64,000 bases of DNA, from NCBI GenBank assembly GCA_000231825.2, contig JH720339.1, positions 557,285 to 621,284 of the forward strand, in the 5' to 3' direction. Position numbers and translations under genes: made by a program. Under the pieces are notes generated by a model. It had not been told where the DNA came from, made no database searches, and saw nothing but the letters and a program-made list of their open reading frames with translations. Each line of letters begins with the position of its first letter. The stretch's first letter is position 1. This DNA is from Tetrahymena elliotti 4EA. Taxonomy: Eukaryota > Ciliophora > Oligohymenophorea > Hymenostomatida > Tetrahymenidae. Below are positions 1 through 64,000 of this stretch, piece by piece.

Positions 1-2271
1 TTAAAAATAAAATTAATTTTTTAGATTTTTCCTTTATTTCCACATTAAAAGATAAGCCGCCTATATAGAAATATAATTACACTTTGATTTCTGTTGTAAT
101 CATATTAAATTTTGAATTCATAATAAAATATATTTTTGGTGTGTTTATTAAAACATAAAAATATTTTGTATGGAAAATAAAAACAAAAAATAATATTTTT
201 AATTGTTCATCAAATCGAATTTTTATTTTTTAAATAGTATTTTACTCTACTAACATAATCTAATTTAATTTACTACGTATCTTTCTTTGTCTTACAGTAG
301 AAATATAAATAACTTTGAGATTTATTATAGTTACACTCATCACTCTGAAAATTTAAATTAAATTCTTATTTTGATTATTTGAATAGGGAAATGTATTAAA
401 TATTATCTAAAATCTAGAATATAAGAATAATAATTTTAAGTAATATAATTAAAAGTAAATTTTTCTAAAAAGTTTAAAAGGGAAAAATCTAAGTAAAAAT
501 CCTCATGGCAAAGTTCTTTAATGAAAAAATTGATAGATTTCTCAGATGGTTGCCTAGTCTATCTGATAATTCATCTGATTTCATTTGTCTACTTATTTAA
601 TAGATATTTAAATAAATTACAGAAATGCTAATTTAATTTTAATGGAATAGAAATATTGATGAAAAAGCTCCTTAATGAAAAAATTGATATGATAATTCAA
701 ATAATTGTTAATTTGTCTAACAATTAGTTTGAACGATTTTTCAAATTTAAGATCTTTAATTTGTTTGAATTTTATAAAAATTTGTATGGTTAAATAATCA
801 ATAAGCATTTAATTGAATAATTAAAAGCAATCTATAATTTAAGTCTTTTGGCTAGTATGAAAAGAAAAAATTAAGTGGGAGGAATTATTCTGCTTAAATA
901 CTTGAATTAAATTATTTCTTATAAAGTTTTCAAGAGAATTAAATAATTATTTGATAGACTATAAGGTCACATGATTTTTTAAAAGAAAAATTAACTATGT
1001 TATTAAATAAATGAAGTAAACTAAAATAATTTGATTTTTCCAATGATTTGTTATTCATTTTACAAAATGTATTTTTGGATCACTAAGATTTATTACTTAC
1101 TTCTTAAAAAATATTAAGTTAAGTATGTAGTCAAATCGAAGTTTTTTTTTATTAATTTCATATGAAAATTAGATGAAATATGTTTTGAAATTATGCTTTC
1201 TTTTGAAATTTTCTAAATATCTAAGGTTACAAAAGTACGAATTTACAAAATATGTAAATTTATTTTGTAAATTCAATAACTATTTTGCTTGAAACTTAAC
1301 TCAATCAAATCCAATTAATTTTAGAATTAATGAAAAGAAAAGTACACTTCTTAATTTTCATATACTCAAATAATCTTTATCTTTTGAAATTAAAAAACAT
1401 TGTTAAATGTAAGTTTTTTTATCAAAATAACTTTTTTTATGTGAAATTTTGTTGAAAAGATATTTTTTGAGTAAATAAATATTTTAAAGCTAAATTTTAA
1501 CTAAATCAAATTATAATTAGAGAGCGCTCTAAAATACTATATGATAAGAGAATATGTGATAGTTAATGAAGCTAAAAAATCGATAGATAATTTGAGCAGC
1601 AGTGAGAAAGAAATTAAAAATACTAAAAAAATTTGAAATTTGATGTAATTTTTTGCTTTTTTCTTTCTAACAATATTTTTAGATATTGTAATTCAATTAA
1701 TTCTTTAATTATCATTTGATCTAAAAATTTTTAGTTTTCCCTCTTTCTTTCTATGAATTTTAGATAAAATGCTCTTAAATTTTGAAAATATGAAAGAGGA
1801 ATAAAAGTCTTTTAATTGTTTTAAAAAGAAGCAAACTTAAAATGTTTTAGATGGGGCATGCTAAGTTATTTTCTATTAGTTTCAATAAAATAAAATTAAA
1901 ATATTTTTTTATATGAATGAAGTCGATATCTAAGGTAGGATAGTCTTTTGATTAAAAAAAATTAGAAAAGAATAGATTGTAAACAGTAACTTAAGAATTT
2001 ATTAAATATCATAAGCATTCGTATTCTTTATTAGTTATAATGTTTAAATTGTCTACAAACTGTGGTCTCAGATATTTATAAAAATTATTTAATCAAAATA
2101 TTCAATTCAAAATAGCTTAAAAAAATCTTCTTATTTAAAATGGCTTCTTTAAACATTGGTGAACCCTTACCATAGGAATAACCTCTAAACATGTAGCCTG
2201 TGATTATGTAGATGTAGCCTGTTATTGCTAATCAATACTAATAGTAGCTTCTCTAAATTCAAAAACAATAA
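1..2271. other. AT-rich intergenic spacer
   Basis: No reading frame with conserved motifs or balanced codon use was found on either strand. Homopolymer A and T runs dominate. The stretch just before 2272 stays open in the downstream gene's frame for some way (TAG/TAA are sense), so a 5' extension of that gene cannot be excluded. Confidence 0.6.
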
Positions 2272-2988
2272 ATGATGTAAATGATGTAGAATATTTAGTA
2301 TGATGTCCCAGCTAACTGGACTTCTGAAACCACTCATTTAAAATACTCTCAATAAATCCTTTGTTGTGGCTAAAATTTAATTTACACTTAGACTTAAAAC
2401 TTAGGAAAAATAGAATTCCGTAGAGGAGGACCTTGTAAAATTTAGTGTCTTTATTGTGCTATTCCATGTTGCTGTTTTGATTGTTCAGAATGCAAAGAAT
2501 GCTATAATCATTTTGAGTTTGCTTATTTGTTTTAAAATATTCCAAATGAAACTTGCCCTATTGAAATAGAGATGTGCTGTCTTAAAACTGCTTTAATAAG
2601 ATACAAAGGAACAGTCATTGGAAAGGTAGAAATGTTAGTATCTGGCCTTTGCGCTACCTCTCCAAGAGTAATTGTCAAACCCATAGACGAATCTAGAGCC
2701 CCTATGATTTTAGTTCCTATTGTTAATTGCAATAATAGACTGGATATGATGAGTGGATATCGTTGTAAGTATCCTAGAAAAATTTAAGTGATTAAAAATG
2801 GACACCCATTCACAGAGATTGTTAACACTGAGGAGCCTAATCCTTGTTGTACTATGCCTTGGAGTATCAAGAATGCTTTTTACCCAAGAGGTGATATCCA
2901 CTTTGAACCGTCAATGAAAACTGATGAAAAGATATTGTTAGTCTGTGGGTGGATTATTTAATAAGCTGTTAATTCCTATGTTATTTGA
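2272..2988 (+). CDS. Cys-rich scramblase-like protein
   Basis: This is an intronless frame of 238 residues that ends at TGA and has many in-frame TAA/TAG (Gln). The start is the first of four closely spaced ATGs (MMQMMQNIQYDVP). An N-terminal Cys cluster (CKIQCLYCAIPCCCFDC, then CSECKEC) could bind metal or be acylated. The core has the pattern CC..ALIRYKGTVIGKV, which resembles the 'G..IG.V' strand of phospholipid scramblases, and the end (HFEPSMKTDEKILLVCGW) resembles their F-x-P...K.LL C-terminal strand and helix. Length matches the family (about 220-320 aa). If correct, it would move lipids passively between leaflets of a membrane. The match rests on weak pattern similarity, so another Cys-rich membrane-associated family is possible. 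It lies 1 kb from a lipid flippase gene. Confidence 0.55.
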
Positions 2989-4028
2989 TTATTATTTTTT
3001 TTAAATTTAAAAAGTTAATATTAGATTTGTAAAATACATTTTTTATAATTATGCTCTTTAATATGTTTTAATTGAAAGCATTATTTTTGTTAACTATGTT
3101 TTGAAAGGGAATACCATTTTTTAATCTGTTTTAATTTCCTAAAATTATCTATTTCCTTAATTCTCTATTTAAATTAACTAAAAATCAGTCTATTCTAATT
3201 AAGTTTTTGAATATTCCTAATCAACTAAATTAGCAGGAGTAGAATTATTCAATTTTAGATTAATCCCCTTGGTTGATTGAATTAACATTAGAAAATAATT
3301 ATTGTAAATCACCCTCATATCCATATATTTTGGATAAATAATTAGGAGGGTTACATCTCTTATTTACTACAAAATACATTTGCTTTACAAATTTTCAATT
3401 CAAGCATTTTCAAAAACACTTAAGGAAAAATATTTGAGTTTAATGGATTTACCTTTATAATATCAATTAATATAAAAATAGATTTATCATATCATGAGAA
3501 TTTTCCAATTGATTTTTTGTACCTTTGAGGATGATTTTAAATTAAGCCATTTCCATTTCACCTTATTTTTTCTACGATTGCTAGCAATTTTAACTTGGAT
3601 AAGTCTTTATTTCTTAAATTATCTTATTAGCTCAATTTCCTCTTTCCAACAAACCTAATAAATAAATTATAAATTGTGTGTGTATTTCCTTATTTTATTA
3701 TTTTTTGGTTAAATTGATTCACATCCACTAGATGCTTTGGTATTTCATTAAAAATTTTTGACACAAATAGATTAATTTATCCCTCAGTCAATCTTTTTGA
3801 TTTTCTGGTTTATTTGAATTGAGTTTTATTTATGAATGTAACTAGGAGAAATAATTAGTAAAATAATGTAGATAATATTAATTTTCAAAAATGAAAGGAT
3901 TACTAACTTATAAAAAATTAAATAATCATACAATATATTTATTTATTAACTAAACTTTTGAGTAATCTTTGTAAATTTAAATTTAATATCAATACTTAAT
4001 TCAGGGGTAAAATATTATGCAAATACTA
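2989..4028. other. intergenic spacer between convergent genes
   Basis: AT-rich sequence between the scramblase-like gene (+) and the flippase gene (-), which converge here. It should hold both 3' ends. No RNA gene or extra ORF was recognised. Confidence 0.6.
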
Positions 4029-7000
4029 TCATTGAGATAAATGTTCAGAGCTAGCTCTATTAAGAGCGCTTCTTAAAACCTTTTCATCATCTGTAGGTTC
4101 AATTTTCATTCTTAAAAGATGAATGACAAGCATAGGAATCAAAGCTATTAATATTATTCCTATTAAGATACCTATTGTTTAGATTTTCCAAATATTACCT
4201 ATATCAAACTATGGTTACAAGAAAATTAAAATAATGAGATAAATTAATAGCGAAAGACCAATAAAAAGCCATTAAATCAGATTTATCTTTTTGATCTATA
4301 TTTCAAATAAAAAATATTAAAAATTTTAATGAATTCTAATATTGTAAAATTACAGAGTAAATTTTGGAGAAAATCATAAAATACTCAGTTATTATTAATT
4401 CAAAAAGAACTAATGTTTCTATATTTAAAAAGTACTATCTTTAGAAGAAAGTGAAAATTAGCATCATTAGTACAGTAGCCTGTTTAGTTAATTAAATAAT
4501 TATTATAATGAATTTGCTATCTATAAAATATATTAGTTACTTAGTAAACAGCTTTCCATATCCAAGAAAAGAATGTTCTTAAATTCAAATGTCTTCCTTT
4601 CAAAGCAGATTTGTAAAGCTAAGGAAAAGAGATACAAGTATTTATCTTTTTTGTTAAAAAATCAAAATTAAAATATATGCTGATTTTATTATTTTTACAT
4701 CTATATCTGAATCCATTATGAGAGTTAGTACAGGGAAAATAGTAAATATAGAAGTATAGCATAATAAAATTTATGCATTAAAGATTTACATAGTTATAGT
4801 GTAAAATACTCCAACAAAAATCAGTTCAATAAAAGCAATTACTAATCCTCTTTGATATACAAATGAACACATAGATACTGCTTTTTTGTAACATCTTCCA
4901 TGCCAGAGTAAGAGTTAATTAAGATAATAAAATTCAGGAATAGTAACATCTGCAGCTAACTATGCTAATTTATTATTGCAATCACTTATACCTATTCCCA
5001 GATGAGCGCTTTATATCATTCCTACGTCATTAGCTCCATCTCCTATTGCAGCTATTCTATAATCAGTAAACTCTTTTATTAAATCTACTATCTAATGCTT
5101 TTATTGAGGAGTGCATCTTTATTTAAAAAATAACAATTATTATTTTTAAAATCGAATTAAAGTTGTATTTTATCTCCAAAAAAGTGATTAAATTTGTAGA
5201 AATAATTCACTTTTCAAGAATTGCAAAAGGATTTTCTGAAGATTATTTTTTCTTTTTTCAAGCTATTAAGCAAAAATAAAAATAAAAATGCTATTTGGTT
5301 TATTTACTCACACAAGAGAACAGACGCTGCTCTAGTGCATACATTAACAAGCTGTTTTTTATCAACTTCCATAGCAACACTTAGAGATTATCCATCCATA
5401 ACTAGTATTTACTTTTTAGAGTTTCTGTCACTATTAATATACATGAGCTTTGCTTTTATATCAATATCGTCATAAACTTTCTTGACAATATTAAAATGTT
5501 GATCATTTTATTTAATTCCAGATTGAATGGCTGCACTTATTGTTGTTTACATACTATCACCTTTTTTATTCATATAATATTATTAAATCAAGATTTAAAA
5601 TTAAATAATTTACCTGTGACAATCCATACAGATATGCCAGCTAATGTAAGGGTTTCAATAGTTTATTAAACACCATCTCTCAGCTAATCCTCCACTCCAA
5701 CTATTCCTAAAAATTCCATATCTTTTTCAAACTAATCAAACATTTGTGTTGGGCTTTAAACAGTATTTCTCATCAAAGGAGAACTCATGTTAAGATTTAA
5801 ATGCTTATTTTATTAAGCTTACTTCCATTTATTGTAATCATTTTGATCTATTTATTTTTATGCAAAGACCATTACTCTAATTCCTTCACTTCCTATGTTA
5901 GAGCTTTCTTCATTAATGAATTTTCTTGAGGATTCAATAACAAGATCTGCCATTTCTCTAGCTGATCCCTTAACATAATAAATAATCTTTTAGCTACTTA
6001 AGTGCTTTACAATAATTCCCATCCTATTTTTTTCTGAGGAGAACTCAAATAAGTCTAATATTTAATAATAATCCTTATTTTCTCTACAATTTTCTATCCC
6101 TATCGTTTCTTCATTTCTAGTTACCAACTTTATACCCAATTACTCAGCAAATTAAACAAAGGCCACTAATATTACCAATAAAATGTTACCATATAGTTTA
6201 TATTTAATATTTTTTACCTTCTTCTTGAGATTCACCATAAAATTTACTTTATCTTGAAACGAGTTCCATTCCAGGATAAACAGTGTTACAAATGCACATA
6301 GCATTAACTAAATCTCTAAATATCTCTTCCTTTGCACGCTTCTACAATTTATAATCATTTGATTATGTCTACATAAAAAGCTAAAATAAAAAAAAGGAAA
6401 TTAGTTTTCAAAAATGTACACTAGAAGAATTGAGCTGATAATTTGCAAGTGGCTCTAAATATCTCTAGCATTAATTAATAATAATTGATTGCATAACTAT
6501 CATATCCTCTTCATGTGTGTAAGTAGCTTACTCTAAAGCTACTCTATTTAATGTCATTTCATTCTTAGTTAAAGTTCCTGTTTTATCTGCTAACAAGTAC
6601 TAAACTCTTCCTAATTCCTCAGGAATATTCTATTTAATAAGAAAATTTAAATTTGATGACACTAATTACTATTATTATTATTACTTAGTCCTTAAAGTTA
6701 ACTCCTTCCATATCTTGGTCATTATTTATTTTAAAAGTAAAATAGATTTTTACAATTTCAAGATTTATTTTCAAGCAGACTGGAATAATATTACAAAGCA
6801 AAATCAGATACCTACATTAATTTAAAATTTTTGATTTCTTGGATTTAACTTTTTAATAATATTGATTACCTTATAAAGTCAATCATAATCCTGATTGAAG
6901 TCATAATATTTCCCTTAATAATAACTATCAAGCAAGAATAAAAAATTACAACCAAGAAAAAGATTTTCATCAAAAAATTAGCTTCTATGTCGAATTTTCC

Positions 7001-8673
7001 GATTTTGAATCTTGGATATTTGATATTCATGTTTGTTTTAGTTTCACAGCCGTTGTAAATAACTAAACCTATTTATTTTATAAGTCAAATTTTGAATTTG
7101 TTAAGCATATAATTTAGTTCAAATAATTACCTAAAATAAACCCATTTGATACTGTACTATTTTACCATATTGTATTTTCAATAGTAACTTTTTCAACATA
7201 CTTGTTATATCCATCATTTAGTTAGAAGGTAGCCTCAAACTGGTTGTAATTTGCAGATGGTGGAGGGACTACTATAAAACCATCTGTGTCAATCAATTGA
7301 AAATAATCATTGGAGCGTTTTTTAATATCTTATTAGAAATAATTAATAGCTTTTCTTTTATATTATTTAGTTTTTCCATCGAAGTAATCAGTTTTGATTA
7401 AAATATTTCCATTTAAATTACTATTATTACATAACATTTAGTTTAATTATATTTTTCATTTAGATAATTAGTTTTTAATTACCTAGAGTACAAAATTAGC
7501 AAATCAGCTGGAGCTGGTTAGCCTTCTTACAATTCTATTATCTAACCAATCTTAAGTTCCTAGATTTTTACATCTTGATATTAATTTTAATGATCAAGTA
7601 CCTTACAAATTGTCTAGTTATACTTTTAGTCCTGTACATATATTCTAATATTGTCATAAACTTTTTTATTATAAATATTTTGTTAATAAACTTAACTCTA
7701 ATTCATTAATATTTTTATTCAAATCAAGGAGAGTTTAATTAAAAAATGTATTTATTTTATTATTTCCTATCACAAATACTGATAGAAAGTTAAGCTAAAT
7801 ATGTTGGTTGCATTTTAGCTTACTTTCAGCTTAGTTTAAGAGGTTATAATAATTGAAAAAAGAAAGTATTTTTAGCTAAACCGAAAATTAAACACATATT
7901 TGCATATTTTGAGTAGATAGATATATAAACAGCAATAATTTGTAATTACCTTCTCGAGCCATTACTAGAAAAATAATAAAAATAACAGGAGAAAGATAGG
8001 TGTAGACATATCCTACCTTCAAGTCATATATAAATTAAGATATCGTTATTATAAGGAAAAGAATGTTCATAAAATTTTAGAAATGGTTCCATAGTACCAT
8101 TGGTAAAAAGGTTAAAAGTGAATATTTTGAGTTTTTAATTGAATTTGATTGGTAATTTTGAGGGAAAGTATCACCATTTATGTATATTTATCTCTCAACT
8201 TTCTATGGAACAGGCCTACTAATTTAATTTTTTAATTTTTGGAAGAATGATTGTTTGTAGCTTATTTCTTATTTTGGTTTTGTTTTGAGCAACGGTTCTT
8301 TTATTTACATGCATTATTCATTTCTGATTACATTTTATTTATATTTTTCATTTACTCCTAATTAACTTGTATCATTTATTGGTATTGTAAGAAAGCTGCT
8401 TGATTTTGATGAGTTTTACATCCGATTTTGGCTATTATTCATCTATCTTTAACTTTATTTGTTGCTGCTATTGAAGGAGTTGGAAGTGTTAGATTTATTC
8501 CCTTCAATATCTATTAATATATTGTTATTATTGTCCTATTAATTGCGATTTACTGCTCTAGGATTATTATTTCTAATTATCAATTAGGGTTAGTCTACTA
8601 AATCTTTTGACTCCTCTATTAGCGACTCCTTATTATTGTAAGAATTTCCTTCATTAATTGCTTTATGAGCCAT
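4029..8673 (-). CDS. P4-type phospholipid flippase, Neo1/ATP9 group
   Basis: Multi-exon P-type ATPase of roughly 1,200 residues that would use ATP to move phospholipid to the cytosolic leaflet of Golgi or endosomal membranes. Exon 1 (8673 to 7950) starts MAHKAINEGN and encodes a Gln/Asn/Ser-rich head, then the P4 signature region TFLPMVLWNHFQNFMN, an SQF helix and LKVGYVYTYLSP. Next exons, by phase-consistent splicing: 7660-7483 (PAPADLLILYSR), 7420-7131, 7068-6870, 6811-6685, then one starting at 6629. Phosphorylation site: NIPEELGRVQYLLADKTGTLT (about 6570-6629); the IPEELGR context is typical of Neo1/ATP9. Hinge: AIGDGANDVGMIQ (about 5010-5060). The C-terminus is a last membrane helix and a short polar tail ending ASSEHLSQ before TGA. 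The A-domain motif normally DGET reads FDGKT here (about 7390). Later exon borders, including an intron near 4300-4354, were not fully resolved. Confidence 0.93.
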
Positions 8674-8723
8674 TTATAACCTCCGATCAAGTCAAGTAAT
8701 CTAATATATGTTTGTTCAGAATA

Positions 8724-9068
8724 TCAATAAATTTCTGTTGCTAACTTGTTGATATTAGTATAAGAATTAAAACACTAATATTTAATTTTCACTTATAAAT
8801 TACTTTGTTTGCAATACTTACTTTATAAATTGGCTAAATTTCTTTATTATGTATTGATGATTATCAGCATTTCCTTTTGTGCTTGCTTGATATCTGTATG
8901 TAATACAAATACACCAAAAAACTACTTCAATCAAAAATTTTTAATTTTCTAAATATCTTAAACTCTTCCATAGACTAAATTGATTTATTGCTTACTTTTT
9001 TTTCCTAATATTGCATCCTCATACATTGATAAATATAGATCTTTAAAATTGACAAAAGCATTTTTCAT
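8724..9068 (-). CDS. possible small spliced gene
   Basis: A tentative model of three exons, 9068-8996, 8893-8822 and 8740-8724, gives 53 residues starting MKNAFVNFKDLYLSMYEDAILGKK. Both introns start GTAAG and end in AG (ACAG, TTAG), and phases agree. The predicted protein is short and helical with no recognised domain. Just downstream a second frame (QKFIDILNKHILDYLT then TGA at 8687) also looks coding, so the last exon may be wrong. It lies directly upstream of the flippase start in the same direction and could instead be a spliced 5' leader of that transcript. Confidence 0.3.
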
Positions 9069-10032
9069 ATAAAAATTATAATTTTTATTTTATTTTTAAT
9101 GCGATAAATTAGAAATTGAAATATTCAAATATCTCTCTTGATTTATCTTATTCTATCTAGTAAAAATCTACAATATATAAATTATTAGATTATTTTAATA
9201 TTAAAGTAGTCTCAAACTAAATATTTATTCAAAATAAAAAGTCAATTAAAATACATTCATTTAAGATACTTATTTTTTTGAATATTTAAAAATGAAATAT
9301 GAGATTTCGATTAAAATAAAAAATGTTTTGAATCAATAATGCATAATTTAAATTGAGATGAATAAAAAAAATAGATAGATTTATTAAGGGGGATCTAAAT
9401 GTGCTTATTACATTCTTACAAATATTATTCATTACTTATTTTAGTATTTAAAAAAAAGAATTGATATTTTTCAGTCAGTGAAATCAAAAAATTCTTTTTA
9501 AATTTTAATTTTGACAATTGATTGAATATTTAATGCAAGAATTATTAATAACTCTATGTAACTCTATTTTACTCTTTCTTCATCCTTACATGAAAATATA
9601 TATTAGTTATACCAATATTATTAAAAATGAAGTTTTTATAATTTTAATGATTCTTTGTTGTTCTAAAAAAGGTACTTCATTATTATGAAATGTGAATAAA
9701 ATCTATCAATCAAATTATTTTTTTAAAACATTTATCTTTGGTAATTTTGGAACAATTAATTATTTAAATTTGACTGTCTATATTATTAAGCTTTAATTTA
9801 AGGTAAATAATATGATAATTTAAAAAAACAATAGACATATTTTATTCGATAGATTTAAAATTTAAAAAAGAATGAAAATATATGTATTATTTTTTATTTA
9901 AAAAGTTAACAATTTTCTGTTGAAATTTCTATCATTTTTTATTTAATTAAGCAGATTTCCATTGTTTCAAAATAGATAGAATTAATAATTAAAAAAAAGA
10001 TATTTATTTAGTAAATTAATTGCTTAACTTAG
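9069..10032. other. intergenic spacer, divergent promoters
   Basis: AT-rich sequence between the minus-strand genes and the plus-strand isomerase gene. It must hold the 5' region of both. No conserved motif was recognised. Confidence 0.55.
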
Positions 10033-11410
10033 ATGGAAAAGACAAGTAAAAAGCTCATCTAAATTTTAGCTGGATTCTAATAATACGAATGGGGTAAAAT
10101 TGGAGAAGACAGTTAAGTTTATTAGATAGCCAAGTGCTGGAAAAAAAATTTGCCATTAAATTAACCATATGCTGAGCTTTGGATGGGTACTCATGTAAAC
10201 TGCCCTTCCTTAGTAATAATTGATGATAATATAAACATAAAGTTAGGAGATTTAATTGGTACTTAACCAAATGTTTATTTAGGAAAAGAAATTTAGTAAA
10301 AATACAATCTGAAAGACAAACTGCCTTTTTTATTCAAAATTTTGAGTGTCAATAAGGCTTTAAGTATTTAATCACATCCTGACAAAGAGCTAGCTAAAAA
10401 ATTGTTTGAAAAATTTCCTAATGTTTATAAAGATCCCAATCATAAACCTGAAATGTGTATTGCTTTAACTGAGTATGAAGTTCTATGCAATTTTTGCAAA
10501 CCTGTTGAGATTGTTAAAAACCTTGAAGAAACTCCAGAATTAATGGAAGTTATTAATAATCAAGAGCTAGTGACTAAATTTATCTAAGATTAATCAAAAG
10601 AAAATCTAAAAAGCGTATTTTGTGCTTTATTTGATGCTACTCAAGAAAGTATTACAAAATAAGTGCAAAAATTGATTCTAAGAGTGTAACAAAAGAAATA
10701 TAAAAATGAGAGAGATCAATTAGTCTTAAAATTAAATTAATAATATCCAAACGATATTGGAATATTTATTAGTTACTTGCTTAATTATTTTAAAATGAAT
10801 TAAGGTGAATGTCTTATCATGGCTGCTAATGAGCCTCATGCTTATATTTCAGGAGAATGTATCGAATGTAATACATTAGAAATTACACTAAAAGCTATCA
10901 TAGATTATCAAACTAAATTATTATCAATACATAAAAATAGGTATGGCTGCATCTGATAATGTTGTTAGAGCTGGTTTGACTCCAAAATTCAAGGATAAAG
11001 CCACATTATGCGATGTAAGTTAAAATTGTTAGTAAGTAGAGTAATTATAGTTTTTTTTATTTATAAAATAGATGCTTACTTATGAAATGAAAGACCCTGC
11101 AATCTTAAAATCATAAGTTACTTATTAAAATGAAGCATAATGTTAAATGATTGAGCTGTTTAGCCCAGAAGAATACAAAGATTTTAGCTGTCTCAAAGTA
11201 AGATCAATAGAAGGAGATATATCTAAATCAATACAATTAGAAAGTGGAAGCATATTTTTAGTAATTGAAGGACAAGCTTAAGTATTTGCAGATAAATAAA
11301 ATAAAGTGAATATTAATAAAGGAGATACTTACTTTGTTCCTGCTAATATTGAGTTTACATTTAAAAACACTTCAAATTTAACAGTATTCATTTGTTATAG
11401 TAGATATTGA
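10033..11410 (+). CDS. mannose-6-phosphate isomerase
   Basis: Type I phosphomannose isomerase, which interconverts fructose 6-phosphate and mannose 6-phosphate in the cytosol and feeds GDP-mannose and glycosylation. Model: join(10033..10867, 10941..11014, 11072..11410), 415 aa, normal for the family. Visible family blocks are PYAELWMGTHVNCPS near the N-terminus, LSIQSHPDK (Gln113 and His115), NHKPEM (Glu140), NEPHAYISGECIEC (His269), and after the first intron MAASDNVVRAGLTPKFKD with TLCDMLTYE. The four named residues are the expected zinc ligands. Intron 1 (73 nt) and intron 2 (57 nt) are GTAA...TAG and removing them restores the family sequence across each joint. Many in-frame TAA/TAG codons sit in well-conserved protein, which directly supports the ciliate code. 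Confidence 0.97.
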
Positions 11411-11619
11411 AGAATAGAATAAGTCTTAGATAAAGAATCTATTGTAGTGTTAACATAATCACCTAAGCATTTATTTATTTCCATGAAATAATTTGATTTT
11501 AAAACTTAGTTTAAAATATTTTTCTATTATTGTAAATACTTATTCAATCCCTAAACAAAAATATAATTGCAAAAACTTTTTGGAACAAAAATATATCAAA
11601 TTCTTGAACTTTAATTTCA

Positions 11620-12960
11620 AAAATTTTTTAATTTTGTAAAAAATATGGAATAAAGTATGTATATGATTGTCCTTTTAATTCGCTTACTGATAAAAATTTT
11701 ATCAAATACTTATTATTTGTTAGAAAAAAATTCTGATTACTATCAAATCCAGATTTCAAAGATATGTTATATTTTTGATATTACCTTTAAAAGTTCAATT
11801 TATATTTTAGAAATATTGCTTATTACTAAATGGCAATAATCATAATATTAATAATAATACTTTAGTTAAAAATATGATAGCATTAAAGATTAGAATAACT
11901 AAAAGAGTGCTTAGATGCTAAAAACAGATTAATGTTATTGATTTAAAAAATTAATAAAATTAGGTTATTAATAATGCAAATGGGTAAAGATAAGAAGAGT
12001 AAATTTAGTAAAAAACGAAGAAGGAAAATAAGAACATATTGATTTCCAAAGAAAAGTAAATATAATAAGAATAAAATGGAAAGATTGAAAAAAAAAAAAA
12101 AAAGAAGATAAAAAATAAGAAATAAAATAAAACAATCAACCACACTAACCATGGATATGTAGAGCTTGTAAGGCTACGAATAAACTAAAACATAAGATTT
12201 GCATAGAATGCAAATTGGCAAAGTTTCAAAGATATGATAGAATGAGAAAAGATTTTGGATAGTAAGATTACTTATTTATCTTTTTTATAGATTTTGAGTG
12301 CAATTCTGTTAATGGTCAATTTGAAATCATAGAATTTCCACTAAAAGTTCTTGATGTAAGTAAAAATGAGATTGTTGAATCTTTTGCTTCATATGTTAAA
12401 CCTAGTTCTAGTATAACAAATTTTATAACTCGTTTAACTAAAATAACAAATGAACATGTAAAAGATGCTCCTATCCTTTAGTAAGTCTTAGTAAATGTTG
12501 AAAATTTCTTGTAAAAATATCTAGATGCAGGAATTGATAAATGTGTAGTTGTTTATGACAATGATAGTGACTCCCAATTTTTGTTTAATGAAAAGAAAAG
12601 AAAAAACTTAATACTCCCTACAATCTTTGAGAAATATATTTGCCTAAAATCAGTTTTCCCTATTGAAATCGGTAATTAAGCACCTGGAGGTTTAGCTAAA
12701 ATGCTTTAATTTTTAAACATTTAATTCGAAGGTAGGTAGCATTCCGGTTCTGATGATGCTATGAATTAAGCCAGAGTTGGATAAAAACTATTATAATTAG
12801 GTTACAACTTCTCAAAAAGATAAGAAATAGCATTAGGATAGCCTATGCAGGACTTAACAAAGAATAAAGAAGGGCATTGAAAAATCTGAATAAGTAAGGT
12901 TTGCTTAAGTAAAATAAAATGTGATGAGTCTATTCCAATAAAAGAAAATCCTCATCAACA
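11620..12960 (+). repeat. tandem duplication, unit 1
   Basis: This unit matches 13080-15300. Shared landmarks include upstream noncoding sequence (taattttgtaaaaaatatg near 11633 and 13093, then a similar stretch ending tttgttag), the exonuclease gene and a downstream remnant (gatgagt..attccaa/ct..aaaagaaaatc, near 12932 and 15247). Copies are clearly diverged, and each has indels relative to the other. Boundaries are approximate. Confidence 0.75.
11874..12880 (+). pseudogene. ERI1-like exonuclease copy 1, frameshifted
   Basis: The catalytic half is open in one frame (12089 to TGA at 12878-12880): a RanBP2-type zinc finger (W-x-C-xx-C-xxx-N-x6-C-xx-C, WICRACKATNKLKHKICIEC), FIDFECNS, DSDSQF and HSGSDDAMNQAR. 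These supply the D, E, D, H and D of a DEDDh exonuclease. The Gln/Lys-rich head that matches copy 2 (for example NQVINNANGQ) is in another frame, starting around 11874. The two frames meet at a run of 16 A (12088-12103). One more A would join them. Without that, the second frame meets TGA at 12086-12088 and has no ATG before 12242. The tail is also shorter than in copy 2. It could be a decaying duplicate or a sequencing error in the A run. Confidence 0.75.
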
Positions 12961-13079
12961 AATGATATCTTATAAGCATTTAATTAAAAATATACTTTAT
13001 TCTCTTTAAAATAAGGAGGTTTTTTTATTAAAATTATTTTCTACAAAGTTATTTTAAATTTTGAAAAATTTTCTATTCT

Positions 13080-15300
13080 TTTTAATGTTTTAATTTTGTA
13101 AAAAATATGAAACAAAGTATGTATATAAATATGTTTTTTTAATTATTTTCTGATCAAAACTTTATCAAATTCTTAATATTTGTTAGTAATAAATTCTTGT
13201 AGACAATCAAAATAGACAATTCACTATAAAATCAAGGTCTCAACTTTAAGTGAAAGTAAAAAAGTATTTTAATTTTAATTTATTTAATTGCTCTTAATAT
13301 TTATATTATCAACTTGGTTATTTTAGATATTACCTATAAAAGCTCAGCTAAATTGATGCTTTAGCAATATTGTTTATTACTAATTAATGGAAGTATTTCT
13401 CTAAGTTCAACCAAAGTTCAAAAATTAATATTTTTTTATATATTAAATTATTTATGGTCATTTTTTTATACTGCAATCTTACATTCTTTTTGATTAATAT
13501 ATTCCAATATTCATATAGAAAAATTCATCAAACAAAGCCAATACTTTTTCTCAAATTTAAGACACAGAAAGAATATTTGACAAGAATATGATAGAAATCT
13601 CATGAAATTGTTTTAATTTTTAATCTATATTAAAATTTAATTATAAATATATGGCGTTTAATAGAAAATCTTATATTTAATTTAAACAAAAAAATTAGTA
13701 AAATAATTAACTCCCAAACAAAATTCGTTTATTGCAAAAATACAAAATGGAAAATTATATAAATAAGAATTACTAAAAGCCTTCAAGCAATGTTCAGTAT
13801 GTCAGAAAAAATGATATACAGTCATAATAGTCATCTGATAGCTAAGGAGAAAGGATCAGTTATGAGAGAAAATAGAACACTTAAATCAATAACAATCAAA
13901 ATTAAAATTAGCAAAACCAAACAAAATAATCATAATAATTTAGTTAAAAAAATGATAATAGATAGTAGAATAACTAAAAGACTGTTTGGATGATCAAAAC
14001 AGATTAATAGATTATGAATAATAATGAAGTTAGTGATGGACAAAGAGATAATAATGATTTAAAAAATGTAAAAAATTAGGTTATTAATAAAGCAAATGGA
14101 TAATTTAATCCTTTCTAAAAATTAGAAGAGCAGATTTACTAAAAAATGAAATAGGAAAAGAGCTTAAACATGGCTATTCTCAAAGAAGAAAAGAGAAAAT
14201 AATAAGAATAAAATGGAAAGATTTAAAAACCAAAGAAAAGATAAGAAATAAATAAAAACAACGAACTAAACTAACCAATTCTTCAAAATAATAATCAACT
14301 AAATCAATAGCCTCAGGTCTAAGATAATTAATAAGATAAATAGAAGAATTTAAATGAAAAAAAATAAGAAAATAATAAACGCGATAAGTTCAGAAGAAAT
14401 GAAAAGCATAAATAAATTGAATAAGGATTCCAAAATGCATTATGGAGATGTAAAGCTTGTAAAGCTATGAATTAATGGAAACATGATAAGGTGTGTATGT
14501 AATGCGGTTAGTAAAAGTATAGATTATATGATAGAATGAGAAAAGATTTTGGATAGTAAGATTACTCATTTATCTTTTTTATTGATTTTGAGTGCAATTC
14601 TCTTAATGGTCAATTTGAAATCATAGAATTTCCATTACATGTTATAGATGCAAGTACAAAAGAGATTATTGAATCTTTTGTTTCTTATGTTAAACCTAGT
14701 TCTAATATAACAAAATTCATAACCAAATTAACTAGAATAACAAATGATCATGTTAAAGATGCTCCTATTCTTTAGTAGGTCTTAGTAAATGTAGAAAATT
14801 TCTTGTAAAAATATCTAGATGCAGGAATTGATAAATGTGTAGTTGTCTATGACAATGATAGTGATTCCAAGTTCTTATCTGATGAAACTAAAAAAAAGAA
14901 AATAAAACTTCCTACAATCTTTGAGAAATATATTTGCCTAAAATCAGTTTTCCCTATTGAAATAGGAAATGAAGCACCAGCTAGTTTAGCTTAAATGCTT
15001 AAATAGTTGAACATTTAATTCGAAGGTTAGGAGCATTGTGGAGCTGATGATGCTATGAACTAAGCCAGAGTTGGTTAAAAACTATTATAATTAGGCTACA
15101 ATTTCTCAAAAAGACAAGAAGTAAAATTAGGCTAACCTAGCTTATAGATTTCTAATCAATTACATAATCTATAATATAATCAATATAAATAAGAATACTT
15201 ACTTTCTCAATAGTAAAAAGAATAAAAAGCAAATGAAATTAATTTTGATGAGTTTATTCCACTAAAAGAAAATCTCATCATCAGTAAATGATTCATAAAA
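13080..15300 (+). repeat. tandem duplication, unit 2
   Basis: Second copy of the block at 11620-12960. It contains the same upstream leader (13093 on, including the attttagatattacct..aaaag segment near 13320 that pairs with 11775) followed by the intact exonuclease gene. Its coding head is longer than in unit 1. Boundaries are approximate. Confidence 0.75.
13651..15291 (+). CDS. ERI1-family 3'-5' exonuclease with RanBP2 zinc finger
   Basis: Intronless frame of 546 aa. The most upstream ATG after an in-frame TGA is chosen (MAFNRKSYIQ); a later ATG at 13747 is a good alternative. Residues 1 to about 260 are Gln/Asn/Lys-rich and probably disordered. A RanBP2-type finger follows (W265, four Cys, last at C285; seven rather than six residues between Asn and the third Cys). 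Then comes a DEDDh exonuclease domain of about 180 aa: FIDFEC (D312, E314), FVSYVKP, LTRITNDHV, YDNDSDSKF, LPTIFEKYICLK, and EHCGADDAMNQAR (H462, D467). This is the ERI1/3'hExo pattern, known to trim small RNAs, histone mRNA ends or 5.8S rRNA. The RNA-binding SAP domain of animal ERI1 is absent and the zinc finger may supply RNA contact. Substrate here is not known. Confidence 0.9.
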
Positions 15301-15573
15301 CAGTTTATTTGTAAATTTATGTGATGTGTTCATTGCCCTATAATTAAAAATATTTAATTAAATAATTTAACACAAAATTATTTTTTGAAAAGCATATTAA
15401 TTATTTTTTTCTAATTTTCAATCAAAATTTGGATTTTTTTAATTTTTCAAAGTTATGTTTAAATTTTTTTTGTATTTCTTTAAGTACTTTAAACAGGGGG
15501 AGTTTTTCTAAACTTATCATAGAAAAAATAACTTGAGTATTAAAATTTAATTAATACTTCGTAATTATTCGTG

Positions 15574-15614
15574 TATGTAGCCTTGAAAAAGGCAGTACCT
15601 TAGGGTACTACATA
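15574..15614 (+). ncRNA. candidate three-helix RNA element
   Basis: Three perfect short stems fit a three-way junction: outer stem 15574-15579 with 15609-15614 (TATGTA/TACATA), a hairpin 15580-15593 of five pairs closed by a GAAA (GNRA) loop, and a hairpin 15595-15608 of five pairs (GTACC/GGTAC) with a TTAG loop. It sits about 280 nt after the exonuclease stop in AT-rich sequence. No known family was recognised, and short stems in a 41-nt window could arise by chance. Confidence 0.35.
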
Positions 15615-15894
15615 TATATATAATTAAAAAATAGGAATTTTGAGTAATTAATTATTTTTTTTTAAATTATGAAAAATTTACTTATATCTACTAGTATTAG
15701 TTTTAGAATATTTTAAGCATTATTTTATTTAAAAAACATTATAAAATCCTAAAATACAATAACTAGTAAATTAAATAGTAAAATATACTTGTTTTATTTT
15801 ACTATTTAATGAATACTTTACAGTAATTTTGAATTTTGTTTATTCTTTGAAAAGAAAATATTTTTATTCTTATATTTATTCAACAACACAATAG

Positions 15895-16389
15895 ATGTTT
15901 AAGTATGCATTGAAAATAATATTATTTATCAACTTAATCTTTTTTTGTTCTATCTTCTTGAATTTTCTTTATTTTTCATTTCCAAATTTATTCCCTTTAA
16001 TACTTGTACTTGTTTTAAAAAACAATTACTTGAGTTTTTATTTAATTTTTTTCTTTAATGTGCTAAATCATGAAAAAACCAAAAGAAGTAAAAAAATTAT
16101 GATAAGCTTATTTCGAGAAATGGAATCTAATATTCAATTAATTGAAAATAAATATTCTCTTAAAAATCAATTATTACTAATAATGATCTGCTTTTCTCTG
16201 ATAATTTACTTTGTTTAATAAAGTGATATATCTTTTTAGAGATTTACAAAGTAATTTCAAAAAATATTTTGGATTTATTTTTATAGAAAAGTAATTAAAT
16301 AATAATGTATTTGGTATATTGAAATTTTTGTTTTAAATTATTTGAATCATAATTTTACCGTAAATAAGAAATTAATTAATTTTTAATGA
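15895..16389 (+). CDS. possible small membrane protein
   Basis: Read with Gln at TAA/TAG, this frame runs 164 codons to TGA. Residues about 5-52 are almost wholly hydrophobic (Leu, Ile, Phe), then a basic stretch NHEKTKRSKK, then another hydrophobic segment near residues 92-107. No family was recognised and the codon use is not distinctive. Because only TGA stops translation, frames this long occur by chance in such sequence. Confidence 0.3.
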
Positions 16390-16499
16390 CATTTAAATAT
16401 TTGGATCCCAAGAGATTTTTAAATCTTACAAATATAAAAAATTTATATATTAAACAAAGTATGGGTCAATTAATTAGTTATATCTTATCTCTTGGTATC

Positions 16500-16580
16500 T
16501 AAGCTATATCAGCAACGGGTCATGTTAACCTCTTTCAGGTATTCCCGTCCGAGCTTCTTGAACTTGCGCCTATATTTTGA
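16500..16580. ncRNA. GC-richer island with hairpin
   Basis: About 80 nt with roughly balanced base composition inside AT-rich DNA. On the plus strand ACGGG...ACCT-CTTTC-AGGT...CCCGT forms a two-part hairpin (about 16516-16551). On the minus strand one frame reads KFKKLGREYLKEVNMTRC before TGA at 16509, but it uses codons (CGG, CTC, CTG) that the neighbouring genes avoid. It looks more like a non-coding RNA or a foreign fragment than an exon. No family was identified. Confidence 0.35.
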
Positions 16581-16772
16581 TTTTAAATTTTAATGGTGAA
16601 TCTAGAATTTTCTAATTAAATTAAATTAAATTATATTTACCATCATCTATTGATATAAGGTCGGTAGAATTATAAAATGATTAATATAAGATTTCAAAAA
16701 GGATATTGCTTGTTGTTAGTCTTTAATGAAATTTTCAATATTTTGATATTTTTGCTATTTCTTGATATTTAT

Positions 16773-17279
16773 TCATTTCAATACCTTATTAACTTATTTA
16801 ACAATTTCTCTAAAAATTCCATTTTTGGCTTAAATTAAATAATATTTCCTAATTCTTTAAATTTTTCAAACTGATCATTTACCTTCATCATCTATTTATT
16901 ATTATTATTAATTTATATTAAAAAAATGAATTTTTGTTTAAAAAAGTGTAAACCTTGGGAATCGTCAAGGCAGAAGCAGCCAGTATTAAGTCTAAAACCA
17001 GTGAAAAGAGTAGCAATAGTTAAAGCAGGGACAACTGAATCCTTTGAAATAGTAATGCTGTTTTCACTTTTTTGATTAAAAATAGATTGATAAATTTTCA
17101 CAAACAGAGTATTTTTGTTAATCTTTGTAAAAGTTGTTGTAAAAGAAGCTTTCTTACATATTTTTTTTAACAGTAACAGCCTAAAACTTAGGTTGATTGA
17201 AAACCTACTTGAAGGCTTGAGATTGCTTAGAAATCTTGTTAAAGTTATTAAAAAGCTTAACGCCGTATCTAATGTTCAT
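16773..17279 (-). CDS. small probable mitochondrial protein
   Basis: Model on the minus strand with four exons: 17279-17158, 17057-16954, 16891-16883 and 16828-16773, 96 aa, with all phases consistent. The start MNIRYGVKLFNNFNKISKQS has Arg/Lys, Phe and Asn but no acid, as in mitochondrial presequences. A central segment SVVPALTIATLFTGF could be a short membrane helix, followed by NTGCFCLDDSQ and a basic helical end NGIFREIVKQVNKVLK. Codon use (TTC, AAG, ACT, GTC) resembles a well-expressed ciliate gene. Exon 3 is only 9 nt, so that part is uncertain. No family was recognised. Confidence 0.5.
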
Positions 17280-17810
17280 CGCTATTCTTCTCTGAACTTC
17301 TCTTAAACAAAAATAAATTACTAAAAAATTAATTATCTTAATTTTCACTTTTCTACTTAATTCAAAATCCTAACAAAGTCCCAATATAAATAATAATCTT
17401 TTAATCATCAGTATTCTTGAAGAATCTTTAAATTAAATCTTACTATTCATACAAATTAATACAAGATATTTTCAAATAAAGAAATATTTCTTAAAAGTAT
17501 TAAAAAAATAATATTTTATTTCTTATATTAAGAATAATTTTGAATTTGGAAAATGTGAAAAAAATATCAATGAACTAGTAGGATCATCTATTTACTTACA
17601 GAAGAATTTAGCTATTTTATAAATTAATTACTTATTAATGTGTTATATTAACTGATATGTATGAAAACAAATGATAATTAATCTAATTAAAATTCTTTAG
17701 TATTCTTTTAATTTTAAAATAATTGAAAAAAGCCAGTATCAAATTTTTCATAAAAATTTAGATAAAGTAATAAAATCATAGTATCCTTTTAGATAAAATT
17801 CAATCAAAAA
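17280..17810. other. intergenic spacer
   Basis: AT-rich sequence between two divergently transcribed genes (the small minus-strand gene and the calcineurin-B-like gene). Probably 5' regulatory sequence of both. No motif was recognised. Confidence 0.5.
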
Positions 17811-18685
17811 ATGGGCAATACAGTAGGTTTGACACCTTTAGAAGTCCAACAAATATCTCAATGCACTAATTGTACTAAATATATTGCAAATTATTTTTAC
17901 TTATTAAATAAACTTTTTTGATTGAAAACTAAATTTACATTTAAATAGTTGATGAAAAAGATGTAAGAAAAATTTTTAGAAAATACTAAAAGCTTGATAA
18001 AGTGAGCAAGGGTAATGTTAATTATTATGACATGTTAAGATTACCTGAGATAAGCTAAAATCCTCTAGGTATTTACTTATTGTTTTCAAAATAAATAAAC
18101 AATGCTGAAAAATATAAAACAAAAAAGGAGAAAGAGTAGCAAAATCATTGTCTCATTCACAAATAAACCCATCAGTAGATTTCACAACATTTATATCAGT
18201 AAAATATATTTTAAGATTATAAAAAATAAAATTGAAAAATATTATTTTAATAGAACTTAAATACATTTAATAGTAACAACTAAGAAGCTAAGATCAAACG
18301 TAATTAGCAATTATAAATAAACATAAACCTTTTTTTCTATTTTCAATTTTTAATTTTCTTAATTAATTGCATATATTCAATTACTAACGGATAATTAATT
18401 GTTTAACAAATAGTTTATTTCAAGGTTTATGATACAGATGAGGATGGGTTGATAAGTAAATAAGATGTCGAAAATGTTTTTAGTCTTATAGTAAATAATG
18501 AAATTAAAAAGTATTAGCTTAAAGATATAATTGACACACTTTTTTCTTAATTTAAACTTAAAAATGAAAATTATTTTGATTACCAGGAATTTAAAAGCGT
18601 AAATCAATTTTTTTTATATTTTCTGACTTTTAATAATTATTCTTTATCAAAATAGCTTGTTTTATAAATGCAAGATTAAATGTGA
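17811..18685 (+). CDS. calcineurin-B-like EF-hand protein
   Basis: Model: join(17811..17871, 17949..18068, 18140..18198, 18254..18299, 18414..18598, 18656..18685), 166 aa, close to the 170 aa of calcineurin B. All five introns are phase-consistent. It starts MGNTVGLTPLEV, so Gly2 could be myristoylated as in calcineurin B. Blocks shared with the family are FRKYQKLDK, MLRLPEISQNPLA, VDFTTFIS and KLYFKVYDTDEDGLISKQD. Only the last is a full calcium loop (D-T-D-E-D-G-L-I-S-K-Q-D, with Asp rather than Glu at position 12). The first, second and fourth hands lack the key acids. It would act as a regulatory subunit of a calcineurin A or a CBL/CIB-type partner; which one cannot be told from sequence alone. 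Confidence 0.85.
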
Positions 18686-19599
18686 AAATGAAAAACTATA
18701 TAGACTCTCAATCTAAAATAAGAATGATCTAAAATATGAATAAATAACTTTTAAATAATAATTATTTAAAGATAATAACTAGATAAAAGAATAGTATAAA
18801 AAAAATAGAAAATAGACAGGAAATAAGAAAACACTTTTATATTAACCTCACTCTCTCTCATAAAAAATTAAATAGTCTCAATTACTTCACTAAATAACTG
18901 GATACACTTAATAATTAAATACTTGCATACAATTGTATATAAATCTTATCCAATAAAATTAAAGATATAAAAATAAATTAGTTAATGTATTTTTACTTCA
19001 ATATATCAATATGGTAAGCATATCCTTGAAATATCAATCAATAATAATTTATTATTATAATATTGTTTCTTTACTCTTCAAATATTTCAACAACTCCAAT
19101 AACTAAATACTTGTTTAAATAATATTAATTGTAAGTTAAATTAAAATATTTATATTAGTCTAATAAATAAACTAACTCAATGATTAAATAAATACTTGAA
19201 CAAATTTTCAATTATTGTTATCCAATTTAATTACTAAAATGTATTTTTATAAAAATATGGCTACAATATTTTTCAATACTATTTCTGTCAATTTAGTTAT
19301 ACTTTTAAAAAATGCATGAAGCTCGGGTACTTTAAAAGAGTTTAAAAAAATTTTTTAATTTATATTTTGATATCAAAATGCGAATAAACTGATTGGAAAG
19401 ATGGATGACAAAGATTTAGAAGATTAAACACAATATTTAGAGCTATTTATGAACGAAAATAAGTAGAGATATAAATAGGAACAAATTAGGTTTTAAAATA
19501 AATGATAAAATTAATAATAGTAATGTAGACTTAGTAAGTAATAATATATATAATTTTAATTTAAATATATTTCATTTATATATGTGATAAATATAATTG
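18686..19599. other. intergenic spacer
   Basis: AT-rich region between converging genes. It holds a short frame 19401-19505 (34 codons, starting MDDKDLEDQTQYLEL, ending TGA) whose composition looks coding. It may be an exon of an unrecognised short gene, but no partner exon could be supported. Confidence 0.45.
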
Positions 19600-22500
19600 T
19601 CAATAGTTTTTCTAATATTTCTATTTGGTCAGTTTTTCCTCTAATTTATCAAGACGGTTTAATTATTTAGCTTGCATTTAAGCTAGCTATTCTTCTATAA
19701 TAATTAAAATATTTTTAATATATTAAATTTTCTAAATTAATTATTTACACTACTCTTAGAGGTAGTTGTTTGAAATTTCACTCAGGTCATCATCTATTTT
19801 ATTTTTAGCAGGTATAGGAGAAAAATCATAAGCAAAACCCTGACCATCATAGTTTTTAGAGGCAAAAGAACTACTTGGTATTTTATCTTCTTGGTCAAAA
19901 TTCTTTTCAAAACTAAATTAATATTTATTTCCTTTTATTTAAACATTTTGTTTTGCTTCCTAAAAGCTTATTTCTTCTTCTTTTTTTAGAAGGTAAGGGT
20001 TATTGCTATACTCTTAAACCTTATTCTATTTCATTTGCCTTCTGTTATGTTCTGCTTCTAAATCAAGTTCCTTTTGTTATTTCAAATTTTCAAATAATAT
20101 TTCAATTTAATTTATTTACTTAAGTGGGAGGAATCAATGTAAAAAGATTATTTTTAGAGTCTGCTTGTTGGAAGTTGCTCATATCCTGTAAAACAGAATT
20201 AAATTTAGCACTTTATTTACTTTCATAATCAGCTGCTGAATAATCTACCATACTTATTCCTTTTCCTTTACTAATTTATTCTTTATTTCTTGATTAACTA
20301 TTAATTTGCTTGCTTTCTTATGTAAAATTTGTTTCATATTCTCTCAATTTATCAGAAACTCTAAAATAGTGATTTTATTAAGGACTTGAACAATAAACTA
20401 TATCATCTCTTTACTAATTCCTGTTTAAAAGGCTGCTGTCTCTCTTTTTACTCTATTTCACATCAAAATACTTAAGTTAAATACATTTTAACAAATATAA
20501 TTAATTACTTTTATTTCAAAAAGATTGATAACACCTAGTGGCTCGTTAACTAAATTTTCTTTAGTATTGTTAAAGTTGAGGTTATTTTTTGATTTCGATA
20601 AATCAATTATGGACTCTTTATCTAACTTTTTAGATTATTGTTAAAAATCATATTTCGAATTTTTGCTTTTATTTGCTGTTGTTGTGCTCTAGCAAGTTTA
20701 GCGACTCTCTTAGCTTTTATCCAAAAAATTAGATATTTTCAGATCTTTCTTTTTTCTATTAGTCATTAAAAAAATTATTTTAAAAGATAAATTTAAATGA
20801 TTTACAAATTATTTGTTGAGCGACTACTTGAAGGTTAGCTGACTGTACTAGTGTATTACTTGTAAGTTTTATTGTACCCTTTATTCATTAATTATTTCTA
20901 GGCCTAAGTAACATCACTTGAAAAATCTTATATCTTAGAGTTTTTATTCACAAATGAATCTTTGAAATTATTCAAAAATTTGTTTGTTCCTATATTTAAG
21001 TAGTTTTGTGATTGCGTGTTTTTTGAATTTGCTTATGTAGTGATACTAGAGTTAGGATTAGATGCAGTGCACTATTATAGAGAAACTTCATTACTTTGTA
21101 TAACAAAACCCTCAATTTTTTTATTTGATCCTTATCTTCTTATAGAATTATTAGACTCTGATCTTTTGATTTATGGCTTATCAGTCTTATTTGGGTTAGG
21201 TTACTAGGAAATAGGTAACTAAATATTATTATCAGAAGACTATTGTTACATCTAAAAGCTATTTTATTAGAGTTTTTTAATAGGAGTATCATCAATATTT
21301 GATCTTTAAGAAACATGACTACTTCTATTTTAAATATTTGAGACAATGTTATTAAAATTGCTTTCAAGATTACTGTTTGCTATTATCATTTTATTTTACT
21401 ATTTAAGCTATGAAATGTCATCATCCTTTTACAAGCTTTATATTTTTTAGTGCTTAATAAGTTATTCATCAATATGTTTTATCTTATCTAAAATTTCATC
21501 TCTTTTTTATAGAGCCAACTATTAAACTGAAGTTATACTATGAGTTTATGAGTCTGAAATACTTTCTTCGAAAGAACTCCTGCTTTACTTTAATTAATTT
21601 TAGTTATTATTGTTGTTGTTCATACTATCTAAAGAAATTCTTGATTCTCTTTTTGTCTAGGGAGATTAATTTTGTGCAATAATTTTTTCTCCATTTTGTT
21701 AGTTAGATATTTATTTATTGTTTGGTGTTTATGGTTTCTACCTAATACTGCTATTACCTCTTGGAGTTTTGGTTGATCCATTATTTTTTTTACTAAGCTT
21801 TTTCTCTTTGATTTACTAATGAATTTATTTTTTTCTATTTTTCATATAATCTTCATCTACTAAGTCGCTTTTTTAAGTTACTATTCTATCAGAATGACGA
21901 GTATTAAATTTAGCAGTATTTTTGTTATGTTCAGTTTATTGAGTATTCTAAATTGTACTGCTTTCAGTAATTACAAATTATGACTCAACTAAAGTTTTAG
22001 ATTCAAAAAGATTTGTATCAGTGATAAGACTATTTCTAAATTTTTTTAAAAAAGTATTAAGTATAATTAAAATTAATGAAAAGAATTACAATTCTTAAGA
22101 AGGCTACTTTGCTTCGATAGTTCTTATTGGGCTCGTTTAAGCATCTTTGTATTAACTTTCTTTTTTCTTGTTTTTAACATCTTTTTTATATTAATCAATC
22201 TCGTCTTACTAAATATCTTCTCTAATTCGAGATTCCTTTTACTTAGGTTCCTCAAAATTATTTACTTAATTATTTTCATCACTGTCTTCAATATATTTTG
22301 TTTCAGCTGATTTAATTACTTCTCTTTAAATCTCTTCCCTGCATGTCTTTATTATCTCTTTAGTTACTTCATACTAATCCTAATAAAAATCAGTTTGTAT
22401 TCCTTAATCCTCATTCTAATTACAGTAATCTTTCTCTGCATCAAAATCTTCATAAACAATTATTTAATTTTAATTATTAAATTCTCGAAAAGCATTTTGA

Positions 22501-24432
22501 TTATTAACCCATTCGAATTATTGATTTTAGTTTATTTCATTCTTTTATTATTAAGGAGATGCTTTCTTTGGTTTATCTTGTGAATCTTATTTATTTTATT
22601 CTTCATTAATGTCAATAAGTAAACCATCTTTTTATTGAAAAGTGTTAGGTTCAACTGAATTTTCTCTTGATTAACTAGCACTGTTTTTAGCTTAATTAAA
22701 CACTGAAGTATTTACAAGTAGGCTAGATAATCTCATAGATTATTCTAATGGAGCTTCTTAAACAGTGTGAAGCTAATTAGTATTAGATTTTCCAGATGAT
22801 GAAAAGGAATTTCTTCTAAAATAAATAAAAAAGAAATCTAAATTCAATTTTTAAAAAGTGATGAAAAATTTACCTTTAATTATTTTTGAGTTTATACTCT
22901 TCAATTAAATCTTTCTCTTCTTTTGTTGTCACAGGCCTTGATGTTATTTTTGTTAAGGCGCAACTTCCTGGGACCATTTAAGAAGTTATTGAAGCATAAT
23001 TAATAGAGTTAATTTAGCTGCTTGTTTATTAGTTTAAATCATTTTTTTATGAGCAACTCCTTTATTTTTCTAAAGGAGGAGATTATACTTGCTCCGGAGT
23101 TTTAATATTGATTTAATTATCAGCTAAAGATGTTAATGATCTACTTGTATTTGTTTAACCCTATATTGCATATTGAATCTTTGTCTGCTATTATCCATAA
23201 ATTATATTTGGAGTAGATATAGCTGAAGCATAGTTTGTTTAGGGTAAACTTTTTATTTGTTATTATATTAAATTCCCTCCTATAATTTCATTTGGCTATT
23301 TGTTAGTACTAGTACTTACTTGTGTTGCTACCTAATTCAAATTCTTTTCAAATAATATCTCTTTTTGCTTTTGGTAAGTATCAAGTAGCTTCAAAGCAGA
23401 CTCCGAAAGATTATTAGCTGGTTTTTTTATTAATTAAGAATTTTAGCTAACCTACGTTTCTTGAATAGTTCTATTTGTTGTATTTTATTTTACAAGTAAG
23501 GCTGTTTACTGATAAGCAGAAGGAATAAATTTTTATGGACAAATCTATGGATTTGGTTGTTATGGAGAGTAAACTGTTTAAGTGGGTGAAGTAATAAGAG
23601 TTGTTTATTATATTTAGTTATATTAAGGAGATAAAGGTGACGAAAATTGCTAAGATTCAGGTCTTGCTGTATATCTAACAGTTTGAAGAGGGCTAGGTAC
23701 ATAGTTGGTTAAAGGAGTTTACTTGATAGGGATAGGAGAAGTAGTTAAAAATATTTATTTCTCATTAATTTATCTCACCTAATTCTTTAAATATTCTTTT
23801 TCGTTTGAATGGATTATATCTTGCTACATATTTTCATGAGGGTTATTCACTACTACATCTATGCTATTGTTATGACTTATACTATTATTTAATTTATAGG
23901 TACTACTGTTATTCATGCTGTTTGATAAATTATGGTTTCTTCTTGTTAACATTGGAGAAGGATTTCTGATATTATTTAATAATTTTACACTTCCTTACTA
24001 TTCCTACTTTGATATCATATTGATAGCAGAGTTAGCTCCTCTTTCCTAAATGGGTAGGTTTTTTTGTTGAATTAGCTTTTAGTGAATTTATTATACAATA
24101 TTTCCTTTTGAAAAGTCTGCAGAGACTAAAGTAGGATTTAATTATACTAAATTAGGAGTTTATCTGTTAGTCACAGAAAGAGGAGGCTTAGGAAGTAAAC
24201 TATGGATTGATTCTTATGCATTTAGAGATGACAAAGAAGTAAATGATGAAGAAATAGCGCTTGAACTTGATGGCTAAATAGTTCTTCTATGTTAAATAGG
24301 AGGAGAGTAAATACGCTCCTTTTTTATATTATCTACAAAAGGGCTTGTAGGAGGCTTTATTAGAAGAGTCTAATTGCTCCTAGATGTAGTTGATTATATT
24401 TATGATGCAGATCTCTTTGGTTATTCAATCAT
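19600..24432 (-). CDS. large disordered Gln/Ser/Asn-rich protein
   Basis: Minus-strand multi-exon gene, probably about 1.4-1.5 thousand residues. It starts MIEQPKRSASQIQSTTSRSN and is open in one frame from 24432 to 22874. The next exon starts at 22815 after an intron (GTAAATTT...TTTTAG, 22873-22816). Further introns lie near 22036-22090, 20760-20810 and 20480-20520, not fully resolved. Most of the protein is low complexity, rich in Ser, Thr, Pro, Gln and Asn, as in cytoskeletal or scaffold proteins. Near the end a short coiled coil (EEQLAQMQAKQLNRLDKLEE) precedes TGA at 19602-19600. No enzymatic domain was seen. It might be two genes if a stop was missed in an unresolved exon. Confidence 0.65.
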
Positions 24433-25829
24433 GATTTTATCTATATTGCTTGAATTTTCAGTATAAATTAATATTCTTAAATAATTAATAAAGAATGATT
24501 TTTTAAAAGAAATCAAATGACAATACATTAATTCATTCATGCAAACAAGTATAAATAAATACATAAACACATTGATTCTAATTAAATGTACTGATTTAAT
24601 GATTTATAAATGAATAGAAACCAAATATTACTTTGAATTAATTTAATTATTTGTTATTATTCTTCATTCTAATTAAAAAGATCTTTTAAATTAAGTGTTA
24701 TTATTTAAAAAATTTGAAAACACTTCTTCTCAACATATAAATACATTTCATTTATTCCTTCAATCAAATATTAAAAATCATAGAGAAATATCATTCTGTA
24801 ATCATTTTTAAAAAATCATACTTATCTATTTATTTGATATGCTCAACTCCTCTTTATTCTAACTATTCAATTTTTTTTGAATTCTAAATTTTTTGATATC
24901 CTTCTTGAAATCTATCAAAATTCAAAATAGACTTTATTTTAAGACCCTGTTAATCTAATTAATTATTTTAAAAATAAAAATATTTAAAACCATTTAAGTA
25001 ATAATATTTTAACTTTACTAATTAAAGTTACTAAGTATTTATAATACTAAAAAAATTAAAAACAAATTTAGATCTGAATTATTTTTAATTTCCATAAAAA
25101 AATAAAACCATATTAAAGTCGCATTCATTATTGTAAAAAAATATTTTTTGTAATTTTTTTTTCTAATTTAATAATTTTGTAAATATGTCAACATGTTACC
25201 ATTTTGTGTAAATTTGTTTATTTAAATCTAATATGTTTTAATAATTTTTTTCAGCTACATTAAAAGCTAATAAAATAAATGTTTAATTTGCTAAATTAAA
25301 ATTAAAAAAAATAATTTTAATTATGTATTTTAACTTAGTGTACTAGAAACAAAATATTTTTTAAATATCTTAAAATTTTTGAATCTATTTAAATTTATAA
25401 TAGTAAATGCTTTTTAAAATACTTAGATCAATCTAATATGTAATAAAAGAATAAAATTAAGTGAAGTACGTAAATAAATTTAGGGTTAATTAAAATTTAC
25501 CTATTTTCTCATTTATTTTTTTGATTTGAAATAATTTTTATTTTTAAATTTATAAACTAAAATAATTATTTGAACAAAAAAATAAATTACATTTTCGACA
25601 AAGCATATTTAGCATTAAAATTTAATCAGTTAAATATTTTTTGAGAAAAAATTTGTTAAAAAATCTGAAAATTCTCAAGTAAAATTTAGACATCCATATG
25701 ATCTTTGTTATACTTTTAATTCTTTTATACAGAAATTGCATTCATATTTCCTAAAAAGTAATTGTAAATTTATATAAATTGAACTATATATTAAATAAAT
25801 TTTCTTTCAAATTTAGAGTGATAATAAGG
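24433..25829. other. intergenic spacer, divergent
   Basis: AT-rich 1.4 kb between the disordered-protein gene (-) and the MATE gene (+), expected to hold both 5' regions. Nothing else was recognised. Confidence 0.6.
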
Positions 25830-27796
25830 ATGGAAAAATAAGCAGATTTAAACCAAAACTTGATTGAGAACTCTACAAAAAGTTCTGAAATACCTTATAC
25901 TGATTAAGAAAATGCACAAAGAATAAATATTGCAATTAATAATGTGAGTAGCTTTGGAAGTAGCTTAGTAAATAGTAATTAAAATTAAGAAGAGTAAAAT
26001 TAAAAAGATAGTATAAAAAATGATAACGAAGAGCAATAAGATTTGGAACCAGCAAAAAAAGAAAGGTTTGTTTCTTTCAATGTGGATGATGAAATGACAT
26101 GGAAAAATGGTCCTAAGAAAGTATTTGACTTAATCATTTTTTCAATGCAGAATATCATATATAATTCAGGGCTTTTTATTACTTATGTTTGCAATATGTA
26201 TTTTGTGAGATTATAAGACAGTTCTGATTTAATGGCTGGCTTTGGTTTAGCAAGCACATTTTTTGCTGCCTTCGGTTTTGCATCTATATACGCTATGAAT
26301 TATGGTATGCAAGCATTAGGATCTCAAGCTTACGGAGCAGGAAAATATGAACTTGTTGGAGTTATATTCTAAAGAGGACTCTATATTAATACTGTAATTA
26401 ATTTAATTATTTTTTGCTATTTTTTTAGCTTTATAATTTAATTAATAAATAAATAACTTCTACCTATATATTTAGATTCAATCATCTCTTTTAATTTTTT
26501 TTGATTTTTTCATTATTCATTTGGGAAAAAAAATCTTTTAAATAACCTAATCCTTTATTCTTATTAATAGCTTTACTTGATAATAGTCTCTCCTCTTTTC
26601 TTTTTTTTAAGAGATGTACTTCAATTAATTGGAATAGATACTAATATTGAAATATAAACCTACAGTAGACTGTCACTTGTTTTCATATTTTTAATTTGTA
26701 TTGAAAGAAGTTTTAGAACATATTTGAATTGTCAAAGAGAGTACTTTATTCCTACTTACTGTGCTGTTGGAGCTTATGTCTTGCATCCACTTTGGTTGTA
26801 TTTACTTTGCACAAAACTTGATCTTGGACTCAATGGAATAGCTTGGTCTATGGCTATTACAGAAGCATTAACATTCCTCTCAAGTTTCTGCATCTCTACT
26901 ATTCTAAGTAATAAATTCATTTTTATTTTTTTTAAATAAAATTTATTTGAAATTTAGAAAAGTATTAAAAGACATGGAATGGATTCAGTAGACAAGCCTT
27001 TCAAGGATGGTGGGAGTATTTAAAAATTTCAGTATCAGTAGGAGCATCTTCTTATATCGAATGGTTTTCTTTTGAGCTACAAACAGTTATAGTTGGTTTT
27101 TTAAATGATGAAGACTAAATGGCTGCCCATTCTTCATAGGTCTCTTTGATGCTTTTTTACTACATGATAGTAAGATTATAAAACCATTTTTACACACAAA
27201 TTTAATGAATTATTTAAAAATAGCCTATAGCTTTAAATTAGACCATCGGTACTTATCTTGGAAATTCTGTCGGTGCTGGTTAAGTAAGACTATCAAAGAA
27301 TCTTATCAAGCTTACTTATATAAGTATTGTGATCTTAAGTGTTGTCATGATAGGAGTAGGAGCTGGTGTTTAATTCTTGTTTGTTAAGTTGTATTGCACT
27401 AACAGTGATATGGAACACTACTTCAAACTGATAAATAATATTTACATTTACTTTTTTATGTTTGGAGATAACCTTCAAGGTATATCCTAATGTGTGCTAA
27501 GAACTATCGGTTAGGAAAAATGGGCTAATATAATTTTCTTCTCTTGTTTTTTCTTGACTGGAAGTGGATTAAGTGCTGTTTTAGTTCATGTAGCCCATTT
27601 AGGTGCTCCAGGAGCTTGGTGGGCTTATGCAATAAGTTCTTATCTTGCTGTCTTTTTCTTGGTATTCCTCCTTAAAAAAACAAATATACAAAAATGTATT
27701 TTGAAAATCTATGAAAATATAAAAGCTCAAGAGCAAATCGAAACAACAGAAGAAGATGTTAAATTAATTGCTGATGGAGAAGAAAGCTCTTCTTGA
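25830..27796 (+). CDS. MATE-family multidrug/organic cation antiporter
   Basis: Model: join(25830..26393, 26571..26907, 26958..27169, 27224..27796), 561 aa with consistent phases. A polar 90-residue N-terminal tail precedes about 12 membrane helices. MATE features: ALGSQAYGAGKYELVGVIFQRG after helix 2, the P-T-Y-C-A-V-G helix with LDLGLNGIAW, then GWWEYLKISV with Glu/Phe-rich helix 7 (EWFSFELQTVIVGF), TIGTYLGNSVGAGQV, and NLQGISQCVLRTIGQ. The two pseudo-symmetric halves are both present. It would exchange H+ or Na+ for organic cations or toxins at the plasma or a vesicle membrane. Acidic C-terminal tail. In-frame TAA/TAG are frequent. Confidence 0.93.
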
Positions 27797-30700
27797 GAAA
27801 ATTTAGAAAGTTCTTCTTGAGATTTGTTTGACTAAAAATAATATTTTTTTAGCATAAGAAAATTTTTTTTATTTTTGATGAAAAAATGAAATTATTTATT
27901 AGAAAGAAAATTTTAAGAAAAACAAAAAGAGTTTTTTAATCAGTTTTTAACAAAAGTATGTCAAAAAATTTGATAGATTTTGTGAAGAAAATTTAAGGAA
28001 ATATTTGAATGTAGTAGATTTTTATTTTTTAATTCTTGTAAAAGAACTATGGATTCAAAATAATCTATTTGAAAAAATTGTTGATATTTACATTTTATTT
28101 CAGTTTTAAGATTATTTTATGAAATTCTTTATTGGCTTATTTTTATCTCACCAGCTTTTCTGAGGCAAATCTATGAGTAGTTTAGTTTTTAGGAGAGAAA
28201 AGACTAAATTATTCTTTTCTTTATACTTTCGGAATTATAAAAATCTTTAAGTTTAATTTTAAATTGAACCAGCTTGTTAATTTGAAAATAAATTTGATCT
28301 TTTTCATGAAATCACACATTGAAAGTAAATTAATTTGACTAGGTCATTTGGGAGTAAATTAAAATCTCTCTAGAAGCAATTACATTTTTTAAATGTTCTA
28401 GCCAAAAAGCTATTTTGTAAAATAATTTGGTTTTTCACATAAAATAATCCATTAAAAGTAAAGCAATGTCATTCTCTTTAATTCAAAACTGCTTAAGTTT
28501 CAGTTTCCTTTTTAAATTTCAAGATACTTTTTTAAATTTTTAAGTAAATGTAAGTTTTCAGATAACTTTTGATAAAAACAAGAAAGTACATACATTAAGA
28601 TTTAATAAGCTTTAACTTTTACTGTAATCATGGCTAATTATTAATTAATTGTTAAAAAATTTACAGTTGATTTGAATAAAAGATTTGCCTTTCTTTGATT
28701 ATTATTAACATCTAAGACACAAACAATTTAAGAAAAAAAAAGCTTTTATATTATTAAAATATAAAAAGCTAAATTAATAATACACACATGAATCAATTTA
28801 TTAACCACATTTGAGAAATAAGGAATGTAAGGATGGGTTCCTTAATTTTTAAATATCTTATTTTAGATACTTATTTGAGGTGCTATAAAAGCAAATTTCA
28901 AAGACAAAATTTAAAATATGTAATCTAATTGAAAGAATTAATCAATAGAAAAAATTTATTTATGGAAATTTTTGAGAGGATAATTTGTACTTTAAAATCA
29001 GCCTTTAATTTTATGTAAGCAACTATAATAATGAAGGAAAACCAAATTTAATCTAGAAAAAAATGATAAATTCTTCTTCTTTATTTGGATTACAAATTAA
29101 ATAAAACTTTTCTAAGTTTTTTGTTTTTTACCTTTTAATTTGAGTGGATGATTTATTGAAAGATACTTAAAAAAAGAATAAAACTAAGTTAAAGAAAAGT
29201 TATTTATTCGTAATAAATACCCATCAATATTTGAAAATTAAAAAGAAAATTTTTTCCGAATGGATATATAATTAAAAAGAGTATAGAAACATTTTGTGAT
29301 AAATATTTTCCATAATGATGACTGAAATATTTTCTATTTTTAAATTTCTTTCTCTTTTAAACTTAAAATGAATTAAATATCAAAAATAGACAATAAAATT
29401 TTTATTAATGATCCATTATTAAAATTTTATACTAAAAATCTATTGATAAAGATTAGCCTTTTTGAGCAAAATTTGTTACTTATGTAGGCTAGTATTTTAT
29501 TTTATCTAGTTTTTACTAAATATCAATGGCAAATACTAAATATTTAAAAATGTAATAATTTGTAAGCTAATAGTGAATTCAGTCTTAACTTTATTCGAGT
29601 CTTTCTTTTAGTAAAAACTGTTAAAAATATTATTAATCACAAATGATAGAAAGAGAAAAAAGTTTACATTTATTAATTAAAATACTAATGAAAGTTAGTT
29701 TTTAAGAGATGATGAAATGAGAGAGAATACCTTTAGCTCAGAAACATATCAAAAAAAGAGTAAACAAATACTTAATTACTTTGTTTGAAATTTGTTAAAA
29801 ATATGAGGATGAGCACTTAATTAAAAAAAGTAACATAATACGCACTATCTTGTTGTTGTATATTAATTTTTACCCTTACTATTTCAAAAACTGATCTGAA
29901 AATGAGTTCCTTTCTTTTCATTTTCAATATTATTTCTTGAGGTAATAATTTATTTCTTTGACTGCTTTTACAAATAAAAGCTATTTAGATTGCGGTATTT
30001 AGTAATATTTTTATTTTGAAATTAATAATTGAGGTAAAGACTATTCTTTTATAAAATAGTATTTTAATATCTATCATAATAATTAATTTACAATTTTTTT
30101 CAATTTCCATCTAAAATTAGTATGCAACTTGAACCTCCTTACTACATTAAATAATACAAATTACAATTACTATTAGATGAAATATGTGGTTTTTTGTTAT
30201 TCTTTTATTTTAGATTATTTTATATTAATTTCCTCTTTGACTCATCATCGGTAATAAATTTGATTGTCTTACAATAAAATTTTTTCTTGTATAAATTTTG
30301 TATAAATTGTAAAGGGAATTTAATAAAAATTTTTAGGAAATCGATGTTGGCATTTCTTTCTAATCATGATCAAAATTTTGGAGAAATCAATAATAATATT
30401 CTTTTGATGATAGTAATAAAAATTTGATTGCATGATCAAATAAAAAAATAAGAATGTAATAAATTTTTTATCTCATTTTTCTATTTTTCCAAAATTGATG
30501 TTGGAATGTTGTGCTGTTATCCTGAAAATAGCAATTATTGATATATCTAGAATAATTATTTATGTTCCTTTAAATATATATATTTATTATCAGTAAATTA
30601 GTTAGTCTGTTGTCATACTTTTGATAAATTATAAATGTTTATTTATTAAAAAACCCCCCCTATCATAATAGATCCTTGATCCTAAACGAAAAGGAGTTTA

Positions 30701-30926
30701 ACTTACTTTAATTATCTGAACTATTCTTATATAAATTAATGATATTTTTAAATGCTATCCAGAATTATTGTTTGCTCTAATTTCTAAATAGAAAGAATTT
30801 ATTTTTTAAAAAAATTTAACTAAATTATTCACATATAAATAATTTTTAACAAAAGTAGTCTGTAAAGCATAAATCAGAAATAAAATAACAAAAAACAAAA
30901 CTACATACCATTAATGTAAAGGGGAA
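27797..30926. other. long AT-rich intergenic region
   Basis: 3.1 kb with no conserved frame on either strand. A C7 run follows an A run near 30650. The first 24 nt contain an imperfect copy of the MATE gene's last 16 bases (27805-27820). No RNA gene was recognised. Confidence 0.6.
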
Positions 30927-32519
30927 ATGGAACAACCTTTATTACCTTAAAAGAGCTTTGAGAAAAACAAAATGCTCATTTTCTTCATTATTATCTATGG
31001 CGTCACCTCTCAATGCATGAACTTAAGTATCCTTGGGCCTTTCTTCCCTTTGTAAGCTCAATAATATGAGATCCCAGAACTTATGGTTGGACTCATTTTT
31101 AGCGGCTTCCCTCTTGGAGCTATTATTTGCACTTTATTTATCCGTAAATGGATGAACATGAACCGTAAACTTTTTATGTGTAGCGGAGTTATTTTCTATG
31201 TTGTTGGAATGGTGGGATTTGCATCTGCCTTTTACTATGAAGATAAGCTATTCATCATCGTTAGCTCTATCTTTTGTCGATTTTTAATGGGAATAGGTAT
31301 GAGTATGTATGATACCCCCTCTCTTTCCTTTATTCCTTTGCTATTTAAAAACAAAATAGACAGAAAGTTAAGCATAATCGAAGGAATGTAAAATATTGGA
31401 TATATGTTGGGACCCCTTATTGGAACTGTTTTGTACAACCTAGGAGATTTCTAAACTCCATTCTACACACTAGCTGGCATTTAGGCTGTTACTCTTCCAT
31501 TGATTATAATGCTATTTCCCGAATAATCTGAATTAACTGAATACATCAACAGTAGTATTTTGCTTACGTAACAAGCTTTGAAAAATAGATCTACTATGGA
31601 TACAGAAATATAATAGAGTATATGCTCTGAAGGAGAGGGTGAATAATAGAACAGATATTTTAATGACAGTTTGCTCAATGATTCAAATTTCAGTAGTTCT
31701 GCTTCTTAAAGCAACTTGAGAGTGATACTAGATAAGGTGTCATATATTTACTCTATCTCTTATTTTAAAGTCTTTTTGATCGCAGTTATGATATTTTTAA
31801 CAGCCAGTGGATTCTTGTTCTTAGATTCAGCTTATGCACCTTTTCTTGAAAATTCATATGACCTTTCATAAGATACAATCAATTACATATTCGTTGGTTC
31901 TTATTCTTGCTCCACTATTTCAGCACTTATTGTCTCTTTCTTTACACATTCAAAGCCTACAAACTTGAAAATTATGTTCTCAGGTTTCTTTATTGGTTTT
32001 TTGAGCTATTTCTTTATTGGACCTGCAGAGTTTCTCAATATTCAAAACAACCTAGTTGTGACTATCTTCTTTAGATATGTCATTGCTTGCTGCTAATCTA
32101 TCGTTTACATACCAGCAATCAAGGAGTTTTATTTTACCATTTCATCTATTTACATGAATAAAGTTGATGATGACTAAACTATAAGTAATGTCTCAAGTAC
32201 ACTTTATATTATTTTTATGCAATTAGGAGAGTTTGTTGGCCCTATAGCTGGATAAGCTCTTGTAGAATCTTTCAATTTTGAGATGGCCTCCTCATACATT
32301 GCAATATTCGGAATGGTTGGATTAGCTTTTGTCTATCTTTTCAAAAACCTCTTCAAGTAATTTGAATTTAAAGAAAAACATTTTGAATTCTTCTAAGCTA
32401 AGCAAAAAATTGCTTTACTCAATAATTCTTCAATTTTAGATACTACTGAAAATGCTGAGTATAGTATTGATAGCGATCAAAAGAAATATATTAATGGCAA
32501 AGAATATGCAAAAATGTGA
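30927..32519 (+). CDS. MFS transporter, SLC18/SV2-like type
   Basis: Intronless frame of 530 aa. Starts MEQPLLPQKSFEKNKM, ends TGA. Twelve hydrophobic segments in two halves: helix 1 near residues 16-36 (IFFIIIYGVTSQCMNLSIL), the helix 2-3 loop GFPLGAI..IRKWMNMNRK in the place of the MFS G-x3-D-R-x-G-R/K signature but degenerate, helix 5 with IGYMLGPLIGTVLYN (the G-x3-G-P-x3-G antiporter-type motif), a polar central loop about 205-270 rich in Ser/Asn/Gln, and a second GPIAGQAL motif in helix 11. This arrangement resembles drug:H+ antiporters of the vesicular amine/SLC18 type. The substrate cannot be inferred. Codon use has many C-ending codons, suggesting good expression. Confidence 0.9.
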
Positions 32520-33403
32520 AAAAAGTTATATAAATAAAAAATCAAACTTTAGAACTTTATCTGTTTTTTATATCTAATCTAATATAAAATATTTTACATG
32601 TAATAAATTTTCTAATCCCAAAAAAATTAATTATTTTAATTAATGTTTGTTTACTGCGTATTTTTACCATTTTTTAATTTATTTATTTATTTCCTTATTT
32701 TGTTATCTAAATTTCTAAAAAAAACGGACATTCAATCAAAAAGCTTTTCAGTAAAAAATTATTACTGTTTTATCACCACTTTATAAATTAAAATTTAAAC
32801 TTAATTTTTAATTTAATGAAATAGAAAAAAAGTTTACAAAATTAATTTTTTGGGTTGAACAAAAAATTGTAAATTTTAATTTTTGAAATGCGTTACGATT
32901 AATAAATAAAATATTTTTTTCATTTTTTGAAATGGTTTAAGATTCATTATTTAAAATAAATAAATTTTATATTTTTTGAAATACAATTAATCAAATATTT
33001 TTTAAATGTTTTGAAAAGATTTATTTTTTTATTAAAAATAAATTGATTCTGATGATTTTTTTTTCAGTTTAAAAATTTTTTAAAAAGATTTGCTGATTGA
33101 AAGCAAATAATTTTATTTTGAAACAAATCAGTTTTAATATTAACTTTTAAAAATATAAGCTTACATGTTGATAAGGATGAATTTTGTTTTCTTTCTTAAA
33201 TAATAATTTAAGAAAAAAAAAGAAAGTAATTCAATTTTAGATACTTATATTATATTATTTGTGATTTAAAGAAGATAACAACTTATTTGTGTGGTTAAAA
33301 GAAATTTGGAGATTCGATTACTAAAATACTTATTTGGTATTTATTTAGACTTTTTTATTTTGCATTAATTAATTGTTGTCTTGTGTTTAGAAAGGCAAGA
33401 TAA
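32520..33403. other. intergenic spacer
   Basis: AT-rich; no coding frame or RNA gene was recognised between the MFS and RING-CH genes, which share direction. Confidence 0.6.
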
Positions 33404-35478
33404 ATGATACAAAACGATTTAATAAATAGTGCTCCATAAAATACAAATGTGATTCGTATTAGCTCTTCAAACCATTAAATAGCAAACAGAGATAGTAATT
33501 CTTCTTAAAGTAGTAGATTAGATCGTAAGAATAGATTTAATGTACCTATTGATTAAGCCTATTAATAATCTCTTTAATCAAGTAGCCTAAACAGTAAAAT
33601 TTAAATCCAAAACTCAAGGATAAGTTAATCAAGCTAGAACAGTAATATAAATTTAAAAGAAGAGAAAAAACATTCTAAAAATGAACTGTACATTAAAGAA
33701 GATGTAGCGAATGAAGCAAGTAGCATTTGCAATTCGGTATATAGTAAAAAAGAAGATTAAAAACAAAGTTAAGAAAATAATAATCCTAATAAAACTAAGA
33801 TATTATATGGTAATCAAGTCATATAAGTGAGATAAAGCTAATAAGATATAGTAGAACAAATGAATAACTCAATGCAATCTTTTCATTCTAGAAAAAGTAA
33901 GGATTTGAATGTTTACTCTGCCTAAGATAATAAAATGCTCATTTTAGAGGTCAAAAACCCAGAAAATATAGATAAATTAAGATTAAAATTAGAATAAGAT
34001 GAAAAAAATTAAATTAATCATAATAACATAAATTAGAGTTCAATAAATGTTGAAAATAAATAAAAAGAGCACACAAAATAAAAAAATGATGAAATTAGTG
34101 TTAAGAAGGAGACAAATAATGTTTTATCATGCAAAATATGTTTAGAAGAAGGAGATTCTGAGAAGTAAGGCAAACTTTTCACTCCTTGCTAGTGTACAGG
34201 TACCTGTAAATGGATTCATGAAGAATGTTTAAAAGAATGGATTATTTCGAGATATGTACACTTAAAATCTAGTAACAATCCAAGAGATTTTCTTAAAGCC
34301 GAATGTGAAATATGCAAATATAAATATAACATGAAATTTCAAACCTAATAAAAATTTTATAAAAGCAACCTATGCACTCCTAATGGGAAAAAAAATTTTG
34401 TTACTTGCCTTTGTTCATTGCTGTGTATTTTAGCTTATATAGTATGCATGCTCTTCTTCTTAGTCATCAAGTAAAAAATTTTCTAAAATTGGATCAATTT
34501 ATTTTATCATTCAAGATAACATTTTTTTTGGAAAATTTTTCTCTATTAATATAAATTGATTTTAATCATTCAAAATAACCTATTTTATAATAATAATAAT
34601 TAAATTTATGTTTTTATTTAATTTTTAAATTGTATTTCTTATAAATAAATAGTAATAGTGGTAGTGATAGTAGCAACAATTCAAAAAATTAGAATAATAA
34701 TAATTAAAACTAAAACAATTAAAATAATAGTAATACAAAACAATCTAATTCCAGTAGCAGTGTACAATCTTATGAGTATGCTCTTATTATTGTTTGTTCA
34801 CTGCTTATTTTACTCTCTTTAATAGTATGTTTAGTAAGTGCTCGTTAAGCTTTTTTCAGAAGGAGTATAAGCAAATGGATAATATATAAATATGATCCTG
34901 CTTTAAATAAAGTATAAAATAAGAAATAGAAAAAAAGTAAACAATAAGGCCAAGATTTTAATAGTAATTTATAAAATCAGGAATAAAACCATCCTTCTAA
35001 TAGTAATGAAAATTTAAGATTTTACTATAATGGGTAGGTTTTTAATACAAGCTTAAGAAATAATAATATTCCTATACAGTAGCAAAGATATCATGTTACA
35101 AGATCCAATAATCCTAATAGAAATAATTCTTTGAGGAGGGAAATATCTACATAAGATTAAAGTAGCTAATTATTTAATATAAGAAATAGTGATTTAGTTG
35201 CTAGATAAAATCCTTAAAATCTAATAATCATATAGAATTAAAATGGTGCATAAAGTAATATTTAAAATATGGAAAATGATGAATCTTTGTCACAGCAAAT
35301 CAGTGGAAGATAAATATAAAATAATGAAATAATTAGAGTTGATAATAATAGAAATAATATCAATATAAATGATGAGAGCTTTGAGTATTTTAACAACTCT
35401 TAAGATATGGTAGTATATTAATTTAATAATGATAATATGTAAAGATAATCTAATTTTAACCCTGCAGATAATTATTGA
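33404..35478 (+). CDS. membrane RING-CH (MARCH-type) E3 ubiquitin ligase
   Basis: Model: join(33404..34470, 34653..35478), 630 aa. Residues 1-240 are Gln/Ser/Asn-rich. A RING-CH finger starts at C243: CKICLEEGDS, then TPCQCTGTCKWIHEEC and AECEICKY, giving C-x2-C...C-x-C-x7-H-x2-C...C-x2-C. The Cys in fourth place and the W before I-H are diagnostic of RING-CH rather than a PHD finger. A hydrophobic helix follows (VTCLCSLLCILAYIVCMLFFLVI), then an Asn/Ser-rich loop, a second helix (ALIIVCSLLILLSLIVCLVSA) and a long cytosolic Asn/Gln-rich tail. MARCH proteins ubiquitinate membrane cargo through E2 recruitment, usually with two helices as here. The intron (182 nt) lies right after the first helix. 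Confidence 0.92.
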
Positions 35479-37034
35479 GTTTCAATAAAAATATTAAGAT
35501 CCAACAAAATATTAAAAGAAGAAATAATAATTAACTACTAAAACTCTTTCTACTTTTCTTTTAAAAAAATTATTTATATATCTAAATAAAAAATAGTCAC
35601 ATTTTTAATTAAATTAACTTTATTATTAATCAATTATTATCCTTAATATTTATTATCATTTACTCTATTCAAATTTGTAACATAAATATTCAACATAAAA
35701 CAATTTGATGGTTAGCTATTTAATTAGAGCTTTATTTACATAAAGAAATCATCCTACCGATAAACACTATTATTTGATATGGATTAATTTGATTATCTGA
35801 ATAAATTTATCATTTCTAAAAACATTTGATCAAGTAGTGAAAGATTATTTTCTATAATTAAGAAAAGTTTTAATGAGAAAATTCCATACCATTTTTATTA
35901 TCATAAACTTTTTATTTGTTGGATTATTATGGATCCTTTCTGTTTAAGATATATAATCATTCATATTTGGTTATTATGGAAATTATTTTCGTGGTAAAAG
36001 CTAAGATCAGAAGTATCTTTTTTAGTAATTATTTATAGTAGTTGTTCAAAAGCAAAATTTGATAATTGATAAAAGTTTTTTATTAAAAATAAGACTGAAT
36101 TTTAAATAAAATAGTTAATTTATTTTTGTAATATTTAGAAAAAAGTAAAATTTATTTAATTTTATCTCCTTAATCTTTTAGAATTAAAATTGAATATTTA
36201 ATCCAGTGATAATTGTCAATTCAATTAGTTATTTTTAAATTTTTGATAACATTTAATGGAGTAAATCTTTAAATAATTTTTTATAAAATTAGATTGAGAG
36301 ATAGTAAGTAATCTAAAAGTAATAATAAAAATAAATTTATTGATAAAAAACTATTAATATGTATGTATATATTGATGACAAAAGAATCTAATCTTTTATT
36401 ATTTTTAAAGAAAAAATCTTTTACATTTTTATGAATTACTTTGTTTACTTCTTATTATTTGATTATATTTTAGTTTATAAAATTCTGAATATTAGGTAAA
36501 TTAAGAAAAGTAGATTTAATAAAGATACTAACTGGTTAAATACACTTAGAATATTTTTTTTAAAGGTAATAAAAGTAAAATAAAATTGTATAAACCATAC
36601 AAAGCTAAGAAATGTGCAAATTATTATTAATTTCATTATCAGTTCAGTATATAAGTTAGTGTTAGGTAATTACATTTGCTAATTGCTTATGTTTATCATA
36701 ATCATAAGTTGGTTCTATTTTTCAATAGAAACTATACTAGAAGGCAAAAAAAAAATTAACAATTTTCTTTTTGATTAGTTTATGAAATAAGTAAAGTTTT
36801 TAGTTTAAAGATTATTAAGCCATAAAGTAAAAAAAAACAAAAAAAGATAATTAAAAAATTTTCATTCTATTTGATTGATCTGAACATAAATAGAGGAAGA
36901 AGTAACGAATATATAGATAGATAGGTTAATTAAGCAACATAAAAAAACTAAATTTAGCAGAAAAATATATTTTAAGTCTAAGTTACTTAAGCAACTGAGC
37001 TGATTGGTGAGCTTTTACACATAAAATTTCTAAA
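35479..37034. other. intergenic spacer
   Basis: AT-rich 1.5 kb, no supported gene. Spacer between two plus-strand genes. Confidence 0.6.
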
Positions 37035-40000
37035 ATGGAGTTTTAACAAAATGGTATTTATAGAAATTCATTAAATTTTTTTTAATGTTTGTTTGATGTT
37101 GAATATAAAATATTATAACAATAATAATTAAAATTTAGGTCAAAAAATTCCAAGGTTTTAAGATTCTTCTTATTTTTAGCAGGAAAATAAATTTGCAGTA
37201 GATGCAGGTTTATAAAAGATGGAAATGAATGAATTTTAGCAAGCTTAAGAGATAGAGGGAAGTAACCCTGCTTCACTATTTTAAATAGAGACATCTGTTA
37301 TAAACAGAATAGAGAATGATTCAAACAATAACATAATTTAAAGAGGAAGTGATTTATAAAATGTATGTTAAATGCTAGACAATGGGAATAGTTCAGACGA
37401 CACTTCAATATCAGCAATGAATTAAATTATCAAAGTATAGGATTAAGCTGCTGATTAAAATCATGAAACATTGAAATAATTAAAAGAGTTCTTAGTTGAT
37501 TAAATAGAAAATATGTCGTAAAATTTTAGTTATTTATTTTATTATGTTAAAGCTGTCGTAATTGTGTGTGAAAATCTTGAAATTTATTTATTGTTTAAAA
37601 TATTAGGCTAAATGATATTTATGCAAATTACGAGCTCTTAACAAATTATTGCTTGAAACAATAATTCTTATTGTAGAACAAGCATTTTAATCCTAAATAA
37701 TACTTCTAAGGAAAAAAGATATCCTAAATATAATTCAATGGTATTTGTTAGATATTTAATTTAATTTTTCAAGTAGAATTTTATCTTTAAGATCTTTCAA
37801 ATATTTATTCTTCCAAGTATTTTAATTAAAATTATTATTAAATAGATATTTTCAATGATAAAAAAGAATCAAATGCATAATAGTTAAATACGAACTAAGA
37901 TAGCAAGACAATTTAAAACAAACCTTTTGAAAAGTAGAGAAAGAATTTTCCTAACTCTAAGGGATATGGAACTTAGCTAGATTATGTAAAAGAAGTCAAG
38001 GAAGAAAGTTTTTCTGTGGGAAGTGTAACTCCTTAATCTCCTGCATAAAATAATATAATTGCAGGCTTTTAAAGATAAGCTTAAATTCATATTTCAACTC
38101 CAGTTAAAAAAAACTCAATAAATCTAAGTTCAGCATCCACAAAATTAGGGTTTTAACCAAGCTCAGCAGTTTCTAGCTATATTAACAGTAGTACTTAAGG
38201 ATTAGATATGTCCACACGGAGCTTACTTTAGTCTAAAAGTATATAACATGGATCTAACCATAATATAAATCATCCTTAAGATCCTTAAAAAGATGAATTA
38301 GCTTACTTAAAAAGTGAAAATTATAACTCTTAAAATACACAAGCTTCTAAAGAAGCAAAGTAAAAGGAGAAAATTGAAATTTTAACAAAAAAAAAATTAA
38401 ATTTAACATCTAGTAATTTTAATTATGGTCAATCATCATAAAAATCACCTAAAAGTAAGTTAGTCTAGCAAATAAACAACTTCGAAGCACAGTCTTCTAG
38501 CAACAAAAATAAAAATTACATTTCTTATATAAGGGATTTTTAAGGAAACTCTGCAAATAAAGATTCTAATAAATAAAATTTAAATATAAATATTTCAAAG
38601 CAAAATCCAAGTTTTAATTTCAATTCTGCTTCAAATTTATAAAATGCTGGGACTAATCTTCTAAAAAATGTGTAAATAAATTTATTTAGCCCAAAAAATT
38701 TAACTAACTCCTCTTTAGAAAATCTAAATAAATTTGAGAATAGTAATTAAATAACGACTGATGATGGAAATAAATTTCAAATTTAAAGTCAAGCAAATAA
38801 TGAAAAGAAAGCTGAAAACATAAATTCATTTGAAACTTTAAAAAAAATAGAAAATCAAAGCAGCTCAAACAATTTAATTAATTTAATTAAATAAGAAAAT
38901 TCAAGTAAATTTGATAACTTAACAATAAATGAAAACTCAAATCAGCCAGATAATTTGATAAAATTAGATAGTTAAAATAGAATTGAAAATTTGTCAAAAT
39001 AATAAATTAATAAAAAGCCTGAAAATTCTAGCAGAATACAGGAGTCTTAGATTAATCATGTTAACAATTTTCTTACATAAAATAAATCTCTATCTCCTAA
39101 AGGATAGTCTAGTATTGCTATGAAAAACCAACTAACCAAGAAGGAGAGATTTTAAAATTTACAATTAAATGACCATGTGTATTCTTCATCTCACAGTTAA
39201 TCGTAAACAGCTTTATCAAGAAAAGGAGGCGTTGTTAACTTGAACTTGAATTTAAACTTACAATTGTCTCCTAAAGGTAGTTAATAGAAAATCCAATCAA
39301 ACTAAAATGATGTAAGTAAATCAAATGACTAAAAATACGAAAATGCAAGAAAAATCTCTAACTCGAACCACATGAGTGAAGCATAAAAATAAGAAATAAA
39401 AAAGGTTACAATAAACCCAGGTAATAAAGAAAGAAAAAGTATTAGCATTCATCTAGAGTCAACAAAATATTATCAATATAGTAACGAGTAACCAGTTTCT
39501 GTTAAAATAGATAAAACTCACAAGGATTCCGCTTCTAAAGTAACAAATAGTTCAAATATTTCTTAATCTCCCCTCTCCTCTCAAATTCTTAAAGATTAAG
39601 TTAAACTTAAAAATGAAATAAATAAACTGAGTAAGTTATTAGAATCCAATACAAATAAATAAGAATAAAATATGTATGAATAAATTCCAGGTTCTCTCCA
39701 TTCTACATAGCAACATATTTAATCATAAACGTTGATTAACACTGCTTCTACATCGAACACAAATAAACAGAGTATTGATATTAACAAAGGGCCTATTAAA
39801 AAGTAGATGCATTACACCATACCTCTAATAAAAGATTTAAATTAATCGAAAGTGTCATCATAAGCTTTGATTCCAGAAGATAATGGGTCTCATAGAGAGA
39901 TTAAAGATTATAGAGTTAGTGCGGGTAATTCTCGAGCAATTTCTCCTTCCTACAATTTGAAAGACATGAGGATACCAAGTCCAGGAAACAGTTTAAGTAA

Positions 40001-40740
40001 AATGAAATTTACTTGATTAAATAATACAATCAATTTTTGATAAATTCTAAAAATACTTATTTACATTATTTCTTAAATAAAAAATAGATAACTCAAATGC
40101 AAGACTTAGTAGCTCTCTCTAACCTACTCCTAGGGATCATCATGAATAAATTCATTCAGGGGTTATTAATTAAAATAGTAGCAACTAAGTAGCAAGAAAT
40201 ATTGCTTCTGTAATATCAATTCTTAACAACAAAGTTTCAAAAGATAATAAAAGCTAAACAAGGGGATACAATAATAAATCTATCAATAAATCAAATCCTT
40301 TGAGTCCAAAATAAAGAAGTTTATCTAGAGGAAAACCAAATATCGGAACACCGCTTCTACCTGGATAAATTCCACTTGACTAGGGCAGTAGAAATGCAAG
40401 TTAAGTTTTTTAGAGTAATTTAATGAATTAAAATGGAAATTAAATTGGGTATTAAAATACTAGAAATTTAATTAATTCACCCTCATATGGAAGTATATTT
40501 TAGCCTTAATTGAGCTAAAAATATACATAAATTTACTAATAAATGGAATTATTGAATTAAAAGTTTAACATTGGAGGTAATAACCAGCAAGTATAGGTTA
40601 ATTAAAATTCTCATAATAACTAACACAGCAACTTAAATAGTAATAATGGTTCATAAGCTTGTTTAGCTCAACCTAATTCTTCTAACACTCTTAGAAATTC
40701 ATCTAAAAACAATACCAAAAACATTAAAAAAAATATTTGA
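37035..40740 (+). CDS. Asn/Ser/Gln-rich protein of unknown function
   Basis: Model: join(37035..37053, 37139..37517, 37607..37740, 37846..39996, 40088..40740), 1,111 aa, all phases consistent and all introns GTA...TAG. The last intron is required because the frame otherwise hits TGA at 40014. The protein is low complexity with Ser-Pro sites (QSPAQ, LSPKG, IPSPG) that could be phosphorylated, and scattered short basic motifs. One helical stretch (about residues 90-125, HETLKQLKEFLVDQIENMS) may form a coiled coil. A less biased segment is encoded by exon 3 (LNDIYANYELLTNYCLKQQ). No catalytic domain, signal peptide or membrane segment is seen. It may be a scaffold or RNA/cytoskeleton-associated protein, but no function is supported. 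Confidence 0.75.
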
Positions 40741-41839
40741 GCTTAGAATTTAAATTTATTTATGGTAATAAATAAAATTTCAAAAGAAATCCTATTTTCT
40801 ATTTTTCTCTTTCTGTGGTAATAAGATTTCTTGGAAAGTATTTATTTATTTTTAGTATTTTAAGGAAAGTAAAATCCAATAAAATATGATCAAAAAACTA
40901 AATAAATTACCACATTAAAAAAATTATAACATATATTTCTAATAAATAAAGCAAATTTGTTAATTTTAATAAAATAAACTAAGATCTAAATAAAACCTTA
41001 ATAATTAGCTAATAAATTAGCTTCATGATAACATAACACATCACAATTAATATGAAAAAAATGATGATTAAAATAATAATATAATGTATATACTATATAA
41101 ATTTTATTACTCTAACTTCTTTTATTACCAAAATATTTCAAACCTTTCTTTTTTGTGTTTTTTATTTAGAATTGCACACACAACCTAAAATATTTTTTTA
41201 AAGTGATTTTTTATTTGTTAAAAAATATGTTTTTAAATTAAAAATATTTGATTCTATTATTTTACAACAGAATCAGTAGAATAAAAGGAAGGATATTGTT
41301 TTTAATTATTTTACTGCCATTAATTAATCAAAAAAGTGTTATATTTAACTCTGAAAATAAATAATTTAGATAGGAAATTTATTTGAAAATTAGTAGTGGA
41401 TAAAGTGATTTAATGAGGTATATTTTTAAATTAGAAAATAGATTTTTATAATAGAAAAATAGAGTAAATAATGATGTGTTTTTAAGCTATATAAAGCTAG
41501 CTATGTAAAAAAGAGGTGATACAATTTAATAAATAGAAAAATAAATAAATATTAATATACAAATAAAGTTAAATAGTATTCATTTTTGGCGTCACAAAAA
41601 TAAATAAATTGGTAATTAGTTAAATAAAAAAAACATATTCAAAAATAACTTAACACTAAAGATCAACAAATAAGATAAATTATTAAATTAATAAATAATA
41701 ATTAACTATCTTTTCTTTAAAGCATATATAAAGCAAGAAAGCAAGGAAGCAAGCAAGCAAACAAACAAACAAAAAAATCAAAAAATTAGTTATTATTATA
41801 AAAAAACATCAGAGGATAAAATTAAATAAAGTTAGTAAA
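40741..41839. other. intergenic spacer
   Basis: AT-rich region upstream of the first CHAT gene; probably its promoter region. Contains a tetranucleotide microsatellite (41731-41777). Confidence 0.6.
41731..41777. repeat. AAGC/AAAC tetranucleotide microsatellite
   Basis: Tandem four-base repeats, first AAGC-like with interruptions (AAGCAAGAAAGCAAGG), then AAGC, then AAAC, ending in an A run. It lies about 60 nt upstream of the start codon of the first CHAT gene, so its length could affect that leader. Confidence 0.85.
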
Positions 41840-44800
41840 ATGAGAGAGTTGTATTTTTATTATTAGTATGATGATGAATTTAATATTGAAAGAATAGATT
41901 TAGTTGATTACTTAGAAGAGAATGATATTGAAGATTTAGATGCAGAAGTTGTTTTGAAAATATTATAGATTAATAATATTGATTTTGATTAAAAGAGTAT
42001 TTAAGTTTATAATAGCGATAGTGGATAATGGGAGGAAATAGAACATTTTTATGTTTAAGTTGATGAGCTATTTGAAGAAGATAATCAATATTTTTATGAA
42101 AATGGCATTCGTGTTTAAATTAAAAAAGGTTAACAATAGTATCAATAGTTTGAAAATGAGTAGTAATTATAACAATAAATTGATTAATAACGATTTTACT
42201 AAGATTTGCAAGATATTAATTACTATTACAGCTAAAACTTTGAATAGTAAAAATTTAATGTCATCGTTTTTGAAGAATTAAATTAGATTAAAAGCGCTCT
42301 TAATCAGTTTTATATTTATAATGATGAATAAATCTAAAGAAATGCTCAGAATATTGATTCTTTATATTATGAAATTCTTGAGAGAAGAAATGATATTGAG
42401 TAACTAAGTAAGTAAATATCAAGTTATTTTGAATAAGGAAGGAATAGATTTAATTCTGGAAATGGAGGATTCACTAATAAATCTACTTAAAAAGTTAATT
42501 TATTTGCTAATTTAACAGAATAAAATGAAGAAACACCAAAGTTATTTTTTCAAGAAAGCCAAAAGTCTGAAGAAAAAAATTTTTTTGGTGGTTTAGTTAA
42601 TACAGATAATGATGTAAATTTCTTTAATAACAGCAACAATAACAAGGAAGAAACTCCTATTTCTATATTTGTAAATAATACGAAATCTAATAGTGAATTA
42701 AGAAATGGAATTGCTATTAAGGAAACTAAATTAGATAGTATTGTAGAGAATGATAAGTTAAATAAATCACCTATGACTTCAAATATTAAGTTTAGATAGG
42801 GCAGCAGTGCAAATATTAATTTTATACCAACAACTCCTATGACAAAACCTTCTAGTAATTTTTAAATGATGCAAGGAATTAGTAACTTTAGTAATTCTAG
42901 TGTTATTCGTATGTCTATTATGTATAGTGAGCCTCTAGTAGTAAGGAAAAATAAATTTATTTATCCTGCAGGTGAACCAGTCGAGTATGAATAGGAAATA
43001 TTGTAGCTCACCCGTTATTTTTAAAAGTGCAAGAATAATGGCGAAATTAATATCAGAGTTGCTAATTTAGACAATCTTGATGAAGAAGTTATGAGTTCTT
43101 AAATTATTCATATATCTTGTCATGGAGACTTTAGCAAGGAGTCTTAAAAATATTACTTGTAATTTGAGGAGAAAAATTGTGAGCTTAAATGTGTAACAAC
43201 AGAACAATTTAAAATTTTATTATAAAACAAAAAAGAGAAACCTAAATTAACCTTTGTAAATGCTTGCCACTCTGAGGAAGTTGGGTTAATGTTTTTGAAT
43301 TCTGGAATACCTTTTGTTGTAGCTGTTTAGTCAAATCTTAAAATATAAGATAAAGCTGCTTAAATATTTTCTAACTCTTTTTACATGGGGCTTATGAATA
43401 AGTATTCAATTAGAGCAGCATTCAAAAGTGCTAAAGATGCTCTTATTTCTAAGCATCATTAAGATTGCTATACTTGTTGCTGTGCTCATCAGCATACTGA
43501 TAATTGTGAATGGTAATTAATTATTTTATCAAAAATATAATCAAGATGTATATAAAAATTTATTTTAATTAGGTTATAATATGCTATGGACCATGGTTAT
43601 CAGGAAGCTCATAAACTACATGAAAGGTTTGTTTGTGACTGCTACAATCCGAGTAGATCGGATAGTGTTAAAAATCCAATTTATCATAAATAAAGTTGTA
43701 ATTAAATAAAAGAGTTTTTCTAATTAATTGCTGATGATAATAAGATGGATGAAATATTTAATTTACCTAGTGATAAATTTATTCATGGATGCTGTTGTTA
43801 AGATGAAAACACAACCCATGATGAATCTGCTAAATTTAAGTTATTGTGTTTGAATGATACTTTTGATTACAGTTTTAATTTTGAAAAAGGAGATATGAAT
43901 ATAAAATATAATTTTGACTTATATAATTCTAATTTTAGAAGTTAATTTAAGTTATTTGGCAGGTAAATTTTATTTTTTAAAAATTCCATTCTTGACATTT
44001 TTATCTTTATTTAAAGAAATGTAGAAATGTATGAAATATTTAACTCGTTAAATGACTGCTCTCATAATAGCTAATTTGTTGTTATCTATGGTGAGAGAGG
44101 ATCAGGTTTAACATCTATTTCTAAGAAAGTAGCCAGGTAAAATTTTTTGTTTTGAAAAATATCTCTTTTATATTTTTTTTGTTTTTAGACACTTAAAGGA
44201 AAGAGAAATTGTGAATGAAATTATAATAGAAGATTTTGAAAATGTAGATAGAGGTATATCAAAATTTAAAACCAAATTGAAGAAATTTAAAAATGGAAAA
44301 GAAGGATCTTAGCCATACTATACTCTTATGATTTTAGATAATTGTGATGATTTAATAAATAAAAATCTAGAAGATTTTACAAAATAGCTATCAAATACTG
44401 CTCTGAATGTTAAATTTATCATAATTACTCACTTTAAGCCTAATTTAAAGCTAAATGAAGCAGTTATAAATTACATAGAGCTCAAACCCTTAGACAAAAA
44501 AACAGCTTATGATATAATTAGTCATCATATAGGCAATTAAATTGTAAGTAAAGCAAAAGATATTAACTTTGCAAATACCCTTGATAAGATCTTAGAAAAA
44601 AAGTAAATTTTACCAAAGTTTGTTATGGAAATAGTTTAAAATATTAAAAATGGCTCTGATTTGTAAGATTTGCTTATTAGTTAAGATCCTCTTGATCTCA
44701 TTATGAAGTAACAAACTTCTTTTTTTTTATGAATAAAGTAAAAATTTATTCAAAATTATAAAGAAAATTAAAAGAAAATCAATTAAAATATGAAATGCTG

Positions 44801-46869
44801 CTAGTTATTTCACTCTTTCCTCATGGTGTTTCTGTAGAAGATTTGAAATATTTAGCTTCTAAAAAGAAAATCCCACCCAACTGGGAATAAATTATGCTCT
44901 AATTAACATCTGAAGAAGTAATTGACCCAAATCACCCTATGTCTCATAATGAAGATACAGAAAGTGAAGAAAATTCTGACATAGATTCTAGCAGCTAAAG
45001 TGATATTGGTAGTATTACAGCTATAGCAGGGTCTTATGCTAATGAGCACCATCATTTTAAAATTGGATAATATTTTTGGATGAGTGTTTCAAGAAATGAT
45101 TTACAATTTATTCAATTTAAAATTAAAAAAAATATCCCCAGATGGCTTTATTCAAAAGAGGAATATTCCATAGATCTACTTCAAAAAGAAGTACTTATTT
45201 TAGAGTACTTATCTTATTTTGCTAAAAAGATGCTAAACTGTATTAAGTAAGAAAAATACTAAAAACTTAAGATGGTGGATTATTCTTCTATTGTTGACTA
45301 TGGATTATTTAAAATATCATTTTAGAAAGATTGGTTTTAAGAAGATGATGAAGATTAAGATACAGATGAAACTAAAACAAGTGATCTATAAAATCCTAGA
45401 TTGAGTAGAAGCTACTCTGAGAATTTTGAAGAACACATTTTCAAGAAATACAAAAAGAACTTAGATAGTTTATTCAAGCTGCATGAACAAAACTTGTATG
45501 TTTATTTGAAGAAAGATGATTTGATGAATTTAATAAAGTTTATGAGTAAGCTATTTTTTGGTTATTTTATTCTTCAATTTTTATTTTAATGTAAAAATAG
45601 ATTCATCTAATTGCCATGAAAAAAGAATTCTTAAAGAAGCCCTCAAAGATTTGTGTGTAGATATACCTTCTATCCATAAGTTGTTAGATCACAAAGAAGA
45701 TGCTTAAGAATAATGCCAGAAAGCCATTAATATTTTAGATGAATTAATTCTATGCAGTGATAACTTGCCTTTTTTAATAGCCAAGCTCAAAATTTAATTT
45801 ATTCAAGCCAATTTATATTTTGATCAGATTGACTTTTAAACTAAAAATTAAGAGGAATTTAGAATTATAATCAACTAGTTCAAAAACATTAATGAATCAA
45901 TTTAAAGTTTATCAAACCATAATGAATTCAAGCATCAAAAAAATATCTTGTAAATCAAATTTTTTTAATTAAACAAAATAAACAACAATTTATTAAAAAA
46001 TATTACATAAATTGTTAAACTAAAGAAAAACTTATTATGTTTTAAGAAACTTTCAATTTTATAAATTGATCTAAAATTATTTTTTTAAAAAAAGAATGAT
46101 CTTAAAGGCAGAAAAAGCATTATTTGTAGCATACACAATAAGAATCATAATTGAATAAATACTAAACAAAGACTATAAATATGAATTGAAAGATTTACCT
46201 TATGTAAGTGATATGTTAGATTTATTTGGCTCTAAAAAAATGGACCAAAAATTCTAAAATTATCATGATTTAAGCTCTTACTTAATAGAAAAACTTGTTA
46301 TATATTCTCAAGAATTAGCTAAGATAGATGGTTGTAATCTAGTTATCTAAAATGGCAGAGATATTAGTAGTAGTTTAAGCTTACCTAAGAGTATTGAATA
46401 CTTAAATGAATATCCATAAACTAATCTAGAAGTCTTGGTTTCTAAAATTAAATTTGTTGCAGCTTGCTTTTAAGGCTTTATGGTTAACGAAGAATATAAT
46501 GAGTTACAAGTAGAGTCCATCTAAGAGAGTTTAAAGGTATTTTCATAATATTCATTAAATGAACTTAAAGAACAGTGCATTAAGTAGTTTGCCAAATAAT
46601 TTTTGATAAATAAATCTCTTTAAAACAACAAAAAAGTTGAGAAAATACCTTACAAAATCGAATCTGAAATTATCAAGTAGGTTAAATCAGGTCCAGTAGA
46701 AGTAATAATTTTTTATGTTTTTAATAAAATATGAATTTTTAATGAATAATTTTTATTAAATAAATAGAATTTAACAAAGAATATAAAAGAGACATTTGAA
46801 AAAGCATATGAATAGTTAAAAATGTAAGAATCAAAAGATTTAAAAATACCCATCCAAACCAATGCATGA
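41840..46869 (+). CDS. CHAT protease-STAND NTPase protein A (P-loop degenerate)
   Basis: Model: join(41840..43512, 43573..43962, 44017..44136, 44189..44707, 44764..45545, 45601..45949, 46095..46701, 46768..46869), 1,513 aa, all phases consistent. Start MRELYFYYQYDDE. Order: acidic N-terminal domain, Gln/Asn-rich linker, motif MYSEPLV and YPAGEPVEYEQE, then a CHAT caspase-like domain (about 375-540) with catalytic His428 in HISCHGDFS and Cys476 in VNACHSEEVG. A Cys/His cluster follows (CYTCCCAHQHTDNC, 543-556; then VCDCYN and GCCCQDE..THDES). The STAND NTPase has P-loop position 713-720 reading GERGSGLT (Leu for the essential Lys), Walker B ILDNCDD near 778, and a winged-helix motif LFPHGVSVEDLKYL near 918-931. 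The helical C-terminus resembles protein B. CHAT-STAND proteins act as sensor-triggered proteases in bacteria; the role here is inferred. Confidence 0.88.
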
Positions 46870-48341
46870 ATAACCAATCATTTCAATTACCAATTTAATC
46901 ACTTTCTTTTTATTTAAATTAATTAATTTATTTATTATGTACATAAATCATTCTATACATTAAAATATATATTTATATCATTCATTCATTTACTTTTGTT
47001 TTTAGATCATAAAATATTTATCAAAATTATCTCAAGTCAATATTAAAATAAAATAAATAGAAATTTTATAATTTTTTTAAGTACTTACTACTCAATTTAA
47101 AAATCTACAAAGAATAAAGTAAAATATTAAGATAAGTCTTTTTCTTTGTATTAATAGAAATCTAATTGATTTACTTGATAAAAAGAGAAATTATCAATTT
47201 TACATTATTCTTTACTTTAAATCCTTATTTATTTAAAGCAATAAAAAAATAAGACAAGCAAATATAATTTGCTAAAGTTTGAAGTAAAAAAATAAATTAA
47301 GATATGAATAAATAGAACAAATTTTTAAAAGAAAAATAAACATTTTAATATGTAGGCTAATAAGAATCATACCTTAATCTTTGCTTGAAAATTTGCAAGC
47401 CAAAACCTAAATAAAATCCAGAAATTCAAATTTTTAAGATTTGATAAAATTTAAAAACATGGTTTTGAGTTTTAATTTGATTAAGGATTTTAGCAAATCT
47501 TAGACCAAAATGATAAAATTTCATATGATCAAAAATTATTGGAGGGTCAAATTTCTGGTTATTTATTGTGAAATTTTTATAAAAAGATATAGAATAAAAG
47601 TAATTCAATTAAAAAACCTTATAATTAGGCTAAAATATAAAATAATAAATAGGATTTACTGATTAATAAGATCAAAAATATAGATTACTTTATTCCTAAA
47701 ATTATGGATTTTATTTTTGAATTTTTATCAAATAAATTACTAAATTATTACATTTAATTTGCTAATTATTTATATTATCATCTCAAATGAGTCAAATTAG
47801 TGATTCATTTGTTGATAGGATGTGTTGATGGTATTAAGATTATTAATTTAGTATTTTCTAACATATTAATCATATGTGCGACTTTTTAGTAATTAATTAG
47901 ATTTTTAGCAGAGATATTTGTTAAATTTAAATTTGAGTTATGTTAGAAAAATCTGTACACTTTTGCAATTTTTGTTAATGAGAAATTTCACAATCTATCT
48001 ATAGATTAATTAATTTTTATAGCATTAAGGAATTATTATTTGGTTTATATTCATAAGCAAATCTATGCAACATTATTTACTTTTTTAAAATCCTCTTAAT
48101 ATTTTAGCTTTAGTTCATGATAAATTTTAACAAAAAATTAATATTCACATAAAAAACAATAAACTAGGGTATTAGTATACCAAAAAGATAAAGTAAACTC
48201 CTTTAATTAAATATATTAATAGAATAAAAAGAGTTTCTTAACAATACTTGGCAAAGGTCAAAGAGTGATTGATTACTCAAGCAATAACTTTCTTTGACAA
48301 GCTCAAAATTAGAAAGTGAAAATATTTTTGAATAAATAAGG
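46870..48341. other. intergenic spacer between paralogous CHAT genes
   Basis: AT-rich 1.5 kb with no supported gene; separates the two CHAT-STAND genes, which share direction. Confidence 0.6.
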
Positions 48342-51300
48342 ATGAGAGAAAAATAGGTTTTTGTTAAATATAGATATGCAAGGCATGATGAAGAAACTAG
48401 CTCTTAATTGGATGATGAAAATTAGTAATGGTACATAATTGATTTAAGCAATTCTATAAATGAAGGTGAAATAACTTACCTGACATTTGATATGCTAGTT
48501 GAAATTCTTAAAGATGATAATGCTAAGTTCCAAGAAAATAATATAAAGTAGAAGAATGATTATTATTGGATAACTGTTAGTGAAAAAAATTTTGGTATTG
48601 ATTTCAGTAATGTAGAAGAGGATGATTTAGAGGAGATAGAAATAGTTCTTCTTTTAGAGTTGTAGAAATCTGAATCACAATAAATCTTTGAAAATGAAGC
48701 CATTTCTAGTTTATAAAAAGGTATAGATTCAATAAATGCTAAAATAGAAAGGATTAGTCAGAGGTAGAGTGACATATGTAGATTTTTTTAGTTTGATAAT
48801 GACATATGCCTTAAAGATATAATTGAAGAAACTTTAAATAATCAAATAGATAGGCAAAGAGATTTAATCAATAATTTTGTTTAAGCTACTTTGAACTCAT
48901 TACATGAATATTATAGCGCTTTATCGTAATAAATATAATCAGTAGAAAGTAAATAAAATTAATCTATGCATGTTTCAACAACTGGAATTGGAATGATTGC
49001 TAGAAGTTAGAGTTTTAATGCATCATAACAATTCATGGAGTAGAGTTTTTAGTATAGGCCTAATCATAACCAACTAGTAAATTCCTAACAAAGTTTTAAT
49101 GCACATATGAATAACAATGATTCTAAGCAATTATTTAACAATTAATACTTTCAGCAAAGCATAGATTTTGATATTAAAAAATAAGAAACAAAAGAAAGTT
49201 TATAAAGTGGTGAGCTGAATAAATAACAATCTTAGCAAATGAAAGATTCTGAAACAGAATAAACTTCTTAAAATTAAAAATAAACTATTAATTTTTTTGG
49301 AAATTTGGGAAAAGAGGATGAGGTTCGCAATAAGGCTAATTCTAATCTATCAGACTAGAATCTCTTTTCAATAGGACATGTTGATTCTAAAAAGATATAA
49401 ACATCAAGTATTTTTAACAATAATGGATTGTAAAGTAAAAGTGAAAGCCAGAGAAATTAAGAGTATTCTCTAACAGCTAATAATATTTAAGGTTCTTTAA
49501 ATGATCTTGATAACAAAGAAAAACCTATATTTTAAATTAAAATTGCTAGTAATTCTAAAGACAGTAATGAAGAAAAACCACCTTCCTCTGTAAAAGCCCC
49601 TATTTTATTTTCTAACATACCTTAAGATGATGAGGCTGAAGAAGTCGATTTCTTTAAGAGCATTAAATAAAATGCAAACAAAGCTAATCTCTCTGTTCAC
49701 CCTAATTCAACTGATACTTAATCAAAAAATGTAGAAACTGAGCAACCTTAAAATAAAAAAAAAATTTCATCTGGCAGCAACTTAAGTACAAATATAGTTA
49801 ATAAAATGTTAGGATAAAACTCTACTAATTCTAAAAATAGACCAAGTCATCTTTCTCCTGATCCTTAACAATTTTAAACATCAAGCAATAAGCCCTCTTA
49901 TGATGCCTAGGCAGATAGTACTACCTCTACTAGCCTTATTAAAAATAAATTACCAAATTCATCACATTTATTGCCACATAACAATAGTAAAAGCATAGAA
50001 ACATAGGCTAGGAAACCAGTCTTAAGAGATTACTAAAGAAGGAACAGTAAATTTAGGAATTCTTCTGAAAATAATCATAATACAAATAGTAAAATGTTTT
50101 AAAGCTCACATTCTGGTGGAAATTCCAATCCTGGTGCCAAAGGTAAAGCTAATAATTTAACAGATATGACAATAATGTATAGTGAGCCTATAGTAAAATT
50201 ATAATTCTAGGCTAATATGTAGTCAGGAGCTTAGCAACCATATTTACCTGCAGGGGACCCTGTTGATTATGAATTAGAAATCCAAAAACTTAATGAATTT
50301 CTTAAAGAAACTAATAAACAAATAAAATTAGATATTGTTGTAGCAAGTTTGGATAATTTAGAGAAGGCTTTTAATAGAAATACTTAGATTTTACATATTA
50401 TGTGTCACGGAGATTATTCTGATAAGGAGTAACAATATTATTTATCCTTTGAGGATGAAGAATCAAAGCTTGATGCTATTACAAGCAAGAGATTTTCTGA
50501 GTTTTTAAAACAAAAAAATTGCAATGTTAAGCTGGTTTTTTTTAATGCATGTCATTCTGAAGAAGTAGGAAAAATATTTTATGAAGCTGGTATACCATTT
50601 GTCATAGCTGTTTAGTCTGATTTGAAGATTGAAGATAAAGCAGCTTTAACTTTTTCAAGTAGTTTTTATATGAATATCTTTTCAGGTCGATCAGTTCTAG
50701 AATCATTTGAAAATGCCAAAATTTCATTACAAGCCAAATAATATGAAGGCTGCTTCACCTGCTGCTGTGCTCACTCTCATGATTAAAATTGTTTGTGGTA
50801 AATATTTTAAATATTAAGGTTTATCGATTGATGTACAATTTTTATATTAATTTACAGGTTTGAAGAGGCTATGAATAATGGTTTTGATAAGGCACACGAA
50901 CAACACTTACCTTCACCAAAATGTAAATGCCCTAATTCTAAGAAGATGATACACGAATATGCATGTGAATGGGCAAATGATTTCCTTAAAAAGTATAAAG
51001 ATAACTATGAAGATTACTATGATGAAGTTGTTAGTAACGATTAACCATTATTTGTTTGTTGTTGTCATGGGTAAGAAACACCTCATGATGAATCACTTAA
51101 GTTTAGATTAATTAAAAGAGAAGACTAAGAAGATCAAAAAATTATGTCTGATTTACCAGAAGGAAATATTTTAGAAAAAAGTAATCTGGATTTTAACCAT
51201 CCAATATTCTAAGACCAAAGCAAAATATTTGGAAGGTAAATTAAAAATGAATAAATTAATTCTAATTTAATAATTTTTGTTTTTGTTCAAAAGAAATTTA

Positions 51301-54300
51301 GAAATTTTTAGGATGTATAGATGCTTTATGAATAACAACAAGATAAAGTACAGATTTTTAGCTCTTCATGGAGATTTGGGTATGGGAAAAACAGCTGTTG
51401 CTAAAAAAGTAGCAAGACATTTAAAAGAAAGAGGTCAGGTAGTTGAAATTATTTTTGAAGATTTTGAAAGAATGAAAACAAAAATTACTAAATTTGAACA
51501 AAAAATGAGACTTGGGTATCATACAAAAGAAGTTGCGTACAACCATTTGAAAGATAAAAAAGTTTTGTTTATCTTAGATAACTGTGATGATCTAATCAAG
51601 AATAATAGATTTAAATTTGAAACAACTCTTAATGAATTAGCTTAAAATACAACAGCTAAATTTTTAATTATTTCTCATGAAAAATTTGATTTAAAGCTTG
51701 GTTAAGGATAAATTCAATAATTCACTCTAGGAGAACTTGGTGATTTTTATGTTAAAAAAATAATCGAATACTATGCAGGTGATACTATTCGTGAGCACTC
51801 AAATAATCCTTAATTTAATGAACAACTATCAGAATTGATTAAAATTATGCCAAAGTCACCTAAATCTATTATGGAAGCCCTTCAAAATATAAGCGAGAAT
51901 ATGGATATTTCTTAAATTTTGACATCTCTTAAAAGTAACTAAATAGGTGATAGACAAAAAGAGTTCACCACCTTCAACCTCTTGATGAAGTAAGATATTT
52001 TACATAATAATAAATTACTTCAATATTAAAAATAAATATTTTCTTATTTATAGGGATTTAAGACAAACAAGTTATTAGGCATACGATATGCTTCTATTGA
52101 TTAGTTTATTCCCTCATGGTGTCAGTATAGAAGATTTAAAATTCTTAGAAAAAAAGAAGAAAATTCCTCATGATTGGGTAAAATTAATGGAATGTTTAAC
52201 TCTTTATACAAATGAAACTGCTGCAAATAGAACATCTGAGCTGGCTTAGCATGAAATGCCTGATATAAGTGGATTAAAGAGAATGCAAAGCAAAAGACTC
52301 ACAATATTTTCTCAATTTAAATAAGAAGAAGATAATATGGAAGAAGATGATTTTGATAATGATTAGTAGCATGAGGAATCTTATCGCTATAAGAAGTTTA
52401 AAAATGGATAATATTTCTGGATGAGCGTATAACGTAAATTTGATGTCGTTGTATTTAGAATCAAAAAATTTGTTGTAGAGCAGTTAAAGTAATAAGAATA
52501 CAGATAAGACTTATTTCACAAAGAGATCTTGATTTTGGAATACCTTTCAATATTTTCAAGAAAATTACTTCATAATTTAAAAGAAAAATCTCACCATTAA
52601 GAGAGATTAATTGAGTATTGTTCTTTAAGTCACTCTGGCTTATTCGGAGTTCACTATGTCCCTTCGAACTAGCTACATAAATCTCAACAATCCTAATCTG
52701 CTAAATCTAACAGGATCCAAGAGACTGGAGAATCTGATAATGAATATTATGAAACTACTCCTGAGCATGTTCACTGCAATTCAAGAGGTTTCAGTGAAGA
52801 TAGAAAAATAAGTGTATCCCATAGAGACTCTGTTCATTTAGACAAGAAATAATCTGATAAAGTATAGCAAAAGCTATTTTAAAGTTTAACTCCTATTGAT
52901 GTGTTTAAGTTACATGAAGGTAATTTCTATTCATATCTAAATGTCGAAGATCACAGATAAATAATAGCTCACATAAGTAAATTTCAACTAAATAATTACT
53001 TTAAATTAATTTTAATTGTTTTATTTAGATAGCAAATAATGTGATGAAAAATAAAAGTAAAAAATTAAGAAACACATTTAAGATTTATGTGTAAACATAC
53101 CATCAATCCACAAATTATTAGATGAGCTTTCTACAAGTGAAGAATAGTGTGTCTAAGCAGAACAGGTAATTGATGAATTGCTAAAAAACCACTAAAACTT
53201 TTAGTTCTTAGTGGCAAAATCAAAACTTTTGTTTTTAAAAATATCATTGTATATTGAAAAATTTTTATCTGACCATATGAATGTTTCAATTGAAGATGTT
53301 ATTCATAGAGATGAAATAGATGGTTTTAATGAAGAAGTAGATAAAAAATTTACTGAATTTGATAGAAATGAAGTTTTCACGTAAATTTATATTTTTGAGA
53401 ATCAAAAATTAATTTTTTTATTATTAAAAGAGAACTGATGGAAATTGAGAAACAATTTATTATTTTTTATTTAATTTATGTTTCATTCAAAAAAAATAAA
53501 GAAAATGAACTCTCTCACACTTTTGAGTAAATTCTTAAAGTTCCTAAGGATTCAAGATTTAATGGAGTCAAAGGGAAAGTCAATTTAATTTTAGAAAGTC
53601 TTATTCCTAAGCTATTGCTGAGGATAAAAGAGCTCAAAAAGAAAGATGATTCAATTGAAGAAGAAAAAAAGGATATTAAAATGGGACCTGAAAGTTTGAA
53701 TATTTTAGAGGGCAAATTAATTTTACTCAATTCTCTTTTTGAACTTGAGTTCAATACTTAATTCTAGCTTAGATTCCTGGAACTCGAATAGACCATAAAA
53801 GTCTTTGAGAGTAATGGTCTCAATAGCTTAATGATTCAAGCTACAATAGTATACTGCAAAAAAAAACTTAATGGACTTAAGAATTCTAGAGATACTCAAA
53901 ACCTGATAAAATTAAAAAAAGATATGATAGATCCTGCTCTAAATAATTCAAAAATATGGAAATTGACTAGCTTAGAAGCTGATTGCAAGAAAATATTAGG
54001 AGAAATTAATGATTAGCTCCATCATATCAGTTCTAATGTTTTCTAATTTATGAAAGCTGCCCCTATTATTTATTAAGATAAAAAGACTCCTTACGGCCAT
54101 ATTATTCGCCTAAATTAATCATTTAAAAGAAGAATTACAGGTAACAATTTATCATTAAATGTTAATTTAACTTCATTAAAAATATATAAAGATGTCCTAA
54201 GTAAAATGGGAAAGGAGCTCAATCTCAAATTCGAAATTCAGACAATAAAGCATTTTAAAGAGTGCCTGTAAAGGGGTTCAAAGGTAAAATTTAAGTTTTA

Positions 54301-57300
54301 GTTATTTGTTGATTTCTAATATTTTATAAAAATAGTTTATGTGTATTACTTGTGACGATGTAGAGGAAGATGGTATTATTGTAGAAGAAGATTAACTTCC
54401 TTTAATGAGAAAATATAAAGAAAATGAAATGGAAGAATATTATAAATAGCATTATGAAGAATTTGGTTAAATAGAAATTTTAATGTTATGTGCTCCTAAT
54501 GGCCTTAAGCTAAAAGAGATGTTTTGTAGGATTATTGATAAGGTTAATGACTCAATAAGAAAAATGTAAAATAATCCAGACAAAAGGTAAACTAAGTCCA
54601 AATCTACTGATGAACACAAAGGTAAATTTATTACAAATTCATAAAATTATTTTGAAGAATAACATTTTTTTTATTAGACAAAGTTGATAGGGATTCTGAA
54701 CTTAGAAGAAGACCAACTATTATTGCTTTCTAATTTAAGTAAATTAAGAAATACGTAAGGCCTAATTTTGGTAGAAGACCAACTATGATGAGCTAACATA
54801 TTTAAGAAAAAGAAAATGGAGATTAAAGTAATACAAGCAAAAAAAATAAAAAATAAACATTGAACAAAAATGGAAAGGAATAAGATTTTAGTACAAATAT
54901 TGAAGAGGATGAATATGAAGACTTTTATTTATACTATCTAAGAGAATTTGCAACTCAACAGTTCTAATTTGAATTTTTAACTTAGCTCTTATCAGATAAG
55001 CCTGATCCAAATCCATAAGCACATATTAAGAAGGCTTTTAATTATGCAAAATAAAAAATGGTTGAAGCTACTATTACAGTTTGTTCTGAAGAAATAAGAG
55101 ATGAATAAACCTTTGAATAAATTCTAGGAAAAGGTCCTGATCTTTTTCTATCTGATCATTGGATGGATGCGTAAAATTACTTTGAAATTTTTTAATTAAT
55201 AACAAAAAAATAATTTATTCAAAAAGAAAATATGAATTCAGAAAAGGGTAAATCATAGATATTACTTCTGAGCGTCCTCCTTAAAATTTAAATAGAAATT
55301 TCCTTAGAATCTCAGGAAGAAAACAAGATATTTACATTATTTTGCAAAAAATTTAAGAAAGCTGTGTTAATATTTATGGATAGATGGGTATAGGAAAATC
55401 TATTGTAGCTTAGCAAGTAATTTAATTTTATTAAGTCGTTTTTTTATTATAAAATAAATTTATTTCTCATTTGCAGCTTTTAGAAAAATAATTTAAGAAT
55501 CAAATAAACTGAATAAAAATATTTTAATTTGAAAAAATTTATGAATTACATTTTTATTAATCACTTACAAAATAACTACATTAAAAGTTGAGTGTTATGA
55601 CTAGAGGAATTTTTAATTTTTTATAGAGCTCTCTTTAATTTTAACTAATAATTAGAGAAATAAAAAAACAGAAATTTGAAATTGTATTTTAATAATAAAT
55701 TAGATTGCTTACTTTACTTTTACAAGAAATACTTTTTGTGATGGTGTTTACTACTTTAGCCTTAAAGATCTTCCAAATCATAATTATGATCTTAGAAATT
55801 TGATGTCTTCACTGCTAGGTTTGTAGTTTAGTTAAGATGTAAATGAATATTTCTAGAATTAGAAAAAGATGCTTTTAATTTTTGATGATTTTGATATAAT
55901 TATTAACAGCTTTAATCCTTCTAATGAATATAAGATTAAATTTTTTGAGTACCTATTCTTTTATATAAATAAATTTGATATTCATTACATCCTTGTGACT
56001 CAAAAGTCTCTTCGTAGCACTCTTGAGTAAAAAAACTGTCCACTCAGCTGTATAAAGTCGAATATGCATTACCATGAAATAAAACTTTTCTCTAGAAAGG
56101 AATCACTAAACTTCTTGGATTCTTTGTTAGATTTAGAGCAAATAAATATCAAAAAAGTAATTGATAATAGAAGGTAGTTTGAATAGATATATTAAAAAGC
56201 AAAAGGTAATCCCAAAAAATTGATAGAATAGTATTGTAAAAAATTTGGTAACCCAAAGATACCAAAATAATTTTATCAAATTCTTTAGCCTCAAAATATA
56301 ATATTGTCAAACTAAACTAATATAAATACCTTGCCATTTTAGTAGATAAATAATATTCCTGTTCCACATAATACAGCTTATGGTACAAAAAAGAAAGCTA
56401 AGATTGCAAATTCAAAATCAAGAGAATTTAATACAACTCTTCCAAGTTAAGTGTAAGTCCCTGCTTTGAATATGATGTAAGTGAATTAAACTTTTAGCTA
56501 AGGAAAAATGCCATCATCAAATCCTAATAGTTCAAGATAGAGCTACATAAGCAACTACACAGGAGAGTAAAGCTAGTATTATAGTTAATTTTAAATGGAG
56601 TCTAGTCTACCAAACAGTCAAGTTTTTAATTAAGATCATAAATTTTATTCAAATAAACAATAATTACAATCTAAAAATTCTACTCAACTCCAGTAAAATT
56701 ACTATCACTAAGGTAAATTAAATTAAAATATATCTCAATCAATGATACTTGGAAACAATTTGGATAGCTCAAACTCCTCCATAATTTACAATTAATAGCT
56801 AGGAAATTCTTTTGGAGAGAAGAAGTAAAACTCTTCAAACTCTCTTCAAATTCATTAAAGCAACAAGTAAAACTTGCTAAAGATTACTTAAAGCAGTACT
56901 GTGAAGAGAGATGACCTATTAAAGAATAAAAATTCAAGAATTTTATTATAATAATCTAGTTTGATAGATTTTCCTAATTAACATCCTAGTTAATTTTAAT
57001 AATCTAATAGTGGGTATGTATCCAATTCACAGTTATTTCATAACCCTTAAATGCCTCATTCTTCTTTTACTGGCCCTAACCACTAGCACCACACGTCTCA
57101 TCCTAATATTTCTAAAAATTTTATTTTAGATAATAATTAAGCAAACAGTACTGGAAATACACCTCTAGTTGGTCCTTATAATAATTAAACTATCCCATCA
57201 TTTTCACAAATTAATCTTCACAATTCTTAACTCAAAAAATAACTTACACTTTAATCTGCTCATTAAACTCATTATAAGAATGAGTAAAAAAAATCTAGTT

Positions 57301-59609
57301 CTAAGGACTCTAGGATGCATTCTTTAAGCTAAAGAAATAAATAAGAAAAAAATTAAACAGTTATTTTAAGTGATACTGAAATTAATAGAAATGAAATTTC
57401 GAATATTTAAATTCATAAAGACACCCCTATTAGCGATTTCTACTACTCGAATAAAAATCCAGATTATAACTAATTTGGATAAGAGGAAATATTTTAGAAT
57501 CAAATTGATTATGCTTAAGATGAAGATGATGAAAGATTGCATAAAAGAGAACCTAGTGGTAATCAAATTAGTGGTAGAAATCAATTTTAAAGTTAACAAA
57601 TGTATGGATCTTTTGCTAATTTGACATAAGAAAATCTGTAAAATAGTTAGCCAAATCTGAATAATAGTGTTTAGTTAGGGTCGAATAATAATGGTACTTC
57701 TTCTAGAAAGCTAAAGAAAAATAATAATAAAAAAGTAGCCAAACATTAAGATAAGCAGCTATAAGAGTAGATTTAATAATATCACAGTCTAGATGATGTA
57801 GAAATAGATGATTAAGATGATGATGAATATTCTAACAATGAATACACTGATAAAACTGAAGAAAAAGATTTAGAAAAATTAGAGGGTTAAGAATTTATTA
57901 AAGAACTTTTTGGACAAAGTAAATCAGAAATTTAATGTGAAAATCTGTCAAATTCTGCATCATTGAAGTAAACAAAAAATAGTGGCAGTGCTCAAAACCT
58001 AAAGTCATCTCTTTATTCAAATGATTAAAATTATTCAAATAACGGAATTCCATTTGAATACTAAGTTAATAATATTGAGGAAGAAGATGAGACTAAGTCT
58101 GATGAAGAATTTATAAATTAGTTAGAAATATAGAAAGAGCTAGCATTCAACTAATTAAAACAAAAGAAAAAAGAAGCTGAAGAAGAAGAAATCACAGAAG
58201 AAACTAAAGAATATATTCAATCTTCGCTTCAAATATAAGGAGAAACTCCTTAAGTTTAAAAAGATTTATCATTTGAATTATCAAAAGGTGGAAACTTTAA
58301 CAACTTATAAGATATGGTTTCTGATTCAAATACAGAAAAATGTAGATTAGATGACTCTATGGGTAAAGAATTATAATCTGCTCAATCATCAAGCAAACAT
58401 AACTTAAAAAAATCCTAATAACATCATCATCATCATTAATAATTTGTGGAGGAAGAGTATTTACCTTAAAAAATCTAAGATGAAGAAGAAGACGAAGAAG
58501 AAGAAGAGGAAGAAAAGTATTAAAGACAAGGTTCTAAGCACATTAAAAGTAGTAATCATCATCCTCACCACTAACACCATACCCAAACTAATAGCAAAAA
58601 GTAAATATTTGAAGTGGAAAAATAAGAAAGAATATCTGATCAAGAAGATGGCTATGAAGAAGAAGATGAAGATGGAGAGCTCAATGAAGATGATGATATT
58701 GATGAAGCTTAATCTAAAGATTAATTTGCTAAAAATATTTTCTTTGAAAAAAATGAATTAAGAGTTTAAGATGATGATATAGATGATAAGCCTACACTTA
58801 AAAATGCAAATCACAAAGAAAATACTTAAAGAACTCCTGATAAAAGTATGATTGTTTTACCTTACTATATCAATCATTCCAATAGTTTGAACTCTCCTCC
58901 AATAATACCACATTCTCCAAATTAAAATATACTATTCTCTTAATATCATCATTATAGCAGCCACCCTAATTAACAACACATTCCTCAACATTAGCAATTT
59001 ACATTTTTAAATTAATAGCAGTAATATATTACTAATTAATAAATACCCCATTAATAATTTAATCCAGAATTAAATATGCAAAGTTATATATCAACGTCTC
59101 AACATCAATCTCTTGTACAATAATCTCCTAGTCCCTACACCTAATTCAATTATAATAAAAAATAAAATTAAACTTAAATAAAAGATAACTAATTTGAAAG
59201 ATAGAATAATTAACTTGTAAATATTAATATATTGAATAATACTAATCAAAGAGGAATGTTGGAATTCACTGAATAGATTTCTGTAAAATTAAAATCAAAC
59301 CAATCTCTTCCTTCTGTAATAGGGATATAAAAAAGTGATTCCTAGAGCTCAAAAGCAACCGTTCAAAGTGCAGGAAGTTAAAAAGAGAAGCTCAATTCAA
59401 AAATGTTTGCCCCAATTATATAAAATTAAAATTCATAAGAAAAATAGCACAAAAAGCAGGGAACTAAAAAAAAAATAAAGCAATCAGGTAAGTAAGCCTA
59501 AAACTTTAGTAAAAAAAAGAAAAAGGATTACAATTAATTTAAAAGTAGCAATAACTAACACAATAAATCTAGTTCGAACTTAGAAGATGAAGATGATGAT
59601 GAAGATTGA
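48342..59609 (+). CDS. giant double CHAT-STAND NTPase protein B
   Basis: Model: join(48342..50797, 50858..51235, 51294..51989, 52054..52976, 53029..53380, 53431..54283, 54336..54621, 54678..55170, 55227..55416, 55704..59609), 3,510 aa, all phases consistent. Module 1 parallels protein A: MREKQVF start, Gln/Asn linker, MYSEPIV and LPAGDPVDYELE, CHAT with His689 (HIMCHGDYS) and Cys737 (FNACHSEEVG), Cys/His cluster (CFTCCCAHSHDQNC), STAND with intact P-loop GDLGMGKT (971-978), ILDNCDD (Asp1040), winged helix SLFPHGVSIEDLKFL (about 1195), helical C-terminal part. Module 2: a region 1800-2160 aligns loosely to CHAT, with MCITCDD (about 1888-1894) at the His site and LMLCAPNG (Cys1938), then NFLRISGRKQDI, P-loop GQMGIGKS (2197-2204), DGVYYFSL, LLIFDDFD (Asp2270) and KGNPKKLIEQ. 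Tail 2400-3510 is Gln/Asn/Ser-rich with Glu and His runs. The 287-nt intron before 55704 is the least sure joint. Confidence 0.85.
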
Positions 59610-60701
59610 TTGATTTATTTATTTGTAATTAAAAAACTAAATTCAATTGGATTTATTTTAGCTTTTTTAATTTTTAAAATTAACAATACAAAAATTAATA
59701 AATTATTTTAAGATTTTCTAAATTTCAATAATAAAATAAATAATTAATGTTTCATGTTATTAACTAACTGTATTATTTCATAATACTAAAAACTTTCTAA
59801 AATTTTTTAATTAAATTTTAATACATTATTTATGTTTTATTAATTCAAAAAATTTTTTCATCAGAGCTTACTTTTTATATTTTGAATATTTTTTTATTAT
59901 TCTCTTTGGTTTCGTCTTTAATAAAATCTTTAATATGTTATTAAATTTGATAACTAAATTATTAAAAACTGGATAAGATTTAGTTATTTTTACTTTAAAC
60001 ACCTTTCTAAGATCTTCTAGCAAATCATCTTTGATTAACATTAAAGATTAAGATATACAAAGGATGAAACAGAGGAAGAAAATAAAGGGTTACTTGGTAT
60101 TATTAGATAAAGAATTGAAAATGTAATTTTATTTTTTGATGCTAAATGAAGATATAAAAAAAATGCTTTTTATTGTATTTGAGAAATAATTGAAAAAAAT
60201 CGAGTTAAATTATGTGATGGTAAGATAGCTAAAAAGAAGTAAGAAAATGAAGAAAATAATAAGGAATTTATCTTAGTTGTTAAAGTATTTATTAATGTCT
60301 TTATAGAAAAAAATATTTATTATTGTAAATAAAATTAATAATCTGAAGAATGACTATGAGAGATAGTTTCAAAGTAATTAGAACGCGTTTATAAAAAAAA
60401 GGAAATTATCATAGTTATGACAAACAAAAGATTTATTTCCAATGAATTTTGGTTCTTAGTAATCAGTAATATTGTTCATTATTGTTAAAAAGAATAACTA
60501 CATAAAGTATTTGTATAAAGTAATTAAAAAAACTATTTATTATGCATTTCTTTTAAAAAATTTACTATCAAAATAACAAATTAGTTTAATTAGTGCTAAA
60601 GTTGATAACTAAAACGCAAAATTATATTTGAAAAATCTAAAATATTAGGATAGCCCAAGATTTTACGTTTATTCTAAAGCTGATTTACTATATTAAAAAT
60701 A
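59610..60701. other. intergenic spacer
   Basis: AT-rich. A 118-codon TGA-terminated frame at 60064-60420 (starts MKQRKKIKGYL, Lys/Leu/Ile-rich) is within what chance allows under this code and has no recognised motif, so it is not called. Confidence 0.5.
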
Positions 60702-63282
60702 ATGTTTTCATAGTCTAGATAACATTTAGATTATTAGCCTACGGAAAGGATTACTTACAATCCAAATTAAACTATTTCATCTTCTTAAAAAAAGTTTTAT
60801 TTGCAAAAAGATACAGATTCTCCTATTAAAAGTAAAAGTCAATTCTAAAATTCTACAAAGAGTTTAAGCAAAAAGCAATTTGAGTTGCAAGTAAGATAAA
60901 CATTCAGATAGAGATTAGACAAAAAAAAAGAGTTTATGACATAATCTGCCTATCAAAGTACTATGACTTCTTCTGATATAAGGACAGTTGAATAAATTTT
61001 TAATTCAACTCATATGGCATTTTTGGCAGCACCAGATGATCTTTTAAATAAATCACTAGGTAAAGACTACTTGTCTATGAAGAGTTTTACTCCAATGTCA
61101 ACAATCTTAGTTAATAATTAATCTTGGCAATCGTTTGCAAAAAGAAATTCAGATTAGAGTAATACTAGGGAAGTGATGTCAAACCAACTTAATTTTAATA
61201 GAACTTAAAAAAATTTCCTTGTTAATTAAGCTTAAAAAAACTTTACAGAAAACTATGATTTATTAATTGATTCATATAGAAAGAGGGAATAAAAATTTAA
61301 TTTACCTAAAATAAAAGTTAAAAATCCTGAATAAATGCTGAATAATATGGCTAAGTAAGCTAATTCTCAATAAATTGCAACTGAAGGTAATATGCTGATG
61401 GAAAAATAATAAAATGAAGATGATGATGACCCTTTCATGAATTTAAATAAAGAATAAAATGAAAAAAAATTAACTAACTTAAAATTTTATTGGTATTGTA
61501 TCACAGATGATTGTTGGAGACCTGAAACTAGAGAATATCCTACTCTTACACATATTGATGGAGTATATATAATTCATTTTAAATTTGCTCATTATTTATT
61601 TATTAATTTGTTTATGCTTGATTTAGAAAATGTATTTATATGGAGGAATGGGTTTGGATTTATTTAATACAATAAGCTATCTAGATTTTTAAACTTGGAA
61701 ATGGGTAAGCATGGATCAAGCTGCTTAACTTTAAGAAGGGAGATATGGCCATACTGCTCATTAGTAAAATTTTGAAAAATATATTTATATTTATGATGTA
61801 AAAGATATAAAAAAGATTTACTAATATTTGGAGGAGAGAAAAAATATAACTCTCACCTTAAAATGAGATAGTGCTTTAATGATATTTAGATATACGAATT
61901 TGCAAAGAATAGCTGGAATTAGATTAGAACTTTTGGAGATATTATTGAAAATAGAAGAAATCATGCATCAGTTTTAATGACAAAGTTTTTATTTATTTTT
62001 GGTGGTATCAACAGTTACAACAAACATTTGTATGATTTCATATCAGTCAATTTAGAAACTTTTAAATGGTAATTTTTATCTTCTTTAAAATTTTATTCAT
62101 TTATAAAAATAATCATAAAGCAACATGTTACATGTGGAAGGCTTAGAAAAAGGACTTGCTTTCCATTAAATGACACCTGTTTTTAGGGGAGAAACTAAAA
62201 TTGAAAATCCTTATTATAATGTCGAAATTAAAAAATCAAAAGATAAAAAAATTAGAAAAGTAAGAGAGGAGGGTTTGTATGTGTTTGGAGGTTTATTATA
62301 AAATGGAGAGGCAACTAATTAATTAAGAATTATAAAGCTAGGATAAAAACCTTTGAAATGGGTAGTACCAGACATCAAAGGAGCCCTACCTATGGCAAGA
62401 TATTAACATTCATAACATTTCTATGAAGATTTAAATGTACTAATTGTTTATGGTGGTAGAAATGATAATTCTAAATAATATAGAAGCTATAATATGAATA
62501 TTAGTTAAAATGGAATTCTAGGTGATATCTGTATCCTAGATATAGAAACCCTAACATGGATTAGTGTAGAAGAAAATGGTCTTAAAAATCTTTAAAAATG
62601 TGCATTTGCATCATCAATAATAGGATCTAAAATTATAATTTTTGGTGGATATCAAGAAAAGGGATTCGTAAATGCAGACCTTTACATTTTAGAATTAGAT
62701 CAATCTAAGAATAGAAAATTAATAAAGGAGAGCAATAATCCTATGCAGTCTGGTTTTTCTAAAAACTGTATTTAAGTAATGGACATCTTGAACAGTAAAT
62801 TAAAAATGAAATAAACTTAGTAATTATATTAACATAATCATTTTAATCATAAAAGACCACACTGATGTGTTTGATATTTTTGATGAGTTTTCTAAGCAAA
62901 AGATAAAAAAAAACTAAATTAATGATTCAAGCAGTAAAGTAGAATTATCAGAAAATGACGCAAGTTAATTATTAGGAATGAGAACTTATTAACCAATACC
63001 ATAAAGTATACTCAAAAACAGAAAGTCAGTAAATCGGTCATTTTTAATTTCTATGCAATAAAACTAATTTGGACCTAAGTTTAAAGTAAATTTTTGCATT
63101 GATGAAAAATCCATTTATTTTTTTATTTATAATTTAAGGTTGATTAAAATGGAATACCTTCTTTAAATTGTGTACCTGAAGAAGATGATGAAACAGGCCA
63201 GGTAAGTACAAAAATTATTACAGACCAAGACAAATAAAATGTAAGTAAAAATAAAAAAACAGTAAGTTATGCATAAATATGA
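60702..63282 (+). CDS. kelch-repeat protein
   Basis: Model: join(60702..61562, 61627..61763, 61805..62068, 62121..62794, 62856..63085, 63139..63282), 769 aa. All phases agree and an in-frame TGA lies 21 nt upstream of the chosen ATG. The first 260 residues are polar, Gln/Ser/Lys-rich. Kelch motifs then recur, each ending a strand with the double-Gly: YLYGGMG, LLIFGGEKK, FLFIFGGINS, LYVFGGLL, LIVYGGRND, IIIFGGYQE, with linking blocks such as GRYGHTAHQ, NRRNHASVL and MARYQHSQH, and Trp after turns (TWKWVSM, NSWNQI, TFKW/C). Six blades suggest a beta-propeller for protein binding. The 41-nt intron 2 is short but needed to join GRYGHTAHQ to KKDLLIFGGE. The C-terminal 130 residues are polar. Partners are unknown; it lies next to the CHAT locus in the same direction. 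Confidence 0.9.
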
Positions 63283-64000
63283 TTCTAATATATTAATTAT
63301 TTAATTAAGTTAATTCCTTTTATATCCTTATCCATAAATACATAAATCAATACTAAAAAAAATAAAATTCAAAAATGGTATTCTTGAGATATTTATTTTA
63401 TATTTTATCAAAAATTGTTAGTTTTTATTTATAATTTTTTTAGCTTCATTTTTCGATTTTTTCAACAAAAAATTCAGAATATTTGAGGAAGTAAAAATGA
63501 TTTAAAATTTGATATCAAACATAAAAATAGTAAAGTTGAAAAATAATATTCTGTAAATAAATTAAACAAATATTTTTATTTTCCTTTTATTAACTCATAA
63601 TAAATTTATTTCATTTTATTTTATTAATTTTAAAATTTCAATAATAAACAGTTCATCATAATTCATGAAATTATTGAGATAAATAAAATGATATTTTTTA
63701 AACCTATAAAAATAAAAGATCACATCTTAGATAAAATAAGTAGAAATATATTCTTTTTTCAAGCACTCAAAATAATTAAAAGATTTTAAATTCAAATTTT
63801 TAGAAAAAAGGAAAAAAAATAAAAAAATTTAGAAGTGAAAAATAATTAAATAAAATAAATTTTAAGAAGGTAAATTCTTTAGAAGACATATACAAATAAC
63901 AGTTTATAAATATTTGGTGAATAAATAAAACATATAATATTAGTATTTTATATATTTAATTTATATAATAATATTCTATGAAATAAAAGAGATAAAAAAA
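63283..64000. other. intergenic sequence to window end
   Basis: AT-rich sequence after the kelch gene; no supported gene or RNA. No telomeric C4A2 repeat is seen at this end. Confidence 0.6.

Follow-up and report, generated by a model that had tools for sequence, protein, structure and literature searches.

We analyzed a window of 64,000 nucleotides of Tetrahymena elliotti 4EA (positions 557285-621284 of its contig, which is 722 kb long; the genome has 90 Mb in 134 contigs), in which two neighboring paralogous genes, A (41840-46869) and B (48342-59609), lie in tandem on the forward strand, their spliced models starting at 41840 and ending at 59609 as an earlier note on this DNA had proposed. 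The GC content is 19-28% across the window in 2 kb steps. Under the standard code (table 11) the window holds no open reading frame of at least 250 amino acids, and long reading frames appear once it is read under table 6; the genome also carries a ciliate telomerase RNA (RF00025 match, 154.8 bits). A Kelch-repeat gene (60702-63201) lies on the same strand just 3' of B. Elsewhere in the window, two neighboring predicted genes (10033-12880 and 13747-15291) both contain an ERI1-like exonuclease part, as judged by eye, which in the 10033-12880 model stands behind a mannose-6-phosphate isomerase-like part, probably through the merging of two genes. Also recognized by eye were a phospholipid scramblase-like gene and, close to it, pieces resembling a P4-type flippase, on the reverse strand (2140-2988 and 4029-8673) and about 33 kb from gene A.

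The gene models come from a small Viterbi gene finder, run unaided, and from subsequent joins made by comparing paralogues A and B; both are read under table 6 and use GT..AG introns of 50-287 nt overall. Gene A is predicted to encode 1,513 amino acids in eight exons (41840-43512, 43573-43962, 44017-44136, 44189-44707, 44764-45545, 45601-45949, 46095-46701 and 46768-46869) separated by introns of 52-145 nt, with 85 in-frame TAA/TAG codons and a single terminal TGA; the unaided finder cut its span into three genes, which were joined later with B as the guide. The model of gene B has ten exons (48342-50797, 50858-51235, 51312-51989, 52054-52976, 53029-53380, 53431-54283, 54336-54621, 54678-55170, 55308-55416 and 55704-59609) and 3,477 amino acids, with introns of 50-287 nt, 250 in-frame TAA/TAG codons and again one terminal TGA; here the finder made two genes, divided at 53649/53681, which we joined by hand. 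The codon score of the frame used is positive in 18/18 exons and the highest of the three in 17/18 (8/8 and 7/8 in A, where the short last exon scores near zero and another frame scores higher; 10/10 for both in B), but this counts as weak support for the models because the codon table was partly trained on the same exons. Five of the seven introns of A match introns of B in aligned residue and phase, an agreement that is not fully independent since B guided the choice of some A splice sites.

CHAT domains, their relatives and the Cys/His-rich insert

Both genes had been said to encode CHAT caspase-like domains, and the Pfam profile PF12770 finds one in each above its gathering cut-off of 24 bits, at 42911-43573 in A (residues 358-558; E 8.9e-11, 42.2 bits) and at 50166-50858 in B (residues 609-819; E 1.7e-13, 51.1 bits); a paralogue on another contig (C30), hereafter C, scores 44.5 bits. 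The motifs reported earlier are present exactly as written, HISCHGD, VNACHSEEVG and LFPHGVSVEDL in A and HIMCHGD, FNACHSEEVG and LFPHGVSIEDL in B, and the fold comparison that had been suggested predicts a CHAT/caspase fold for the domain of B. When the CHAT profile is aligned with PDB 8tl0, the caspase-clan His/Cys dyad falls at matching positions; its His and Cys are encoded at 43121-43123 and 43265-43267 (Cys476), respectively, in A and at 50406-50408 and 50550-50552 (Cys737) in B. At E <= 1, the listed family matches to the CHAT exons of the two genes do not include caspase/metacaspase C14 (PF00656).

Beyond A and B the genome holds three more CHAT-type genes, giving at least five in total. 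Paralogue C has the same domain order as A and B, assigned partly by eye, and the other two, D1 and D2, are large genes that sit in tandem and whose CHAT domains are divergent (loci L021 and L022, C29:422830-427228 and 428127-432960). Both residues of the dyad are retained in this pair (STHIKQ/NCCHSE and ATHIYE/NCCRSE), in which no P-loop is visible. Among A, B, C and D2 the dyad does not vary, and it is present in two frames of D1, whose gene model omits part of its CHAT domain. Among 1,768 database candidates searched with A, B, C and D2 as queries, eight proteins belong to the same CHAT subfamily at E <= 1e-5, with 33-71% identity to B. All eight carry the dyad Cys, and the dyad His is found in 6/6 that cover its position, a count that leaves out P0005, in which the stretch is missing, and P0007, which begins after it.

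The CHAT domain runs into a Cys/His-rich insert at 43475-43828 in A (residues 546-643; CCCAHQHTDNC, CDC...H...C and CCC...HDES) and at 50760-51095 in B (residues 807-898), for which Pfam returns no match at E <= 5 in either gene. The first cluster, CCCxHxHxxxC, follows CHAT immediately in all six database relatives that extend through it (P0008 stops just past CCC and P0004 before it), and P0006 and P0007 have two more Cys/His clusters after it, as do A, B and C. The insert may bind metal.

The NTPase regions and the likely second module of B

Our analysis supports, for both genes, the earlier proposal that CHAT is followed by a STAND-like NTPase and then by a winged-helix motif. In A the NTPase region (44017-44707) has a Walker B-like TLMILDNCDDL (44322-44354) and a degenerate Walker A, GERGSGLT (44090-44113), in which a Leu codon, TTA (44108-44110), stands where B has Lys, so that A lacks the Walker A lysine; it is followed by the winged-helix motif region (44795-44905; LFPHGVSVEDL at 44813-44845) and by a C-terminal region (45601-46869) that resembles the matching part of B and has no Pfam repeat. 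The first NTPase of B (51312-51989) has Walker A GDLGMGKT (51370-51393) and Walker B VLFILDNCDDL (51562-51594), and the winged-helix motif (LFPHGVSIEDL, 52106-52138) and the region downstream of it occupy 52054-52976. A second NTPase of B (55308-56234) has Walker A GQMGIGKS (55378-55401), Walker B MLLIFDDFD (55869-55895) and a GNP motif within 56202-56234, and the Walker A lysine is present in both NTPases of B.

The earlier assignment of these regions to the STAND/NB-ARC class held in part. The NACHT profile passes its cut-off of 26.7 bits on the second NTPase of B (E 1e-7, 32.4 bits on the spliced piece) and is borderline on the first (26.7 bits on the single-frame reading frame, 26.0 on the spliced piece), whereas NB-ARC (PF00931) reaches at best 19.5 bits against a cut-off of 23.5. 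Neither the NTPase region nor the winged-helix motif region of A matches a Pfam family above cut-off, and NACHT is not listed for that NTPase region, nor for the first NTPase of C. The best NACHT among the genome matches listed is at a locus away from A and B (L010, C46:70803-71228, reverse strand, 47.2 bits). Because A falls below the family cut-offs and has no Walker A lysine, a nucleotide switch is not general to the two genes; in the reading proposed below, B would be the nucleotide-competent member and A likely a partner. The C-terminal regions show no LRR, TPR, ANK or WD40 family in Pfam at E <= 1; of the NLR-receptor order of effector, NTPase and repeat sensor, A and B show the first two parts.

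The gene models predict that CHAT and NTPase are very likely encoded on one mRNA, since the unaided finder joined them in A, B and C, and since P0007, a protein from another source, has a single open frame that continues past the insert into a P-loop, GEMTAGKT. That the CHAT and NTPase exons are separate genes fused artificially in our models is highly improbable: the script-based models did initially split A into three and B into two, and the later joins were picked by comparing A with B, but none of the initial splits fell between CHAT and NTPase, C emerged as one gene, P0007 has CHAT, insert and P-loop in one frame, and the introns between CHAT and NTPase, at 54-76 nt, would be too short for a terminator and a promoter.

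Exon 53431-54283 of the B model holds the region that resembles the C terminus of A together with the start of a second module, which ends in the second NTPase; between the two, a stretch at 54041-55170 (residues ~1800-2140) is probably a degenerate CHAT copy. This stretch has KAAPII for the CHAT start motif YSxPLV and, in a by-eye alignment, has lost the dyad, with CITCDDV for HIMCHGD and LMLCAPNGL for FNACHSE; in the corresponding stretch of C, both His and Cys are replaced in a profile alignment. The best matches of the subfamily profile outside the first CHAT lie in this stretch of B (E 0.013) and at the equivalent place in C (E 0.008), scores reached by 2/300 and 1/300 shuffles, respectively. 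Direct comparison of the B stretch with the first CHAT of A and of C gives scores reached by 54/300 and 111/300 shuffles, profile-profile tests of the second CHAT are not significant, and Pfam detects no CHAT there. Between the winged helix and the second module, B and C share no detectable similarity (298/300 shuffles score as high), and for the second NTPase of C, Pfam gives no family at a threshold of E <= 5. The second module of B could belong to a separate gene, as the unaided finder split B into two; it placed both modules of C in one gene. The remainder of B is a long low-complexity tail, rich in Q/N/S and acidic residues (56304-59609), which shares an exon with most of the second NTPase; a Pfam search of the reading frame 55680-59609 returned no match.

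Because the first CHAT domains keep His and Cys while the probable second copies lose both, the first copies look to be under selection for catalysis. The same retention of the dyad in A, B, C, D2, two frames of D1 and the relatives (His 6/6, Cys 8/8), and its loss from the second copies, speaks against a reading in which CHAT lacks protease activity and has a regulatory or structural role, in proteins that serve as scaffolds like animal TTC28, a protein with a cited role in cytokinesis whose TPR and CHAT functions are described as poorly understood (PMC12314368). The very long tail of B would suit a scaffold, and yet we regard this explanation as unlikely.

A proposed nucleotide-switched protease and a possible role in nuclear death

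Based on these features, we propose, with about even confidence for and against, that A and B are NLR-like, nucleotide-switched CHAT proteases encoded by tandem paralogues. At rest, the NTPase/winged-helix block would keep CHAT inactive, and a signal would be read by the C-terminal region, to which in B the dead CHAT copy and the second NTPase probably belong. The signal would let B exchange nucleotide and oligomerize; A, which should be unable to switch alone, would be recruited as a partner, and the assembled CHAT domains would cut downstream proteins. Defence and regulated death, nuclear death included, would be the likeliest settings.

The CHAT proteins might instead be what gives programmed nuclear death at conjugation its caspase-like activity and have no part in defence, acting in the destruction of the old macronucleus or of unwanted micronuclei. 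In Tetrahymena, zVAD-fmk almost fully blocks colchicine-induced micronuclear loss, in a study that also cites inhibitor-sensitive macronuclear elimination (PMC4021357), and elsewhere protists are said to lack caspase homologues and the origins of such activities are described as unknown; the source of these statements itself takes nuclear death to follow what looks like a caspase-independent route (PMC2829475). Our genome search returned no C14 match (PF00656) at E <= 0.01, while separase and CHAT were both detected by the same kind of search, although it scores the best candidates only, exon by exon. Since separase but no C14 protease was found, the genes are candidates for the caspase-like activity of nuclear death in Tetrahymena. 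However, zVAD-fmk may also inhibit non-caspase cysteine proteases such as cathepsins, and we judge a role confined to nuclear death improbable. More doubtful still is the most inclusive proposal, namely that ciliates lacking caspases and metacaspases run a caspase-clan switch of their own, made of CHAT-STAND proteins with a metal-type Cys/His insert, a regulator made of a dead protease copy and a second NTPase, and a disabled tandem partner, and that this switch is the source of the caspase-like activity of nuclear death.

Comparison with known systems and significance

The earlier description of this eukaryotic architecture as unrecognized was too strong: fungal NLRs with CHAT proteases are known (PMC10197012, PMC9815663), and since these likewise join CHAT to an NLR-type NTPase in one eukaryotic protein, the kind is not new. 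In the fungal work cited, CHAT-NLR genes sit near gasdermin genes (PMC10197012, PMC12881547, PMC9815663) and ANK, TPR or WD40 repeats are frequent in the protease sensors, whereas the ciliate genes have no detected Pfam repeat and the genome shows no match to gasdermin PF04598 at E <= 1, a search that divergent gasdermins would escape. In the ciliate genes a Cys/His-rich insert precedes the NTPase, and B and C have the likely second module as well. Animal TPR-CHAT proteins such as TTC28 are also eukaryotic CHAT proteins, which corals have multiplied by tandem duplication, but the architecture described for them has a long N-terminal TPR array and one CHAT, with no NTPase (PMC12314368). SAVED-CHAT (PDB 8tl0) and the Csx29/TPR-CHAT of Craspase share the CHAT fold and the His/Cys positions; they are prokaryotic, however, and their sensor is SAVED, or TPR with a CRISPR effector, in contrast to the STAND NTPase here. 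Plants have paired NLRs in which the P-loop of one partner is degenerate, and A and B resemble these as adjacent NLR-like genes with one P-loop intact and the other degenerate; the plant pairs have unrelated effector domains and are often arranged head-to-head, and joint action of A and B is a hypothesis. As far as these searches show, what is new is the occurrence in a ciliate, together with the Cys/His-rich insert, the likely module of dead CHAT and second NTPase, and the tandem pair with one disabled P-loop.

The CHAT genes matter because no ordinary caspase genes were found in this genome: at least five CHAT-type genes and no detected C14 protease make a short list of candidates for the caspase-like activity of nuclear death. 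If they act in defence instead, CHAT-NLR immunity would extend from fungi and bacteria into ciliates. A second module of pseudo-protease and NTPase, which is likely here, would if true be an unusual means of regulating such a protease.
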